Shown one piece after another: positions 1 to 64,000 of a DNA stretch of 64,000 bases. Made by a program: the position numbers and the translations under genes. The stretch lies in assembly GCA_020629715.1 (NCBI GenBank), contig JAHDCU010000009.1:124001-188000 (forward strand), in the 5' to 3' direction. The notes below the pieces were generated by a model. The model searched no databases, was not told the DNA's origin, and was given only the letters and a program-made list of their open reading frames with translations. The stretch's first letter is position 1; every line of letters begins with the position of its first letter. The DNA is from Saprospiraceae bacterium (lineage in GTDB: Bacteria; Bacteroidota; Bacteroidia; Chitinophagales; Saprospiraceae).

Positions 1-1032
1 AGTATTGCCAATGAAGCAGATGTAAAATCATACTCCACAGGAGCTGGCCCAACAGGATATAACCATAGCTCTTGGAAGAGTGCAGATCGTATATATCTAG
101 CAGAAGAAGTACCTACCGGAAGACCGATGATTGTTCTTCAAGAAACAGAGACGGATCTAGTCTTTAAATCTACCTTTAATAGTAAGCTTGTGTCATCGGC
201 AAGTAACTTACCTACACCGCACAATCCTTTTGTCCACAATGATCTACTTTACATCTCATATTATGAAGATGGAATTCAAGTGTTTGATATTTCAAATCCT
301 GATAGCCCTACACCTCACGCTTTTTTTGACACTTATAGTTTAAATAATTCTGGGAATTATTCTGGGACGGAAGGAAACTGGGGAGTTTATCCATTTTTTA
401 ACTCAGGATGTATTATTGCCAACGATGTGACGTTTGGAACTCATTTTCTTATGTTGGGAAATATAACAGTCCCAGTAGAATGGTTAAGTTTTACTGCTAA
501 TAATGTAAGAGGTAAAAATCTTATAAATTGGTCTACGGCAAGCGAACAAAACAATAGCCATTTTAACATCTTACGTAGTAGCGATGGTCATCGATATAAC
601 CATATCGGACAGGTAAAAGGAGCAAATAATAGTAGTGATGTCAATGAATATTCTCATGCAGACCTTAATCCAATTGTCGGAAAGAACTACTATAAACTGG
701 AGCAGGTAGATATGGATGGCAAAGTCACATATAGTGAAATCAGACTAGTAGATAATAAGATCACCACAGGAATGAAATTATCAATTTTCCCTAACCCTAC
801 AAGAGATCAAATTACCATAAAAACTAATATTGATAGTCAAGGAAAAATATCTTTATCATTCTTAGATCAAAGAGGAAGACTACTGAAAACCCTCGACATT
901 GAGGTACAAGACTTGAAAGAAGGTCTGAAATACAACATACCAGATGATTGGGTAGAGGGTACATATCATTTGGTTATTTATGATAGCAATAACCAAATAC
1001 TAGATAGATCAAGCATATCTGTTATTCGATAG
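1..1032 (+). CDS. Choice-of-anchor B family secreted protein with T9SS type A sorting domain, 5' end outside the window
   Basis: The reading frame is open from base 1, so the gene starts upstream of the window; the ATG at 127 is internal. The visible N-terminal half has the pattern of choice-of-anchor B / LVIVD-type secreted proteins: HNPFVHNDLLYISYYEDG followed by VFDISNP, a short beta-propeller-like unit tracking a property through time. A linker with NWSTASEQNNSHFNI and YYKLEQVDMDG is typical of the beta-sandwich that precedes the sorting tail in Bacteroidota. The last ~80 residues contain IFPNPTRDQITI, the signature of the type A T9SS C-terminal sorting domain, so the product should be exported across the outer membrane and anchored or released. 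The substrate is unknown. The glucosaminidase gene follows within 40 bases on the same strand. Confidence 0.8.
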   Translation, partial: SIANEADVKSYSTGAGPTGYNHSSWKSADRIYLAEEVPTGRPMIVLQETETDLVFKSTFNSKLVSSASNLPTPHNPFVHNDLLYISYYEDGIQVFDISNPDSPTPHAFFDTYSLNNSGNYSGTEGNWGVYPFFNSGCIIANDVTFGTHFLMLGNITVPVEWLSFTANNVRGKNLINWSTASEQNNSHFNILRSSDGHRYNHIGQVKGANNSSDVNEYSHADLNPIVGKNYYKLEQVDMDGKVTYSEIRLVDNKITTGMKLSIFPNPTRDQITIKTNIDSQGKISLSFLDQRGRLLKTLDIEVQDLKEGLKYNIPDDWVEGTYHLVIYDSNNQILDRSSISVIR

Positions 1033-1071
1033 TACTTGTGTTTTAGGCTTTGGCATAATCTTTGGCTTTTT

Positions 1072-1653
1072 ATGATTATGTCGATTTCAATTAATAAAGC
1101 TATTGGGTCAGTCCTGTTTGCTGCTTGTGTTTGGTTATCAGCGATTGCATTTAAGTCATATGAATTAAGCCCTGCAGTTGATTACATAGATCAATATAGA
1201 GATCTTGCTATCGTAGAAATGCACCGCAGTGGAATACCTGCAAGCATCATCATGGCGCAAGGACTACTAGAGTCTAATAACGGATATAGTGAGTTAGCTA
1301 CCAAGGCCAACAATCACTTTGGTATCAAATGCAAGTCATATTGGAGAGGATCAACTTACTTTCACGAAGATGACGACTATGATCAAAAAGGAAATCTGAC
1401 AGAGTCATGCTTCAGAGCATATAATTCTTCTATAGACTCTTATGTTGACCACAGTAATTTTTTAATGCAATCTGATCGATATGCAGTGTTATTTACCTAT
1501 GCCAAGACAGACTATTTGCAATGGGCACATGGCTTAAAATCATGTGGATATGCTACAGATAAGAAATATGCTTATAAACTCATCAATAAAATAGAGCAAC
1601 ATCAGCTTTATTTACTGGACAACGCTCCTAATCCTGTAGTAAGAATCAACTAA
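1072..1653 (+). CDS. Glucosaminidase domain protein (peptidoglycan hydrolase, FlgJ/LytG type)
   Basis: This encodes a peptidoglycan hydrolase of the glucosaminidase family (Pfam Glucosaminidase), which cuts the glycan backbone of murein. The diagnostic part is SGIPASIIMAQGLLESNNG, with the catalytic-type Glu in LLESNNG, then the NHFGIKC motif and a C-terminal segment ending in a YAYKLINKIE-type helix. The N-terminus has a hydrophobic segment (about residues 8-25), probably a signal anchor or uncleaved signal. The frame could start at TTG 1036, but ATG 1072 or ATG 1078 gives a better N-terminus and is preferred. No LysM repeats follow, unlike many longer relatives. It faces the convergent pdxA gene across 140 bases that hold no clear gene. 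Confidence 0.85.
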   Translation: MIMSISINKAIGSVLFAACVWLSAIAFKSYELSPAVDYIDQYRDLAIVEMHRSGIPASIIMAQGLLESNNGYSELATKANNHFGIKCKSYWRGSTYFHEDDDYDQKGNLTESCFRAYNSSIDSYVDHSNFLMQSDRYAVLFTYAKTDYLQWAHGLKSCGYATDKKYAYKLINKIEQHQLYLLDNAPNPVVRIN

Positions 1654-1793
1654 TTTTAGCTGCTGAGGAATTTATTATCCGCAAACTCCGTTTATATTTG
1701 TGAAGTCGGAGCCATAAGGAAAGGCTGGGATTCAATAAACCAATCTGTAGTGAATATTAGAACCGTTCGTTACCTTTTTTGAATTTAGACAAC

Positions 1794-2855
1794 CTACTCT
1801 GCAGCTGATTCTGATGGTTTCGACGCTTTTCTTTCAATTCTTTCGGTTGAAATTTCCATCATTTCATTTCTATGCTTTACGATGTCTATTGAGGTATAGA
1901 TAGCACTACGCATTGATGATGCATCAGCTTTATTTTGCCCTACTATGTCGTATGCAGTCCCATGGTCTGGTGAAGTCCGTACAATGGATAGACCTGCAGT
2001 AACATTGACACCATTACCAAAACTCAGTGCTTTAAAAGGGATCAACCCTTGATCATGATACATCGCTAATATGCCATCTACTTTAGCATATTGACTACTT
2101 CCAAAAAAACCATCAGCAGCATATGGTCCTACTGCCATGACTCCGTTCTTTTTAGCTTCGATGATCAACGGTCTTATATAATCTTGCTCCTCGGTACCTA
2201 TATTACCCTCCTCACCCGCATGAGGATTGAGTCCTAGAATTGCTATGGTTGGTTTTTGTAGACCAAAATCGTTGATGAGTGCCTTATTAAATATCTTAAG
2301 TTTTTTTACAATAACTTCCCTAGAAAGTTTGGAAGAGACTTCACTTACTGGTATATGATTAGTACAAACAGCAACCTTCAAATCATCGGATACCATAGTC
2401 ATTAAGCTTGTACTTGCACCAGTTTGATCCGTAAAAAACTCGGTATGACCAGGGTACGGAAAGTTGGTCATTTTCATAGCAGCCTTATTGATTGGTGCCG
2501 TTACGATAGCATGGATTTTTCCATCTTTTGCATCTTGTAGAGCTTTATCCATAGCTATATGTGCATACTTACCACCGTCAGCAGTAGCTTTCCCCATTTC
2601 TATATTTACAGTGTCGTCCCAGCAATTGACCAAATTTACTTTATGATTAGCTGCTCTACCTGCATCCTGTATGTTTGAAAACTGGAAACTCTGAGAATCC
2701 ACGATATTCTTATAATATGAAATCACCTTTGACGATCCATAAATAATAGGAATACACATGTCTAGTATTCTTCGATTGGATAGGGCCTTGATAATAACTT
2801 CTGGTCCTACACCATTGATGTCACCAATTGTAATTCCTACTTTTATCTTACTCAT
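1794..2855 (-). CDS. pdxA: 4-hydroxythreonine-4-phosphate dehydrogenase PdxA
   Basis: PdxA oxidises 4-phosphohydroxy-L-threonine with NAD(P)+ to an unstable product that is condensed by PdxJ in the DXP-dependent pyridoxal 5'-phosphate pathway, in the cytoplasm. Family signatures are clear: GDINGVGPE at residues 11-19, PGHTEFF with His137, and the three metal-ligand histidines at 167 (CTNHIP), 212 (LNPHAGEEG) and 267 (YHDQG), matching the known spacing in the family. TSPDHGTAYDI near residue 295 is also conserved. Length 353 is normal for a PdxA. The last ~20 residues are charged and Ser/Lys-rich and look like a non-conserved tail. The gene is transcribed alone and away from rsmA; its upstream region overlaps the hairpin-flanked repeat. 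Confidence 0.96.
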   Translation of the reverse strand: MSKIKVGITIGDINGVGPEVIIKALSNRRILDMCIPIIYGSSKVISYYKNIVDSQSFQFSNIQDAGRAANHKVNLVNCWDDTVNIEMGKATADGGKYAHIAMDKALQDAKDGKIHAIVTAPINKAAMKMTNFPYPGHTEFFTDQTGASTSLMTMVSDDLKVAVCTNHIPVSEVSSKLSREVIVKKLKIFNKALINDFGLQKPTIAILGLNPHAGEEGNIGTEEQDYIRPLIIEAKKNGVMAVGPYAADGFFGSSQYAKVDGILAMYHDQGLIPFKALSFGNGVNVTAGLSIVRTSPDHGTAYDIVGQNKADASSMRSAIYTSIDIVKHRNEMMEISTERIERKASKPSESAAE

Positions 2856-2941
2856 AAATTGTACTTTATCAATTTTGAAGGATATCTACTACCCAATATA
2901 GATTTTATACAAAACTAACATTATATATTTCTTTAACCCGT

Positions 2942-3114
2942 AATATACCTTTGTAAAACAAAAGGTATATCAGACGATTGATTTTCAAATATTTATGATA
3001 AACAAGTTATTCTAAAGCTTTGAAGTCAATGTCTGGGCAGACCTTTGACAAATTATTGATGCTCAATAATTTCGTCAACCCTGTGGGCAGATTATGCATT
3101 TTTAATGTATAATC
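2942..3114 (+). repeat. Hairpin-flanked intergenic repeat element, copy A
   Basis: A ~175-bp non-coding element between the divergent pdxA and rsmA genes. The core at 2972-3076 matches the reverse complement of 8764-8870 over about 105 bases with only scattered differences and small indels: it begins AGACGATTGATTTTCA, has TCAATGTCTGGG in the middle and ends TTTCGTC. Each end is a hairpin: on the left at 2944-2970 (ATATACCTTTGT pairing with ACAAAAGGTATAT, one bulge), on the right at 3089-3115 (AGATTATGCAT pairing with ATGTATAATCT, one G:U). The left hairpin contains TACCTTTG (2946-2953), which fits the Bacteroidota -7 box facing rsmA, though no good -33 TTG is present. The family is not recognised. 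Confidence 0.7.
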
Positions 3115-3155
3115 TGGGTTTAATTTGTACTTTTCACTATCGATATCAGAAAGCT

Positions 3156-3935
3156 ATGAAAAGAGTAAAAGCCAAGAAGTCATTTGGACAGCATTTTCTC
3201 AATAATGAGGCCATAGCCATGCGTATTGTTGATGGGTTGATAAACTACACTGATATTAATCAAATCCTTGAAGTAGGTCCTGGTCAAGGTGTTTTGACCA
3301 AGCATTTGTTGGTAAAAGGAAGGTCGCTAAAACTAGTAGAGGCGGATGTAGATATGGTAGATTATATCTCAGCAGCATACCCGGAGTTGAGCGATCGTAT
3401 ATATTTTCAAGACTTTTTGAAACTCAATCTTTCAGAAGCCTTCGATGGTCAAGAGTTCGGGCTCATTGGCAACTATCCATACAATATCTCTAGTCAGATT
3501 ATATTTCATATGATCAAGTATAAGTCATACATCCCGATGATGGTCGGTATGTTTCAAAAAGAAGTAGCTGATCGGATCGTTGCTCCACATGGAAGCAAAA
3601 CCTATGGAGTAATCAGTGTATTGACGCAAGCGCATTATGATTGTGAATATTTATTTAAAGTAAGTCCTGGGTCATTCAATCCTCCTCCAAAAGTCATGTC
3701 GGCGGTTATTAGACTTACCCGAAAGGAACAAGAAATAGATTGTGATGAACGACTTTTCAGGTCTATCGTCAAAATAAGCTTTGGTCAACGGCGCAAAATG
3801 CTGCGAAATACCATGAAACAGTTTGTCAAAGATCCTGAAATACTAAAACAAGATCTCTTCACTAAGAGACCGGAGCAACTTTCATTAGAAGATTTCGTTT
3901 CTTTGACGAAGCAAATAGAAGCACAGCAAATATGA
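3156..3935 (+). CDS. rsmA: 16S rRNA dimethyladenosine transferase RsmA (KsgA)
   Basis: RsmA dimethylates two adjacent adenines in the 3' terminal hairpin loop of 16S rRNA using S-adenosylmethionine, a late step in small-subunit assembly. The start is placed at ATG 3156 (MKRVKAKKSFGQHFL), because KKSFGQHFL is the usual N-terminus; an upstream in-frame ATG at 3105 would add 17 residues lying in the repeat element. The SAM motif LEVGPGQGVLT is at residues 38-48, and the catalytic NxPY motif reads NYPY at 106-109 (usually NLPY or NIPY). The C-terminal helical domain has the KISFGQRRKMLRNT signature. Length 259 is typical. Its stop overlaps the next start (ATGA), so the two are translationally coupled. 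Confidence 0.97.
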   Translation: MKRVKAKKSFGQHFLNNEAIAMRIVDGLINYTDINQILEVGPGQGVLTKHLLVKGRSLKLVEADVDMVDYISAAYPELSDRIYFQDFLKLNLSEAFDGQEFGLIGNYPYNISSQIIFHMIKYKSYIPMMVGMFQKEVADRIVAPHGSKTYGVISVLTQAHYDCEYLFKVSPGSFNPPPKVMSAVIRLTRKEQEIDCDERLFRSIVKISFGQRRKMLRNTMKQFVKDPEILKQDLFTKRPEQLSLEDFVSLTKQIEAQQI

Positions 3936-4378
3936 GTTTAGAAAGTACGATTACAGCAGACCTCAAAGCAGCCATGAAAGCAAAAGATCAAGCTGCTCTA
4001 AGAACGATAAGAGCAATCAAAGCTCAGATTTTATTGATGAAAACAGATGGGTCTGGTAAGGAACTAGATGAGGCAGGAGAGATCAAACTCATCCAAAAGT
4101 TGGTCAAGCAACGTCAAGATTCTCTAGATATATTTGAAAACCAAGGTAGAGAAGACCTCGCTGCCACTGAACGAGAAGAAATAGAGGTACTCAAAAGATA
4201 CTTACCAGAGCAATTGGATGAAGCTGCTATCACGGAGATTGTAAAAGAAATCATCGCTCAAGTGGGTGCTACAGGTATGAAAGATATGGGTAAGGTCATG
4301 GGTATGGCATCCGGTAAGCTTGCGGGTAAAGCAGATGGTAAGACCATTGCGGCTATTGTGAAGGGGGCATTGGGGTAG
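3932..4378 (+). CDS. GatB/YqeY domain-containing protein
   Basis: A 148-residue stand-alone YqeY-type protein. The domain is homologous to the C-terminal tail domain of GatB, the tRNA-dependent amidotransferase subunit that contacts tRNA, but the function of the free-standing version is not established. Recognisable features are the N-terminal helical SLESTITADLKAAMKAKD, the middle RQDSLDIFENQGREDLA and YLPEQLDEAAITEI, and the C-terminal DMGKVMGMASGKLAGKADG, which is the most conserved part. It overlaps the rsmA stop by four bases, so both proteins are probably made from one mRNA. Confidence 0.93.
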   Translation: MSLESTITADLKAAMKAKDQAALRTIRAIKAQILLMKTDGSGKELDEAGEIKLIQKLVKQRQDSLDIFENQGREDLAATEREEIEVLKRYLPEQLDEAAITEIVKEIIAQVGATGMKDMGKVMGMASGKLAGKADGKTIAAIVKGALG

Positions 4379-4435
4379 ATGGTACTAAGATCACATGCAG
4401 AATTGAGCGTAAACCAATAAAGATTTAACTATATA

Positions 4436-4600
4436 ATGATGTCTACAATCGATAACTATGATCTGAGTAAGGATGTAGGTAAAGATGGAAAAGCTAATTT
4501 ACTAGTTATTGCAATGAAGGGCTTCTTTACTGCACCTAATAATTTTGATTATAAGACGGTACTCATCGAAGAATTATCAAAAAAGTATTTGGTAGAATGA
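4436..4600 (+). CDS. Possible small protein, 54 residues, unknown
   Basis: A short frame with paired ATG codons (4436 and 4439) and stop TGA at 4598-4600. The translation begins MMSTIDNYDLSKDVGKDGKA and has a plausible amphipathic C-terminus rich in Lys, Glu and Leu. It sits between the YqeY gene and the convergent TrpF-like gene, where nothing else explains the sequence. I do not recognise a family. It could be a real small protein, the decayed remnant of a longer gene, or chance. Confidence 0.3.
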   Translation: MMSTIDNYDLSKDVGKDGKANLLVIAMKGFFTAPNNFDYKTVLIEELSKKYLVE

Positions 4601-4637
4601 TCTAATAAGAAAAATTCTAATAAATAATTCTTCATCC

Positions 4638-5210
4638 TCAATCCACCATCAACCCCTCCAAAATATCATCTAAATCATCATAAGATTTATAGCCTACTTT
4701 CTCTTCTTCACTACCTCGCAACACGATACCGTAACTAGGAGCATCTCCGAGATCAAGAGCACCTGTTGTATCAATCAAGCATTGAGTTGTATCGATATCA
4801 TGTACCCTTAGTTTTGTAGAAAGCTGAGAATAAGATTCTTCCGATTTTAAAATGACATGGTACCCATCCTCTATAAAGGATTGTACTTGATTCATATCAT
4901 CATGAACCTCAATAAATCTTGGATTGACCTCTTCTAGTTCCTCTCGTAAATGATCTGGTACAAATAGGCTAAAAATCATACCCGAGAGAATTTGCAAATA
5001 CTCAGGTCCTACTGGAGAAAGACCCTGCCATTGCGCAAGCATTTTAGGTCCCTCAACCCATTCTACAATCTCTTTTAGTTGCTCTGGAGCTAAGGTTCGA
5101 GAATCATCTTGGTCCACCACAAAGGCCATATAATCTACGCCCCAAGCGGCAAAATATCGAGCATCGGTAAGGTGGCTAATATCGCAAGCTAATACAGGTA
5201 TTTTTAGCAT
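4638..5210 (-). CDS. Degenerate phosphoribosylanthranilate isomerase (TrpF)-like protein
   Basis: The 190-residue product looks like a shortened, diverged relative of TrpF. The N-terminal ACDISHLTDARYFAAWGVDY aligns with the TrpF start (KxCGIT..DA..AxxxGADxxGF), keeping the Cys in the position of the catalytic cysteine but with Asp after it instead of Gly. LAPEQLKEIVEWVEG matches the next helix, and the C-terminal GIVLRGSEEEKVGYKSYDDL resembles the phosphate-binding loop and last helix in a loosened form. The mid-barrel catalytic Asp motif (VDxxSG) is not recognisable, so tryptophan synthesis is unlikely and a different or lost activity is likely. No other trp genes are nearby. It is divergent from the alkyltransferase-like gene with 39 bases between. 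Confidence 0.6.
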   Translation of the reverse strand: MLKIPVLACDISHLTDARYFAAWGVDYMAFVVDQDDSRTLAPEQLKEIVEWVEGPKMLAQWQGLSPVGPEYLQILSGMIFSLFVPDHLREELEEVNPRFIEVHDDMNQVQSFIEDGYHVILKSEESYSQLSTKLRVHDIDTTQCLIDTTGALDLGDAPSYGIVLRGSEEEKVGYKSYDDLDDILEGLMVD

Positions 5211-5249
5211 ATTTTTTATCTATCTTGTTCACGAAGATACCTAATTACA

Positions 5250-5591
5250 ATGGCAGTCAAACGACCAGATAACTATATTGAGTTGGTACACGAAATTACT
5301 TGTCTCATTCCGAAAGGAAGAGTGAGTACTTATGGTGCAATAGCAGATTATCTGGCCTTGGGTTCTGCTCGTATGGTAGGATTTGCTCTAAAAAGATGTG
5401 AATTGTTTCAAGGTCGAGTTCCAGCATTTAGAGTAGTGAATAGTAAAGGTGAACTGAGTGGAAGAAATAGCTTCCCCTACCCGACCTACATGCAAGAACA
5501 GCTAGAAGCTGAAGGAACAGCCGTAAAAAATGATAAGGTGGTCGATTTCAAAACTAAATATTGGCATCCTAGAGAACTGAATGAATCATGA
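5250..5591 (+). CDS. MGMT-family alkyltransferase-like protein (ATL), no active-site Cys
   Basis: A 113-residue protein of the O6-alkylguanine-DNA alkyltransferase fold, DNA-binding half only. The helix-turn-helix part IPKGRVSTYGAIADYLAL carries the Tyr28 expected to flip the damaged base, and SARMVGFAL contains the Arg41 finger. The active-site motif PCHRV of true methyltransferases is replaced by PAFRV at residues 58-62, so the alkyl-acceptor cysteine is absent. Known ATL proteins of this type bind alkylated guanine and channel it to nucleotide excision repair; applying that here is inference. Its stop overlaps the next start (ATGA), suggesting co-translation with the sulfotransferase-like gene. 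Confidence 0.85.
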   Translation: MAVKRPDNYIELVHEITCLIPKGRVSTYGAIADYLALGSARMVGFALKRCELFQGRVPAFRVVNSKGELSGRNSFPYPTYMQEQLEAEGTAVKNDKVVDFKTKYWHPRELNES

Positions 5592-6307
5592 CTAAAAGAC
5601 TTCATCTGATTTCTGGTCCGCGAAATATCTCTACGGCATTGATGTATTCGTTTGGCAATCGTAGTGATTGCAGTATCGTGGACGAACCACTCTATGCTCA
5701 TTATCTACTTCATAGCGAAAAGGACCATCCTGGTAGAGCGGAAGTTTTAGAAAGTCAGAGTCAAGATTATAATCAAGTCATCCAAGAGGTTTTTCTTAAA
5801 GAATACACCACACCGTATGTATTTTTCAAGAATATGGCGCATCATATCGACTATATGCCATTGAACTTCCTCGAGGGCATGCATCATATTTTTTTGATCA
5901 GGGATATCAAACCCTTGATCATTTCATTTGATAAGGTATATACTAATCCTAACATTCAAGATATTGGTATCAAAAGAGAGTTCGAGTTATTCCAATATGT
6001 GAAAGATCAACAGCTACCCTATGCCATATTGGACTCGGGAGAACTGCTTAAAGATCCCAAAAAGGTTCTTTCCATATTATGTGAAAAGCTAAATATTCCT
6101 TTCGATGAGGACATGCTTCATTGGGAAGCTGGTCCCCGTCCAGAAGATGGTTCTTGGGCCAAGTATTGGTACGCTAATGTGCATCGAAGCACAGGTTTTT
6201 CAAAAACGGTTACTCGATCTGTAGAATTATCTGAAAGACTTGTTCCTTTATACGAAGAGGCTCTACCGTTTTACAACTCACTATTTTCACTTGCTATAAA
6301 AGCTTAA
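5588..6307 (+). CDS. Sulfotransferase-like P-loop protein
   Basis: A 239-residue protein of the sulfotransferase-like family. The N-terminal LISGPRNISTALMYSF (residues 7-22) fits the 5'-phosphosulfate-binding loop, and HIFLIRDIKPLIISF fits the 3'-phosphate-binding strand with its Arg-Asp pair. The C-terminus is rich in aromatic residues (SWAKYWYANVHRSTGF). The acceptor is unknown and sulfotransferase activity has not been established for this subfamily; several members are annotated only by fold. It overlaps the ATL gene and is followed, after a 348-base spacer, by a class IV aminotransferase on the same strand. In my recollection these two are often neighbours or linked in Bacteroidota, suggesting a shared amino-acid-related pathway. 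Confidence 0.75.
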   Translation: MTKRLHLISGPRNISTALMYSFGNRSDCSIVDEPLYAHYLLHSEKDHPGRAEVLESQSQDYNQVIQEVFLKEYTTPYVFFKNMAHHIDYMPLNFLEGMHHIFLIRDIKPLIISFDKVYTNPNIQDIGIKREFELFQYVKDQQLPYAILDSGELLKDPKKVLSILCEKLNIPFDEDMLHWEAGPRPEDGSWAKYWYANVHRSTGFSKTVTRSVELSERLVPLYEEALPFYNSLFSLAIKA

Positions 6308-6655
6308 TTCGGTATAAATTGAGATAAAAAGGATTGACTTAAATAACCGAAGTACTAATGCGACCTTTTTGATTTTAGAGGAGAAAATTTTAAAATCCGT
6401 TAAAAACAAAATACTGTTTGAGCATCCCTAAAGATAGTCTTAGAAAGACATCTAAGATTCTTTTAAATGTTTATCTCAAAGAGCCAAAGCTGAAATGCGA
6501 GTTTATTTTGTTTAGGAATTTTAAAGATTTAGGAGCGTTAAGAAATCAAAACAGTCTTGATTTTTTGGTTCTTTTGTATCAAGACAAAAGAATAATAAAA
6601 AAGAGCAAGCCTTATTTAACAACTTGCCTTCAATAAAGACTAAATTTCAACCCAT
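6308..6655 (+). other. Intergenic spacer with ORF-like but probably non-coding repeat
   Basis: This 348-base spacer has an open frame from TTG 6418 to 6636 (72 codons), but the translation is dominated by Lys, Leu and Phe from A/T-rich runs and includes a perfect 9-bp inverted repeat inside the frame. It resembles the short non-coding sequences, often miscalled as small hypothetical proteins, that recur between genes in many Bacteroidota genomes (from memory, not searched). No promoter of good quality was found for the aminotransferase downstream. Treated here as spacer, not gene. Confidence 0.5.
6569..6592. repeat. Perfect 9-bp inverted repeat, terminator-like hairpin
   Basis: TTCTTTTGT (6569-6577) and ACAAAAGAA (6584-6592) are exact reverse complements around a six-base loop, preceded by a T-rich and followed by an A-rich run. 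It would form a hairpin on either strand and could end transcripts coming from the sulfotransferase-like gene. The A/T-rich stem is weak compared with classical terminators. Confidence 0.5.
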
Positions 6656-7552
6656 ATGCTACAATCCTTCAACCCCAAAAATAAAGACCTACAAGTATGG
6701 GTCAATGATGGACTTTATCATCGTGACGAAGCAAAAGTTTCCGTATTCGATAGTGTTGTGCAAGGTGGAGATGCCGTATGGGAAGGCATACGTGTATATG
6801 AAGAAGGCGTCTTTCTGTTAGATCGTCATTTAGATCGTCTATTCGATTCTGCGCATGCCTTGAGTTTTGTACACATTCCTACTCGTGATGAAGTGAAAAC
6901 AGCAATCAAAAAAACACTTGAAGCCAATGGAATGGATCGCGATACCCATATACGCTTAACGCTAACCAGAGGAAGAAAAATCACCTCGGGTATGGATCCT
7001 AGATTAAATCAAGACTATGGACTGATCGTATTGGCAGAATGGAAGCCTCCAGTGTATGATAATGATCACGGAATCAATATTATCACAAGTACTATCCGCC
7101 GCAATAGTCCTATGCATCTCGACTCCAAAATCCATCACAACAATCTGCTAAATAACATTCTCGCCAAAATTCAATCTAATGTTGCAGGTGCAGATGCGGC
7201 ACTCATGTTAGATGCCTACGGTTTTGTGTCCGAGCTCAATGGTACGAATATCTTTTATGTCAAGAATGGAAAAGTATTCACTCCACATGCAGATGCTTGT
7301 CTGCCTGGAATTACTCGAGGGATGGTCATCGAAATATGTAAAGAATTATCTCTGGAAATCACTGAAAAAAATTGCTCCCTAGTAGAGTTTTATACTTCCG
7401 ATTTCGTCTTTACAACGGGCTCTATGGGAGAGCTTACTCCAGTAAACATAATTGATGGAAGAAACATTAAAAGAGATAAAGGACAAGAAGTTTTTGATAA
7501 AATTCACCATCGATTTGAAGCTAAAATCAAATCACTCTGCGTTAAATTATAA
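6656..7552 (+). CDS. Class IV aminotransferase (branched-chain aminotransferase-like)
   Basis: A PLP-dependent fold-type IV aminotransferase of 298 residues, family of IlvE, D-amino-acid aminotransferase and aminodeoxychorismate lyase. Supporting motifs are VWEGIRVYEEGVFLLDRHL (residues 41-59), Lys158 in SKIHHNNLLNNILAK as the Schiff-base lysine, VSELNGTNIFYVKNG (with the conserved Glu before the cofactor-binding Asn) and GSMGELTPV at the cofactor-phosphate end. The substrate cannot be fixed from sequence; branched-chain amino acids are the commonest for this pattern. The start ATG 6656 is preferred because the strand before the first motif is complete. It is 12 bases upstream of the DUF2147 gene, so the two probably share a transcript. 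Confidence 0.88.
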   Translation: MLQSFNPKNKDLQVWVNDGLYHRDEAKVSVFDSVVQGGDAVWEGIRVYEEGVFLLDRHLDRLFDSAHALSFVHIPTRDEVKTAIKKTLEANGMDRDTHIRLTLTRGRKITSGMDPRLNQDYGLIVLAEWKPPVYDNDHGINIITSTIRRNSPMHLDSKIHHNNLLNNILAKIQSNVAGADAALMLDAYGFVSELNGTNIFYVKNGKVFTPHADACLPGITRGMVIEICKELSLEITEKNCSLVEFYTSDFVFTTGSMGELTPVNIIDGRNIKRDKGQEVFDKIHHRFEAKIKSLCVKL

Positions 7553-7564
7553 AAGAATCAATTT

Positions 7565-7987
7565 ATGAATAAATATATCTATTCCTTTCTTCTCTTATTA
7601 TTTGCCGTTTCTATTAATGCACAGTCTGTTGTAGGAGTTTGGAAAACCATTGACGATGATGATGGCATAGAAAAATCTCATGTTGAAATATTTGAGCAAG
7701 ACGGAAAGTATTATGGCATAATCATAAAAACGCTTGATCCAACAATTCCCGAGCTATGTGGAGAATGCAAAGGTGATCTAAAAAATACGCCAATGATTGG
7801 TCTTCAAATACTCAATGACCTAAAAGCAGATGGTGATGAATGGACTGGTGGTAAAATCTTAGATCCAGCCAATGGTAAAGTTTATAAATGCAAAATGAGT
7901 CTTGAAAGCGATGACATACTTAATGTTCGCGGCTTTATAGGTTTTTCATTGATCGGTCGTACTCAGCAGTGGTATCGGGTTAAGTAG
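7565..7987 (+). CDS. DUF2147 domain-containing secreted protein
   Basis: A 140-residue exported protein. The first 19-20 residues (MNKYIYSFLLLLFAVSINA) form a classical signal peptide. The mature part is one DUF2147 domain: VVGVWKTIDDDDG at the start, a KILDPANGKVYKCKMSL strand pair, and the end LNVRGFIGFSLIGRTQQWYR, which is the family's most conserved stretch. DUF2147 proteins are small beta-barrels thought to sit in the periplasm or be secreted; their ligand is not known. Two cysteines in ELCGECKGD could form a disulfide. It follows the aminotransferase by 12 bases. Confidence 0.9.
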   Translation: MNKYIYSFLLLLFAVSINAQSVVGVWKTIDDDDGIEKSHVEIFEQDGKYYGIIIKTLDPTIPELCGECKGDLKNTPMIGLQILNDLKADGDEWTGGKILDPANGKVYKCKMSLESDDILNVRGFIGFSLIGRTQQWYRVK

Positions 7988-8345
7988 TTTTTAGTTACTT
8001 AGTTGACTAGTTTATAAAGTTTATTGAGGTAACGGGGTTTCATGGTCACAAGGGTGTCAAGGTATCTAGGGCTAGCTATCTGAACTATTGATGTACACAA
8101 TTCTTAGTTGATTGGTTTATTGAACGTCACAAGGTGTCGTGGTTTCAAGGGTCACTAGGTATTCGGCGATCAAGGAGTAAAGAATTCCACATTAAGATTT
8201 TTCTATATTAACCTGATTGATACTTTATAAACTGAGTAAACTCTATAAACTCCCTCGAAACCCATGACACCTTAAGTCCCTAAAGCCCTTACACCCTTGA
8301 TACCCTGAAATCCATGAATCCTTAAGACCTTGATACCATAATTCT
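7988..8345. repeat. Phased 8-9-nt degenerate repeat field with inverted halves
   Basis: No gene is visible here. From about 8029 to 8180 the plus strand reads as successive 8-9-base words starting with GG, such as GGTCACAA, GGGTGTCAA, GGTATCTA, GGTGTCGT, GGTTTCAA. From about 8250 to 8340 the same kind of words appear on the minus strand (GGTATCAA, GGTCTTAA, GGATTCAT, GGATTTCA, GGGTATCAA, GGGTGTAA, GGTGTCAT, GGGTTTCGA). The halves are linked by an exact 12-bp inverted repeat, AGTTTATAAAGT at 8009-8020 and ACTTTATAAACT at 8222-8233, so the field can fold into a long imperfect stem-loop. The function is unknown. Confidence 0.65.
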
Positions 8346-8436
8346 CCCAACTCTTAAAAATTTCTTTCAAATACAATAAATCGAAGCCTATTATGGTTAT
8401 ATGGTTGCAATAACAATTCTATACTAAATCCAATAT

Positions 8437-8646
8437 ATGGCGAACTATTACACTCCAAACAAACTTATCGAAATTATCTACGGCGAAGCTCCATTACAAG
8501 AGTACTTTGAGCTTGATGATGCTATGAATGCTGACCCTACCTTAAGGTCAGAATTTAGAGAACTTTACGATGGATATAAAATGCTTGAGCCTTTAGTGCA
8601 TCAACCAAGTAAAAAGTCTATGATGACTATACTTGCCTATTGTTAA
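8437..8646 (+). CDS. Small conserved-looking hypothetical protein, 69 residues
   Basis: A short acidic, helical protein beginning MANYYTPNKLIEIIYGE and ending in KKSMMTILAYC. The layout (two N-terminal helices, an acidic middle with DDAMNADPTLRSEFRELYDGY, then a short Ser/Lys segment and a hydrophobic end) matches small uncharacterised proteins I associate with Bacteroidota, but I cannot name a family. There is no signal peptide or membrane segment. It stands alone between two repeat-rich spacers, so its transcription is independent or comes from upstream. Confidence 0.65.
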   Translation: MANYYTPNKLIEIIYGEAPLQEYFELDDAMNADPTLRSEFRELYDGYKMLEPLVHQPSKKSMMTILAYC

Positions 8647-8724
8647 ACCTTTATGGTTTTCTGTAATTTATGATTAGTGAGCTGCTACAGTAGTTCTCTT
8701 GATCTCCCTATGTCACTTTAATCC

Positions 8725-8900
8725 GATTTATTCAATAGAACTGTATAAATCACCCTACGGGTAGACGAAAGCAATGAATTTTAATGATTTGTCATAGGTT
8801 AACCCAGACATTGAATATCACCAAACTGGTTTTACTTTATTTATCATCATCCTATGAAAATCAATCGTCTATTATGCACTTGTATATTCAAATGCATAAT
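8725..8900 (-). repeat. Hairpin-flanked intergenic repeat element, copy B (inverted relative to copy A)
   Basis: Read on the minus strand, this matches copy A at 2942-3114. The core is 8764-8870; the shared words are AGACGATTGATTTTCA, TCAATGTCTGGG and TTTCGTC in the same order and similar spacing. As in copy A, hairpins flank the core: ATTATGCACTTG pairing with AAATGCATAAT at 8871-8900, and GATTTAT pairing with ATAAATC at 8725-8751. The hairpin sequences differ between copies while the folds are kept. A separate shared word, GCATAATCTGGGTTTAA-like, lies at 8893-8910 here and at 3107-3122 in copy A. There is no coding potential. Confidence 0.7.
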
Positions 8901-9351
8901 CTGGGTTTAAGTAATTGCCTTCTGTGAGGGTAGGTTGTATTATCTATGCTATTTAAGATATAAACGAAGTTTGTTATGTACCCTAAGTCTTCTTTAAATG
9001 CTTCATTGCTAAAGATTATCCGTAATTGAAAAAGAAATGTTTGGCATAGTGGGCGGTATATATTTTGTGAGGCTCATAATATATACGTCAAATTTAATAG
9101 CAACCAGAATTATATCTGAACTGCGGGCATACTAAAATTAATTAATATATATAATGTTTTAAATTAATATAAATTTATTTTTTATGTATTTAATTGATTT
9201 ACACTAATTTAAATTCTTAAGCTTTAACACATATAATTAAAATATATATAATTGATTTGTATATATTTGATTAATTATTAAAGCATTTATGAAAATCTCC
9301 TCTTTTCATCAAGGATTTAAAAGTGTAGTTTTTCATAATTAGAGCGTTGTC
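8901..9351 (+). other. AT-rich leader region upstream of the first giant gene
   Basis: A 451-base gene-free stretch. The part from about 9130 to 9300 is almost pure A/T with many TTAATTA, TATATA and AATTAA words, consistent with a bent or easily melted upstream region of a highly expressed or regulated gene. No frame longer than a few tens of codons is convincing. Confidence 0.6.
9262..9269 (+). promoter_or_regulatory. Candidate -7 box for the first giant gene
   Basis: TATATTTG fits the Bacteroidota -7 consensus TAnnTTTG. No TTG is present at the usual distance of about 20 bases upstream, so only half the promoter is supported. Transcription would begin near 9276 and leave a leader of about 75 bases before the ATG at 9352. 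Confidence 0.35.
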
Positions 9352-12300
9352 ATGAGAAAACTACCAAGCTCTCAGTATCTTTCTGAGAAAAACTTTATTG
9401 CTGGATTTACAATTCATGTAAATCGTTATCTATTTCTTTTATTAATACTACAGATTACATCCTACTCTTTAGAAAGCCAGGACTGTAGTTTTGTGAGTAA
9501 TGGAGATTTTTCTTCAAACCTTACAGGGTGGAATGCATCTGGCAACGTGGCAGCTTCAGGAGGGCAGGCAGTATTTAGTCAGAGCAACTCTCCAGTAGAT
9601 GGAGTTATATCACAAAACATAAGTTTAACTACCTGCAACGAATATGAACTTACACTTGATGTAGGTGCAGCTGGAGTCAATAATTCTCAAGCCGTAGAAG
9701 TATTTATAGATGGTGTATCTCAAGGTATATTTAATCCTCAATCGTCTAACCCTAATAGAATTACCTTACCCTTAACAGCATTGCAAGATAATATTGAAAT
9801 CAGATTTGAGGATAGAACTGGAAATACTATAGCGGAAGATCTTTTTCTAGATAATATAGAAGTATGTGAAATAACTAATAACGAAGTAGACATCACATTG
9901 GCAAATATTGCAACATCAGTCAATAGTTGTGGAGATCTATCCTATGGTGTTTTGATAAGCAATGCCACTAATGCTAGTCTCATGAATGGAATGCTCATAC
10001 TTCCTGATGCTCTGGAGTACGAATCTATAAGTGATGTATCTGGAGCTACAGTAACTGGTGCTGCCTCAGGCACAGTTTCTATTTCTAATATAACGAGCTC
10101 AGATATAAGTTTTGCTGTCAATACGAATGTGGGTTGTAATATGATCAACACAAGTGATCAAATTGGTTTTACTGTATCATATGTAGATTGTAATAGTAAT
10201 ACAATAACGTTTGACGAAACCTTCAATAACGTCACCCTTAACTCTCCTAATATTGATATAACCAATAGTGCTCCTCCCTTTTTTAATGCTCAGATAGGTC
10301 TAGAGCAATCCATAATGAATACAGTCGAAAATGTGGGTAATGCTGACGCTGCTGATGTAATCTATTGTGTTCTAGATAATGTAAATCTAAACTTAACAAA
10401 TGTTACAATTGGAGGTGTTTCATTATCCGCGGCAAGCAGCTCTCCTGCAGGTCAATCTTGTTTTGTAATACCTGGGGGTATAGCGCAAGGCGCATCTGTA
10501 GATGTAGTAGAAACCTATACTGTAGTATCCTGTATAGCTACTTCTGATGATCTGACTAGGCGAGCACAGTTTGGATGTGATGATGACAGTGATTGCTTAG
10601 AAGAACCGCAAGGTCAGTTTCCATTGACTACCATTACATATGATGTGCCAGACCCTATTCTAGACATTGATATTAACTTTGTATCCAATATCAATATTTG
10701 TGGACCAGTAGAAACAGCTACGGTATCAATTATGTATACCAACGGTCAAGATGTAGATCTCACAAATGTCAATATTGAGATGCTCATGCCAGATAATATT
10801 GAGATCACAGCAATAAACTCAATCAGTGGAGGGACGATTACATCTGATGCAACCAATACGATGCTAAGTGTAACGGACTTAGCCCCAAATACAACCCTTA
10901 TCTATGAAGTAGAGATGATTTCAGGATGTGCTATGAGTGGAACTTCCCAATCTTTTGATTTAAATCTGACTCATGATCCGCTATGTGAAGGTGCCACCGA
11001 TAATGCAATTGCCTCGTCTAATAATTATAGTTTACAATCGGCTAACCTTTCTGTCCTATCGTCAAGTATTATTGGTAATCAACGTCCTGGAATGAATATT
11101 TATGACGCCATTCTGGGCATAGTAGATACTTTAAAGGTGCCCGTGGTAAATGCAGGATCTGGTGTAATTGAAGAGTTTACTTACTTTGTTATCAATCCTC
11201 CTTCATTAACCATACAAGGCGTTTCTTTTGCCGGTATGAATATTCCTCCCTCCAGTACTAACGGAGATACTGTTTTCTATACCATTGGTTCGGACATTAT
11301 CATGCAAGCAATGCAAGGTACTACCGTAGATGGAGATAGCTTTTTTGAAGAAAATGAGTCTATATTTCTCTGTGAAGCATGGCTCGGTACAGAGTGCCAA
11401 ACCGGCCAATTGGAGCCTATCATGAGAGGGGCACAGTTTGGATGTCAAGGAGTCACTTGTTCTGTCAGTAACATATCAAGTACAGGTATCAATTTTGATT
11501 TTGCAGGGCCCGATCTAGCGATTTCTACTTACGAGCCTTACACTTATAGACCAGCTTGCTATGCTACAGAAAACACCGAGTACGGTTTTGAAGTCACTAA
11601 CAACGGTCTAGCAAATGCTAAGGATATCACTTTTGAAATCAATCAAGAGTTCTATACTGGAGCAATAGTAGGTAGTTCATTGATGTACTCTATTGGTGAT
11701 CCAAATGGACCATTCACAGCAGCTACAATAGGTAGTAATGATCCTAATCCAGGATACGGATGCGTAAGTGGAGCAGATAATTATCGTAGCCTCAACGCAG
11801 AAATGCTAAACGTTGATCTCGAACCAGGTCAAACCTTATATTTTAAATATGAATTGGATCATAGTTGTAATTGTAGAGGCTGTGATGTCCTATATGTATA
11901 TAGAAATAATGTAAGAAGTGTTACTTACACTGATCCTTGTGATAAAGACTTTATTGATAATACGGATTATCAACGTGGTGGAAATAATGCCCGTTTCTTC
12001 GGATTTGTAGAAGGAGAAAGTAACTCTCCAGCTTCTGGAGGATGTGTACGATATTCGGTTACGGATGCTCAGAATTCTTGGTTTTCTGGAAGTAACAGAA
12101 CGCTATATCCCAATGCTTATTTAGAAGTAACTATTGTCGCAGATTGTGGTCTTGACATAGCCCCATCATCTATTCAATGGGTTGATGAGGATGGCACTGT
12201 GTATACACCTACAATTGTTAACGGAACAGATAATAATGGCGTAGGGATTGATGATGAAATAGTAGTACGATTTGGTGATACCGCTGCAGGCAACGACCCT

Positions 12301-15300
12301 TATCCATCTGGATTTTCGCTTAGTGGTGATACCGGTTTAGAGTTTTGTTATACCCCAGACTGTTCAGAAAAACCAGGAGGAGGTTGTAGTACTACGAGTA
12401 ATATTACAGTAAATCCAACATTCGTTACAGACCCTAGCTGTGTGGCTTGTACAGAACGAGCTGACTGCAGTACTCCGTTTCCAATATCTTTTGATTGTCC
12501 AGGATGTGGTCCTTGTGATGGTATGTCTCATACCAATCTTGATATTAGAAGAGTCAATTATGGTCTCCCCGATGCGGACAATGATCAATCTCCTGATGGC
12601 GGTATTATCATTGATACAAGCCTAGTCGCTTTTAAGAGATTTTTGACAGGAGATACCCTAAAGGCCACTTTTGAAGGTATTGTAAATGATGATGATAATA
12701 GTGAAACCTGGGTGAATGCTTTTGCAACTATCGATATCAATTCTACCAATTTTACCATACTTGGGGGTGACCTAAAAGTATACGATGCTAGCAATGGAAA
12801 TATGCTAAGATCGTGTCAAGTACTTTCTCAATTTGCTGATGGTACTCGTCTCGTGACAGATATATCTGCAGATGTATTGAGTGGTTTGGCCTGTGATGAT
12901 TTTGATGGTTTCCAATATGAAGATCAAGATAGTGTAGTAGTATGCGTTTATTACAAGACTAAAGATGAGCTCATCAATGAGCAAAGTGAAAATGTGACCT
13001 ACAACACTTGGTTCTACCTAAGTGACGATACCTATGCTCAAGGTGATACTGCAAGATGTAATTTTCTATTTGAAAATATGCAGCAGATCGGTATCCGTAA
13101 TTATCACAATGATGTGATCGCAGGACGTAACTTCGGTGGATGCGAATTATCTCCATTTTATCTACGTAGTGATTTGAATTACGGAGCTCTTGGTTTCGAT
13201 GAATTTCCTAACGAAATCAGACCAGTAGGAACACCAGAAACTATTGTTTTCACAAAGCCTAGCGAATTCAACTTTAGGAATGATAGTCATCAATTTAGAT
13301 ATCGTCAGTACATCGGGACTGATCGCGATATTGTACCGCAATCGTCTGTCATTCCTCAACAATATTTTATTGAAGATGGCGACGAACTCACGTTCTTAGC
13401 CAAAGACTATCTTGAATCCCTTGGACATGATGAATTACCTATGGATGAAGGTGGTATTTTCTGGTTTTTTCCAGCGATACAAGGTAATTGTCTTTCGGAA
13501 GAAACTACCTACCAGTCTTCTTTCGCGGCTACATGGGAAGTAGATGAACAAGTATTTTGTGCTCCATCTTTTGAGGTTGAAGAAACCACTGAGAACTGGA
13601 ATTATACTGGAGGAGCAGAGCTTATCATTACAACGCCCACTCCTGTGAATAATATCAGAGAACCTAGAGCATGCGTAACGCTCGAGCTTAAAAATACAAC
13701 CAATATAGACGCTCCATTTTCATTCCTTAATATTCAAGCCACGACTGGAGGGTTAGTTGTTCAATCATTAACAGAAACAACTGACGGTGCCAGTACACTT
13801 ATCACCCCTACGGACTTTGGCATTTACCCTCTAATGGATACTGATGCTGGAGCCAATAGATCGTTCGAACTTTGTGTAAATGTTACAGATTGTGATCCTC
13901 AAACGCTTGACTTTTCAGCAGGTTGGGATTGTGTAGAATATCCTACCACAATTGAAGAAGCCACTTGTGCAGACCCATCATCTATCCAGTTTAATACAGA
14001 ATTGGGATCATTAGATGGTCAACTTATTACACCTGGAGCCAATATATCTGTAGACCTATGTGACACGGTAGATTTTGTGTATAAAATGAGCAGTACTCAG
14101 GTTGGTAATATTAAAGATGTAATCTTTGACTTCACTCTACCTGGTGGTATGGAATTAGTTCCTAATACCTACGAAGTCGCTTACCCAGTTCCCTTTGATG
14201 AAAGTATGGCGGTATACCAATACTTCCAAGAACCTATACTGACCAGTGGTACAACATTCATAGATACCGTGACGGCCCATTATGGTCAGTTAGATTCTTT
14301 TGGGCTAATAGGAAGTCCAGGGTCTATTACTAACTCTAATATTATACTTGCAAGATTTAAAGCTCGGACAACTTGCGGGTATACTTCAGGAGCTACTCCA
14401 TCATTTGGATCATCTGCTTCTGACGCATGTAACCAACCCGTAAATATAGTAACCACTCCAGGTGTAAGAGTCTTGATCACCGATAATATACCCAACTATG
14501 ATATTAATATCGACATAGGAGATCTTACGCTCAACCCTTGTAACGAAGACGAATCTGTTATAGAAGTTGGACTTACTATAAGCGCAGGAGCTGGTGTAAC
14601 AACAGAGGTTGGTGACTCGACCTTTGTAATATTACCTCCTGGTATAGAGTATACAGGAATCTATAATAATATTTCTAATTCTTCTATACCTCCCGTTGTA
14701 GTTGATGATAATGGGAAAACAATTTTAAAAATGCCTCTCGAGGCAGGCCTTGCTAACGGAGATCAAGTAGTATTCGACTTAGGGGTACGTGCAGTAGATA
14801 TTGGTCAATCATGCAAAATTTACGAAATACTTATACAGACTAATTCTACTAGAGAAGAAATGTGTGGTATGGAAACCTGCGATATCAAAGTACTCAGCGG
14901 TGAAAAAAGAATAAATGTAAGTATTCAAAAGCCTCAATTGGATATCGATGATCTAGAACTTACCCTTGCGACTATGCCGCCCAATATGGGTACGTTAAAC
15001 TATACGGTAGTTATAGAAAATAATGGTCTAGTACCTCAATCTGCGGTCAACGACATTAATTTAGAATTGTACAGCGATGCCAATAATAATGGTTTTGTAG
15101 ACTATGGTTCTGATCTATTAGTAACTACCATTACTGAAAATGCTAATATTGCTCCAGGACAATCCGTAACCATCACAGGTTCAATGCCCTTGCCACCCAC
15201 AGGCCTCTGTAATGTGCTCGGAGCGATCAATAATCAGACAACCTGTACTTGTAGTAGCTCCAGTAGTAATCAAATCAAAGTTGATATTGAAAACAATTTT

Positions 15301-18300
15301 GACGACATGGTGGAGGTATGCTCTGGTGAGAGTATAAGTATAGGACCAGATCCTATAAATGGCTATGATTACGAATGGGTTGGAGTAGAAAGTGCCAGCG
15401 AAACCGCATTATCCACAACGACTGCAACCATGACTAATTTCCAATTCGATAATACATCAGGCAGTAATATCGTATGGGATTATGCTTTGAGGACTTCATT
15501 TGAAACCTGTTATAGTTTTGATACCGTACAGGTCACTTTATATCCAGACAACGATGCTACTGTTGCTCCCCAAGCATGTATAGGTTCAAGCTTCGTACTG
15601 CCAGGACCAGGAGGTGGAAGCAATTTTATGACTACTCCAGCGACAGGTCTTGATGACCCAAGCTCACAGACACCAAGAATAGATAATATTACTGAAGGTA
15701 TCACAACATACACCATGACCTACGATGACATCAATGGATGTCCTACAGAAAGAGTTTTTAATGTTAATGGTATCACTTGTGCTCCGAATACTGGAATTGG
15801 AGACACCATCTTCTATGATCTTAATCTAGATGGTATCCAAGATATGACTGAAGTTGGTATCCCTAACGTTACAGTCTTTCTATACAACAGTACTAATACC
15901 ACTCCAGGTAACCATATTGGTATCACCATGACGGATGCTAATGGATACTATATTTTCGAAAATATACCTTCAGGTAATTATGCTGTAGGAGTTGACTTTC
16001 CAGCAGGTTTTATACCTACTGCACAAGATGTAGGTCCAGATGACAATGATAGTGATATAGATGCCACTACAGGACTTACGGGAGCTTACTTTATACCGAA
16101 TGGTATGATAGATACCACGGTTGATGCGGGCTTTATTCCAGATTGTTCGCTAATGGTAGAAATCGTAGCCATAAGTGAATGTCAGTTTACAGATCCAGGG
16201 CACCAAAGAGAAGTGACCATAGAAATAGACTGGACTAATGCAGTATACACCTATGACTTTTTAGGTGGATCAGATACGATTGTGCTGACTACTTTAGGTC
16301 AAGAGTTTAAATTACCCATCACAACCCTTAATGGTAGCACGAGTGTCAATGTTGTAATGCAAGGAGGTACAGTAGATCAAGATATCATTGCAAATGTTGT
16401 ACTTACCGATCACCCAGTTTGTATGGCTATGGATGAGGTGATGAACGTCTCGGCATGTATATATGATGTTGCTATGATCAAAGATCTAGACCCGACGATA
16501 GTACCCGTATATGGTCAAGAATTACCCTTTGAAATTACAGTTGCGAATCAAGGTCAACAGCCACTCAATAATATAAAGATCAATGACTATCTGCCAGCGG
16601 GTATGACATTTGATCAGGCATCCAATCCAAACTGGATGCAATCAGGTGATACCTTAATGTATTTGGTTAGTGATACGCTTGATGTTGGAGAAATGATACA
16701 AATCCCATTAAACCTTGCCATTGTTATGTCTGACCAGCAAGGTGCATATCTCAATAAATCAGAAATTGTTTCATTCCAAGACACCCTAGGAACCGATCGC
16801 TCAGCTCAAGATATAGATAGTACTCCTGATAATAATCCAAATAACGATGCTGGTGGTTTAGCGGATTCAGGTTCTGATGATTCTTTTGATGGAGATGGTA
16901 GTGGAGCCATAGATGATAACAATCCCAATACAGATGAAGATGATGCCGATCCAGAGTTGGTTTCTATTATAGATGTGGCATTGGCTAAAAATATCGTTAC
17001 ACCTGGACCTTATACCTATGGACAAGCTGTAACATTTGAGATCGTTGTCCACAATCAAGGAAATGTCGATTTACAAAACATCGTGGTTAATGATTTTATA
17101 CCTGCTGGATACTCTTATTTACCCGTTAACAATACAGATTGGTCAGAGATAGGGGGTACCGCTTCTACAACGATCGGTATGTTGCCCGCTTTATCTAGTA
17201 CAACAGTATCTATCGAATTACAAATAGAAGAAGCAGGAGACAAAGACTATGTAAATATCGCAGAGATAGAATCTTTCCAAAACCTTGCAGGAAATGATAT
17301 TTCTGATAGGGATATAGATAGTCGAGCAGATGGTGATCCTACTAATGATGCAGGTGGACTTCCTGGAAGCGATAGCGATGGATCTATTAACGGTAATGGT
17401 ACAGGGGCAGCATTAGATAATGATGCTACCACCGATGAAGATGATATGGACGTAGCATTCATATCTGTACCAATGCTTGATGTGACTAAAACAACGACTG
17501 GAGTCGAAATGGCCTCTAGCCAAGTACAAGGCAACTTTGATGTGACCTTCGAAATTGAATTGGAAAATACGGGTACTACCAAGTTGAATAATATCAAACT
17601 CCAAGATAACTTACAAGAACAGATTGGAGGTACATTTATTAGAGTAGTAGGAGTTCCAGAAATAACGTCTAGTAATGCGACGATGGATCCTACCGTAAAT
17701 ACCGGGTATAATGGAGCTGTAATTGATAGCATTTTCACTGGTATAGATGGTTGTCTAAGAGTAGATGAATCTCTTACTGTTGAAATCACAATAGAGGTAG
17801 TAGGCCTTTCTGGTACAGACGTCAATGAAGCTATTGCTATGGCAACTGATAGTCTAGGCTCGATGGTGATGGATATGGATACTGCCGTCATCAAAATCCC
17901 AACTTGTTTCCTAGATGTAGATTGTCCTTTAGTGGACCAAGGAACATACACTTGCGCTGATCAAGTGCCGGCAGCAGCTACAGATGTTGCTTCTTTCAAT
18001 GCTATTGATAGTGCTGCAGATATCAAAAATTTCTGTGAAATACCAACTGTAACGGTTGTAGAAAGTAGTTCAGGTACAGGGTGCCCTGCTTCTCCCTTGA
18101 CCATAACTAGAACATATACTATTACAGATGCTGGTGATCCAGATATAGGTCCTGAAACTGTAGAATGTACCGTGACTTATACCGTCATAGACAATGTCAA
18201 ACCCATCGTAATGGCAGAGGCCTCAGATCTATTTTTAGAATGTGCAGACCCCGCAAATACCGCTTTGATTAACACATGGGTTGCTAATAGTGGTGGAGCT

Positions 18301-21300
18301 ACCGTCATGGAAATGTGCTCTACTCCATCTTGGACCAGTGCAGCTGGTACACCTAGTAATGATTGTGGGAATAGTAACACAACTCCTTACACTTTTACGG
18401 CCACAGATGATTGTGGAAATTCAGTCACTATTACAGCAAATATTGTAATTACTGATACTACAGATCCAATCATTAATCTTCCTACCTCCACCGATAATGC
18501 AGAATGTGGAACTACTGAAGAAGCAACGTTAGCCACGTGGTTAGCTAGTGCTTCTGGTTCAGATACCTGTGGAGATGTTACCGTTACTGCAGCATTAGTT
18601 TCTACTACAGAAGGTTGTCTGTCTACCAATACTGTAGTTACCCATACCTATTTATTCACTGTCACAGACGAGTGCGGAAATGTAACTACAGCAACAGATC
18701 AATTTAGAATTAATGATACGACTGCGCCGTCTATAACGGCGCCATCCAATCTAACGATTGCATGTGGAGATGATGTTTCAGCGATGCTAGCCGATTGGTT
18801 AGATAACTATACCGTCACTGAAGCTTGCCAAGACTTTACCGTTTCAAACAACTATAATGGATCTGTGCCTAGCCTATGTACAGGCAGTCCACTTGTAGTC
18901 GTATGGACCGTAACGGATGACTGTGGTGCATCAAGTACTGCTTCCGCATCCATAGTAGTCACTCCGGATACTACTAACCCTACTTTCGTGAACTGCCCCG
19001 CTGATATCACCATGAATGTAGATGCTGGTCAGTGCGATGCCAATATTGTCTATTCTACTCCTATAGCTGACGATTGTAATGGTGCTACCGTAGCCTTTAC
19101 CAGCGGAATCATGTCAGGTCAGACTTTCCCTCTTGGTGATACAGATATTGTCTTTACAGCAACTGATGCTTGTGGTAATACATCTACTTGTGAATTCACC
19201 ATTACCGTTGTAGATAGCGATGAACCCACCATACAATGCCCAACCAATGATGTGGTCGTTTGTAACGACGATAACTCTTGCACATGGAATAGTACTGCAG
19301 CAATCACTCCCGTCGGACTAGATGATTGTCCATCTGCTTCTATATCCCATCAAGTCACAGGAGCTACTACCATTGCTGCTAATACGGCAGGAGCAATTCC
19401 TACAGGGACTTCATTTGCATTAGGGACATCAACTATCACCTATACCATTACGGATGGTGCTGGTAATACATCTACTTGTAGTTTTAATGTAGTCGTCGAA
19501 GATTGTACAGCACCTGTCATTACTTGTGCGGCTGATCTTACCTTAGAGTGTGGTGATGCTACTAACAGTACTGCCATTTCAACTTGGATAGCTAATACTA
19601 CAGCAACCGATAACTGCCCCGCAGCAGCAACCTCTGTAACGGTTACCAATGAAATCATTGCTACGCTAGAGCAATGTGGAAATGCTACAACAACCATTTA
19701 TCAATTCACGGCTACAGATGCCGCAGGAAATACCAGTACTTGCAGGTCTAATGTGATCATAGAGGATAATACAGCTCCTGTCATAGCCGCATTTACTACA
19801 GATGTTACGGTAGAGTGCGATGGCAATGGTAATGTCGATGGTCTTTTAGGATGGTTAGCAGATCATGGTAATATCCCTGAGGCTAACGTAACGGAAGCTT
19901 GTGGAAACTTTACTTGGTATAATGATTATTCACAAGCCTCTTATACAGCCAATGCAACTTGTGCAGATGATATCGGTATGTATACCGTCAACTTCTGGGT
20001 AGAGGACGAGTGCGGTAATACTTCCAATATGATCCAATTAGATTATATCATTGAAGACACGACTGACCCTGTGCTAGAAGCACCTGCTAATCTTGTAATT
20101 AACTGCGGAGATGATGCCAATACAAGTATCATTAATCAATGGCTACAACAATACAATGCAACAGACCTATGTAGTAATGTCTCTGTAGCTAACAACTATA
20201 ATACACTTACCCTACCGACTACCTGTGAGGCTGGTAGTAATATGATTACGGTCATGTGGACAGCTACGGATGATTGTGGAAATGAAAACACAGCCACGGC
20301 AAGTATTACCATTGTTGATAATGAGCAACCAGTAATTATGGTGCCACCGACAGATCTATTCGTGGAATGCAGTTCAGCTAGCAGAGCTGCAGACATAGCA
20401 GCTTGGATAGCGGCTTCAGGTAATGGCTCTGCTACTGATAATTGTGCAGATCCTGTAACGATAAGCTTTACCGCTGGTACCCCGCAAAATCAATGTGGTA
20501 GTACAAGCACAATACCTTATACGTTTACAGCTACAGATGAATGTGGAAATTCTATTTCTACTTTCGCCAATTTGATCATCGTAGATGAAACTCCTGCTAT
20601 ACTCACATTACCAACAGCAACAAATACTTTTGCTTGTAATGCCGTGGGTACAGGGCTTACAGATTGGATTGCATCAGCTAGTGCTACAGATGAATGTGGA
20701 GGTGATGTAACTATCACAACAGCATTAATATCAGAAGTATCTTCCTGCGATACCGATATGCATACTAATATGACGAGTACCTATCTATTTACCGCTACCG
20801 ACGCTTGTGGAAATATATCTACTGGTCAAGCGGACTTTATAATAGAAGACACCACTGCGCCATCGATCACTGCACCTTCAAATCTGACGATTGCATGTGG
20901 AGATGATGTATCAGCGATGCTAGCCGATTGGTTAGATAACTATACCGTCACTGAAGCTTGCCAAGACTTTACCGTTTCAAACAACTATAATGGATCTGTG
21001 CCTAGCCTATGTACAGGCAGTCCACTTGTAGTCGTATGGACCGTAACGGATGACTGTGGTGCATCAAGTACTGCTTCCGCATCCATAGTAGTCACTCCGG
21101 ATACTACTAACCCTACTTTCGTGAACTGCCCCGCTGATATCACCATGAATGTAGATGCTGGTCAGTGCGATGCCAATATTGTCTATTCTACTCCTATAGC
21201 TGACGATTGTAATGGTGCTACCGTAGCCTTTACCAGCGGAATCATGTCAGGTCAGACTTTCCCTCTTGGTGATACAGATATTGTCTTTACAGCAACTGAT

Positions 21301-24300
21301 GCTTGTGGTAATACATCTACTTGTGAATTCACCATTACCGTTGTAGATAGCGATGAACCCACCATACAATGCCCAACCAATGATGTGGTCGTTTGTAACG
21401 ACGATAACTCTTGCACATGGAATAGTACTGCAGCAATCACTCCCGTCGGACTAGATGATTGTCCATCTGCTTCTATATCCCATCAAGTCACAGGAGCTAC
21501 TACCATTGCTGCTAATACGGCAGGAGCAATTCCTACAGGGACTTCATTTGCATTAGGGACATCAACTATCACCTATACCATTACGGATGGTGCTGGTAAT
21601 ACATCTACTTGTAGTTTTAATGTAGTCGTCGAAGATTGTACAGCACCTGTCATTACTTGTGCGGCTGATCTTACCTTAGAGTGTGGTGATGCTACTAACA
21701 GTACTGCCATTTCAACTTGGATAGCTAATACTACAGCAACCGATAACTGCCCCGCAGCAGCAACCTCTGTAACGGTTACCAATGAAATCATTGCTACGCT
21801 AGAGCAATGTGGAAATGCTACAACAACCATTTATCAATTCACGGCTACAGATGCCGCAGGAAATACCAGTACTTGCAGGTCTAATGTGATCATAGAGGAT
21901 AATACAGCTCCTGTCATAGCCGCATTTACTACAGATGTTACGGTAGAGTGCGATGGCAATGGTAATGTCGATGGTCTTTTAGGATGGTTAGCAGATCATG
22001 GTAATATCCCTGAGGCTAACGTAACGGAAGCTTGTGGAAACTTTACTTGGTATAATGATTATTCACAAGCCTCTTATACAGCCAATGCAACTTGTGCAGA
22101 TGATATCGGTATGTATACCGTCAACTTCTGGGTAGAGGACGAGTGCGGTAATACTTCCAATATGATCCAACTAGATTATATCATTGAAGACACGACTGAC
22201 CCAACAATTGAAGCGCCAGCTAATCTTGTAATTAACTGTGGGGATGATGCGAATACAAGTATTATCAATCAATGGCTACAACAATACAATGCAACAGACC
22301 TATGCAGTAATGTCTCTGTAGTTAACAACTATAATACGCTGACCTTGCCTACAACATGCAATGAATCAATTACTGTGATGTGGACAGCTACGGATGATTG
22401 CGGAAATGAAGAAACGGCTACTGCAACGATAAGTATTGTGGATAATGAACGACCTATCATCGTTACTCCTCCAGCTGATCTATTTGTGGAATGTGATGGT
22501 GCTGGTAATACGGTTACGATCAATACATGGGCAGGAATCTTTGCTGGAATGACCGCATCTGATAATTGTGACAATGCAGTAACTCTCAGTGCAGTACCAG
22601 GAACCATCATTGACGAATGCGGTAGCTCATTGACTATACCATATATTTTCACAGCAACAGATGACTGTGGAAATTCTGTAAGTGAGATCGCCTACGTTTA
22701 TATAGAAGACACAACTCCTCCAGTCATCACATTACCTACCGCAGATAATACCGAAGACTGTAATGGAGATATTACTGCGAGTGTAAATACTTGGCTTGCA
22801 AGTGCTTCCGCTACAGACGTCTGTGGAGGTCCTACTTCGATAAACTATAGCTTAGTAAATGAAGTCGAAAGTTGCAGCGGTACCAATACCTTTATTACAA
22901 GAACTTATGCTTTTACGGCAACAGACGATTGTAATAATGAAAGCACGATTTCAACAGCAACTTTTGTCATAGAAGATACTACTGCACCTGTAATAACTGC
23001 ACCAAATGACTTGACCATCACATGTGGTGATAATATCGCACTACTGATCAGTCAGTGGTTAGAAAACTATACGGTTGTAGAAGCTTGTCAAAGTGTTAGT
23101 GTTAACACAAACTTTAACCCTGCTCTAGTACCAAACCTTTGTGACGGAGCTCCATATACTGTGACGTTTACTGTCACCGATGGTTGTGGCGCCATGAGTA
23201 CAGATCAAGCTGATATCATCGTAACTCCTGATACTACAAGTCCGACATTTATCAACTGTCCAACTAACCTTACCGTAAATGTAGATGCTGGTCAGTGTGA
23301 TGCCAATGTAGTATATTCAACACCAGTAGCAGAAGATTGCAATGGTGCTACTGTAGCCTTTACAAGTGGAATTAGATCTGGTCAGACCTTCCCTCTTGGT
23401 GATACAGAGATAGTATTTACGGCAACTGATGCATGTGGCAATACAAGTACATGTGAGTTTACGATTACCGTGGTAGATAGTGACGAACCAATGTTACAAT
23501 GCCCATTCAATGATGTCGTGGTTTGTACCGATACAGATGTTTGTACATGGAACAGTACTTCATCAATATTACCAATCGGCTTAGATGATTGTCCATCGGC
23601 TATGATTACTCATGAAGTATCTGGTGCAACAGTTATTGCTGCAAATTCAGCGGGAGCAGTTCCTGTAGGAACGGTATTCTTATTAGGTACATCTACTGTT
23701 ACTTATACCATCACAGATGGTGCTGGAAATAGTAGTACCTGTAGTTTTGATGTTGTGGTAAATGATTGTCAAGCACCAACCTTAACATGTAGTGATCGAA
23801 GAGATGTTGCTTGCGGAAGCGAAGATCTACAGGGATGGTTTGATTCTATAGAATCGACAATGACTGATAACTGTAGTGCTACGGATGATTTGACATTCAC
23901 GCAGCAATTGATCACTGATTTTAGCAGCTGTGGTGGTACTATTGAGCAAACATATCTATTTACTGTTACAGACGAAGCTGGTAATAGTAGTACTTGTTTC
24001 GCTACGTATGAAAGTGATGATACTGTAGACCCTTCTATTGATACCGAGGCAAGCGACCTTACTATCCAATGTAATGGTGGCACTCAAAGTACTGCTCTTA
24101 TTGCTTGGTTAGAAAATAATGGAGGAGCAGTAGCAAGCGATGCCTGTAGTGGTCCCATATCGTGGACAAATAATTACACTGGCGATTTGACGACAGTATG
24201 CGGTACTAATGGTGCGGTACTAGTTACTTTCACCGCTACCGATGACTGTGGTAATTTCTCTACCACTTCTGCTACTTTCACGATAGAAGATACAACAGCA

Positions 24301-27300
24301 CCAGTACTCACAGTTCCCAATAACTTAGTCTTAGAATGTGGTAATAATCTGAATGATGCGATTATAGCGAATTGGATAAATTCAGCCTCTTCAGAAGACG
24401 CTTGTGAGGGTACATTATCAGTTACAAATGATTATACTACGGCAACACCAACAGACCTTTGTGGTCAGACTGGTGTAACAACCGTAACTTTTACCACAAC
24501 TGATGCTTGTAACAACGAGACGGTATTAACCAGAACCATTACCATAGAAGACAATACAGCTCCAAGCATAGACTCAGAAGCTCAAGATCTCTTACTGGAA
24601 TGTGCAGATCCTAACAATGCAACGCTTATTGCAAATTGGTTAACTGCCGATGGAAATGCCATTGCTAGTGATATCTGTAGTGATGAAGCTCTTGTTTGGT
24701 TAGATCCGATCGCAGGTGTAGATATGTCTACTTGTGGTGATGCAACCACAACGATGTATACATTCACGGTAGAAGATAACTGTGGTAATACAAGTACTAC
24801 AACGGCAAGTATTATCATAACAGATACGACAGCTCCGATCCTTACGGCTCCTGTAGCGCAAGTCGAAGAGTGTGGTAATATCGTAGTCGATATTGATTCT
24901 TGGAAAGCTGAAGCTACAGCGACTGATGATTGTGACAGTGATGTAGTGATCACGAATCAACTATGGAATACGATCCCAGCATGTGGAAATACCTATGAAG
25001 AAACATACCTCTTCACAGCAACGGATGCATGTGGTAATACAAGTACCGCTTTCTCTACCTATACCGTAGAAGATACTTCTGACCCAACAGTAATACCACC
25101 AAGTGCAGATCTAGTATTAGAATGTGGAAATGAATCTAATGATCAACTAATATCAGCTTGGCTAGAATCAGCAACCGCGACTGATGCAAATGATTGTAAT
25201 GCTGTGGAAGTGAGCTATACATATCCGGGTAATTTACCTACGATAGACTGCTCAGGCAATGCAGGGATCACCGTTACGTTCTCCGCAACAGATGCATGTG
25301 GAAATACCAATACAGGTACTCGTATGATCATCATGAATGATACTACCAATCCTGTATTCCTCAACTGTCCTGCAGATATGACTGTCAATGTAGATGTTGA
25401 TCTCTGTGAAAATAACGTAGTATACAGTACTCCTGTAGTCTTCGATACTTGTGATGATAACTTAACGTTGACTCCAGATCCTGATAATATCCCAAGTGGG
25501 TCTGCTTTCCCATTAGGAACAACTCCGATTTCATACACCGTTACTGATGATTGTGGAAATACAGCAGTATGTGAATTTACCATTACGGTAGTAGATAGTG
25601 ATGTACCGAGTATTGATTGTCCAAGTAATCAAGTCGTCGTCTGTACTGATGATAATAGCTGTACTTGGAATGCCGATGCACAAACCAATCCTATTTATAA
25701 TGACAATTGTCCAGGACTGGATGTAATCTATACCATTACAGGCGCCACAACAGCCTCTGGCAATGCAGATGCAATCAATACCGTCATGGGAGATGGTATT
25801 GTATTCAACTTGGGTACCAGTACTGTAACCTATACCATTACTGATCCTGCTGGTAACTCTAGCTTCTGTTCTTTCGTAGTCATCGTAGAAGATTGTCAAA
25901 GTCCAACTTTTAGTTGTAGTAATGTACGTGATATCGCCTGTGGTGATGAAGATATCGCAGGATGGATGGCAGACATACAGGCTACGGCAATGGATAACTG
26001 CAACAGCAATGCAGAGTTGACGATGACGAATGTTCTACTCACTGATTTTAGCAGTTGTGGTAATACATTTGAGCAGACATACTTATTCACCGTAAGTGAT
26101 CTTGCAGGTAATACAAGTACTTGTATCGCTACCTATGAAACAGATGATACCGTTGATCCTATTATTGACAACAGCAATACTGCAGATCTTACACTAGAAT
26201 GTTCTGGCGGTAATCAAAGCCAAGCTTTATTAGGGTGGTTAAATAACAATGCGGGTGCTACGGCTACGGATGCTTGTAGTTTACCGATCGTATGGACCAA
26301 CAATTACACAGGAGATTTGACAACGGTATGTGGTACTACAGGTAATGTGACCGTAGTTTTCTCAGCAACAGATGACTGTGGTAATACAAGTACAACTTCT
26401 GCAACCTTCACGATAGAAGATACAACCGCTCCAGTACTGACACTACCTAATAACTTAGTATTAGAATGCGGTAATAATCTAAATGATGCCATCATAGCCA
26501 ATTGGATAAACTCAGCCTCTTCTGAAGATGCTTGTGAAGGTACTCTTGCCGTTACAAATGACTATGCTACCGCAGCTCCAACAGACCTTTGTGGAGAAAC
26601 AGGTGTAACCACGGTAAGCTTTACCACAACTGATGCTTGTGATAATCAAACCGTATTAACCAGAACCATTACCATAGAAGACAATACAGCTCCGAGCATT
26701 GACTCAGAAGCTCAAGATCTCTTACTGGAATGTGCAGATCCTAACAATGCAACGCTTATTGCAAATTGGTTAACTGCCGATGGAAATGCCATTGCTAGTG
26801 ATATCTGTAGTGATGAAGCTCTTGTTTGGTTAGATCCGATCGCAGGTGTAGATATGTCTACTTGTGGTGATGCAACCACAACGATGTATACATTCACGGT
26901 AGAAGATAACTGTGGCAATACGAGTACAACAACGGCAAGTATCATTATAACAGATACAACCGCTCCTATACTTACGGCTCCTGTGGCTCAAGTAGAAGAA
27001 TGCGGTAATATCATTGTAGATATTGATTCTTGGAAAGCTGAAGCTACAGCGACTGATGATTGTGATAGTGATGTAGTCATCACCAATCAACTTTGGAATA
27101 CGATCCCTGCTTGTGGCAATACCTATGAAGAAACATACTTATTCACCGCAACAGATGCCTGTGGTAATACGAGTACAGTATTCTCAACGTATACCATAGA
27201 AGATACAAGTAATCCAACAGTAATACCACCAAGTGCAGATCTAGTATTAGAATGTGGAAATGAATCTAATGATCAGTTAATATCAGCTTGGTTAGAATCA

Positions 27301-30300
27301 GCAACCGCGACAGATGCCAATAATTGTAATGCTGTGGAAGTGAGCTATACATATCCAGGTAACTTACCAACGATTGATTGCTCAGGCAATGCAGGGATCA
27401 CGGTTACGTTCACCGCAACGGATGCATGTGGCAATACGAATACAGGTACTCGAATGATCATCATGAATGATACTACAGCTCCAGTTTTCCTAAACTGTCC
27501 TGCAGATATGACGGTGAATGTCGATGTTGATCTTTGTGAAAACAATGTAGTATACAGTACTCCAGTAGTATTCGATACATGTGATGATAACTTAACGTTG
27601 ACTCCAGATCCTGATAATATCCCAAGTGGGTCTGCTTTCCCATTGGGAACAACACCGATTTCATACACCGTTACTGATGATTGTGGAAATACGGCAGTAT
27701 GTGAGTTTACGATCACGGTAGTAGATAGTGATGTACCGAGTATTGATTGTCCAAGTAATCAAGTAGTCGTCTGTACAGATGATGGCGATTGTACATGGAC
27801 TGCCGATGCACAAACGAATCCAGTTTACAATGACAATTGTCCAGGATTGGATGTAAGCTATACCATTACGGGAGCAACAACAGCCTCTGGTAATGCAGAT
27901 GCAATCAATACGGTATTAGGAGACGGTGTAGTGTTCAACTTAGGAACAAGTACAGTTACTTATACCATAACTGACCCTGCAGGTAACTCTAGTATATGTT
28001 CTTTCATAGTCATCGTAGAGGATTGTGAAAGTCCAACGTTTAGTTGTAGTGATGTAAGGGATATCGCTTGTGGTGATGAAGATATTGCAGGATGGATGGC
28101 GACGATACAGTCGACGGCTATGGATAACTGCAATAGTAATGCTGAATTGACGATGACGAATGTTCTACTCACAGACTTTAGTAGTTGTGGAAATACTTTT
28201 GAGCAGACATACTTATTCACCGTAAGTGATCTTGCAGGTAATACAAGTACATGTATCGCTACCTATGAAACAGATGATACGGTTGATCCAGTCATCGACA
28301 ACAGCAATACTGCAGATCTTACACTAGAATGTTCTGGCGGTAATCAAAGCCAAGCTTTATTAGGGTGGTTAAATAACAATGCGGGTGCTACGGCTACGGA
28401 TGCTTGTAGTTTACCGATCGTATGGACCAACAATTACACAGGAGATTTGACAACGGTATGTGGTACTACAGGTAATGTGACCGTAGTTTTCTCAGCAACA
28501 GATGACTGTGGTAATACAAGTACAACTTCTGCAACCTTCACGATAGAAGATACAACCGCTCCAGTACTGACACTACCTAATAACTTAGTATTAGAATGCG
28601 GTAATAATCTAAATGATGCCATCATAGCCAATTGGATAAACTCAGCCTCTTCTGAAGATGCTTGTGAAGGTACTCTTGCCGTTACAAATGACTATGCTAC
28701 CGCAGCTCCAACAGACCTCTGTGGCGAGACAGGTGTAACGACGGTAACTTTTACCACAACGGATGCATGTGATAATGAAACCGTATTAACCAGAACGATA
28801 ACGATAGAAGATAACACTGATCCGAGCATAGACTCTGAAGCACAAGATCTCTTACTAGAATGTGCAGATCCTAACAATGCAACGCTTATCGCGAACTGGT
28901 TAACTGCCGATGGTAATGCCGTTGCTAGTGACATCTGTAGTGATGAAGCTCTTGTTTGGTTAGATCCGATTGCAGGAGTAGAAATGTATACTTGTGGTGA
29001 TGCAACCACAACGATGTACACATTCACAGTAGAAGATAACTGTGGTAATACAAGTACGACAACGGCAAGTATTATCATAACAGATACGACGGCACCAGTA
29101 CTTACGGCTCCTGTAGCGCAAGTCGAAGAGTGTGGTAATATCGTAGTCAATCTAGCTACATGGCAAGCAGAAGCTATGGCTACTGATGATTGTGACAGTG
29201 ATGTAGTCATCACAAATCAACTATGGAATACGATCCCAGCATGTGGTAATACCTATGAAGAAACATACTTATTCACAGCAACAGATGCATGTGGTAATAC
29301 GAGTACAGCATTCTCTACCTATACCATAGAAGATACGACTGATCCAATTGCCATGTGCTGCCCTGATTTTGATATCGCATTAGGGGACGATGGATTAGCA
29401 TCAATTACAGTTGATGACATCAATTGCGGATCTACAGATAATTGCACATCAGCGGAAAACCTACAAGTAAGCATAGATAAAGCCTTATTTACTTTTGAAG
29501 ATGTAGGTGATAATGTAATCACTTTAACCGTTACCGATGAATGTGGTAATTCTAGCACATGTACTACCACAGTCAATGTGCTTGCCAATGCAAATATTGG
29601 TATAGCCAAAAGAGTAGTTTCTATAACCAATAATCCAGATGGTTCAGCCAATGTGATCTTTGAGTTTAATATTCAAAATTATGGAGAGACACCAGTAAGT
29701 AAAATCCAAGTGAATGACTTGATGGGTGATGTATTCATGGCACCTTGTATGGTTACGATTGCTAGTATTACGAGTGATGAATTTACAGTCAACGAAGATT
29801 ACGATGGATATGCAGAGATGAATATGCTCGTGGGTGATGATATCATCAACGCTGGAGATAAAGGAGCTATTCTCGTAGAAATAGTTGCTGATAACTGTGT
29901 ATCTCAAGGACCATATTTCAATACCGCAACGCTTACAGGAACATCTCAAGATGGCAGCATATTGATGGATGTTTCTATGGATGGTAGTAATCCTGATCCT
30001 TCTGGAGATGGGTCGGCTACCGAATCTTCTGAAACACCGATTACTTTCTTTAACAATAACGTAATCGGTATCGCTAAACGTGTAGTCAATGCAACGCTTA
30101 ATCAAGATGGTAGCTATGATATCATTTATGAGTTCAATGTTGAAAACTATGGTACAGAATTCCTAAGAGAGGTACAAGTCATGGATAATTTGGGCTCTGT
30201 ATTCATGGCGCCATGTGCCATCAATATTGTTGAGCTGACGAGTGACGATTTCATCGTGGGTGACTATGATGGAGTTTCAGATATTACTTTATTGAGTGGT

Positions 30301-33300
30301 GTAGATGAACTCTGGCCTGGAGAAAAAGGAGCCATACTATTAGCCATTAACGTCGAGGATTGTGCAGGCAACCTAGGACCATTCTTCAATAGTGCATTTG
30401 CAAGTGGTCTCGACCCCGATGATGTTGTGATTTCTGATACTTCACATGATGGTAGTAATCCTGATCCTGATGGTAATGATATACCAGATGAAGATGACCC
30501 AACTGTCGTCAGCTTTATGGAAGCGCCTTCACTAGGAGTAGCTAAGCGCATAAGTTATGGACCAGTATCCGAAGATGGGATGAACTGGGAAATGAGCTAT
30601 GAAATAAAAGTAGTGAATGGTGGAAATATTGATATTGAGTTAGACGCTATCAACGAAGACCTTGCCACTACATTTAGTATGGCAGAAGGATGGCAAATAT
30701 TAGGGTATGAAAGTGATGAACTTTTCTTAAATCCTGATTATGATGGTGATAATGATATCAACCTGATCAACCCAGGAAATATTCTGATGGCGAATGGTGG
30801 TGATGCAACCATATTAGTTACCGTTTTAGTAAATCCTGATGATTTTGATGGTCCATATAATAACTCTGTTGTGGCAAATGGTCGTACTCCGGGAGGTCAG
30901 TTCTTGTCTGATATTTCACAAGATGGTACCGATCCTGACCCAGATGGTACAGGCTTTGAAAATAATAATGATCCGACACCTGTTACATTCGGTTGTTGTG
31001 GTCAAATATTGAATATTCCCCCTGATACGATAGCTCCTGTATTTATAAATTGTCCTAGACCTCCAGTCATCGTAGATGCTCCAGAGGGATGGTGTAGTGC
31101 TTTTGTAAACTTCAGCCCTCCTGTATTAGAGGATGATTGTAGTGCAACAGATGAAATCACGGTTATTCAAATAGACGGCACAGGTCTGGAGACCGGAGAT
31201 TTATTCCCGGTAGGACTATCCGTATTGATTTTCCAAGCAACAGATAAATGTGGAAACTCTAGCACATGTGAGATCGAAGTGATCGTCAATGATTTCCATA
31301 CACCACCGATGATCAGTTGTCCAGAAGATCAATCGTTGACCACTATAGCGAGTACTTGTGAAGCTATCGTCAATGATATTTCTCCGCTCGTCGTGGATAA
31401 TTGTCCTGATAATACTTCTCTACGATATGAAGTAAAACAAAATAATGTCGTAGTAGAATGCGGTATTGGTGATGCTTCTGGAATTGTACTTCCTGCTGGA
31501 GAATATACGATGTGCTATACCGTATTTGATCAACCATTGATCTGGGTTACCGAAATCAATCAATCAGGAACTGATCAACTGGAAATCACCAATATGGGAC
31601 CTAATACCTTCAATATTGGATATCTCAAAATACGTAGAACAGGTCTTGGTGCAGAGTTAGACACCGTACCATTGAATACGATTTTAGCCGTAGGCGATAC
31701 GTATACACATACGTTTGATACTGATATTGCAGAGACCGATCCTGCTGGTTATGAAATATTCTTTTATAACAATACATACGACATTGTAGCTACGAATGGA
31801 TTCCCTCTTACGGGATGGTCTGGTGAGTTGACCAGTGGCGATGCGTACAGAACAGATCATTGTTTGGGTAATCAAGCAAGTGACTGGACTCTCGTTTCTG
31901 AATGTAACATGAGCTCTATCAGTATATTGAATGATGGACTGACTCCACTGCCTGATAATGGAGCATCTAGCTCATTACAATCAGAGCCACCATCTATGGA
32001 TGCTTGTACATTCAATATCGTAATTGCTGACGAGGAAGCTCCACAATGTGCTTCTGTAGAAATCCTAGATTTCACAAATACCAATGTGAATATAAATGCC
32101 AACGCTTGCGAAATGAGTACGATTACCGTAACTCCTTCTACAGAGTTGTGGGGTGTTCAAATTAGTGATTTACGGATCACTCATCCTAATGTAGCGGATC
32201 TTAACATTAGCTTACTTGGACCTAACGGAGAAGAAGTACAACTCATTTCTAATCTATGTGCAGGTATGGCAGATATTAATGTCAACCTATCGGATACCTC
32301 AGCGACTAACGTAGCTACAGCACCTTGTGCTCCTTTGGGTAATGGTGGTTGGTATATTCCTATAGAGTCACTCAGTCCATTTGATGGTATCCTTTCTGGT
32401 GGAGACTGGACGCTTATTGTAGAGAATACAGGTGAAGATGTAGGAACATTAGATTCTTGGACCTTAGAGTTGATTTCATACTTACCATATGACCAAGCTG
32501 ATGTAGTCATTGAAAACGATGACGATGTTTGTGGTGCTGTATATACTTGGACGCATCCAGTAGCGAGAGATAATTGTAATATGGCATTGATTATGGTAGA
32601 ATACACTTCAGATGATAATATTACATTACCATCTGACGGTTTAGTGCCTCAAGGCATGGAAGTCACAGAACTCTTTGCCGTAGGTACGACGCAAGTGACA
32701 TACTATTTAGTAGATAACTCAGGAAATACCAATACTTGCGGATTTACTGTGACCGTCAATGATACTCAGGCCCCAGAATTACCAGATGGTTGTCCAGATG
32801 ACATAGATATTAACTTAGATCCAGGAGCATGCTGTGTACCGATCACATTCACAGATCCTACAATTGTAGAAAACTGTGCCGTAGATACAATCATTTACTC
32901 ACCTTCTACCGGTTCGGAGTTTTGCACAGGTATGACAGAAGTAACCCTTACGGTGAGAGATGAAAGTGGTAACGAAACTACATGTACATTCAATGTCAAT
33001 ATCATAGCACATGAGCCAGATCAAGGAACATTTGCTTGTAATGGAAGTATCAACCTATCGCTGGGTACAGATTGTACAGCAACGGTCACTCCAGATATGG
33101 TACTAGAAGGTGACTTCTATGGCTGTTATGATGATTACTGTGTCACGGTGATCGATGCACAAGGCGATACGATACCTAATGCTACCTTCGATCTATCGCA
33201 TGTGGGAGGTATGTATACAGTCACGATCTCTGATTGTAATGGTGGAGGGAACTCTTGTTGGGGAACTATCAACCTAGAAGAGAAACTAATACCGGAAATA

Positions 33301-36300
33301 GAATGTCCTTCTGATATCACCATCAGTTGTATCGACGATTATGAAGACTTTACACTTACAGGTGATGTTACCTTATTGACTTGCGAAACCAATATTGTAA
33401 CGACGCATGTTGATTCTCTAGCCGTATATGGAAACTGTGATGATCCAAGGGCAGATATTTTCAGGACTTGGTATGTATCTGATTTTAGTAACAACTCAGT
33501 AAGCTGTACTCAGAAAATCACAATTAAAGGATATGAAACATTAGATATACAGTGGCCAGACGATCTGACTCTTGCTAATTCGCTCGACTGTGCATCGGTA
33601 GATGCTGATCCAGCGCTCACAGAGCCTGCACAATCAGGTATGCCTATGATCGCAGGTAATCCAATCATTGGAAATCACTTCTGTGAAATCAATGTAGGAT
33701 ATTGGGATGAAGTATTGGTAGACGCCAACTGCCCTACTGGATACTCTATATTGAGAAATTGGATCATCGAAGATGAATGTAGTCCATTATCAGGTGACCT
33801 TAATCCGATCAGACATATACAACGTATAAAAGTAGATGATAAGCTACCACCGGTCATCAACCTACTGGATGATGTTACCATAGAGGTGAAAGAAGACAAC
33901 TGTACAGCTGATTATACATTGCCAGATATTGTACAAAATGATAACTGTAGTGAAGCTACTTTTGTAATCAATACTCCGATTGGAGATGTAAGTGGAAATA
34001 GTATCAATAATTTACCGAAAGGACGACATGAAATCACCATCATCGTGACCGATGTATGTAATAATCAAGTGATCCATAAGTTGAATATTACGGTGACAGA
34101 TTTGACATCCCCTACGATAGTTGCGCAGCAAAACACAGTAGTAAGTATCTCCAATATCACGGGATCAAGAATCTATCTAGAAAGTATAGATGAAGGCTCA
34201 TATGATAATTGCTCAGAGGTACATCTCGAGATCAGAAGAATGGATGATATCTGTGGTATCGCTGGTAATACTACATTCAATAATGATGGACATGAAGACG
34301 ATGATCCAGCAGATAGCGATGACGGTCAGTACATTACATTCTGTTGTGATGATTTAGATCAAGTAGATCAGGAGGGTAACGTTTTTGGTGAAATCGCCGT
34401 GGTCATCAGAGCTTGGGATGATGCAGATTTTGACAATGTCTTTGGTAGCGCTGGTGATAATATGAATGAAGCCATGGTCATGGTACGTATTCAGGATAAA
34501 ATAACTCCAACGATTACTTGCCCTGATGATATGACGGTTACTTGCGATGTAGACATCTTAGATTTCACAGTATTAGGAAGTGCAATTGCAACTGGAACCT
34601 GTGGTACTATGGAAGTTAGCTATACGGATGAAAACTTCTTGAATGACTGTAACATTGGTACAGTCATCCGTACATGGTCTGTAGATAGTGATCCTTCAGT
34701 AAACTGCACTCAGCGTATTGTCATCAATCCTATTGATTATGGTATTGCCATAGACTGGACTACAGTTCCTGATATGGAATTGACTAATTGTCCGGGTAAT
34801 ATTGATTTCGGAACTCCTTCATGGTCTGCAGATCCTTGTGATCAGGTTGGATTTAGCATTGAGTCCGATACCTTCAATACTAATAATGGAGCATGTTTCT
34901 CTATCTTAAACCAATGGACCGTGATCAACTGGTGTACCTATGATCCGCTCAATCCATTGTCTCCAGGTATATGGAAACATGATCAGACGATACATGTATT
35001 TGATGATGTCGCTCCTGTGATTGCATCTTGCGGTACGGAGACCATTACGATCAATGATGATACAGATGCTGACGGCAATGGTATCACCTGCGAACACAAC
35101 GGCTATGTATATACCAATACAGCAACGGATGGATCAAGTAATGACTGTGCTGGAAGTACACTTTCATGGACGGTAGATTTTGATTTTAATCAAAATGGAA
35201 CTATAGAATATTCTGCTAGTAGCGCTTATCCGAGTTCCTTAGCTGGATCTTGGACGGATCAAAACGGTGTATTACGTACTTACATTACACCTACGGCATC
35301 AGGAACAGTTATGAGCTTACCAGCTATTAATAATATTATTGCGGGTACTCATTCCATCACCGTCAGTACATCCGATGGATGTGGTAATACGACTTCTTGT
35401 ACATCTACGTTAGTTGTAGAAGACAACAAAGCGCCACAGATCTATTGTCTCAATATAGCTACTGCGCTCATGTCCAATGGTCAAGTAGAAATTTGGGCTT
35501 CAGACTTAGTACAAAGTACAGATGATAATTGTAGCGATCAAAATGATATTTTATTGACTTTCGATGGTGTAGCTCCGGTTGCTTCGTTGATTAGTCAACA
35601 ACATTATTTTGATGAAAACGGTGTATCTACTTTAGCTAACTATAATGCAGGCTTAGCGCAAAATTGGAATCCTATTACTAAAGTATCCGCTAAGATATTA
35701 TTAAGTGCTCAGGGTCCATCCTTTACGGAAGAAGTAACCGCATGGGATGAAAACCTCAATAGCTCTAGCTGCATTGTTACGGTCAGTACTTCTGAGTCAA
35801 GTGATATGATGACGATCAATGGTCGAGTAGCGATGTATAGTGGTGAAGACCTCAATAACGTCATTGTTACTAATAGTACTGATCTGATTGGATATCCTAT
35901 TGCAGATACGACAGCAGTGGAAGGATCATTTAGCTTCTCGGATCAATCGATGAACTTGGATTATAACTTGACAGCAGAGAAGGACATAGACTTAATGAAT
36001 GGAGTATCTACGCTAGATCTTGTGATTATACAGCGTCATATTCTTGGCATCAATAACCTTGACAATCCATACAAATTGATTGCAGCGGATATCAACCATA
36101 ATGATAATGTATCTGCCACCGATTTGATCGAACTCAGAAAGCTTATACTCGGTATCTTTGAAACATTACCTAATAATACGTCTTATAGAATATTTACCAA
36201 TGAGACTATCAATAATCCTGAATATCCTTGGGATATGGAAGCTCAATGGTCTATTGATTCTAGTAATATGGTAGATGACTTTGACTTTATGGCGGTCAAA

Positions 36301-37026
36301 ATCGGAGACGTTAATGAGACAGTAGATCCTTCAGGTCTTACTTCAGGAAGTCTTGAGACACGATCAAGAGATTTCATACTCGAAATCAGAAATGTAGACG
36401 TTACGGTACAAGAGGATAAGGTCATACTTCCGATCTATGCGACTACCATTTTGAATATAGCAGGTATGCAAATGGTGCTCAAGCAAAAAGGACTTGACAA
36501 CATTAGTTTCCGTGCTGGACAATTAGATATATCTGAAGAGCATTATAACCATATCGAAGATGAACTTCGTATCTCTTGGAATCATGTTGGAGTAGAATTA
36601 GACACCGAAACTCCACTATTTTATATCGAATATCCACAAGGCACTATCGAGAAGGATCAGTTGGAGTCTGCTATGGTTTCTGCACGATCAGAGATTTATA
36701 CGATACAGGAAGGTAAAATAGCTTCGGAAAATATTAGGATTGAGATATCAGATGATCGTGATCTTACATTTGAAGTATTACAAAATAGTCCTAATCCATT
36801 TATCTATAGTACAAGTATCGATTACTACCTACCTACGGATAGTGAAGTTTCCTTGACGATCACAGATATGCTAGGAAATACCATTTATCAAACGGAAGTA
36901 TCAGCGGTAAAAGGGCTTAATCAATGGATTATCGACGATCGTATTATTAATGCACCAGGTGCCTACGTGGCAAGGATTACACATGATCAAGAAACTAAAT
37001 CGATCAAAATGATAAACATTAAGTAA
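9352..37026 (+). CDS. Giant secreted multidomain repeat protein, 9,224 residues (HYR/DUF11/P-domain/dockerin-like, T9SS type A)
   Basis: One uninterrupted frame, only ATG start available. Residues 1-43 are a long signal peptide (hydrophobic core about 27-40). Domains in order: CBM-like jelly roll (44-174, FSSNLTGWNASG); Cys-containing DUF11-like repeats (about 175-2140); SdrD_B-like domain (2148-2258, GIGDTIFYDLNLDGIQD); three DUF11 domains near 2374, 2542 and 2709; Cys-rich HYR-like domains from 2853, including five tandem eight-domain blocks (3125-6663); three DUF11-type units (6749, 6905, 7061; period 156 residues); more HYR domains from 7228 interrupted by a lamin-tail-like insert near 7394; proprotein-convertase P domain (7579-7713); a dockerin-like pair (8878-8938, DLVIIQRHILGI and DLIELRKLILGI); T9SS type A tail (9144-9224, NSPNPF). 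The protein should cross the outer membrane by T9SS and act at the surface. HYR folds are adhesive in known proteins; the role in adhesion, gliding or matrix is inferred. Confidence 0.9.
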   Translation: MRKLPSSQYLSEKNFIAGFTIHVNRYLFLLLILQITSYSLESQDCSFVSNGDFSSNLTGWNASGNVAASGGQAVFSQSNSPVDGVISQNISLTTCNEYELTLDVGAAGVNNSQAVEVFIDGVSQGIFNPQSSNPNRITLPLTALQDNIEIRFEDRTGNTIAEDLFLDNIEVCEITNNEVDITLANIATSVNSCGDLSYGVLISNATNASLMNGMLILPDALEYESISDVSGATVTGAASGTVSISNITSSDISFAVNTNVGCNMINTSDQIGFTVSYVDCNSNTITFDETFNNVTLNSPNIDITNSAPPFFNAQIGLEQSIMNTVENVGNADAADVIYCVLDNVNLNLTNVTIGGVSLSAASSSPAGQSCFVIPGGIAQGASVDVVETYTVVSCIATSDDLTRRAQFGCDDDSDCLEEPQGQFPLTTITYDVPDPILDIDINFVSNINICGPVETATVSIMYTNGQDVDLTNVNIEMLMPDNIEITAINSISGGTITSDATNTMLSVTDLAPNTTLIYEVEMISGCAMSGTSQSFDLNLTHDPLCEGATDNAIASSNNYSLQSANLSVLSSSIIGNQRPGMNIYDAILGIVDTLKVPVVNAGSGVIEEFTYFVINPPSLTIQGVSFAGMNIPPSSTNGDTVFYTIGSDIIMQAMQGTTVDGDSFFEENESIFLCEAWLGTECQTGQLEPIMRGAQFGCQGVTCSVSNISSTGINFDFAGPDLAISTYEPYTYRPACYATENTEYGFEVTNNGLANAKDITFEINQEFYTGAIVGSSLMYSIGDPNGPFTAATIGSNDPNPGYGCVSGADNYRSLNAEMLNVDLEPGQTLYFKYELDHSCNCRGCDVLYVYRNNVRSVTYTDPCDKDFIDNTDYQRGGNNARFFGFVEGESNSPASGGCVRYSVTDAQNSWFSGSNRTLYPNAYLEVTIVADCGLDIAPSSIQWVDEDGTVYTPTIVNGTDNNGVGIDDEIVVRFGDTAAGNDPYPSGFSLSGDTGLEFCYTPDCSEKPGGGCSTTSNITVNPTFVTDPSCVACTERADCSTPFPISFDCPGCGPCDGMSHTNLDIRRVNYGLPDADNDQSPDGGIIIDTSLVAFKRFLTGDTLKATFEGIVNDDDNSETWVNAFATIDINSTNFTILGGDLKVYDASNGNMLRSCQVLSQFADGTRLVTDISADVLSGLACDDFDGFQYEDQDSVVVCVYYKTKDELINEQSENVTYNTWFYLSDDTYAQGDTARCNFLFENMQQIGIRNYHNDVIAGRNFGGCELSPFYLRSDLNYGALGFDEFPNEIRPVGTPETIVFTKPSEFNFRNDSHQFRYRQYIGTDRDIVPQSSVIPQQYFIEDGDELTFLAKDYLESLGHDELPMDEGGIFWFFPAIQGNCLSEETTYQSSFAATWEVDEQVFCAPSFEVEETTENWNYTGGAELIITTPTPVNNIREPRACVTLELKNTTNIDAPFSFLNIQATTGGLVVQSLTETTDGASTLITPTDFGIYPLMDTDAGANRSFELCVNVTDCDPQTLDFSAGWDCVEYPTTIEEATCADPSSIQFNTELGSLDGQLITPGANISVDLCDTVDFVYKMSSTQVGNIKDVIFDFTLPGGMELVPNTYEVAYPVPFDESMAVYQYFQEPILTSGTTFIDTVTAHYGQLDSFGLIGSPGSITNSNIILARFKARTTCGYTSGATPSFGSSASDACNQPVNIVTTPGVRVLITDNIPNYDINIDIGDLTLNPCNEDESVIEVGLTISAGAGVTTEVGDSTFVILPPGIEYTGIYNNISNSSIPPVVVDDNGKTILKMPLEAGLANGDQVVFDLGVRAVDIGQSCKIYEILIQTNSTREEMCGMETCDIKVLSGEKRINVSIQKPQLDIDDLELTLATMPPNMGTLNYTVVIENNGLVPQSAVNDINLELYSDANNNGFVDYGSDLLVTTITENANIAPGQSVTITGSMPLPPTGLCNVLGAINNQTTCTCSSSSSNQIKVDIENNFDDMVEVCSGESISIGPDPINGYDYEWVGVESASETALSTTTATMTNFQFDNTSGSNIVWDYALRTSFETCYSFDTVQVTLYPDNDATVAPQACIGSSFVLPGPGGGSNFMTTPATGLDDPSSQTPRIDNITEGITTYTMTYDDINGCPTERVFNVNGITCAPNTGIGDTIFYDLNLDGIQDMTEVGIPNVTVFLYNSTNTTPGNHIGITMTDANGYYIFENIPSGNYAVGVDFPAGFIPTAQDVGPDDNDSDIDATTGLTGAYFIPNGMIDTTVDAGFIPDCSLMVEIVAISECQFTDPGHQREVTIEIDWTNAVYTYDFLGGSDTIVLTTLGQEFKLPITTLNGSTSVNVVMQGGTVDQDIIANVVLTDHPVCMAMDEVMNVSACIYDVAMIKDLDPTIVPVYGQELPFEITVANQGQQPLNNIKINDYLPAGMTFDQASNPNWMQSGDTLMYLVSDTLDVGEMIQIPLNLAIVMSDQQGAYLNKSEIVSFQDTLGTDRSAQDIDSTPDNNPNNDAGGLADSGSDDSFDGDGSGAIDDNNPNTDEDDADPELVSIIDVALAKNIVTPGPYTYGQAVTFEIVVHNQGNVDLQNIVVNDFIPAGYSYLPVNNTDWSEIGGTASTTIGMLPALSSTTVSIELQIEEAGDKDYVNIAEIESFQNLAGNDISDRDIDSRADGDPTNDAGGLPGSDSDGSINGNGTGAALDNDATTDEDDMDVAFISVPMLDVTKTTTGVEMASSQVQGNFDVTFEIELENTGTTKLNNIKLQDNLQEQIGGTFIRVVGVPEITSSNATMDPTVNTGYNGAVIDSIFTGIDGCLRVDESLTVEITIEVVGLSGTDVNEAIAMATDSLGSMVMDMDTAVIKIPTCFLDVDCPLVDQGTYTCADQVPAAATDVASFNAIDSAADIKNFCEIPTVTVVESSSGTGCPASPLTITRTYTITDAGDPDIGPETVECTVTYTVIDNVKPIVMAEASDLFLECADPANTALINTWVANSGGATVMEMCSTPSWTSAAGTPSNDCGNSNTTPYTFTATDDCGNSVTITANIVITDTTDPIINLPTSTDNAECGTTEEATLATWLASASGSDTCGDVTVTAALVSTTEGCLSTNTVVTHTYLFTVTDECGNVTTATDQFRINDTTAPSITAPSNLTIACGDDVSAMLADWLDNYTVTEACQDFTVSNNYNGSVPSLCTGSPLVVVWTVTDDCGASSTASASIVVTPDTTNPTFVNCPADITMNVDAGQCDANIVYSTPIADDCNGATVAFTSGIMSGQTFPLGDTDIVFTATDACGNTSTCEFTITVVDSDEPTIQCPTNDVVVCNDDNSCTWNSTAAITPVGLDDCPSASISHQVTGATTIAANTAGAIPTGTSFALGTSTITYTITDGAGNTSTCSFNVVVEDCTAPVITCAADLTLECGDATNSTAISTWIANTTATDNCPAAATSVTVTNEIIATLEQCGNATTTIYQFTATDAAGNTSTCRSNVIIEDNTAPVIAAFTTDVTVECDGNGNVDGLLGWLADHGNIPEANVTEACGNFTWYNDYSQASYTANATCADDIGMYTVNFWVEDECGNTSNMIQLDYIIEDTTDPVLEAPANLVINCGDDANTSIINQWLQQYNATDLCSNVSVANNYNTLTLPTTCEAGSNMITVMWTATDDCGNENTATASITIVDNEQPVIMVPPTDLFVECSSASRAADIAAWIAASGNGSATDNCADPVTISFTAGTPQNQCGSTSTIPYTFTATDECGNSISTFANLIIVDETPAILTLPTATNTFACNAVGTGLTDWIASASATDECGGDVTITTALISEVSSCDTDMHTNMTSTYLFTATDACGNISTGQADFIIEDTTAPSITAPSNLTIACGDDVSAMLADWLDNYTVTEACQDFTVSNNYNGSVPSLCTGSPLVVVWTVTDDCGASSTASASIVVTPDTTNPTFVNCPADITMNVDAGQCDANIVYSTPIADDCNGATVAFTSGIMSGQTFPLGDTDIVFTATDACGNTSTCEFTITVVDSDEPTIQCPTNDVVVCNDDNSCTWNSTAAITPVGLDDCPSASISHQVTGATTIAANTAGAIPTGTSFALGTSTITYTITDGAGNTSTCSFNVVVEDCTAPVITCAADLTLECGDATNSTAISTWIANTTATDNCPAAATSVTVTNEIIATLEQCGNATTTIYQFTATDAAGNTSTCRSNVIIEDNTAPVIAAFTTDVTVECDGNGNVDGLLGWLADHGNIPEANVTEACGNFTWYNDYSQASYTANATCADDIGMYTVNFWVEDECGNTSNMIQLDYIIEDTTDPTIEAPANLVINCGDDANTSIINQWLQQYNATDLCSNVSVVNNYNTLTLPTTCNESITVMWTATDDCGNEETATATISIVDNERPIIVTPPADLFVECDGAGNTVTINTWAGIFAGMTASDNCDNAVTLSAVPGTIIDECGSSLTIPYIFTATDDCGNSVSEIAYVYIEDTTPPVITLPTADNTEDCNGDITASVNTWLASASATDVCGGPTSINYSLVNEVESCSGTNTFITRTYAFTATDDCNNESTISTATFVIEDTTAPVITAPNDLTITCGDNIALLISQWLENYTVVEACQSVSVNTNFNPALVPNLCDGAPYTVTFTVTDGCGAMSTDQADIIVTPDTTSPTFINCPTNLTVNVDAGQCDANVVYSTPVAEDCNGATVAFTSGIRSGQTFPLGDTEIVFTATDACGNTSTCEFTITVVDSDEPMLQCPFNDVVVCTDTDVCTWNSTSSILPIGLDDCPSAMITHEVSGATVIAANSAGAVPVGTVFLLGTSTVTYTITDGAGNSSTCSFDVVVNDCQAPTLTCSDRRDVACGSEDLQGWFDSIESTMTDNCSATDDLTFTQQLITDFSSCGGTIEQTYLFTVTDEAGNSSTCFATYESDDTVDPSIDTEASDLTIQCNGGTQSTALIAWLENNGGAVASDACSGPISWTNNYTGDLTTVCGTNGAVLVTFTATDDCGNFSTTSATFTIEDTTAPVLTVPNNLVLECGNNLNDAIIANWINSASSEDACEGTLSVTNDYTTATPTDLCGQTGVTTVTFTTTDACNNETVLTRTITIEDNTAPSIDSEAQDLLLECADPNNATLIANWLTADGNAIASDICSDEALVWLDPIAGVDMSTCGDATTTMYTFTVEDNCGNTSTTTASIIITDTTAPILTAPVAQVEECGNIVVDIDSWKAEATATDDCDSDVVITNQLWNTIPACGNTYEETYLFTATDACGNTSTAFSTYTVEDTSDPTVIPPSADLVLECGNESNDQLISAWLESATATDANDCNAVEVSYTYPGNLPTIDCSGNAGITVTFSATDACGNTNTGTRMIIMNDTTNPVFLNCPADMTVNVDVDLCENNVVYSTPVVFDTCDDNLTLTPDPDNIPSGSAFPLGTTPISYTVTDDCGNTAVCEFTITVVDSDVPSIDCPSNQVVVCTDDNSCTWNADAQTNPIYNDNCPGLDVIYTITGATTASGNADAINTVMGDGIVFNLGTSTVTYTITDPAGNSSFCSFVVIVEDCQSPTFSCSNVRDIACGDEDIAGWMADIQATAMDNCNSNAELTMTNVLLTDFSSCGNTFEQTYLFTVSDLAGNTSTCIATYETDDTVDPIIDNSNTADLTLECSGGNQSQALLGWLNNNAGATATDACSLPIVWTNNYTGDLTTVCGTTGNVTVVFSATDDCGNTSTTSATFTIEDTTAPVLTLPNNLVLECGNNLNDAIIANWINSASSEDACEGTLAVTNDYATAAPTDLCGETGVTTVSFTTTDACDNQTVLTRTITIEDNTAPSIDSEAQDLLLECADPNNATLIANWLTADGNAIASDICSDEALVWLDPIAGVDMSTCGDATTTMYTFTVEDNCGNTSTTTASIIITDTTAPILTAPVAQVEECGNIIVDIDSWKAEATATDDCDSDVVITNQLWNTIPACGNTYEETYLFTATDACGNTSTVFSTYTIEDTSNPTVIPPSADLVLECGNESNDQLISAWLESATATDANNCNAVEVSYTYPGNLPTIDCSGNAGITVTFTATDACGNTNTGTRMIIMNDTTAPVFLNCPADMTVNVDVDLCENNVVYSTPVVFDTCDDNLTLTPDPDNIPSGSAFPLGTTPISYTVTDDCGNTAVCEFTITVVDSDVPSIDCPSNQVVVCTDDGDCTWTADAQTNPVYNDNCPGLDVSYTITGATTASGNADAINTVLGDGVVFNLGTSTVTYTITDPAGNSSICSFIVIVEDCESPTFSCSDVRDIACGDEDIAGWMATIQSTAMDNCNSNAELTMTNVLLTDFSSCGNTFEQTYLFTVSDLAGNTSTCIATYETDDTVDPVIDNSNTADLTLECSGGNQSQALLGWLNNNAGATATDACSLPIVWTNNYTGDLTTVCGTTGNVTVVFSATDDCGNTSTTSATFTIEDTTAPVLTLPNNLVLECGNNLNDAIIANWINSASSEDACEGTLAVTNDYATAAPTDLCGETGVTTVTFTTTDACDNETVLTRTITIEDNTDPSIDSEAQDLLLECADPNNATLIANWLTADGNAVASDICSDEALVWLDPIAGVEMYTCGDATTTMYTFTVEDNCGNTSTTTASIIITDTTAPVLTAPVAQVEECGNIVVNLATWQAEAMATDDCDSDVVITNQLWNTIPACGNTYEETYLFTATDACGNTSTAFSTYTIEDTTDPIAMCCPDFDIALGDDGLASITVDDINCGSTDNCTSAENLQVSIDKALFTFEDVGDNVITLTVTDECGNSSTCTTTVNVLANANIGIAKRVVSITNNPDGSANVIFEFNIQNYGETPVSKIQVNDLMGDVFMAPCMVTIASITSDEFTVNEDYDGYAEMNMLVGDDIINAGDKGAILVEIVADNCVSQGPYFNTATLTGTSQDGSILMDVSMDGSNPDPSGDGSATESSETPITFFNNNVIGIAKRVVNATLNQDGSYDIIYEFNVENYGTEFLREVQVMDNLGSVFMAPCAINIVELTSDDFIVGDYDGVSDITLLSGVDELWPGEKGAILLAINVEDCAGNLGPFFNSAFASGLDPDDVVISDTSHDGSNPDPDGNDIPDEDDPTVVSFMEAPSLGVAKRISYGPVSEDGMNWEMSYEIKVVNGGNIDIELDAINEDLATTFSMAEGWQILGYESDELFLNPDYDGDNDINLINPGNILMANGGDATILVTVLVNPDDFDGPYNNSVVANGRTPGGQFLSDISQDGTDPDPDGTGFENNNDPTPVTFGCCGQILNIPPDTIAPVFINCPRPPVIVDAPEGWCSAFVNFSPPVLEDDCSATDEITVIQIDGTGLETGDLFPVGLSVLIFQATDKCGNSSTCEIEVIVNDFHTPPMISCPEDQSLTTIASTCEAIVNDISPLVVDNCPDNTSLRYEVKQNNVVVECGIGDASGIVLPAGEYTMCYTVFDQPLIWVTEINQSGTDQLEITNMGPNTFNIGYLKIRRTGLGAELDTVPLNTILAVGDTYTHTFDTDIAETDPAGYEIFFYNNTYDIVATNGFPLTGWSGELTSGDAYRTDHCLGNQASDWTLVSECNMSSISILNDGLTPLPDNGASSSLQSEPPSMDACTFNIVIADEEAPQCASVEILDFTNTNVNINANACEMSTITVTPSTELWGVQISDLRITHPNVADLNISLLGPNGEEVQLISNLCAGMADINVNLSDTSATNVATAPCAPLGNGGWYIPIESLSPFDGILSGGDWTLIVENTGEDVGTLDSWTLELISYLPYDQADVVIENDDDVCGAVYTWTHPVARDNCNMALIMVEYTSDDNITLPSDGLVPQGMEVTELFAVGTTQVTYYLVDNSGNTNTCGFTVTVNDTQAPELPDGCPDDIDINLDPGACCVPITFTDPTIVENCAVDTIIYSPSTGSEFCTGMTEVTLTVRDESGNETTCTFNVNIIAHEPDQGTFACNGSINLSLGTDCTATVTPDMVLEGDFYGCYDDYCVTVIDAQGDTIPNATFDLSHVGGMYTVTISDCNGGGNSCWGTINLEEKLIPEIECPSDITISCIDDYEDFTLTGDVTLLTCETNIVTTHVDSLAVYGNCDDPRADIFRTWYVSDFSNNSVSCTQKITIKGYETLDIQWPDDLTLANSLDCASVDADPALTEPAQSGMPMIAGNPIIGNHFCEINVGYWDEVLVDANCPTGYSILRNWIIEDECSPLSGDLNPIRHIQRIKVDDKLPPVINLLDDVTIEVKEDNCTADYTLPDIVQNDNCSEATFVINTPIGDVSGNSINNLPKGRHEITIIVTDVCNNQVIHKLNITVTDLTSPTIVAQQNTVVSISNITGSRIYLESIDEGSYDNCSEVHLEIRRMDDICGIAGNTTFNNDGHEDDDPADSDDGQYITFCCDDLDQVDQEGNVFGEIAVVIRAWDDADFDNVFGSAGDNMNEAMVMVRIQDKITPTITCPDDMTVTCDVDILDFTVLGSAIATGTCGTMEVSYTDENFLNDCNIGTVIRTWSVDSDPSVNCTQRIVINPIDYGIAIDWTTVPDMELTNCPGNIDFGTPSWSADPCDQVGFSIESDTFNTNNGACFSILNQWTVINWCTYDPLNPLSPGIWKHDQTIHVFDDVAPVIASCGTETITINDDTDADGNGITCEHNGYVYTNTATDGSSNDCAGSTLSWTVDFDFNQNGTIEYSASSAYPSSLAGSWTDQNGVLRTYITPTASGTVMSLPAINNIIAGTHSITVSTSDGCGNTTSCTSTLVVEDNKAPQIYCLNIATALMSNGQVEIWASDLVQSTDDNCSDQNDILLTFDGVAPVASLISQQHYFDENGVSTLANYNAGLAQNWNPITKVSAKILLSAQGPSFTEEVTAWDENLNSSSCIVTVSTSESSDMMTINGRVAMYSGEDLNNVIVTNSTDLIGYPIADTTAVEGSFSFSDQSMNLDYNLTAEKDIDLMNGVSTLDLVIIQRHILGINNLDNPYKLIAADINHNDNVSATDLIELRKLILGIFETLPNNTSYRIFTNETINNPEYPWDMEAQWSIDSSNMVDDFDFMAVKIGDVNETVDPSGLTSGSLETRSRDFILEIRNVDVTVQEDKVILPIYATTILNIAGMQMVLKQKGLDNISFRAGQLDISEEHYNHIEDELRISWNHVGVELDTETPLFYIEYPQGTIEKDQLESAMVSARSEIYTIQEGKIASENIRIEISDDRDLTFEVLQNSPNPFIYSTSIDYYLPTDSEVSLTITDMLGNTIYQTEVSAVKGLNQWIIDDRIINAPGAYVARITHDQETKSIKMINIK
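18201..18723 (+). repeat. Partial super-repeat (domains G and H) preceding unit 1
   Basis: Two HYR-like domains whose sequences correspond to the seventh and eighth domains of the full blocks: one begins KPIVMAEASDLFLECADP, the other DPIINLPTSTDNAECG. This looks like a truncated block in front of the five complete ones. It lies within the 9,224-residue protein. Confidence 0.65.
18724..20856 (+). repeat. Super-repeat unit 1, 2,133 bp, eight HYR-like domains (A-H)
   Basis: Starts at APSITAPSNLTIACGDD. Domain order, by opening motif: A LTIACGDD, B FVNCPADITMNVDAGQC, C IQCPTNDVVVC, D ITCAADLTLECGD, E TTDVTVECDG, F ANLVINCGDDANT, G PTDLFVEC, H PTATNTFAC. From 18778 to 20037 the DNA showed no difference from unit 2 in any line compared (1,260 bp). 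Confidence 0.85.
20857..22983 (+). repeat. Super-repeat unit 2, 2,127 bp
   Basis: Same A-H order as unit 1. The first ~1.3 kb copies unit 1 exactly at DNA level; domains F to H have then diverged, for example TTCNESITVMW where unit 1 has TTCEAGSNMITVMW. The sharp change from identity to divergence begins near 22171. Confidence 0.85.
22984..25080 (+). repeat. Super-repeat unit 3, 2,097 bp
   Basis: Begins APVITAPNDLTITCGDN. Domains A to C follow units 1 and 2; domain D switches to a shorter form (CSDRRDVACGSEDLQGW), and E to H take the forms shared with units 4 and 5. It therefore bridges the two sub-families. The 699-residue length reflects the shorter D domain. Confidence 0.8.
25081..27210 (+). 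repeat. Super-repeat unit 4, 2,130 bp
   Basis: Begins DPTVIPPSADLVLECGN. Nearly identical in protein to unit 5, and identical in DNA to unit 3 over much of domain G (24562-24800 against 26692-26930), while other stretches differ at many third codon positions. Confidence 0.85.
27211..29340 (+). repeat. Super-repeat unit 5, 2,130 bp
   Basis: Begins NPTVIPPSADLVLECGN and ends where the sequence changes to DPIAMCCPDFDIALGDDG. About 400 bp around domains E-F (28299-28700) is identical to unit 4 (26169-26570), flanked by regions with synonymous differences. Confidence 0.85.
29596..31005 (+). repeat. Three DUF11-type units with exact 468-bp period
   Basis: Units start at 29596 (IGIAKRVVSITNNPDG), 30064 (IGIAKRVVNATLNQDG) and 30532 (LGVAKRISYGPVSEDG). 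Each ends in a DGSNPDP or DGTDPDPDG acidic loop and a TPVTF-type strand. The first two are closest in sequence; the third is more diverged and uses a different middle. They form a spacer between the HYR super-repeats and the C-terminal mixed region. Confidence 0.75.
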
Positions 37027-37089
37027 TCTATTGGTATTGCTTGAGAGTACATATTGAAAAAATTGATATTATTAATTTTATTAATATTG

Positions 37090-37097
37090 TACCTTTG
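37090..37097 (+). promoter_or_regulatory. Candidate -7 box of the recA promoter
   Basis: TACCTTTG fits TAnnTTTG exactly and lies 29 bases before the recA ATG. The nearest upstream TTG (37063-37065) is 24 bases away, slightly longer than usual. An AT-only inverted repeat (TATTAAT, three T, ATTAATA; 37070-37086) fills the spacer and might be an operator, but AT-rich palindromes arise easily by chance. Confidence 0.55.
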
Positions 37098-37126
37098 ATT
37101 ATTACCAATGTGATAAACCATAACTC

Positions 37127-38161
37127 ATGTCTAAAGAACTAGAAGCTAAAAAGAAAGCGCTTGCGCTGGCCGTGGATAAACTCGAGAAATCTTACGGTAA
37201 AGGAACAGTAATGAAACTTGGCGATAAGCAAGTAGTCAATGTAGATGCTATATCTACGGGTTCTTTAGGTCTTGATATTGCTCTTGGTATAGGAGGATTT
37301 CCTAGAGGAAGAGTAGTAGAAATATATGGTCCAGAATCATCGGGTAAAACCACGCTAGCCATACATGCTATTGCACAGTGTCAAAAGAAAGGCGGTATAG
37401 CTGCTTTTGTAGATGCAGAGCATGCTTTTGATAGATTTTATGCGGAAAAACTCGGTGTCGATACCGAAAATCTACTTATTTCTCAACCAGATAATGGGGA
37501 GCAAGCACTAGAAATTGCCGAAAACCTCATCCGATCAGGAGCGATCGATATTATCGTGATTGACTCTGTGGCAGCATTAGTTCCAAGAGCAGAGATCGAA
37601 GGTGAGATGGGTGACTCTAAGATGGGTCTACAGGCAAGACTGATGTCTCAAGCTTTACGTAAGCTTACTGCCACGATCGGTCGTACTGGATGTTGCTGTA
37701 TATTCATCAACCAATTGAGAGAGAAGATTGGTGTGATGTTCGGTAATCCTGAAACCACAACTGGTGGTAATGCATTGAAGTTTTATGCATCGGTACGATT
37801 AGATATCCGTAGATCAGGTGCTGCACATAAGGATAAAGAAGGGAATATTATCGGTAATCCTGTCAAGGTGAAAGTGGTGAAAAACAAATTGGCTCCACCA
37901 TTTAGACTAGCGTTATTCGATATTATGTATGGTGAAGGAATCTCCAAGACGGGTGAGATTATCGATATTGCCGTAGATCATGATGTTATCCAAAAAAGTG
38001 GCTCATGGTATGCATACGGAGGAACTAAAATTGCTCAAGGTCGAGAATCCGCACGTCAGTTTCTGAAAGACAACGAGGAAGTAGCTCTAGAAATCGAGCA
38101 AAAGATCATGGCTATTTTCAAACCAGAAGAGGACGGTAATACGAAAGAGGAAGAGGCCTAA
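37127..38161 (+). CDS. recA: Recombinase RecA
   Basis: RecA forms ATP-dependent filaments on single-stranded DNA, pairs homologous strands and promotes repressor self-cleavage in the SOS response. Identity is certain from the Walker A motif GPESSGKT at residues 68-75, the FVDAEHAFD segment, the Walker B-like [19 protein letters not shown], the L2-region [21 protein letters not shown] and the KNKLAPPFR loop. Length 344 and the acidic C-terminal tail ([12 protein letters not shown]) are normal. It begins 100 bases after the giant repeat gene, with its own -7 box, and ends in a strong terminator, so it is probably a single-gene unit. No LexA-like site is recognisable. Confidence 0.99.
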
Positions 38162-38190
38162 ATAAAATAGGCAAAACGAAGAATACCTAA

Positions 38191-38222
38191 AGCATTGTAA
38201 GAAAACTTACAATGCTTTTTTT
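38191..38222 (+). terminator. Rho-independent terminator after recA
   Basis: A perfect 11-bp stem, AGCATTGTAAG and CTTACAATGCT, with an AAAA loop, followed by a run of seven T. It lies 29 bases after the recA stop and before the convergent DoxX-like gene. Confidence 0.92.
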
Positions 38223-38260
38223 GTACCAATTATGGAATACAAAAAGAACAGAAAATCTTT

Positions 38261-38626
38261 CTATTGTTCTCGTTGAAGTAAAGCACCTATTAACTCAGGT
38301 TTTCTCAGCATCGTACCTACGTATAAAATAATTGAAAGTAAAATACCAATGAGTGGAAATTCTCCCATCGCTAGCTCTCCTACGATCACTCCTCCATAAT
38401 AACTACACATCAAAAAGAATCCAATATTAGAGGTCTTGGGTATCAAGTACATCACTACGCAAAATAGAGATAAGGCTCCTAATAAAGGCAGACTGTCAAT
38501 ATAAGGTAGCTTTTCTGCAAGCTCAGGATTATTACTGATCTTATTGATTGCCCCACCGATCAATGCTCCTACTGGCAATAGAGATAATACCCAACCTATT
38601 ATGTTTCTTGTCTTACTTACTTTCAT
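38261..38626 (-). CDS. DoxX-like small membrane protein
   Basis: A 121-residue protein with four predicted membrane helices. The pattern fits the DoxX-like family: an N-terminal helix (IIGWVLSLLPVGALIGGAI), a segment with LPLLGALSLFCVVMYLIPKT, a third helix with GFFLMCSYYGGVIVGE, and a final helix ending in the cytosolic-looking LRKPEL. The start is set at the ATG ending at 38626, because the alternative start at 38656 adds a polar extension not expected in the family. Function in this subfamily is unknown; some relatives affect redox balance or membrane integrity. Downstream of, and likely co-transcribed with, the GT39 gene (22 or 52 bases apart). Confidence 0.7.
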   Translation of the reverse strand: MKVSKTRNIIGWVLSLLPVGALIGGAINKISNNPELAEKLPYIDSLPLLGALSLFCVVMYLIPKTSNIGFFLMCSYYGGVIVGELAMGEFPLIGILLSIILYVGTMLRKPELIGALLQREQ

Positions 38627-38678
38627 GACGATTAGTTTTGATTTAGAAATATACACTAATTTTTAGCGATTGTTTCCT

Positions 38679-40295
38679 TTATTGATCTGCATCATAGAAA
38701 CGAACCAAAAACCGAGTTTCACAGAAAGCCTTTTTATCGTCACGTATAAAAAATTGTGGTTTGATACGATTGACATCATAGTAATACATCGTATCTAACT
38801 GTACAGGGTAATGCCCATGACCCATCATATGATCAAGACCATCCTGTGCCATATAAAAATGTCGTTGGTCTTTATTTTGAAGTACCACAAGCATGTCTTC
38901 GTATTTATATCGGGGTAGTCTAGTGCCTACTGCAAAATCAATGGCATCAGATTCTCTGTTGAAAAATGCTAATTGAGATGTATGTATATCTTTTCTATTT
39001 ATGATATGGAGTAGTTGATGGTCAGGTTGGTATATGCGGATGATCGGTGCTATATACATCATAAACATCATCATTAATACCAATGAACTCGTCGCTACTT
39101 TTTGCATAGATGGTAGATGTCTAGAAGTAAGACTATATACTACAGAACCAAGCATAATTATAGCCAATACGCCTTGCCATAATCCATCCCAAAACCAAAT
39201 CATGATTACACCACTAAGTAGTAAAAAAGTACTCATCAGTATGATATCAAGTATGAAGATCCATTTTGGGTTTTGATGTTTGACCAGTAGATAACCTTGA
39301 TATGCCAGATACATCAAAAAGAAAAAGACTGTAAAGCTGTAATGCGGAAGTTTGTAGTGAGAAAAACTAAGTAAGAATAAAACTATGATGATGGCGCAAA
39401 GCATGCATTGATCCTGTAAACGCCATGCTCTTCTTCGAAACAAATGGAACACATAGTGTAAAGCATATTGTATAAAAGGTAAGGCAAATAGCAATAGACT
39501 ATTGACTAAAAAAAATGAGCTGTAGTTGTTTTTCCAAGCATTTTCTCCGGTGATCCGTCCAAAGTTTTGTTCCCAAAAATAAAAGCGCAACCCATAAACA
39601 TCGGTCTTACCATTGACCAACTTTTCGGGATGTAGATCAAACTGAGTATACAAACCATAGAGCATGGGGCTGATTAAAATCAAGACAATTAGTAGAATTA
39701 TCAACCATCTTAATTTCAAAACTTGCTTAGGAAAGCTAAAAACCAACGGTATACTATATGCTCCTAAGACCACAAGTGTGATGATACCTTTGGAAAGCAT
39801 GCCTATAGCAATACCCACAGCTGCAAGCATCACTTCTCGATATGAGAAACGCTTGAAGAGATAATGTATGCTTGGTACTGTAATCAATACACCTGATATC
39901 AACAGAGGCTCTGTCTTTACATCTAAGATCAGATACAAAAAGCCAAAACTGCTCAATAGCATTAATAAAAACTCCCATCGCTCTTTCTTCTCTTTGAAAA
40001 GAAATCGTACAAACCGCCAGATACCAAGCCCAAGCAATAGATAAGACGCCAACTTATATGCCCAAGCTGAATGTCCAAATACCCCGATGAAAACACTAGA
40101 CATCCAGAATAACAAAGGTGGTTTATCTAAATAGTCACCTCCCGTATCATAGACTTCCAGAAAGCTACCTGAATGCCACATTTCCATAGAGATAGCCGCA
40201 TATGTGGCCGAATCTACATCAATAACTGGGAATAATATTGCCAAGTAAAGCAAAACTAACATTACACATAGGCATACGACCTTTTCTCCTTTCAT
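38679..40295 (-). CDS. Glycosyltransferase family 39-type membrane protein (ArnT/PMT-like)
   Basis: A 538-residue polytopic membrane protein with about 11-12 hydrophobic segments. The N-terminal motif FPVIDVDSATYAAISMEMW puts an Asp (in VDSATYA) on the first external loop as in GT39/GT83 lipid-linked sugar transferases, and LDKPPLLFW is the diagnostic second-loop motif of the ArnT family. These enzymes move a sugar from a polyprenyl phosphate carrier to lipid A, protein or another acceptor on the periplasmic face. Donor and acceptor are unknown here. The C-terminal ~100 residues form a soluble domain with QFFIRDDKKAFCETRFLVRF. It is followed on the same strand by the DoxX-like gene. Confidence 0.88.
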   Translation of the reverse strand: MKGEKVVCLCVMLVLLYLAILFPVIDVDSATYAAISMEMWHSGSFLEVYDTGGDYLDKPPLLFWMSSVFIGVFGHSAWAYKLASYLLLGLGIWRFVRFLFKEKKERWEFLLMLLSSFGFLYLILDVKTEPLLISGVLITVPSIHYLFKRFSYREVMLAAVGIAIGMLSKGIITLVVLGAYSIPLVFSFPKQVLKLRWLIILLIVLILISPMLYGLYTQFDLHPEKLVNGKTDVYGLRFYFWEQNFGRITGENAWKNNYSSFFLVNSLLLFALPFIQYALHYVFHLFRRRAWRLQDQCMLCAIIIVLFLLSFSHYKLPHYSFTVFFFLMYLAYQGYLLVKHQNPKWIFILDIILMSTFLLLSGVIMIWFWDGLWQGVLAIIMLGSVVYSLTSRHLPSMQKVATSSLVLMMMFMMYIAPIIRIYQPDHQLLHIINRKDIHTSQLAFFNRESDAIDFAVGTRLPRYKYEDMLVVLQNKDQRHFYMAQDGLDHMMGHGHYPVQLDTMYYYDVNRIKPQFFIRDDKKAFCETRFLVRFYDADQ

Positions 40296-40503
40296 ACCGT
40301 AAAATATATAGCACTCTTCACGTTTCGTATTCTTCTCGCGAAGGCTTATTTGTTTCTGCGGACATAGTACCTAATCAGCTTCTAAGCTCTTATATGTCAT
40401 TGAGCAAAAAAGAGGTATTTTAACAACAACCATAGAGGTTTTCTTAGAAAGCACATTGCTTATGATTAGAAGGTCTGTCTTACTAAAAAGGTAGAATAAA
40501 AAA

Positions 40504-41439
40504 TCACCAATACTTCTCCACTAAAGCCCTAGTTTTTAAAGCACCTTTCACAGGAGTAAAGTCAGTTCCCTCATATTCTACACCTAAGAAGCCATGATAT
40601 CCTGAGGCTTTGATTTTAGGAATTATCCTTGGGTAGTCAATAGTTTTTTCCTCTCCATCGGGTAAGAAGGCTTTACTTTTTATACTAACGGCTTGAGCAT
40701 AGGGCAATAATTCTAACATACCAGCATAGGCATCGTATCTATCTATGCAATTTCCGCCCCAAAGCTTGCCATTATCACGACGGGTGCACCAGTTATCTAG
40801 ATCAGGAAGGCTACCGACGTTTTCTTTTTGAATGGCATCAATCAGGCTTCTGAGCCAAGTTGCATCGGAAGAATATCCTCCATGATTTTCGATAAGTATA
40901 TTGATTTTTTTAGCCGCAGCATAGTCTGCAAGATCGATGATTGATTTTTTACATTGAAGCCATACAGAGTCCCTTGCACCTGTACCATGAGCGTTGACTC
41001 GTATGCTATGACACCCCAGCTTATATGCCATATCAATCCATTTTTTATGATTAGTAATGGCTTGCTTACGATCCGATAGATTTAGGTTGCCTAGATCACC
41101 TTCGGCATCAACCATGATAAGTAGGTTGCGGATATCATGACGAGCAGCAGCGGCATTCATTTTATCTATCAGGACTTGGTCAGCGGCTTGATTTTTAAAA
41201 AATTGATTGACATATTCTACACCTTCAAAACCAAGATGAGCTGCGGTATCTATAAAGTCTATCGTATTCATCTCTCCAGAAAACAACTCTTTGTGAAAAG
41301 TCCATTGAGCAAGAGAAAATCGTGGATATTCCTGAACCTTGACTATGGGCTTTTCCGCATGTTGTTTGGATTGATCAGATGGTATTCCACATGAAATAAT
41401 AGAGCACAGAAAAAGGATATAAGATAATACTCTTACCAT
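40504..41439 (-). CDS. Sugar phosphate isomerase/epimerase-type TIM-barrel lipoprotein
   Basis: A 311-residue protein of the xylose isomerase-like TIM-barrel family (AP endonuclease 2 superfamily). The N-terminus MVRVLSYILFLCSIISCG has a lipobox with Cys17, so the protein should be lipid-anchored in the periplasm. The barrel shows FSLAQWTFHKELFSGEM, AAHLGFEGVEYV, LGCHSIRVNAHG, INILIENHGGYSSD (a likely metal-ligand Glu/His pair) and the C-terminal GYHGFLGVEYEG. The substrate is unknown; relatives handle sugars or inositols. It starts 3 bases after the stop of the formimidoyltransferase gene, so the two form a transcription unit, but a shared pathway is not obvious. Confidence 0.82.
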   Translation of the reverse strand: MVRVLSYILFLCSIISCGIPSDQSKQHAEKPIVKVQEYPRFSLAQWTFHKELFSGEMNTIDFIDTAAHLGFEGVEYVNQFFKNQAADQVLIDKMNAAAARHDIRNLLIMVDAEGDLGNLNLSDRKQAITNHKKWIDMAYKLGCHSIRVNAHGTGARDSVWLQCKKSIIDLADYAAAKKINILIENHGGYSSDATWLRSLIDAIQKENVGSLPDLDNWCTRRDNGKLWGGNCIDRYDAYAGMLELLPYAQAVSIKSKAFLPDGEEKTIDYPRIIPKIKASGYHGFLGVEYEGTDFTPVKGALKTRALVEKYW

Positions 41440-41442
41440 GAC

Positions 41443-43137
41443 TTAAGCATTGATCGTTTGTTGTACGGAGCTTAATATTTCATCTGATGTAGCTTTGGAT
41501 TTTTCCATGATTTGAGCTGCTTCTTGGGTCACTTTTTCTACGAAAGTTGTATCTGATAGGTCTTTACAGTTGATCAGGACATTGAGGTATGCACCGTGTA
41601 TTGCTGCATGATTGCATAGAGCCCCTACACCAATATCTGATATGCTATTAGGGTTTCCGTCGGACGCAAGAGTACTCAAAAAAGCATATGCACGGTCACA
41701 GGTACGCATCATTTCTAATGGAGTCATGATTGCATTTTTTGTGGCATCATCCATTGCTTTTAGCCTTGTGGCTTTTTCGGCATCATTAGTTTTAGGGAGT
41801 CTTACGGCTGCTAATATTTGATTAAAAGCATCCGTATCAGCATCTACTAGTTCGAGTAATTTAGTCTTAAGATCTTGACCTTCTTCCGCCAGTGTAGAGA
41901 AGTATTCCCAGCGATCATCCCATCCTCTTTTATGAGCACTTAGATTGGCAACCATAGCACCAAGTGATACCCCGAGGCTGCCGACATATGCACTGATACT
42001 GCCTCCACCTGGCGCTGGACTTTCTGAGGCTGTTTCATTCGCAAATGCAGTAAGAGATTTATGTATAAGAGGTCTTGTATTTTCCTCTTCTAGTAAGTAT
42101 TCAATGACTTTTTTCTTTGGATCAAAAGGAGCTAATTCATCGAGACCTAGAGACTTCACGGCGATGTGTATAATTTCTTCTTCAGAGATTCCTAGTGATC
42201 GATTTTGTTGTGCAAGAAAATACTTTCCTGCGTCAAGCATCACCTCTTTAGGTACGAGACCTACGAGCTCTGATCCCGTGACTCTCATACCTCGTTTGGT
42301 TGCACTTTTACGACATTCTTCAAATGCCTTATGTAAAGAGGTATGACGTATATTGGTAATATTCATAGAGATCTGTGCAAGACCATATTCTTCGATATAC
42401 CATCCTATCGCCTTCACCGATTTGCAAGTACCAGGAGTACGTGTTGGGTTTCCATCAGCATCATGTATGACTTTACCAGTAATAGGATTTCCTTCTCTAG
42501 CAATGCGTCCTTTTTCACGTATATCAAATGCTACTGAGTTGGCTCTACGTACTGAGCTTGTATTGAGATTTACATTATAGGCTATTAAAAAGTCTCTTAC
42601 CCCAACGGCGGTTACTCCGGCAGTATTGACCATTTTGGTAGGCCCATAATCAGGCTTCCACTCCGGCTTTTGAATCTTTTCTTCCATGGCTTCATATTCT
42701 CCTGCTCTTACAGTGGCTAAGTTTTTACGTTTATCCTCCGTAGCTGCTTCTTCGTAGCAATAGATTGGAATATCTAGCTCATCACCGATACGTTTTGCAA
42801 GCTTATGGGCGTAAGGGACGAGCTCTTCTAAGCTAATGCCTGAGATTGGAATCAATGGACATACATCGGTGGCTCCCATACGTGGATGTTCGCCTTTATG
42901 CTTGGACATATCAATAAGTTCTCTAGCCTCCTTGATCGCTTGAAAAGCAGCTTCTATGACTTCATCTGGACCCCCAACGAAAGTAACTACTGTTCGATTA
43001 GTTGCTTTACCAGGATCTACGTCCAATAATTTGACACCGTCTATGGATTCTATTCGATCAGTGATTTGACGGATGATATCCATATTTTTACCCTCACTAA
43101 AGTTGGGTACACATTCAATGATTACTTTTTGAGACAT
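41443..43137 (-). CDS. ftcD: Bifunctional glutamate formimidoyltransferase / formimidoyltetrahydrofolate cyclodeaminase
   Basis: A 564-residue fusion of the two enzymes that move the formimino group of N-formimino-L-glutamate, from histidine breakdown, to tetrahydrofolate and then release ammonia to give 5,10-methenyl-THF. The transferase half begins with IIECVPNFSEGKN and has the catalytic-type His84 in GEHPRMGATDVCPLIP. The cyclodeaminase half starts near residue 360 and carries PAPGGGS (374-380) and the all-helical remainder. The length is close to the animal fusion enzyme. No other hut genes are in the window. ATG start at 43137. It is the first gene of a two-gene unit with the TIM-barrel lipoprotein. 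Confidence 0.95.
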   Translation of the reverse strand: MSQKVIIECVPNFSEGKNMDIIRQITDRIESIDGVKLLDVDPGKATNRTVVTFVGGPDEVIEAAFQAIKEARELIDMSKHKGEHPRMGATDVCPLIPISGISLEELVPYAHKLAKRIGDELDIPIYCYEEAATEDKRKNLATVRAGEYEAMEEKIQKPEWKPDYGPTKMVNTAGVTAVGVRDFLIAYNVNLNTSSVRRANSVAFDIREKGRIAREGNPITGKVIHDADGNPTRTPGTCKSVKAIGWYIEEYGLAQISMNITNIRHTSLHKAFEECRKSATKRGMRVTGSELVGLVPKEVMLDAGKYFLAQQNRSLGISEEEIIHIAVKSLGLDELAPFDPKKKVIEYLLEEENTRPLIHKSLTAFANETASESPAPGGGSISAYVGSLGVSLGAMVANLSAHKRGWDDRWEYFSTLAEEGQDLKTKLLELVDADTDAFNQILAAVRLPKTNDAEKATRLKAMDDATKNAIMTPLEMMRTCDRAYAFLSTLASDGNPNSISDIGVGALCNHAAIHGAYLNVLINCKDLSDTTFVEKVTQEAAQIMEKSKATSDEILSSVQQTINA

Positions 43138-43235
43138 TATTGTTGGTTTTAAAACTTATGTAGCTAATAAAACATTAAATTCAAAGAAGATAAAGTGATT
43201 GTAAGTTCTTCATTCTTATTCTGATAAAAAAACAT

Positions 43236-44678
43236 ATGCTATATCGATTTATCATTTTGGTCCTATTTGTATCTACGTGGCATTCATCTATGATATTCGC
43301 TCAGGAGGTGCAGATCAGCAAGGGATTTTCTATCCGAAATGATTTCAGCTACGAATTATTAGGTAAGATAGATGAAAGAATATTGATGTTTAGAGACAGA
43401 GGACTTTCATATGAGTTGGAGATATTTGATGAAGACCTAAAGCATATTGATACGCGAGAGCTACAGTTCAAAAAAAGGAAAGTCAATATCCTAGGTCTAG
43501 TACCGCAGGATACAGTGTTTACAGTGTTTTATAGCTATAGAAACGATGGCCTTTATCATATCAGAGCACGTAGCTTTAATGACAAAGGTAGGGTACAAGA
43601 TACTAGCTCTATCATTATTTCAGATAGTAGAGAGTTTTTTAGAAACCCTATCATGGCATTTTCTGAGCGATATAATAAGTCGATGCTTTTCAATTATGAG
43701 AAAGGATCTCAACTCAATGTTATGGTCATTGACAATGCTTCTAAAGAGATTGATTGGGATGATCAGATATATTTTGATGATTTTGAACTACTCAAAGATT
43801 TGAGAACCATGCTGCTTTCAGAAGAGGGTGGCATATTCATTCTTTTAGAGAAGGATAATGTCCGTATACGGCGAAAAAAACACTTTTTGGAACTCTGTTA
43901 CTTACCTCCTGATTCAAAAGATCTCATACAGCATAGATTTACGATAGAAGATAAGTTGACAACAGATGTCAAAATGGTCTACGATAAGGAGAATGATCGG
44001 ATCAATATCGTTGGATTATATAATGATAAAAATAAGCAAGATGCAGAGGGCTACTACTATATGAATGCGAATGTGAGTGAATTAACCAATCCACAAAAGG
44101 CGACTATGGTTCCCTTTACGCCAGAGTTTATAGCAGAGGTATATGGTCAGAAAGTTGGCAGAAACGAAAGATTGAAACATTTTAATATCGCGGATGTCAA
44201 ATATCGAGCGGATGGAGGTCTCATTGTGATGATGGAAATGCAAAAAGCATATTCCCGTAGGACTGGCTTTAATCAAGGTGGTTTTGCGAGTGATCCTTTT
44301 GCAGCAAGAGGGTGGACAGATCATTATAATGAGGATATTGTATTGCTCAACCTGAATGCGGATGGTTCTGAACTCTGGAAAGAACACCTACATAAGAAGC
44401 AATTTAGCCAAGATGATGATGGGGTCTTTAGTTCGTTTTACACCTTCTTGACACCGTCGAGATTGCGGCTACTATACAACGATGAGATCAAACGAAATAG
44501 TACTGTGAGTGAGTATGTAATAAGCCCTGTAGGAGAGTACAAACGTAATGCAGTGCTCAGTACAGATGATCAAAATATCAAGCTAAGATTTCAAGATGCA
44601 TTGCAAGTATCAAGCACCTCATTGCTAGTACCAAGTGAGCGTAGTTTTGAGCTATCCTTGGTAAAGATTACCTACTAG
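43236..44678 (+). CDS. Secreted protein of unknown function, 480 residues
   Basis: The first 22 residues (MLYRFIILVLFVSTWHSSMIFA) form a signal peptide. The mature protein is rich in alternating hydrophobic and charged residues and reads as a mostly beta protein of repeated strands: blocks such as LMFRDRGLSYELEIFDEDL, IDRINIVGLYNDKN-like and EDIVLLNLNADGSELWKE suggest a beta-propeller, since short units of this kind recur in periplasmic propellers. No sorting domain, lipobox or catalytic motif is seen. I do not recognise the family. It is divergent from ftcD with 98 bases between and convergent with the MFS gene, 15 bases apart. Confidence 0.75.
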   Translation: MLYRFIILVLFVSTWHSSMIFAQEVQISKGFSIRNDFSYELLGKIDERILMFRDRGLSYELEIFDEDLKHIDTRELQFKKRKVNILGLVPQDTVFTVFYSYRNDGLYHIRARSFNDKGRVQDTSSIIISDSREFFRNPIMAFSERYNKSMLFNYEKGSQLNVMVIDNASKEIDWDDQIYFDDFELLKDLRTMLLSEEGGIFILLEKDNVRIRRKKHFLELCYLPPDSKDLIQHRFTIEDKLTTDVKMVYDKENDRINIVGLYNDKNKQDAEGYYYMNANVSELTNPQKATMVPFTPEFIAEVYGQKVGRNERLKHFNIADVKYRADGGLIVMMEMQKAYSRRTGFNQGGFASDPFAARGWTDHYNEDIVLLNLNADGSELWKEHLHKKQFSQDDDGVFSSFYTFLTPSRLRLLYNDEIKRNSTVSEYVISPVGEYKRNAVLSTDDQNIKLRFQDALQVSSTSLLVPSERSFELSLVKITY

Positions 44679-44693
44679 TTATAAGTATTTTTA

Positions 44694-45866
44694 CTAGGAT
44701 TTTATTTTAGCTTCTTTGCGATCGAGCTTTCTTTTGAGAATCCAAATACCCAGTGCTCCTGATATCGATATAGCAAACATCAGTAACCAAGCTAGATTAT
44801 AACCGTAAGCTTCTATAAAGTTGAGGCAAAAAGGAGACAGGAGTAAAGCTATAGAAAACAATAAGGCTGTAGTCCCCATGTAACTGCCCCTGTTGGTCTC
44901 GTCTGATCTTTTATGTGCTATAGTAGTAATAAATGGAAAATTGATAATTTCTCCTACTGCAACGAAGATTGAATATAGCGTGATTGCTACTATAAAATCA
45001 TTAAAAATAAAAAGACATAAATATCCGATTGCGATAAGAATGATACCTACAATAACACAATCTATAGCACGATATCTTTGCTCGATATAGTGGATCAAGG
45101 GTAGCTCAAGAATGAAGATCATAAAGCCATTAGCAAACAGAAATAGGCTAACAACAATGGGACTATACTTGAGCTCATTAGTTATATATATGGGAATAGA
45201 TTCTATGATTTGGAAGAAAGCAATCAGATTGATTAGGTTAAAAATCATAAAAAGTAGGAATGGTATATCTAGTATGGCTATGATAATACTAGGCTTTTTT
45301 TCGGATTTTGCGGGAACGGTAGCTCCTTGTTTAAAATACTTTACATAGATAAAACCTGCGCCTAGACATGTCAAGGCATCGATAATAAATATCCAATGAT
45401 ACCCGAAATATGTGATCAATACACCTGCCACAAGCGGGCCCACAGCGACTCCAAGATTCATGGCCATACGGATCAGAGATATACCACGAGTCAGGGTATT
45501 ATCATTGCTATATTCACCAATATTGACCATCACGGCAGGACGAAATAGATCTGCTACGGTTATTGCTATAATACTCCAGATACAAAGAAAATAGAAGTCA
45601 GTGCTTATCAGAAATACCAGGAAGACCACACATGATCCAATCAGACTAAACGAAGCTACCTTATATGCACCGTATCTGTCCACGAGTATGCCTCCTAAGA
45701 AAGCACCGATCATGGATCCGACTCCATAACAGAAAGCAACGATAGCGACACTGCTCATACTGAACTGGAGGCCATCCTTAAGATAGACATTGAGAAAAGG
45801 AAAAATCATGGACCCACTCCGATTGACTAAGGTAATGAGAGCCAGCATCCATACCTTAGGTGTCAA
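44694..45866 (-). CDS. MFS transporter
   Basis: A 390-residue major facilitator with about 12 hydrophobic helices. The loop between helices 2 and 3 has GSMIGAFLGGILVDRYGAYKV, the MFS signature GxLaDrxGrr in relaxed form, and helix 5 contains NLGVAVGPLVAGVLITYFG, an antiporter-like motif C. The first codon is TTG at 45866 (MTPKVWMLAL); ATG at 45848 is an alternative that drops six residues. Substrate unknown; the fold resembles drug or sugar exporters of the DHA1 type. It is monocistronic, with a -7-like box (TAGCTTTG, minus strand 45938-45931) and a 7-bp inverted repeat (45910-45931) in its leader. Confidence 0.88.
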   Translation of the reverse strand: MTPKVWMLALITLVNRSGSMIFPFLNVYLKDGLQFSMSSVAIVAFCYGVGSMIGAFLGGILVDRYGAYKVASFSLIGSCVVFLVFLISTDFYFLCIWSIIAITVADLFRPAVMVNIGEYSNDNTLTRGISLIRMAMNLGVAVGPLVAGVLITYFGYHWIFIIDALTCLGAGFIYVKYFKQGATVPAKSEKKPSIIIAILDIPFLLFMIFNLINLIAFFQIIESIPIYITNELKYSPIVVSLFLFANGFMIFILELPLIHYIEQRYRAIDCVIVGIILIAIGYLCLFIFNDFIVAITLYSIFVAVGEIINFPFITTIAHKRSDETNRGSYMGTTALLFSIALLLSPFCLNFIEAYGYNLAWLLMFAISISGALGIWILKRKLDRKEAKIKS

Positions 45867-45930
45867 GCCTTCTATAGATGATTGATATATATTAACGATG
45901 TTTTTCAGAGCTTCTATCTTAGAGTAGAAG

Positions 45931-45938
45931 CAAAGCTA
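45931..45938 (-). promoter_or_regulatory. Candidate -7 box of the MFS gene
   Basis: Read on the minus strand this is TAGCTTTG, matching TAnnTTTG. No TTG is found at the usual distance upstream. A perfect 7-bp inverted repeat (GCTTCTA/TAGAAGC, 45910-45931) begins just downstream and might be an operator or leader hairpin. Confidence 0.35.
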
Positions 45939-46006
45939 CGACTATTAAAAAACAGGAGACATATAAGCGAAAGATTTATAAAGAAAAATGATATATGAGA
46001 AAGTAC

Positions 46007-46037
46007 TTGTAAAGTCGAAAACAAGAATATATATTTG
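46007..46037 (+). promoter_or_regulatory. Bacteroidota-type promoter of tRNA-Val
   Basis: TTG at 46007-46009 and TATATTTG at 46030-46037 are separated by 20 bases, matching the sigma-ABfr consensus of Bacteroidota. Transcription would start about 46044, seven bases before the mature tRNA. Confidence 0.8.
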
Positions 46038-46050
46038 CAGCCGCTAAAGA

Positions 46051-46125
46051 GGGCGATTAGCTCAGTTGGTTCAGAGCACCTCGTTTACACCGAGGGGGTC
46101 GGGAGTTCGAGTCTCTCATCGCCCA
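46051..46125 (+). tRNA. tRNA-Val (anticodon TAC)
   Basis: A 75-base cloverleaf: acceptor GGGCGAT pairing with ATCGCCC, D arm GCTC...GAGC, anticodon arm CCTCG-TTTACAC-CGAGG giving anticodon TAC, and T arm GGGAG-TTCGAGT-CTCTC with one G:U pair. The CCA end is not encoded; the discriminator base is A. A promoter lies directly upstream and a terminator follows. Confidence 0.96.
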
Positions 46126-46135
46126 CAAAAGGAAA

Positions 46136-46160
46136 GGCTTCCAAATTGGAGGTCTTTTTT
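46136..46160 (+). terminator. Terminator after tRNA-Val
   Basis: An 8-bp stem with two wobble pairs, GGCTTCCA and TGGAGGTC (46136-46143 and 46147-46154), then six T. Together with the upstream promoter it defines a single-gene tRNA transcript. Confidence 0.75.
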
Positions 46161-46276
46161 AGTTAAAAGGGAATATTATGTTCTAGTTGGACTCCGTTGT
46201 AGACTTACTTTCAAACATATGCATATAATAATGGGTTAAAAGATTAAAATTTGAACTATCGAATCTAGTAACTCTA

Positions 46277-47638
46277 ATGATCAGGCAAATTGTATTTATC
46301 TTATTAACCTTTGCATATACTCAAATTGGGTATAGCATTTCAGATAATATATTGATGAATAATGCCGGTAGAGATACTTCGGTATTGGTCTGTTACGATT
46401 CTGGAATTATAGATGCCACAGAGTTTCTTTCCGAAGATGCTCAGGAAGGTGGTCGATGGTCTAATGATGCATTTCTATTTGACTCATCCACCTTCAATGG
46501 AAGAACATTTATTTACATTGTAGATGATGGCATATCTATACCTGACTCAGCATTTATAATAGTCCGAACTCGTTTTAACGCGGGTCTTTCGATAGATTTT
46601 AATCGAGTCTGTATAGGAGACAGTATCTTGTTTAATGGAGAATGGTATTATGAGCCAGGCTTTTACAATGATACGATACCTTATTTTGGTACCGACTGTG
46701 ACAGTATTATCAACCGACTTGCTTTTTTCGTTTATCCTGAACCCGAATTTGTCAGCCTAGATACACTATTATGTGAGGGAGACTCCTTATTCTTTTTTGA
46801 TCAATGGTGGTCTGAAGATACGGTCCTCGACACAGTGCTATTAAGTGAAAACAATTGTGATAGTCTGATAGCTTTTATCAATATAAGAATTGCTGACCAG
46901 ATAGATTTCGAAATCAATGGATTAGATACAATATGTGAAAACGAGTCTTTGATGCTATCCGCGTTTCCTTACAACTATGACTACATATGGTCCAATAGTG
47001 CAACAGGAAATATCATAGAAATCAATCAGCCTGGAGAATATCAAGTGACTGCAACACAAGACATTGGTTGTGATCTTGCGAAGACATTCCAGGTAAATAG
47101 TTTTGATCCAATAGCTCTATCTGGACAGAGCTTCTATCAGGTTTATCCAGATACCGTCTTATCGATTTCAATAGGCATAGCTAGAGATGAGGCATCGATA
47201 CAATGGCAAAGCCCACAGATAGAGATTGATTGCGAAAACTGTTTGACAAATGAAGTTTTTATACAAGAAGATACTAACATAGAAGTCACGATTGAGGATA
47301 ACAATGGTTGTGTTACTATCTTCCCGATTGTAGTTGAGGTGATAGCTAGGCCTCTGAGTGAAGACTCTATATACATTCCCAATACTTTTAACCCTAAATC
47401 CGAACAAGAACAAAATAGGTCATTTTATATCCAATCGGAAGGGCAAAGATCTTATAGCATGAAAATATATGATCGATGGGGAAATCTTGTATTTAGTAAA
47501 AAAGACCTATTGACAAATAGCCAAAATGGATCTTGGGATGGTTCCTTCAAGGATGTTGATTTGAGTAGCGGAGTCTATTTGTATCAAGCTATCATAGAAG
47601 GAGAATTCTTTAATGGAAGTGTAAGTCTCATCAGATAA
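46277..47638 (+). CDS. Secreted protein with T9SS type B sorting domain (gliding-motility-associated C-terminal domain)
   Basis: A 453-residue exported protein. Residues 1-20 are a signal peptide. The middle has short Cys-containing beta repeats with a CDSII / CDSLI motif (FGTDCDSIINRL, NNCDSLIAFINI) and a later immunoglobulin-like strand set with EINQPGEYQVTATQDIGC. From about residue 370 (IYIPNTFNP) to the end it has the type B T9SS tail: MKIYDRWGNLVF, then WDGSFKD, SSGVYLYQAI and a final GSVSLIR. This class is exported through the T9SS and kept at the cell surface in gliding bacteria. The exact role is unknown. It stands alone between the tRNA and the convergent polysaccharide genes. Confidence 0.88.
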   Translation: MIRQIVFILLTFAYTQIGYSISDNILMNNAGRDTSVLVCYDSGIIDATEFLSEDAQEGGRWSNDAFLFDSSTFNGRTFIYIVDDGISIPDSAFIIVRTRFNAGLSIDFNRVCIGDSILFNGEWYYEPGFYNDTIPYFGTDCDSIINRLAFFVYPEPEFVSLDTLLCEGDSLFFFDQWWSEDTVLDTVLLSENNCDSLIAFINIRIADQIDFEINGLDTICENESLMLSAFPYNYDYIWSNSATGNIIEINQPGEYQVTATQDIGCDLAKTFQVNSFDPIALSGQSFYQVYPDTVLSISIGIARDEASIQWQSPQIEIDCENCLTNEVFIQEDTNIEVTIEDNNGCVTIFPIVVEVIARPLSEDSIYIPNTFNPKSEQEQNRSFYIQSEGQRSYSMKIYDRWGNLVFSKKDLLTNSQNGSWDGSFKDVDLSSGVYLYQAIIEGEFFNGSVSLIR

Positions 47639-47699
47639 GAATGGTTGCTTATTTATCGTGACCATCTCTTTTCAATAAGAGTAAATAGCGCTATTTATA

Positions 47700-49157
47700 T
47701 TAAATATCTCTGTTACTCCTCAGAGCGGGTATTTTAGTTTTTACACCATACCAAACAAGGATCGCGAGATTAAAGAAAAAGAAGGGTCCTACCTTATCTG
47801 CCTCGATAAGGTCATTGATCAAAAGCAAGGCGTAGATTACGCATAGAGACATAATACATGCCATGACTATACGCCGATCATCAATATTATCGAGCTTATG
47901 ATAGAGTTTCTCACCATAAAATATAGAAACTATACAGAGGATAAGGAATAAAAGAAAGCCAATAACCCCTTGCTCCACCCAAACCATAAGATAATAATTA
48001 TGTATTCCTGATTTATCAGGATTATGACTGACATAAGTCCTAAAGCTTGCAATGGTAAACGACTTATAAAAAAAATAAAAATTACCAGGACCGTATCCTA
48101 GTAAGGGTCTTCTGTTGATCATTTCAGCACCAGCTACCCAGCGATAGACCCTTTCCATAGTAGAAAGATCTTGAAGTTTATATGTTGCTTCAAGTAAGTT
48201 ATCATAGCTATGATGGCTTATTGTTTTTTCATACTGTGGTGCAAAATTGAGGTAGTTGTTATTATGACGTAATCCGATAATACCAAGTATAGCAATGATA
48301 AGACTTAGATAAATAGCGAGCTTCATGAGTTTATATTTCACAACGAAATATACTCCGATGGAGATAAATACACATAGATGTGCTGCTCTTGTATACGTAA
48401 GATATATAGCCAATAAGATATAGAGCATTGCGCCTACAAGAAGATATAATTGTGTCCTAGATATTTTAGATTTCATCCATGCCCATAGATACGGTAATAC
48501 GATTACTAGAATTGCGGCGTAGGTCACATGGTTCCTGAAAAAAGGAGATCCAGCACGATTGATACCATCAAAGCTAAAACCATCTCCAGCATGTCGTATC
48601 ATAATGTAGGTAATGACCAATACGAGTGAGCCAATGAGTAATTTTATAATGTTATAAAACCATGACGATCCTTTATGCAAATATAATGTCATACCAAAAA
48701 ATGGAATTACATACCAGAGTTTAGCCAAAAAGAACTTGAAAGAGACTGTAGGATTTTGAGATAAGATAGCAGTACAAAAGATCCAAATCACATGTATGAT
48801 CAGCAATGTTGTGATAGGAGATCGTATATAATCGGCGGGTATTTTTTTCCAATGCTTTGAGAATAATAAGATTCCAATAGCGGTAAGCAGTAGCATTACA
48901 GGTTCAGAGGGAAGATCTGTCCCCAATCCATTGGGTAGATAGAGCTCTACTGAAAAGGGTATGATCAAAAAGAAAAGACTGTAGATCCACTCAAACTTAT
49001 ATATGCCGACGAGAGCTACTACGAGGGTAAAAGGTACTACCAGCATAGCTAGATGCTCTGTCCAGATAGAAAGCATGATACAGATAAAGCAAAAGATCGG
49101 CGCAAACCATAAGATTAGTTTATCTGTCCAATCAATATGCGGATTAAGCTTAAGCAT
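47700..49157 (-). CDS. O-antigen ligase/polymerase-like membrane protein (Wzy/WaaL type)
   Basis: A 485-residue polytopic protein with about 11 to 12 membrane helices and a large external loop around residues 290-390. The Wzy_C-type signature is the region from TRAAHLCVFISI to RPLLGYGPGNFYFF and HNYYLMVWVEQGVIGFLLF, with the Arg and His-Asn residues characteristic of O-antigen ligases and polymerases. It would polymerise or ligate polysaccharide repeat units at the outer face of the inner membrane. It overlaps the upstream Wzz-like gene by eight bases. Polymerase or ligase cannot be decided from sequence alone. Confidence 0.85.
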   Translation of the reverse strand: MLKLNPHIDWTDKLILWFAPIFCFICIMLSIWTEHLAMLVVPFTLVVALVGIYKFEWIYSLFFLIIPFSVELYLPNGLGTDLPSEPVMLLLTAIGILLFSKHWKKIPADYIRSPITTLLIIHVIWIFCTAILSQNPTVSFKFFLAKLWYVIPFFGMTLYLHKGSSWFYNIIKLLIGSLVLVITYIMIRHAGDGFSFDGINRAGSPFFRNHVTYAAILVIVLPYLWAWMKSKISRTQLYLLVGAMLYILLAIYLTYTRAAHLCVFISIGVYFVVKYKLMKLAIYLSLIIAILGIIGLRHNNNYLNFAPQYEKTISHHSYDNLLEATYKLQDLSTMERVYRWVAGAEMINRRPLLGYGPGNFYFFYKSFTIASFRTYVSHNPDKSGIHNYYLMVWVEQGVIGFLLFLILCIVSIFYGEKLYHKLDNIDDRRIVMACIMSLCVIYALLLINDLIEADKVGPFFFFNLAILVWYGVKTKIPALRSNRDI

Positions 49158-50241
49158 TTTGAATGGCTTCCTTTATACCCTTGAAGCTGTGTAAAAATAA
49201 AATCATCAAGGAGGAAATGATAAAGGCAAGCATAGCAGCTCCTATGACATAAAGAGATCTCTTGGGTCGTGATTTTTCTACTGGAGTATTTGCTCGCTCT
49301 ACCACATGCAGAGCTGAAAAAGATGATTGATAAGCACCTTTGAGTTGTTTATATCGCTCTTTATCCAAACTCAATTGCTCTGCAAACTCTCGTTGTTCTA
49401 GCTCAAGATTGACTATTTTGGCTAATCCACTATTGAATAAATCCATCTTTTTCTGTGTAGCGGCTAATTGCTTTTCAGCACCTGATATACGTGCTTTAAT
49501 CATAGATAGCGAATCTCTGTAGATGGGATCATCTTTTAAGACCGTCAATCTTGCTTTATAATCATTAAGCATGGAGCTAGACTTGACCAATTGAGTCGTC
49601 AAAATCTCGCTCTGAGAAGAGGTGTTATAGACACCATATTTAGTTCTAGTCACTTGAAGACTATCACTAAGCTTATTCATGATAATTTGTTTTTCATCAA
49701 TATTAGCTTTGTATTTATTGATGAGTTGAGCCTGTGTCTCTTTGACGATTGATTGGGCAAGAGTATTTAGCTTATTTCTAGCGTCATTGACCATTATAGC
49801 TGCTAGTTCGCGATCTTTATCTTCGATCGACATCTCTAATGCATCGTATTTGGTCTTTTGAGTATTGAATAGACTTCTGAATTTTTTTAGAATCTTAGAT
49901 TTAGCCTTTTGATGAGTACTATCAATATCGTAGTGTTCATAAAGCTTGTACTTAGAAATCAAATAATCTGAAATCAATGAAGAATTAGCTAAACTGAATA
50001 GTCGATCTAAGTCTGTATCAGTTCCGTAGTACTCTTGTTTATTTTCTACGGCACCTACGGTCGCGGGTAAGGCAAGGTCAGGACTTGCCGCATAGAAAGA
50101 AGTGCTGGCTTTGTAATAGTTGTCCATGAGTAATGAGCCGATCACTGCGATGATGATCGCGACTACCGTCGATATAATAATGTATCTACGGTTATTCCAC
50201 AGCACCGTAATGATATCTAGTAAGTTGTCGTTTTGCTTCAT
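49150..50241 (-). CDS. Wzz/chain-length-determinant-type protein
   Basis: A 363-residue polysaccharide co-polymerase. It has an N-terminal transmembrane helix (about residues 17-35, YIIISTVVAIIIAVIGSLL), a long periplasmic part dominated by heptad-rich coiled coil (residues about 155-300) and a second helix near the C-terminus (about 332-352). This hairpin topology is the Wzz/FepE family, which sets chain length. There is no kinase domain, so it is a class 1 or simple Wzz type. It sits between the flippase and the polymerase/ligase genes, with 6 bases and an 8-base overlap respectively, as in a Wzx/Wzz/Wzy export system. Confidence 0.85.
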   Translation of the reverse strand: MKQNDNLLDIITVLWNNRRYIIISTVVAIIIAVIGSLLMDNYYKASTSFYAASPDLALPATVGAVENKQEYYGTDTDLDRLFSLANSSLISDYLISKYKLYEHYDIDSTHQKAKSKILKKFRSLFNTQKTKYDALEMSIEDKDRELAAIMVNDARNKLNTLAQSIVKETQAQLINKYKANIDEKQIIMNKLSDSLQVTRTKYGVYNTSSQSEILTTQLVKSSSMLNDYKARLTVLKDDPIYRDSLSMIKARISGAEKQLAATQKKMDLFNSGLAKIVNLELEQREFAEQLSLDKERYKQLKGAYQSSFSALHVVERANTPVEKSRPKRSLYVIGAAMLAFIISSLMILFLHSFKGIKEAIQNA

Positions 50242-50247
50242 GCCTTG

Positions 50248-51729
50248 CTATACATTCTTACTCGTTTCGTCAATGACGGATCGAGGATCTATTTTTTTAC
50301 GAAATAGCGAAAGTAACTCTTGTCGCTGAATCATATCCATCAATAACGCAAGAATACCTGCGATAATTATTCCAATAATTGAAGATATCCACCAGGATGA
50401 CCAACTTAGCTGATCCAACATATAAAATAGTAAGCATATTAGCCATCCATACAAGATGATCTTAAGCCATAGTTTCACAGAAGTCTGTATAGCCAAAAGT
50501 TGATGTGCAACGATAATTTGTCCCAGCATAGAAAGTAATTGAGTTGCAGCACTTGCCATGGCTGCACCTATTGCACCATACTTCGGGATGAGGATAAAAT
50601 TCAATATGATATTCATTATTAGGCAGTTGAAAAACACGACATTGAGCCGCATCACATTACCTCCAGCTACAAGACTACTGCCATATATATATGCAATAGC
50701 AATACCTACAAAGCCTATCATATGGTAGACCAAGATGTCGGCGATATAATCTGTACTTCGATCATAGATAAGTGCTAAAAAATCTTCGCTGTATACACTT
50801 GCGCTTACTGCAATGACGATGGCAAAACAAAACATTAGTTTCAAACCGAAATCTATCAATGCATTGAGATCCTTTTTTTCTGCAATCAGTCTTGCTACCA
50901 TAGGAAGGATCAATGCTACGAATAGATAGGCGAACATATTGGAAGCATCAAATATACGGATGCTAGCACTATATGCATCGATCTCAATATCTGCTTGTGG
51001 ATGCAAGGCGTCCAGCATCAATATATCGACTTTACTGTAGGCAGTCATTAATAAAAAAATGATGGCATAGGGATAAGTCTGTTTCAAAAGCGCTAAGAAA
51101 AACGATCTCGAAAGATGAAGTCGAATGACTACCTTTTTCACGAGCAGTACTCCTAACGCAACACATATAGGTATGAAAAACGAAACCCCTTGAGCGATAA
51201 TAAATGCGTATAAGTTAATTTCAATTCCAATCGAAGTATATAATATACCACCGATCAAAATGATCAATATGAGCTTATCCAATATGGAAAGAAAACTATC
51301 CCAACGATAGAGGCCAAGTCCAGATATATTGCTTCTTAGGTATAGCAAAAGGGAGTTTAATATTTGATTGACTCCAATCATACAAAGCATCTTCCAATAC
51401 ATGCTTGCATATCCCAATGCCCAAAAGCTCGATGCTATTGCTACAAAATAGATAATAGCGAGCACTCCCTTAATGGCTAAGATCTGTGATATATAGCTGT
51501 TGACAAGGTTTCTATTTTTAGGAATAAATTGAAGGTTGAACGAATGTATTCCTACATCGTTTACTATCTGAAATATGTAACACATCGATAGCAGTGTGAT
51601 GAACATACTCCATTCTTGTGGTGCGGATGCATTTTGTACTTGTGCTTCAATTGCAAATATGTAGAGCGGTTTGATCAATAGATTGATCCCGATCAGTACA
51701 ATGATATTTAACAGAAACTCTCTTTTCAA
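50248..51729 (-). CDS. Oligosaccharide flippase-like protein (Wzx type)
   Basis: A 493-residue membrane protein with about 14 helices, of the polysaccharide-transporter branch of the MOP exporter superfamily. The N-terminus LKREFLLNIIVLIGINLLIKPLYIF is the usual start of Bacteroidota flippases. The initiation codon is TTG, as no ATG is available nearby. It would flip undecaprenyl-linked repeat units to the periplasm for the polymerase. It is the first gene of a three-gene minus-strand unit with the Wzz-like and Wzy/WaaL-like genes. No glycosyltransferases that would build the repeat unit are nearby, so they must be elsewhere. Confidence 0.85.
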   Translation of the reverse strand: MKREFLLNIIVLIGINLLIKPLYIFAIEAQVQNASAPQEWSMFITLLSMCYIFQIVNDVGIHSFNLQFIPKNRNLVNSYISQILAIKGVLAIIYFVAIASSFWALGYASMYWKMLCMIGVNQILNSLLLYLRSNISGLGLYRWDSFLSILDKLILIILIGGILYTSIGIEINLYAFIIAQGVSFFIPICVALGVLLVKKVVIRLHLSRSFFLALLKQTYPYAIIFLLMTAYSKVDILMLDALHPQADIEIDAYSASIRIFDASNMFAYLFVALILPMVARLIAEKKDLNALIDFGLKLMFCFAIVIAVSASVYSEDFLALIYDRSTDYIADILVYHMIGFVGIAIAYIYGSSLVAGGNVMRLNVVFFNCLIMNIILNFILIPKYGAIGAAMASAATQLLSMLGQIIVAHQLLAIQTSVKLWLKIILYGWLICLLFYMLDQLSWSSWWISSIIGIIIAGILALLMDMIQRQELLSLFRKKIDPRSVIDETSKNV

Positions 51730-51753
51730 TATGCGTATGTCTGGATAGAGTAT

Positions 51754-52764
51754 ATGATAACGAAGATGCGAAGAAAGCTAATACAATTTAAGGAAAGAGG
51801 ATTATATATCGCTCCCGCCGATACATATATTGACCCATGGAGGCCAGTAGATAGAGCCGTGATTACCCATGGTCATAGTGATCATGCTCGTCGTGGGCAT
51901 AAAGCATATTTATGTCACCATGACTCTGTCAATATTTTAAAATATCGATTAGGTGACGATATAAAGGTTGAGGGAGTAGCTTATGAACAAGTAATCGATA
52001 TAAATGGTGTTAAGATATCGCTCCATCCAGCGGGACATATTATAGGATCAGCACAGATCAGGGTTGAGTATAAGGGAGAAATTTGGGTAGTCACAGGTGA
52101 TTATAAAATTGAGGACGATGGATTGGCTACCGCATACGAACCGGTCAAATGTCAGCATTTTATTACGGAATGCACTTTTGGATTACCCGTATTTAAGTGG
52201 AAAACGCAAGATATTATCATCAACGAAATCAATGAGTGGTGGTCAGAAAATGTAAGTTTAGGAAGACCAAGTGTATTATCCTCCTATGCATTGGGTAAGG
52301 CACAACGAGTGATCAATAGTGTCAACCATGATATTGGTCCGATATTGACACATGGTGCTGTGGAAAACACCAATGAAGTTTTACGTAATTCGGGTATTGC
52401 TATAAAAGATACAATACGCGTTACCCTAGAGACTGATAAGTCTTTATTCAATAAAGCGCTTATTATTGCGACAGGATCAGGTATCAATAGTTCTTGGCTT
52501 AATAAATTTAAAAATGCATCCATCGGTATAGCATCAGGTTGGATGATGATGCGAGGGGCAAGGAGACGTAGAGCAGCGGATCGTGGTTTTGTATTTTCTG
52601 ATCATGCAGATTGGACAGGTCTCAATGATGCGATCAAATCTACAGGTGCGGAGTATATATATCCAACTCATGGATATACCAATGTTTTTTCACAATGGCT
52701 CAATGAGCAGGGCTATATTGCATCACCAGTGGAAACAGAATACGAAGGGGAGGTGGTAGAATGA
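51754..52764 (+). CDS. Ligase-associated DNA exonuclease (metallo-beta-lactamase fold)
   Basis: A 336-residue protein of the metallo-beta-lactamase/beta-CASP-like family found beside ATP-dependent ligases. The metal motif is THGHSDHA at residues 38-45 (H39, H41, D43, H44), and later motifs are LHPAGHIIGSAQI, VVTGDYK and FVFSDHADW near the end. It processes DNA ends in repair in characterised systems. ATG at 51754 or Met5 (51766) could be the start. Its stop overlaps the ligase start (ATGA at 52761), so both are co-translated. It is divergent from the Wzx gene across 24 bases. Confidence 0.88.
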   Translation: MITKMRRKLIQFKERGLYIAPADTYIDPWRPVDRAVITHGHSDHARRGHKAYLCHHDSVNILKYRLGDDIKVEGVAYEQVIDINGVKISLHPAGHIIGSAQIRVEYKGEIWVVTGDYKIEDDGLATAYEPVKCQHFITECTFGLPVFKWKTQDIIINEINEWWSENVSLGRPSVLSSYALGKAQRVINSVNHDIGPILTHGAVENTNEVLRNSGIAIKDTIRVTLETDKSLFNKALIIATGSGINSSWLNKFKNASIGIASGWMMMRGARRRRAADRGFVFSDHADWTGLNDAIKSTGAEYIYPTHGYTNVFSQWLNEQGYIASPVETEYEGEVVE

Positions 52765-54350
52765 AGTCATTTGCAGCATTGTTTCAAGAGCTTGATCGTA
52801 CAACCAAGACAACAGCCAAAGTTAAGAGCTTAGCTAAGTATTTTGATAAGGCATCGGATACAGATAAAATCTGGACTATAGCGCTATTTACACATCGCAG
52901 GCCCAAACGAAATGTAAAGACTTCGCTTTTGAGAGAATGGGCTGCTGAGCAAGCAGGTATACCTTTATGGTTGTTTGAAGAATCATATCATATTGTTGGA
53001 GACCTTGCGGAAGCGATTAGTTTGATTATTGAGGATGGATCGGAAGAGTCGGAAAAAAGCTTGACGAGCTACATACATGAATTGATTAACTTAAAAGATC
53101 AAGACGAAGCGGCAAAGAAAGAATACGTGTTGCAAGCATGGCAATCCATGAATCAGGCTGAGCGATTCCTATTTAATAAATTGCTTACCGGTGGATTTAG
53201 GATAGGCGTTTCTTCTAAGCTTATTGTCAAAGCACTAAGTAAAAGTACGGGACAAGAAGAAAATGTAATCAGTCATCGGCTGATGGGTAATTGGGATCCT
53301 GCTACTACAACTTTTGAAGAGCTTATACTTTCAGAATCAGGATTGGATGAAATCTCAAAGCCTTATCCGTTTTATTTGGCCTATGCAATAGAAGATGATC
53401 CAGCTACATTGGGAAACACATCAGATTGGCAAGCGGAGCATAAATGGGATGGTATCAGAGGACAGGTGATTTTGCGTCAAGGCGAAATATTTGTTTGGTC
53501 TCGAGGAGAAGAGCTCGTAACAGATAAGTATCCAGAGTATGAAAAGCTTAAAGACTATTTGACAGATAATATTGTTATCGACGGAGAAATACTAGCCTAT
53601 AAAGCTGGCAAACCACTCCCATTTAATGTACTTCAGAAGAGAATCGGTCGTAAAAAAGTCGGTAAAAAACTCCTTAATGATTGTCCCGTTATTTTGATGG
53701 CATACGACCTATTAGAGTATGATGGACAGGATATTAGGACCAAGGCTACTTCTGAGAGAAGGGCTGTATTAGAAAGCATATTGAAGGATGTACCACAAGA
53801 GATTCCTATAAGATTATCACCAGTAATAGCGTTTTCTAACTGGGAAGAGCTAAAGCACATTAGAGCACAATCTAGAGAATTGGATTGTGAAGGACTGATG
53901 CTTAAAAGGAAGTCTAGCGAATATAAAATAGGACGGAAAAAAGGGGATTGGTGGAAATGGAAAGTCGATCCTATGAATGTAGATGCTGTGATGCTATATG
54001 CACAACGTGGACATGGAAGACGAGCCAATCTGTTCACAGATTTTACTTTTGCAGTACATAATGAAGAAGGAGATTTAGTACCATTTGCTAAAGCATATTC
54101 TGGTCTTACCGATAAAGAATTTAAGGAAATCACAGCTTGGGTAAAGAAGAATACAAGAGAACGATTTGGACCAGTATGTAGTGTAAATCCAGAGCTAGTT
54201 TTTGAGCTAGCCTTTGAAGGAATTGCTGAATCTACCCGTCATAAATCGGGAATTGCTTTAAGATTTCCAAGAATTTTACGTTGGAGAAAAGATAAAAACA
54301 TCAATGAAATCAATACTCTAACGGATTTGAAAAAACTTTTAACAAAATAA
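52761..54350 (+). CDS. ATP-dependent DNA ligase (LigB/LigC-type, exonuclease-associated)
   Basis: A 529-residue ligase of the bacterial ATP-dependent class. The nucleotidyl-transfer Lys228 lies in EHKWDGIRGQV (motif I KxDGxR). Other motifs: DGEILAYK (III), EGLMLKR (IV), and KWKVDPMNVDAVMLYAQRGHG (motif V and OB-fold start). The N-terminal ~200 residues form a helical DNA-binding domain with LLTGGFRIGVSSKLIVKAL. It pairs with the upstream exonuclease. In related clusters a helicase (Lhr) and a phosphoesterase follow; neither is present, as a new promoter and giant gene begin 136 bases downstream. The main replicative ligase is normally LigA; this is an accessory repair enzyme. Confidence 0.94.
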   Translation: MKSFAALFQELDRTTKTTAKVKSLAKYFDKASDTDKIWTIALFTHRRPKRNVKTSLLREWAAEQAGIPLWLFEESYHIVGDLAEAISLIIEDGSEESEKSLTSYIHELINLKDQDEAAKKEYVLQAWQSMNQAERFLFNKLLTGGFRIGVSSKLIVKALSKSTGQEENVISHRLMGNWDPATTTFEELILSESGLDEISKPYPFYLAYAIEDDPATLGNTSDWQAEHKWDGIRGQVILRQGEIFVWSRGEELVTDKYPEYEKLKDYLTDNIVIDGEILAYKAGKPLPFNVLQKRIGRKKVGKKLLNDCPVILMAYDLLEYDGQDIRTKATSERRAVLESILKDVPQEIPIRLSPVIAFSNWEELKHIRAQSRELDCEGLMLKRKSSEYKIGRKKGDWWKWKVDPMNVDAVMLYAQRGHGRRANLFTDFTFAVHNEEGDLVPFAKAYSGLTDKEFKEITAWVKKNTRERFGPVCSVNPELVFELAFEGIAESTRHKSGIALRFPRILRWRKDKNINEINTLTDLKKLLTK

Positions 54351-54394
54351 CATATTACATTTTTTCTTAATATGTTAATCTTTACATATCTTTG
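54348..54394 (+). promoter_or_regulatory. Inverted repeat and -7 box upstream of the second giant gene
   Basis: A perfect 10-bp inverted repeat, TAACATATTA (54348-54357) and TAATATGTTA (54368-54377), starts on the ligase stop codon, with a loop CATTTTTTCT. TATCTTTG (54387-54394) fits the -7 consensus; the -33 position reads TTC rather than TTG and lies in the loop. The repeat could be an operator, a weak terminator for the ligase transcript, or both. Transcription would start near 54401, leaving a leader of about 85 bases. Confidence 0.5.
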
Positions 54395-54485
54395 TTTTCT
54401 ACAAGGCTTACACAACAATTCTCAATACTGATTTAGGTCAGTAATCCCCCACAACAGTAAGTATACTCAATCAAAACTCAGTCAC

Positions 54486-57400
54486 ATGTTGACAAAGACA
54501 CTAACGAGTGCAGTGTTAAGCATTGTATTTATCGCTAGCAGTGGTTCTATCCACGGCTATGCAGCAGACTACGGATCTAAAAGTTCTTTTGGTAACGAAA
54601 GGATATTTTATCATAACAACAACAAATCCGAAGATGGAAACTACTTCAATGATTTGAGAGGCTATCCCAATGCTTCGCCGATATTTAAACTGAAAGATGC
54701 TGTTGCCCATAAGGGTGACGGCTCTCTTAGTTTTAATACCCATGAGACCAATAATTCTCCTAACTCAATTACATGTAACGGAAATATTAATTTTTCTGTA
54801 CCATCAACAACATGTGAAATAGCGATTATTATTGACCCTCCTACATCTGACTGTACAATCACGTCCATGAGCTACACCATATCAGGAGGTCCTTCAGCCC
54901 CTACGGGTACTTCTGCTTCTGACCCTAGTGGTACGTATGAGGTAGGTTCCTATATGATTAATTGGTCAATTACTGATTGCGATGGACCGACAACATGTAT
55001 GCAAACAGTAGATATTTTGGATATGACTGCTCCAGTTTTGACATGTCCGATGTCCTTAAACATAGATTGTACTACTGATCCTGTACCAGCTGCCTTTGCA
55101 AATTTTACAGAATTTACAGCGGCAGGAGGGTTGGTAACAGATAATTGTATGATAGACCAGTCATCTTTTGCTCTTTTAAGTGAAACGACAACAGGTACTC
55201 CATGTAATCAGACTATCGTTAGAGAATATCAAATATTTGATGTTAATAATCAAGGAGGTATATGCACGAGATCAATTTTTATACAAGATAATATTCAACC
55301 TGATTTTACAGATCCGGCCGATATCACGATCTCCTGCGATCAAGATCCTACCGATTTGACACTTACTGGTGATGTTACTGATGAATCTGATAATTGCGAT
55401 GATCCTGCTCCGCAAGCAACCTTCACTGATACTAACAACATAGATAACTGTGGTAATACAACAGGAACGATTACGAGATCATGGTCTTTGACTGATGCAT
55501 GTGATAACGTTAGGAATAGGACTCAAATAATTACTATAGAAGATAATACAGCGCCAGCAGTAGACTGTTCGGCTCTAAATAATTTGATTTTAGAATGTGA
55601 TGGAGATTATACCACTGAAATTAACAACTGGTTAGCCGCTAATGAAGCAGCGACACTTGCAGGAGCAACGGATAACTGTAGTAATATAACTGTTGCTAAT
55701 AACTATATTGCAGGAACCCTACCAGCTATGTCATGTATGGCAACTGCAGGAATCACAGTTACATTTACGGCAACAGATGATTGTGGTAACGTGGGTTCTT
55801 GTACCGCACAGCTTATATTAGATGATAATACCGCGCCAACTGTAGATTGTAGCGTTGCCTCTAATCTTACTTTAGAGTGTGATGGTGATTATACTAGTGA
55901 AATCAATACATGGTTGAATGCAACGGAAACAGCTATTTTGAATAGTCCTGGTACAGTAGACCAATGTGGCGGTACTCTATCGATAAGTAATAATTATGCA
56001 GGTACAATCCCTGCAACTTCATGCGATGCTTCTACAGGAACGGCAGTCACTTTTACAGTTACAGATGGTTGTATGAATTCTGCAAGTTGTACGGTATCCA
56101 TAATCATTACAGATACATTCGACCCTACCTTTACAGTACCAAGCAATCTTACGATAAGCTGTGAGCAAGATCCTTCTGATCTAACGTTAACAGGAGATGT
56201 AACAGATGAAGCTGATGACTGTGATACAGGACTACAAGCAACATTCAGCGATGCCACAGCGGCTGGTACCTGTGCTGATGAAAGTACTATTACACGTACT
56301 TGGACTTTAGTAGACGCTTGTGGTAATGACAACGTACAAGTACAAACGATCACTATAGTTGATAATACAGATCCAACGTTTACAGTACCAAACAGTCTTA
56401 CGATAAGTTGTGAGCAAGACCCAACCGATTTGACTTTAACAGGAGATGTAACAGATGAGGCTGACAATTGTGCGGCAGGGCTTCAAGCAACATTTAGCGA
56501 TGCTACAGCGGCAGGTACTTGTGCTGATGAAAGCACCATTACACGTACGTGGACTTTAGTGGATGCTTGTGGTAATGATAACGTACAAGTACAAACAATC
56601 ACTATAGTTGATAATACAGATCCTACGTTTACAGTACCAAGTAGTATTACTATAAGTTGTGAGCAAGATCCAACCGATTTGACTCTAACAGGAGACGTTA
56701 CTAACGAATCCGATAATTGTTCCGTAGGTATACAAGCAACCTTTAGCGACGCTTCGGTTGCTGGAACCTGTGCTGATGAAAGCACTATTACACGTACCTG
56801 GACTTTAGTAGATGCTTGCGGTAATGATAATGTACAAGTACAGACCATTACAGTAACGGATAATGTAGATCCAGTGGCCGTATGTCAAAATGTATCCTTA
56901 ACCTTAGATGCTACGGGATCCGCAACATTGTTGGCTAGTCAAGTTGATAATGGCAGTTCTGATAACTGTGATTCCGCTCTAGAATTTTCATTATCGAGAA
57001 GTACTTTCTTCTGTAATGATGTGATTTCTAGTCCAATAGCAGTTACGATGACCGTTACGGATAATTGTGGAAATACTGATGAATGTATAGTGAATGTTAG
57101 CATAATCGACGATGTGACTCCAGTACTTACCTGCCCTGCAGCGCTTACGGCTGTTTGTAATATAACGGAGCAACCGGCATATGCAGATTTCAATGCTTTC
57201 CTCGCAGCAGGGGGTACGTTTAGTGATATGTGTGATGCAAATCCAGCAACATTTATGGTTTCAGAAGTATCTGATAATGATTCATGCCCTGAGACTTTAA
57301 CAAGAACATATTCTATATCTGATTTTGGTGGAAATAATATTTCTTGCCAGCAGACAATAGTGGTTGACGATAACATACTTCCTACCATTGATTGTCCAGA

Positions 57401-60400
57401 TAATATTACACAAAATAGTGACGCAGGTGTTTGTAATGCTAACGTTACGGTGCCAGCACCAACCACATCGGATAATTGTGGTGTACAATCAGTAACTAAT
57501 GATTTTAACAATACTGCTGATGCTTCAGGTATTTATCCCGTAGGAACGACAACTGTAATTTTTACGGTAACAGACCTTTGTGGAAATACAAATACGTGCT
57601 CAATGTCCGTAACGGTCAACGACACAGAATTACCAACGATTAATTGTCCAGCGGAATTAACAGCTGTATGTACGGATACCGAGCAATCCGTTTATGCCGA
57701 TTTCGCTGCATTCCAAGCAGCTGGTGGTTCCGCATCTGATAATTGCGGAGTTAATATGGCTTCATTCACTTTTGTCGGTCAGATTTCTGATGGAAATACA
57801 TGTCCTGAAATGATAACAAGGACCTACCAAATAGCGGATGTTTTTGGCAATACAAATACTTGTACCCAAGTAGTGATGGTGGATGATAATATCAACCCAA
57901 GTTTTACGGTACCAGCGAATATTACAATCTCTTGTGATCAAAATGCTAGTGATCTCACGATAACTGGTGACGTAATTGATGAAGCAGATAACTGTGTTGT
58001 CAATGAAGCAACTTTTACGGATGCTACGGCAGCTGGGGCATGTGCTAATGAAAGTACCATAAGTCGTACTTGGACTTTAGTAGACGCTTGTGGTAATGAT
58101 AACGTACAAATACAAACGATCACTATCGAAGATAATACTCCACCGGTACTTAACTGCGGAGCAGATTTCACAGTGAATGTAGATGCGGGAGTATGTACGG
58201 CGATGGTAACAATAGCAGTACCTAATCCGACGGATAATTGTGGTGTTGTGAGTTTAGTGAATGATTATAATGGTCAAGGGGATGCGAGTGATATGTATCC
58301 CATAGGGACTACGATGATCACTTGGACTGCGACGGATGCCTGTAACAATGCGAGTACCTGTAGTATCAACCTTACAGTAGAAGATAATCTAGATCCTACA
58401 ATCAGTTGTCCACCCAATCTTACTGCAGTATGTGGAATAGCAGAGCAACCGATGTATGCTGACCTAGCAGCTTTCATGGCAGCAGGCGGGATGGTAGATG
58501 ATAATTGTGGCATAGATGCTACGAGCTTCACGATGTTAAGTGAGACGAGTGATGGAGCGACATGTCCAGAGGTAGTGACAAGAGTGTATCAAATAGCCGA
58601 TGCATCAGGTAATACAGCGACCTGTAGTCAGACGATCACGATCGATGATGAAGAGGCACCGACATTTACATGTGGAGCAAATCTTACAGTAAATGTAGAT
58701 GCTGGTTTATGTACATCGATGGTAACGATAGCAGTACCTAGCCCGACGGATAATTGTGGAGTTACGGACTTGACCAATGATTTTAATAATCAAGGAGATG
58801 CATCTGGGATGTATCCATTAGGAAATACGACAGTTACATGGACAGCAACGGATGGATGTGGTAATACAACTACCTGTGAGATCATGGTAACGGTGTTAGA
58901 TAACATTGATCCAATGATCACATGTCCTGCGGATCTTACAGCGGTATGTGGAATAACAGAGCAGCCAGCATATGCAGATTTAGCTGCATTAACGTCGGCA
59001 GGCGGTAGTGTAAGTGATAACTGTGATATAGATGCTACGAGTTTCATGATGCTAAGTGAGACGAGTGATGGAGCGATGTGTCCAGAGGTAGTAACAAGGG
59101 TATACCAGATATCAGATGATTCTGGTAATACAGCAAGCTGTAGTCAGATGATCACGATCGATGATGAAGTTATGCCAACGATCACATGCCCGACGAATAT
59201 CACAGTAAGTGCCGATGCGGGAGTATGTACAGCTGCAGTGACAATCGCTGTACCAACGACAGGAGATAATTGTGGAGTAAGTAGTGTGGTGAATGATTTC
59301 AATAATACAAATGATGCGAGTGGAACGTATGCTGTAGGTACAAATACGGTAGTGTATACGGTGACCGATGCATGCAATAATACATCGACGTGCAGTTTCA
59401 CAGTAACGGTGAATGACACAGAAGCTCCGATGATTACATGTCCAGCCAATCTAACGGCGGTATGTGGCATAGCAGAGCAAGCAGCATATGCTGATCTAGC
59501 AGCCTTTACGGCGGCGGGAGGTAGTACAAGTGATAATTGTGGTATAGATGCGGCAAGCTTTACGATGTTAAGTGAGACGAGTGATGGAGCGACATGTCCA
59601 GAGGTAGTGACGAGAGTATATCAGATTACAGATGTAGCAGGACTAAGTTCAACATGTAGTCAGACCATTACTATCAACGATGAGGTCGATCCTGTATTGA
59701 TGAACTGTCCTGGAGATATCACTGTAAATGCTGATACTAACTTATGTCAAGCGACGGTAACACTTGCCGTACCAACAGCAACAGATAATTGTAACTCAGT
59801 TACAATAACCAATAATATAACAACTACAGCTGACGCTAGTGGGGTATTCTTACAAGGGACAACACAGGTAGTATGGACCGCAACCGATGGTTGTGGAAAT
59901 ACGGCTACTTGTATGGCATCAGTTACTGTGGAAGATAATATGCCTCCGATTGTAGGTTGTCCTAATGATCTATCAGCACAATGTTCTACCGCAGAACAAA
60001 CACCTTATGCAACCTTTGCAGAATTTACGGCTGCTGGAGGATTAGTATTAGATAACTGTGGAGTAGATGCTAGTTCTTTTACCTACTTGGGAGAAGTATC
60101 AGATGGTATGTCTTGTCCTGAAACCTTTACCAGAACATATCAAATAGCTGATATATTTGGAAATACAACGACTTGTATTCAGATGGTTGTTGTCAATGAT
60201 GACATCAATCCAACGATTACTTGTCCTGGAGATATTACGGTCAATGCAGATCCTGGAGTATGTAACGCAGCAATTACGCTTACAGTCCCAACTACAAATG
60301 ATAATTGCTCTGTTGTATCGGTGCTTAATGATTTCAATGGTACGGAAAATGCTAGTGGTACTTACGGAGTAGGAACTACTACAGTGGTATATACTGTAAC

Positions 60401-63400
60401 AGATGGATGTAATAATACTGCTACTTGTGATTTCACGGTTACTGTTCTAGATGTGGAAGACCCAGTGCTTACTTGTCCTGCAGATATAACTACAGATTGT
60501 GATATCGCAGACGAACCAGCATATGCGACCTTAACAGACTTTACGGCTGCTGGAGGAACGGCTTCAGATAATTGTGGTTTTACATCCTCAACGTTCACAT
60601 TATTATCATCTGTAAGTGACGGCAATACTTGCCCAGAGATATTTACAAGAACGTATCAGATTACCGACCTCAGTGGTAATACAGGTACATGTACCCAGTT
60701 GATTACTGTTGATGATGAAACAGCGCCAGTTCTTACTTGTGGGGGAGATATTACTGTAAATGCTGAGGCAGGAATGTGCTCAGCTATGGTGACTGTTGCA
60801 GTTCCGTCTCCTACAGATAACTGTGCAATTACAAGCTTTACCAATGATTTTAATGGTGCAGCGGATGCAAGTGGAACATATCCAGTAGGAACCACAACAG
60901 TGACTTGGACGGCAACCGATGCATGTATGAATATGACGACATGTTCGATATCTGTTACCATTAGTGATAACGAAGCGCCAATGATTACTTGTCCACCAGC
61001 TATAACAGCACAGTGTGGTCCTAATGAGCAGGGTGCTTATTCTAGCTTAACAGAATTTACAGCTGCGGGTGGAAGTGTAAGCGATAATTGTGGTATTGAT
61101 AATTCTAGTTTTACATTGCTCAGCTCTACTTCAGATAATGCAAGTTGTCCAGAAACTATTACAAGAGTATATCAAATATCAGATGTTAATGGAAATACAG
61201 CAAGTTGTTCTCAGCAATTAGTCGTTGATGATACGGTTGTTCCAACACTTGTTTGTGCAGGAGATTTCACAGTAAATACGGACTCAGGATTGTGCACAGC
61301 CATGGTTACTCTTGCAATACCTTCTACAGATGATAACTGTGGCGTACTGAGCCTTACCAATAACGTCACAGGAGTAGCTGATGCCAGCGGTATTTATAAT
61401 CTTGGGACAACAATGATTGTATGGACAGTGACAGATCTTTGTGGAAATACCAATACATGTGAAGTAAACGTAACTATTCAAGATAACGAAGATCCTATGA
61501 TTGCTTGTCCACCCATGATTATGGGTCAATGCGCTGCCTCTGATGCAGCTCCTTATGCTGATATAACAGAATTTACAACTGCAGGAGGAACAGTAAGTGA
61601 TAACTGTGATATGGATCTTACATTAAGCTTATTATCAGAAACCTCCGATGGATTGACCTGTCCAGAAACGCTTACAAGAGTATATCAGGTAATGGATGAT
61701 TCTGGAAATACGGCATCTTGCAGACAAGTACTCGTGGTTGATGACACAACTGATCCAACGATAACTTGCCCATTGGATATTACCGTTAATGCAGCAACAG
61801 GTACATGTGAAGCAATGGTTAGTATCTCCATACCAGTGGCTTCAGATAATTGTGGAATATCAAGTATCGTTAATGACTTCAATAATACGGATGATGCATC
61901 TGGTACATATCCAGTTGGTATTACTACTGTGACCTATACCATTACAGATGATTGTGATAATACTTCAATATGTTCATTTAATGTAACTGTAGAAGACGTA
62001 GATCCACCAACATTTGATTGTTCATTGTTTGAAATGGCTTTTCCATTTGAATTTAATTGTAACGACGGTGATCCAGTTGATATAATCGAAAAATTGATTG
62101 GTGATATTCAAAATGCAGATATACTCTCAACGTTTTATTCAGATTTATGTGATGACGATCTTACCTTAGAAAACGACTATGATGGCGTATCTGTACCAGA
62201 TGTTTCTTGTGATGGATCTGAGGGTTTAATCGTAACATTTACAGTTACAGATGATTCAGGTAATAGTGCAAGTTGTACAGCCCAATTTACGTTAATCGAT
62301 GAGACAGCACCTACATTTGATACACAGCCTACACCTATAGGTGATATCACTTGTGAGGATCCTTTTCCTGTACAAGAGATTTTAACTGCAACGGATGACT
62401 GTGGTCCAGCTTCTGTAACACCGACTATAGATGCTTTTGTAGTGGATCAATGTAATGGATATATTGTTACTTATAGGTGGACGGCAACAGATGAATGCGG
62501 TAACTCCTCACAAACCACGCAATCATTTAGAGTGCTACCCGATACTACAGCACCTACATTTGATATTACTCCTAATCCTATAGCAAATATTGAATGCGAT
62601 GATGATTTACCCATCGCGCAGGTCTTAACAGCTAGTGATAGCTGTCAAGATGATCCGGCTACAGTAAGTTTCGCTGTTGTACCATTTGTAGTAGATCAAT
62701 GTAACGGTTATACCATTACTTATCAATGGACAGCAACAGATAATTGTGGAAATACGGCAACCACGACGGCAGAATTTAATGTTTTACCCGATACTACAGC
62801 ACCAGTATTTGACGCCGATCCTGCACCTATCTCTGATATAAATTGTGATGATCCATTACCTACCCCAGAGGTATTAACTGCGACAGATGCCTGTCAAACA
62901 GATCAGGTTATGATTGTTCAAGATATTCTACCTTTTGTGGTAGACCAGTGCAGTGGATATGAAATTACTTATCGTTGGACCGCCACCGATAATTGCGGAA
63001 ACAGCTCAGTTGCTACAGAGTCTTTCAATGTGCTTCCTGATGTGGAAGGCCCAGTTTTTGATAGCCAACCTCAGGCATTACCAGATATTAACTGTGATGA
63101 TCCTTTTCCTGCATTTGAAATGCTATCAGCAACGGATGCCTGTCAAACAGATGCAGTAACCGTAGAGACTTCGTTTTCTCAGACTAGTGCTGACTTTTGT
63201 TCTGGATATACGGTGACTTATACATGGACAGCCACGGACAACTGTGATAATACGACAACGGTAGAGACATCTTTTGAAGTTTTACCTGATATGGAAGCTC
63301 CTATTTTTGATATGGAAGCTCCTATGATTTCTGATATCAATTGTGATGACGAATTACCATTATTCCCAGTAGTGACAGCGACGGATAATTGCGATGCTTC

Positions 63401-64000
63401 TCCAGACGTCACTACAGATATTGTACCTTTTGTAGTAGATCAATGCAATGGATATCCTGTCACTTATGTTTGGACAGCGACGGATGTATGTGGTAATTCT
63501 GCCACGATCAGTACGACATTTATGGTACTTGCGGATACTACTCCTCCAGTATTTGACAGTCAACCTACGGCATTGTCAGATATCAGTTGTGATACGGCTT
63601 TACCCACTCAAGAAGTATTAACGGCAACGGACGCCTGTGGTGATGCCATGGTAGTCGCTACTATAGATCCATTTGTGGTAGACATATGTGCTGGATATAC
63701 TGTTACGCATAGATGGGTAGCAACGGATGCTTGTGGTAACTCTGCTACAGTAACAGAAAGTTTTGAAGTATTGCCAGACACCACACCACCAGTATTTGAT
63801 AGTATGCCTACAGCATTACCAGATATCAGTTGTGATACAGCATTACCTGCGCAGGAAGTACTTACGGCTACGGATGATTGTAGTAGCTTAAATGTAGTTG
63901 CTACTATAGATCCATTTGTAGAAGATACTTGTAACGGTTATATGGTAACACATAGATGGGTAGCTACAGATGCATGTATGAATTCTACTACAGTAACAGA
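54486..64000 (+). CDS. Second giant secreted repeat protein, at least 3,171 residues, 3' end outside the window
   Basis: Starts at ATG 54486 and stays open to the window end; the frame was confirmed at several points. The N-terminus MLTKTLTSAVLSIVFIASS with a Gly-Tyr-Ala-Ala region is a signal peptide. Then come a low-complexity stretch (to residue about 90) and Cys-rich HYR-like domains. Three repeat classes follow: 83-residue units (three in tandem at 56121-56867, further copies near 55296 and 57894), 172-residue two-domain units (57378 to about 61751) and 81-83-residue units (from 62307). Cysteines are regularly placed. The sorting tail lies beyond the window, so T9SS dependence is inferred from the first giant protein. 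It is a surface adhesin-like protein, role unknown. Confidence 0.85.
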   Translation, partial: MLTKTLTSAVLSIVFIASSGSIHGYAADYGSKSSFGNERIFYHNNNKSEDGNYFNDLRGYPNASPIFKLKDAVAHKGDGSLSFNTHETNNSPNSITCNGNINFSVPSTTCEIAIIIDPPTSDCTITSMSYTISGGPSAPTGTSASDPSGTYEVGSYMINWSITDCDGPTTCMQTVDILDMTAPVLTCPMSLNIDCTTDPVPAAFANFTEFTAAGGLVTDNCMIDQSSFALLSETTTGTPCNQTIVREYQIFDVNNQGGICTRSIFIQDNIQPDFTDPADITISCDQDPTDLTLTGDVTDESDNCDDPAPQATFTDTNNIDNCGNTTGTITRSWSLTDACDNVRNRTQIITIEDNTAPAVDCSALNNLILECDGDYTTEINNWLAANEAATLAGATDNCSNITVANNYIAGTLPAMSCMATAGITVTFTATDDCGNVGSCTAQLILDDNTAPTVDCSVASNLTLECDGDYTSEINTWLNATETAILNSPGTVDQCGGTLSISNNYAGTIPATSCDASTGTAVTFTVTDGCMNSASCTVSIIITDTFDPTFTVPSNLTISCEQDPSDLTLTGDVTDEADDCDTGLQATFSDATAAGTCADESTITRTWTLVDACGNDNVQVQTITIVDNTDPTFTVPNSLTISCEQDPTDLTLTGDVTDEADNCAAGLQATFSDATAAGTCADESTITRTWTLVDACGNDNVQVQTITIVDNTDPTFTVPSSITISCEQDPTDLTLTGDVTNESDNCSVGIQATFSDASVAGTCADESTITRTWTLVDACGNDNVQVQTITVTDNVDPVAVCQNVSLTLDATGSATLLASQVDNGSSDNCDSALEFSLSRSTFFCNDVISSPIAVTMTVTDNCGNTDECIVNVSIIDDVTPVLTCPAALTAVCNITEQPAYADFNAFLAAGGTFSDMCDANPATFMVSEVSDNDSCPETLTRTYSISDFGGNNISCQQTIVVDDNILPTIDCPDNITQNSDAGVCNANVTVPAPTTSDNCGVQSVTNDFNNTADASGIYPVGTTTVIFTVTDLCGNTNTCSMSVTVNDTELPTINCPAELTAVCTDTEQSVYADFAAFQAAGGSASDNCGVNMASFTFVGQISDGNTCPEMITRTYQIADVFGNTNTCTQVVMVDDNINPSFTVPANITISCDQNASDLTITGDVIDEADNCVVNEATFTDATAAGACANESTISRTWTLVDACGNDNVQIQTITIEDNTPPVLNCGADFTVNVDAGVCTAMVTIAVPNPTDNCGVVSLVNDYNGQGDASDMYPIGTTMITWTATDACNNASTCSINLTVEDNLDPTISCPPNLTAVCGIAEQPMYADLAAFMAAGGMVDDNCGIDATSFTMLSETSDGATCPEVVTRVYQIADASGNTATCSQTITIDDEEAPTFTCGANLTVNVDAGLCTSMVTIAVPSPTDNCGVTDLTNDFNNQGDASGMYPLGNTTVTWTATDGCGNTTTCEIMVTVLDNIDPMITCPADLTAVCGITEQPAYADLAALTSAGGSVSDNCDIDATSFMMLSETSDGAMCPEVVTRVYQISDDSGNTASCSQMITIDDEVMPTITCPTNITVSADAGVCTAAVTIAVPTTGDNCGVSSVVNDFNNTNDASGTYAVGTNTVVYTVTDACNNTSTCSFTVTVNDTEAPMITCPANLTAVCGIAEQAAYADLAAFTAAGGSTSDNCGIDAASFTMLSETSDGATCPEVVTRVYQITDVAGLSSTCSQTITINDEVDPVLMNCPGDITVNADTNLCQATVTLAVPTATDNCNSVTITNNITTTADASGVFLQGTTQVVWTATDGCGNTATCMASVTVEDNMPPIVGCPNDLSAQCSTAEQTPYATFAEFTAAGGLVLDNCGVDASSFTYLGEVSDGMSCPETFTRTYQIADIFGNTTTCIQMVVVNDDINPTITCPGDITVNADPGVCNAAITLTVPTTNDNCSVVSVLNDFNGTENASGTYGVGTTTVVYTVTDGCNNTATCDFTVTVLDVEDPVLTCPADITTDCDIADEPAYATLTDFTAAGGTASDNCGFTSSTFTLLSSVSDGNTCPEIFTRTYQITDLSGNTGTCTQLITVDDETAPVLTCGGDITVNAEAGMCSAMVTVAVPSPTDNCAITSFTNDFNGAADASGTYPVGTTTVTWTATDACMNMTTCSISVTISDNEAPMITCPPAITAQCGPNEQGAYSSLTEFTAAGGSVSDNCGIDNSSFTLLSSTSDNASCPETITRVYQISDVNGNTASCSQQLVVDDTVVPTLVCAGDFTVNTDSGLCTAMVTLAIPSTDDNCGVLSLTNNVTGVADASGIYNLGTTMIVWTVTDLCGNTNTCEVNVTIQDNEDPMIACPPMIMGQCAASDAAPYADITEFTTAGGTVSDNCDMDLTLSLLSETSDGLTCPETLTRVYQVMDDSGNTASCRQVLVVDDTTDPTITCPLDITVNAATGTCEAMVSISIPVASDNCGISSIVNDFNNTDDASGTYPVGITTVTYTITDDCDNTSICSFNVTVEDVDPPTFDCSLFEMAFPFEFNCNDGDPVDIIEKLIGDIQNADILSTFYSDLCDDDLTLENDYDGVSVPDVSCDGSEGLIVTFTVTDDSGNSASCTAQFTLIDETAPTFDTQPTPIGDITCEDPFPVQEILTATDDCGPASVTPTIDAFVVDQCNGYIVTYRWTATDECGNSSQTTQSFRVLPDTTAPTFDITPNPIANIECDDDLPIAQVLTASDSCQDDPATVSFAVVPFVVDQCNGYTITYQWTATDNCGNTATTTAEFNVLPDTTAPVFDADPAPISDINCDDPLPTPEVLTATDACQTDQVMIVQDILPFVVDQCSGYEITYRWTATDNCGNSSVATESFNVLPDVEGPVFDSQPQALPDINCDDPFPAFEMLSATDACQTDAVTVETSFSQTSADFCSGYTVTYTWTATDNCDNTTTVETSFEVLPDMEAPIFDMEAPMISDINCDDELPLFPVVTATDNCDASPDVTTDIVPFVVDQCNGYPVTYVWTATDVCGNSATISTTFMVLADTTPPVFDSQPTALSDISCDTALPTQEVLTATDACGDAMVVATIDPFVVDICAGYTVTHRWVATDACGNSATVTESFEVLPDTTPPVFDSMPTALPDISCDTALPAQEVLTATDDCSSLNVVATIDPFVEDTCNGYMVTHRWVATDACMNSTTVT
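56121..56867 (+). repeat. Three tandem 249-bp repeats (83 residues)
   Basis: Units begin at 56121, 56370 and 56619 with DPTFTVP, each continuing TISCEQDP, LTLTGDV, and a block ending ACGNDNVQVQTITI. Length is exactly 249 bp. A fourth, more diverged copy is at 57894-58139, and an early one begins near 55296. Confidence 0.85.
57378..61751 (+). repeat. Two-domain repeat of about 516 bp (172 residues), eight copies
   Basis: Starts at 57378, then 58140, 58656, 59172, 59688, 60207, 60723 and 61239; spacing 513-519 bp. The first domain has VNVDAG and VTIAVPxPTDNCGV, then DFNNxxDASGxYPVGTTTV; the second has CPADLTAVCGIAEQ, YADLAAFTAAGG and CPEVVTRVYQI. Copy one is separated from copy two by a 246-bp 82-residue unit. 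A half copy begins at 61752. Confidence 0.85.
62307..64000 (+). repeat. Terminal repeat class, seven copies of 243-249 bp, continuing past the window
   Basis: Starts at 62307, 62550, 62799, 63048, 63297, 63543 and 63786. Each unit begins with an APxFD or PPVFD motif, then ISDIxCDDPLP, EVLTATDxC, PFVVDQCNGY, a YRWTATDxCGNS strand and a VLPDTT linker. The last copies are closest to each other. This class is absent from the first giant protein. Confidence 0.85.

What the first reader, a model, noticed from the sequence alone, without database searches (positions are those of the whole stretch)
18724..29340. Eight-domain super-repeat, five tandem copies, in a 9,224-residue protein
Repetition works on two levels: HYR-like domains of about 90 residues, and above them a fixed set of eight different domains (A-H) forming a ~710-residue block repeated five times (711, 709, 699, 710, 710 residues). 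Domains at the same position in different blocks are more alike than neighbours in one block, so the block, not the single domain, was duplicated. Such an ordered higher-order unit suggests a structural period in an extended fibre. The two-level order is seen directly; the fibre is inference.
Basis: partly seen in the sequence, partly recalled or inferred. Interest (0 to 1): 0.72.

Follow-up and report, generated by a model that had tools for sequence, protein, structure and literature searches.

The report
Ancient eight-domain repeat in giant protein
A giant secreted protein of a Saprospiraceae bacterium is built from five tandem copies of a fixed series of eight different folded domains, and the same series in the same order recurs in a second giant protein of that genome and in at least 14 other genomes of the family, so it is an old, preserved building unit (comparable in principle to the super-repeat of muscle titin) and not a recent accident of duplication.

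Summary
Observation confirmed. In the 9,224-aa ORF (window 9352-37026), residues 3122-6660 are five blocks of eight HYR/HYR-like domains A-H (711, 709, 699, 710, 710 aa), preceded by a partial block (G,H). Domains group by position, not by block. New here: the block is ancient. HMMs made only from window copies read the same A-H order four times, plus one variant copy, in a 7,594-aa paralog on another contig; the order also recurs in giant proteins of at least 14 other Saprospiraceae genomes (1-5 intact copies each). Across 35 blocks, 276 of 280 domains have their best match in another genome at the same position. In 295 sampled genomes of the class only our own matched at E<=1e-50. Recent changes act at whole-block offsets: a 1,260-bp exact tract joins blocks 1 and 2; blocks 4 and 5 have dN/dS about 0.07. 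Block length varies as independent domain lengths predict, so the ordered set is conserved, not an exact residue period. The chain ends in a T9SS type A sorting signal behind a ~2,000-aa C-terminal region shared by most relatives. Best reading: a modular Ig-like stalk of a T9SS-exported surface protein. Fibre, binding partner and function are not shown.

The parts
9352..37026 (+). 9,224-aa giant ORF that carries the super-repeat
   Evidence: ortholog pieces in the same-genus genome G085: residues 1-1689 at 83% and 6565-9224 at 95.5%
9352..15795 (+). N-terminal region (aa ~1-2148), with a likely signal peptide by inspection; aa 128-2150 align with the G064 ortholog at 41%
15796..16134 (+). SdrD_B-like domain (PF17210), aa 2149-2261
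   Evidence: E 4e-26
16972..17304 (+). DUF11 (PF01345), aa 2541-2651; best of two stretches
   Evidence: E 1e-19
18190..18714 (+). Partial leading block: domains G0 and H0 (aa 2947-3121)
18715..20847 (+). Block 1, domains A-H (711 aa)
20848..22974 (+). Block 2, domains A-H (709 aa)
22975..25071 (+). Block 3, domains A-H (699 aa)
25072..27201 (+). Block 4, domains A-H (710 aa)
27202..29331 (+). Block 5, domains A-H (710 aa); HYR (PF02494) matches two stretches, HYR_4C (PF23237) six
18778..20037 (+). 1,260-bp tract, 100% identical in DNA to 20911-22170 (block 1 vs block 2)
20911..22170 (+). Second copy of the 1,260-bp exact tract
26167..26588 (+). 422-bp tract, identical to 28297-28718 (block 4 vs block 5)
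28297..28718 (+). Second copy of the 422-bp tract
29332..31011 (+). Post-array region (aa 6661-7220), shared at 42-46% with giants of two further genomes (G050/L051, L057) and the G064 ortholog
31012..37023 (+). Conserved ~2,000-aa C-terminal region (aa 7221-9224), 26-44% identical to the C-terminal regions of most block-bearing giants
32167..32469 (+). P-domain-like stretch (PF01483)
36001..36150 (+). Dockerin-like stretch (PF00404; below the curated cut-off)
36790..37014 (+). T9SS type A C-terminal sorting domain (TIGR04183)

Best explanation
The array is the stalk module of a T9SS-exported, cell-surface giant protein of Saprospiraceae. Eight distinct Ig-like domains (A-H: HYR domains at B and C, 4-cysteine HYR-like domains at the other six positions) form an ancestral supra-domain unit that is duplicated, converted and inherited as a whole, while the order A-H is kept by selection. 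Each position carries its own conserved sequence, so each block presents the same ordered series of surfaces, once per ~700 residues, much as titin's super-repeats do. Copy number is free to change by recombination between blocks in register. Shown: the order, its age, its confinement to the family in our samples, recent in-register homogenisation, purifying selection between recent copies, and the T9SS signal. Inferred: extended stalk shape, repeated binding surfaces, surface anchoring, and a role in adhesion or in building an extracellular filament.
For: Order is conserved far beyond the window. HMMs from window copies alone read 45 of 57 adjacent pairs in cyclic order in the 7,594-aa paralog (best of 20,000 shuffles 19) and A-H cycles in other genomes. 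With positions assigned by counting from an anchor, 276 of 280 domains find the same position in other genomes, and 40 of 40 between the two paralogs. Arrays in genomes not used for training (L047, L048, L049, L050, L054, L057) show no order break. Order is kept without homogenisation: in the paralog, blocks differ as much from each other (0.44 identity) as blocks of different genomes do (0.45); L048, L054 and L115 have 0.38-0.63 between blocks and no order break. Recent events are in register: a 1,260-bp exact tract; blocks 4/5 dS from 0.06 to 0.68 by domain, overall dN 0.026 and dS 0.375; L050 has a duplicated two-block unit and L052 a 98% pair. Sister-species dS is 0.38, so the dS = 0 tract is younger than the species split. 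Secretion: TIGR04183 at the C-terminus and SprA in the genome. Fold: eight beta-rich domains, no residue under pLDDT 50; Foldseek's top matches are mostly tandem cadherin and Ig ectodomains, with an RTX adhesin extender lower in the list.
Against: No function, binding partner or localisation is shown. pTM 0.40 leaves the arrangement of domains open. Two arrays depart strongly from the order (the paralog, with 4-domain units lacking BCDE; L073, with a 12-domain variant) and L061 departs too, so the order is not absolute. The block occurs in a minority of the family (about 8 of 120 sampled genomes give a near-full-length match).
Confidence: 0.62

Rival explanations
1. Neutral by-product: an eight-domain stretch was once duplicated; since then in-register recombination (same positions are alike, different positions too unlike to recombine) has copied whole blocks, so the order persists without any function for it.
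For: Recent duplications and conversion tracts lie at whole-block offsets. Block length shows no compensation, as expected if total length is not selected.
Against: Several arrays show no recent homogenisation (same-position identity equal to that between genomes) yet have no order break in 35-46 domains. Domain insertions and losses do occur in this family (C4, L073, L061), so order loss is possible. dN/dS between recent copies is about 0.07, although folding alone would also give this.
Confidence: 0.28
2. Subunit of a grappling-hook-like oligomeric filament, as GhpA of Aureispira (also Saprospiraceae; 5,898 residues, heptamer), with the super-repeat setting the lateral register between chains.
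For: Giant chains that assemble into oligomeric hook filaments are known: GhpA in Aureispira and the DUF11 protein GhlA in a Chloroflexota bacterium (PMC13319060); T9SS takes part in Aureispira predation (PMC12421860). That Aureispira belongs to Saprospiraceae is my own knowledge. The GhpA base 9fly gave the longest alignment of all listed rows (508 residues, Z 7.4, rmsd 14).
Against: Z under 8 is within the range the tool calls common, and rmsd 14 is poor. Neither single sequences nor profiles of the block and the C-terminal region hit any GhpA chain in the PDB sequences. I have no evidence that GhpA has an eight-domain super-repeat.
Confidence: 0.15
3. Assembly artefact: repeats collapsed or over-expanded by the assembler.
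For: A 1,260-bp exact repeat is the kind of sequence that misleads assemblers; in the same-genus genome a contig ends inside the last block.
Against: Blocks 3-5 and the flanks of the exact tract are diverged enough to be placed; the frame is open throughout; independent genomes have the same order with other copy numbers. Only the exact number of near-identical copies is at risk.
Confidence: 0.03

Closest known systems
HYR (PF02494) and HYR_4C (PF23237) domain arrays of Bacteroidota T9SS cargo
   Same: Individual domains match these families above their cut-offs.
   Different: Most arrays met here are homogeneous (one-domain period) or have other mixed periods (two domains, 168-172 aa, in the same genome; 414-423 aa in L086 and L085); a fixed set of eight in a conserved order was found only in Saprospiraceae.
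Titin A-band C-zone super-repeat
   Same: Two-level repetition, domains grouped by position in the super-repeat, read as repeated binding sites along a partner (PMC10665226).
   Different: Analogy only, no homology claimed: fibronectin/Ig domains of muscle with a known partner (thick filament). Here HYR-type domains, bacterial, exported, partner unknown.
GhpA, grappling hook protein A of Aureispira sp. CCB-QB1 (PDB 9fly)
   Same: Giant chain of tandem beta domains; T9SS takes part in Aureispira predation (PMC13319060, PMC12421860).
   Different: No sequence relationship found; structural match weak; super-repeat not known there.
SprB, 6,497-aa gliding adhesin of Flavobacterium johnsoniae
   Same: Giant surface adhesin of Bacteroidota (PMC9870892).
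   Different: The SprB repeat PF13573 is found at 55 places in this genome but not in this ORF.
SraP binding region of Staphylococcus aureus (4m03/4m00)
   Same: The only PDB chains matched convincingly by the block's sequence profile, over domains B-C (E 9e-6 to 3e-10).
   Different: Two domains only; a Gram-positive protein; no super-repeat.

Membership tests
HYR / HYR_4C domain proteins | Domains score above the Pfam cut-off | tested here: met
   HYR 115.8 and 224.2 bits (cut-off 21.7), HYR_4C 47.0 and 35.7 bits (cut-off 27) for the two halves of the ORF; 72.6 and 59.4 for block 5
T9SS type A cargo | Sorting domain at the C-terminus | tested here: met
   TIGR04183 26.5 bits and 35.2 bits, cut-off 23; PF18962 alone stays below its cut-off (11.2 of 27)
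T9SS type A cargo | Host genome encodes the T9SS translocon | tested here: met
   SprA TIGR04189 on C13, 1609 bits, cut-off 200; other components not tested
T9SS type A cargo | Sec signal peptide | not tested
   a hydrophobic stretch near residues 25-40 is seen by eye only
SprB-type gliding adhesin | SprB repeats PF13573 in the protein | tested here: not met
   55 places in the genome, none in C15:133352-161026
GhpA grappling-hook protein | Sequence or fold homology to GhpA | tested here: inconclusive
   no GhpA chain among PDB sequence matches; weak structural alignment; Ig-like domains can diverge beyond detection
GhpA grappling-hook protein | Oligomeric hook filament on cells | not testable with these tools
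   needs microscopy
Super-repeat architecture (titin-like, as analogy) | Domains group by position in the super-repeat rather than by neighbourhood, in independent proteins | tested here: met
   276 of 280; domain tree 10 changes against a shuffled mean of 56
Super-repeat architecture (titin-like, as analogy) | Period matched to a partner's periodicity | not testable with these tools
   no partner known; block length not compensated

The most novel reading that the evidence does not exclude
Saprospiraceae possess a bacterial counterpart of titin's super-repeat: an exported chain whose conserved eight-domain unit works as a molecular ruler or template, each block offering the same ordered set of binding sites to a periodic extracellular partner or to neighbouring chains, so that the number of blocks sets the size of the assembly.
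Probability: 0.2. Interest if true: 0.85.

Novelty: new variant of a known kind. Interest (0 to 1): 0.62.

Why it matters
Bacterial giant surface proteins are usually described as strings of near-identical or two-type repeats. An ordered set of eight distinct domains, kept in order across many genomes even where blocks are no longer homogenised, suggests that the block, not the domain, is the unit that selection sees. That gives a testable case of supra-domain structure in bacteria, in the family to which the grappling-hook predator Aureispira belongs (family membership of Aureispira: own knowledge).

Tried and rejected
Length compensation within blocks (as a sign of an exact structural period): not seen, SD 8.0 against 8.0 expected. 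Homology to GhpA by sequence: not found with single sequences or profiles. SprB-type repeats in this ORF: absent. The first structure prediction, from window copies only, was poor (pLDDT 71.1, pTM 0.29); the 48-row alignment gave 86.8 and 0.40. No coordinates of the model were available, so rod length, twist per domain and possible metal sites at the junctions could not be measured. A first scan of genome contigs with a single block found nothing; the alignment query worked. Papers on giant HYR proteins of Saprospiraceae: none found. RNA families: only one tRNA in the window.
Full report
WHAT WAS CLAIMED AND WHAT IS THERE. The ORF at 9352-37026 encodes 9,224 aa. Its self-comparison peaks at an offset of 710 aa. 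Cutting at the recurrent D-x-x-x-P domain starts gives 40 consecutive domains of 83-99 aa from residue 3122 to 6660 (window 18715-29331), in five blocks of 711, 709, 699, 710 and 710 aa. Mean identity is 0.61 at the same position, 0.35 between neighbours and 0.35 between different positions of one block. The array is preceded by a G and an H (residues 2947-3121).

THE COPIES ARE NOT EQUAL. Blocks 1 and 2 are near-identical over A-F and diverge at G-H; blocks 3-5 form another group; between the groups B and C remain clearly alike and A in part, while D-H fall to 0.34-0.47. At DNA level blocks 1 and 2 share 1,260 bp without a mismatch (18778-20037 and 20911-22170), and blocks 4 and 5 share 422 bp (26167-26588 and 28297-28718), with sharp changes of divergence at the sides. 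Between blocks 4 and 5 dS runs from 0.06 (E) to 0.68 (H), overall dN 0.026 and dS 0.375. A mosaic of this kind is what gene conversion in register would leave (inference). The C-terminal region of the same-genus genome G085 differs from ours by dS 0.38, so the dS = 0 tract arose after the two species parted, while the 4/5 duplication is about as old as that split or older.

THE BLOCK IS ANCIENT. HMMs built from window copies alone were run on other giants of the same genome. A 7,594-aa ORF on contig C4 reads ABCDEFGH four times in full, with one more variant block, and also contains 4-domain units that lack BCDE. A search of 120 genomes of the family found near-full-length, in-register matches in seven other genomes, the best at 54-59% identity and several in tandem; fetched, they show the same order. 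Flavobacteriales, Lentimicrobiaceae and other hits of that scan have no A-H cycle. In 295 sampled genomes of the class, only our own matched at E <= 1e-50; that sample held few members of the family.

ORDER TEST WITHOUT THE HMM LETTERS. Positions were assigned by counting from the B-C anchor in 35 blocks. Of 280 domains, 276 have their best match in another genome at the same position; between the two paralogs of this genome 40 of 40. The domain tree of the two paralogs needs 10 label changes (minimum 7, shuffled mean 56) and draws B near C, E near G, D near H and A near F, which suggests that the block itself arose from fewer domain types. The block tree places window blocks 1-2 with blocks of G064b (93/98, not starred) and blocks 3-5 with G050a, G019a and G082. 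A multi-block array is thus older than this gene, and copy number has changed since in each lineage.

SELECTION OR BY-PRODUCT. Same-position identity within the C4 paralog (0.44) equals that between genomes (0.45), so its blocks have not been homogenised for a long time, yet five of them keep the order (one with G-like letters at E and H in the first, stricter scan). L048, L054 and L115 are similar (0.38-0.63 between blocks, no order break). Over 19 arrays, 22 of 568 transitions break the order, 21 of them in three arrays (C4, L073, L061). The letters come from HMMs trained partly on the same genomes, so the held-out arrays (L047, L048, L049, L050, L054, L057: no break) are the fair test. I take this as favouring selection on order, not as proof. 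Block length has mean 702.7 and SD 8.0, exactly what independent domain lengths give: the number and order of domains are kept, not the residue count.

WHAT KIND OF PROTEIN. Two stretches of block 5 match HYR (PF02494; the best is B) and six match HYR_4C (PF23237). Each position has four to six conserved cysteines, and most have a conserved aspartate at the domain start and another in the D-x-C-G-N-like turn near the end. Upstream lie SdrD_B and DUF11 domains; downstream a ~2,000-aa region with P-domain and dockerin-like stretches is shared at 26-44% identity by most block-bearing giants. The chain ends in a T9SS type A sorting domain, and the genome has SprA. The N-terminal 2,150 residues are shared, with a block array behind them, by one carrier (G064a, 41%, four blocks); the other block-bearing giants gave no comparable match there. 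So the array looks like an exchangeable module between a variable N-terminal part and a common C-terminal part (inference).

STRUCTURE. With 48 aligned blocks the model of block 5 has mean pLDDT 86.8, none under 50, eight beta-rich domains, most with one short helix, and no disordered linker; pTM 0.40 leaves the overall arrangement open. Foldseek's best matches are mostly tandem cadherin and Ig ectodomains; VIA-align Z values of 7-9 are near the level the tool calls common. The GhpA base of the Aureispira grappling hook (9fly) aligned over 508 residues at Z 7.4 and rmsd 14, but no sequence search reached GhpA. I record it as a lead, because GhpA is a giant chain that forms an oligomeric filament (PMC13319060) and Aureispira belongs, to my knowledge, to the same bacterial family.

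VERDICT. Closest in principle is the titin C-zone super-repeat (PMC10665226), as an analogy without homology. Function remains inferred: a stalk that presents the same series of surfaces once per block.

Noticed in passing
window 54486-63998 (continues to about C15:191500, L009): A second giant ORF (4,367 aa) with a T9SS sorting domain and a two-domain HYR period of 172 aa: a different super-period in the same genome.
   Followed up: partly
L050 (JAHDIN010000001.1), residues 524-3333 of its ORF: Two-block units (16 domains, 1,405 aa) repeated at about 100% protein identity: a third level of repetition by recent duplication.
   Followed up: partly
L086 (Winogradskyella litoriviva) residues ~538-1343; L085 (Mangrovimonas xylaniphaga) residues ~867-1638: Other multi-domain super-periods (414 and 423 aa, about 87% identity) built from related domains in Flavobacteriales.
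   Followed up: partly
L073 (CALLAW010000032.1), residues 213-4286 of its ORF: Variant order with a 12-domain unit (aBCDfBCDafGH) of about 1,036 aa and a 345-aa sub-period: BCD behaves as a movable module.
   Followed up: partly
G064 loci L037 and L038: Blocks 3 and 4 of one giant pair with blocks 4 and 5 of the other giant of the same genome (support 100), suggesting exchange between paralogs or a shared origin.
   Followed up: partly
whole genome G000: About 150 places with a T9SS type A sorting domain and many ORFs over 1,000 aa: a large exported repertoire for a 4.1-Mb genome.
   Followed up: no
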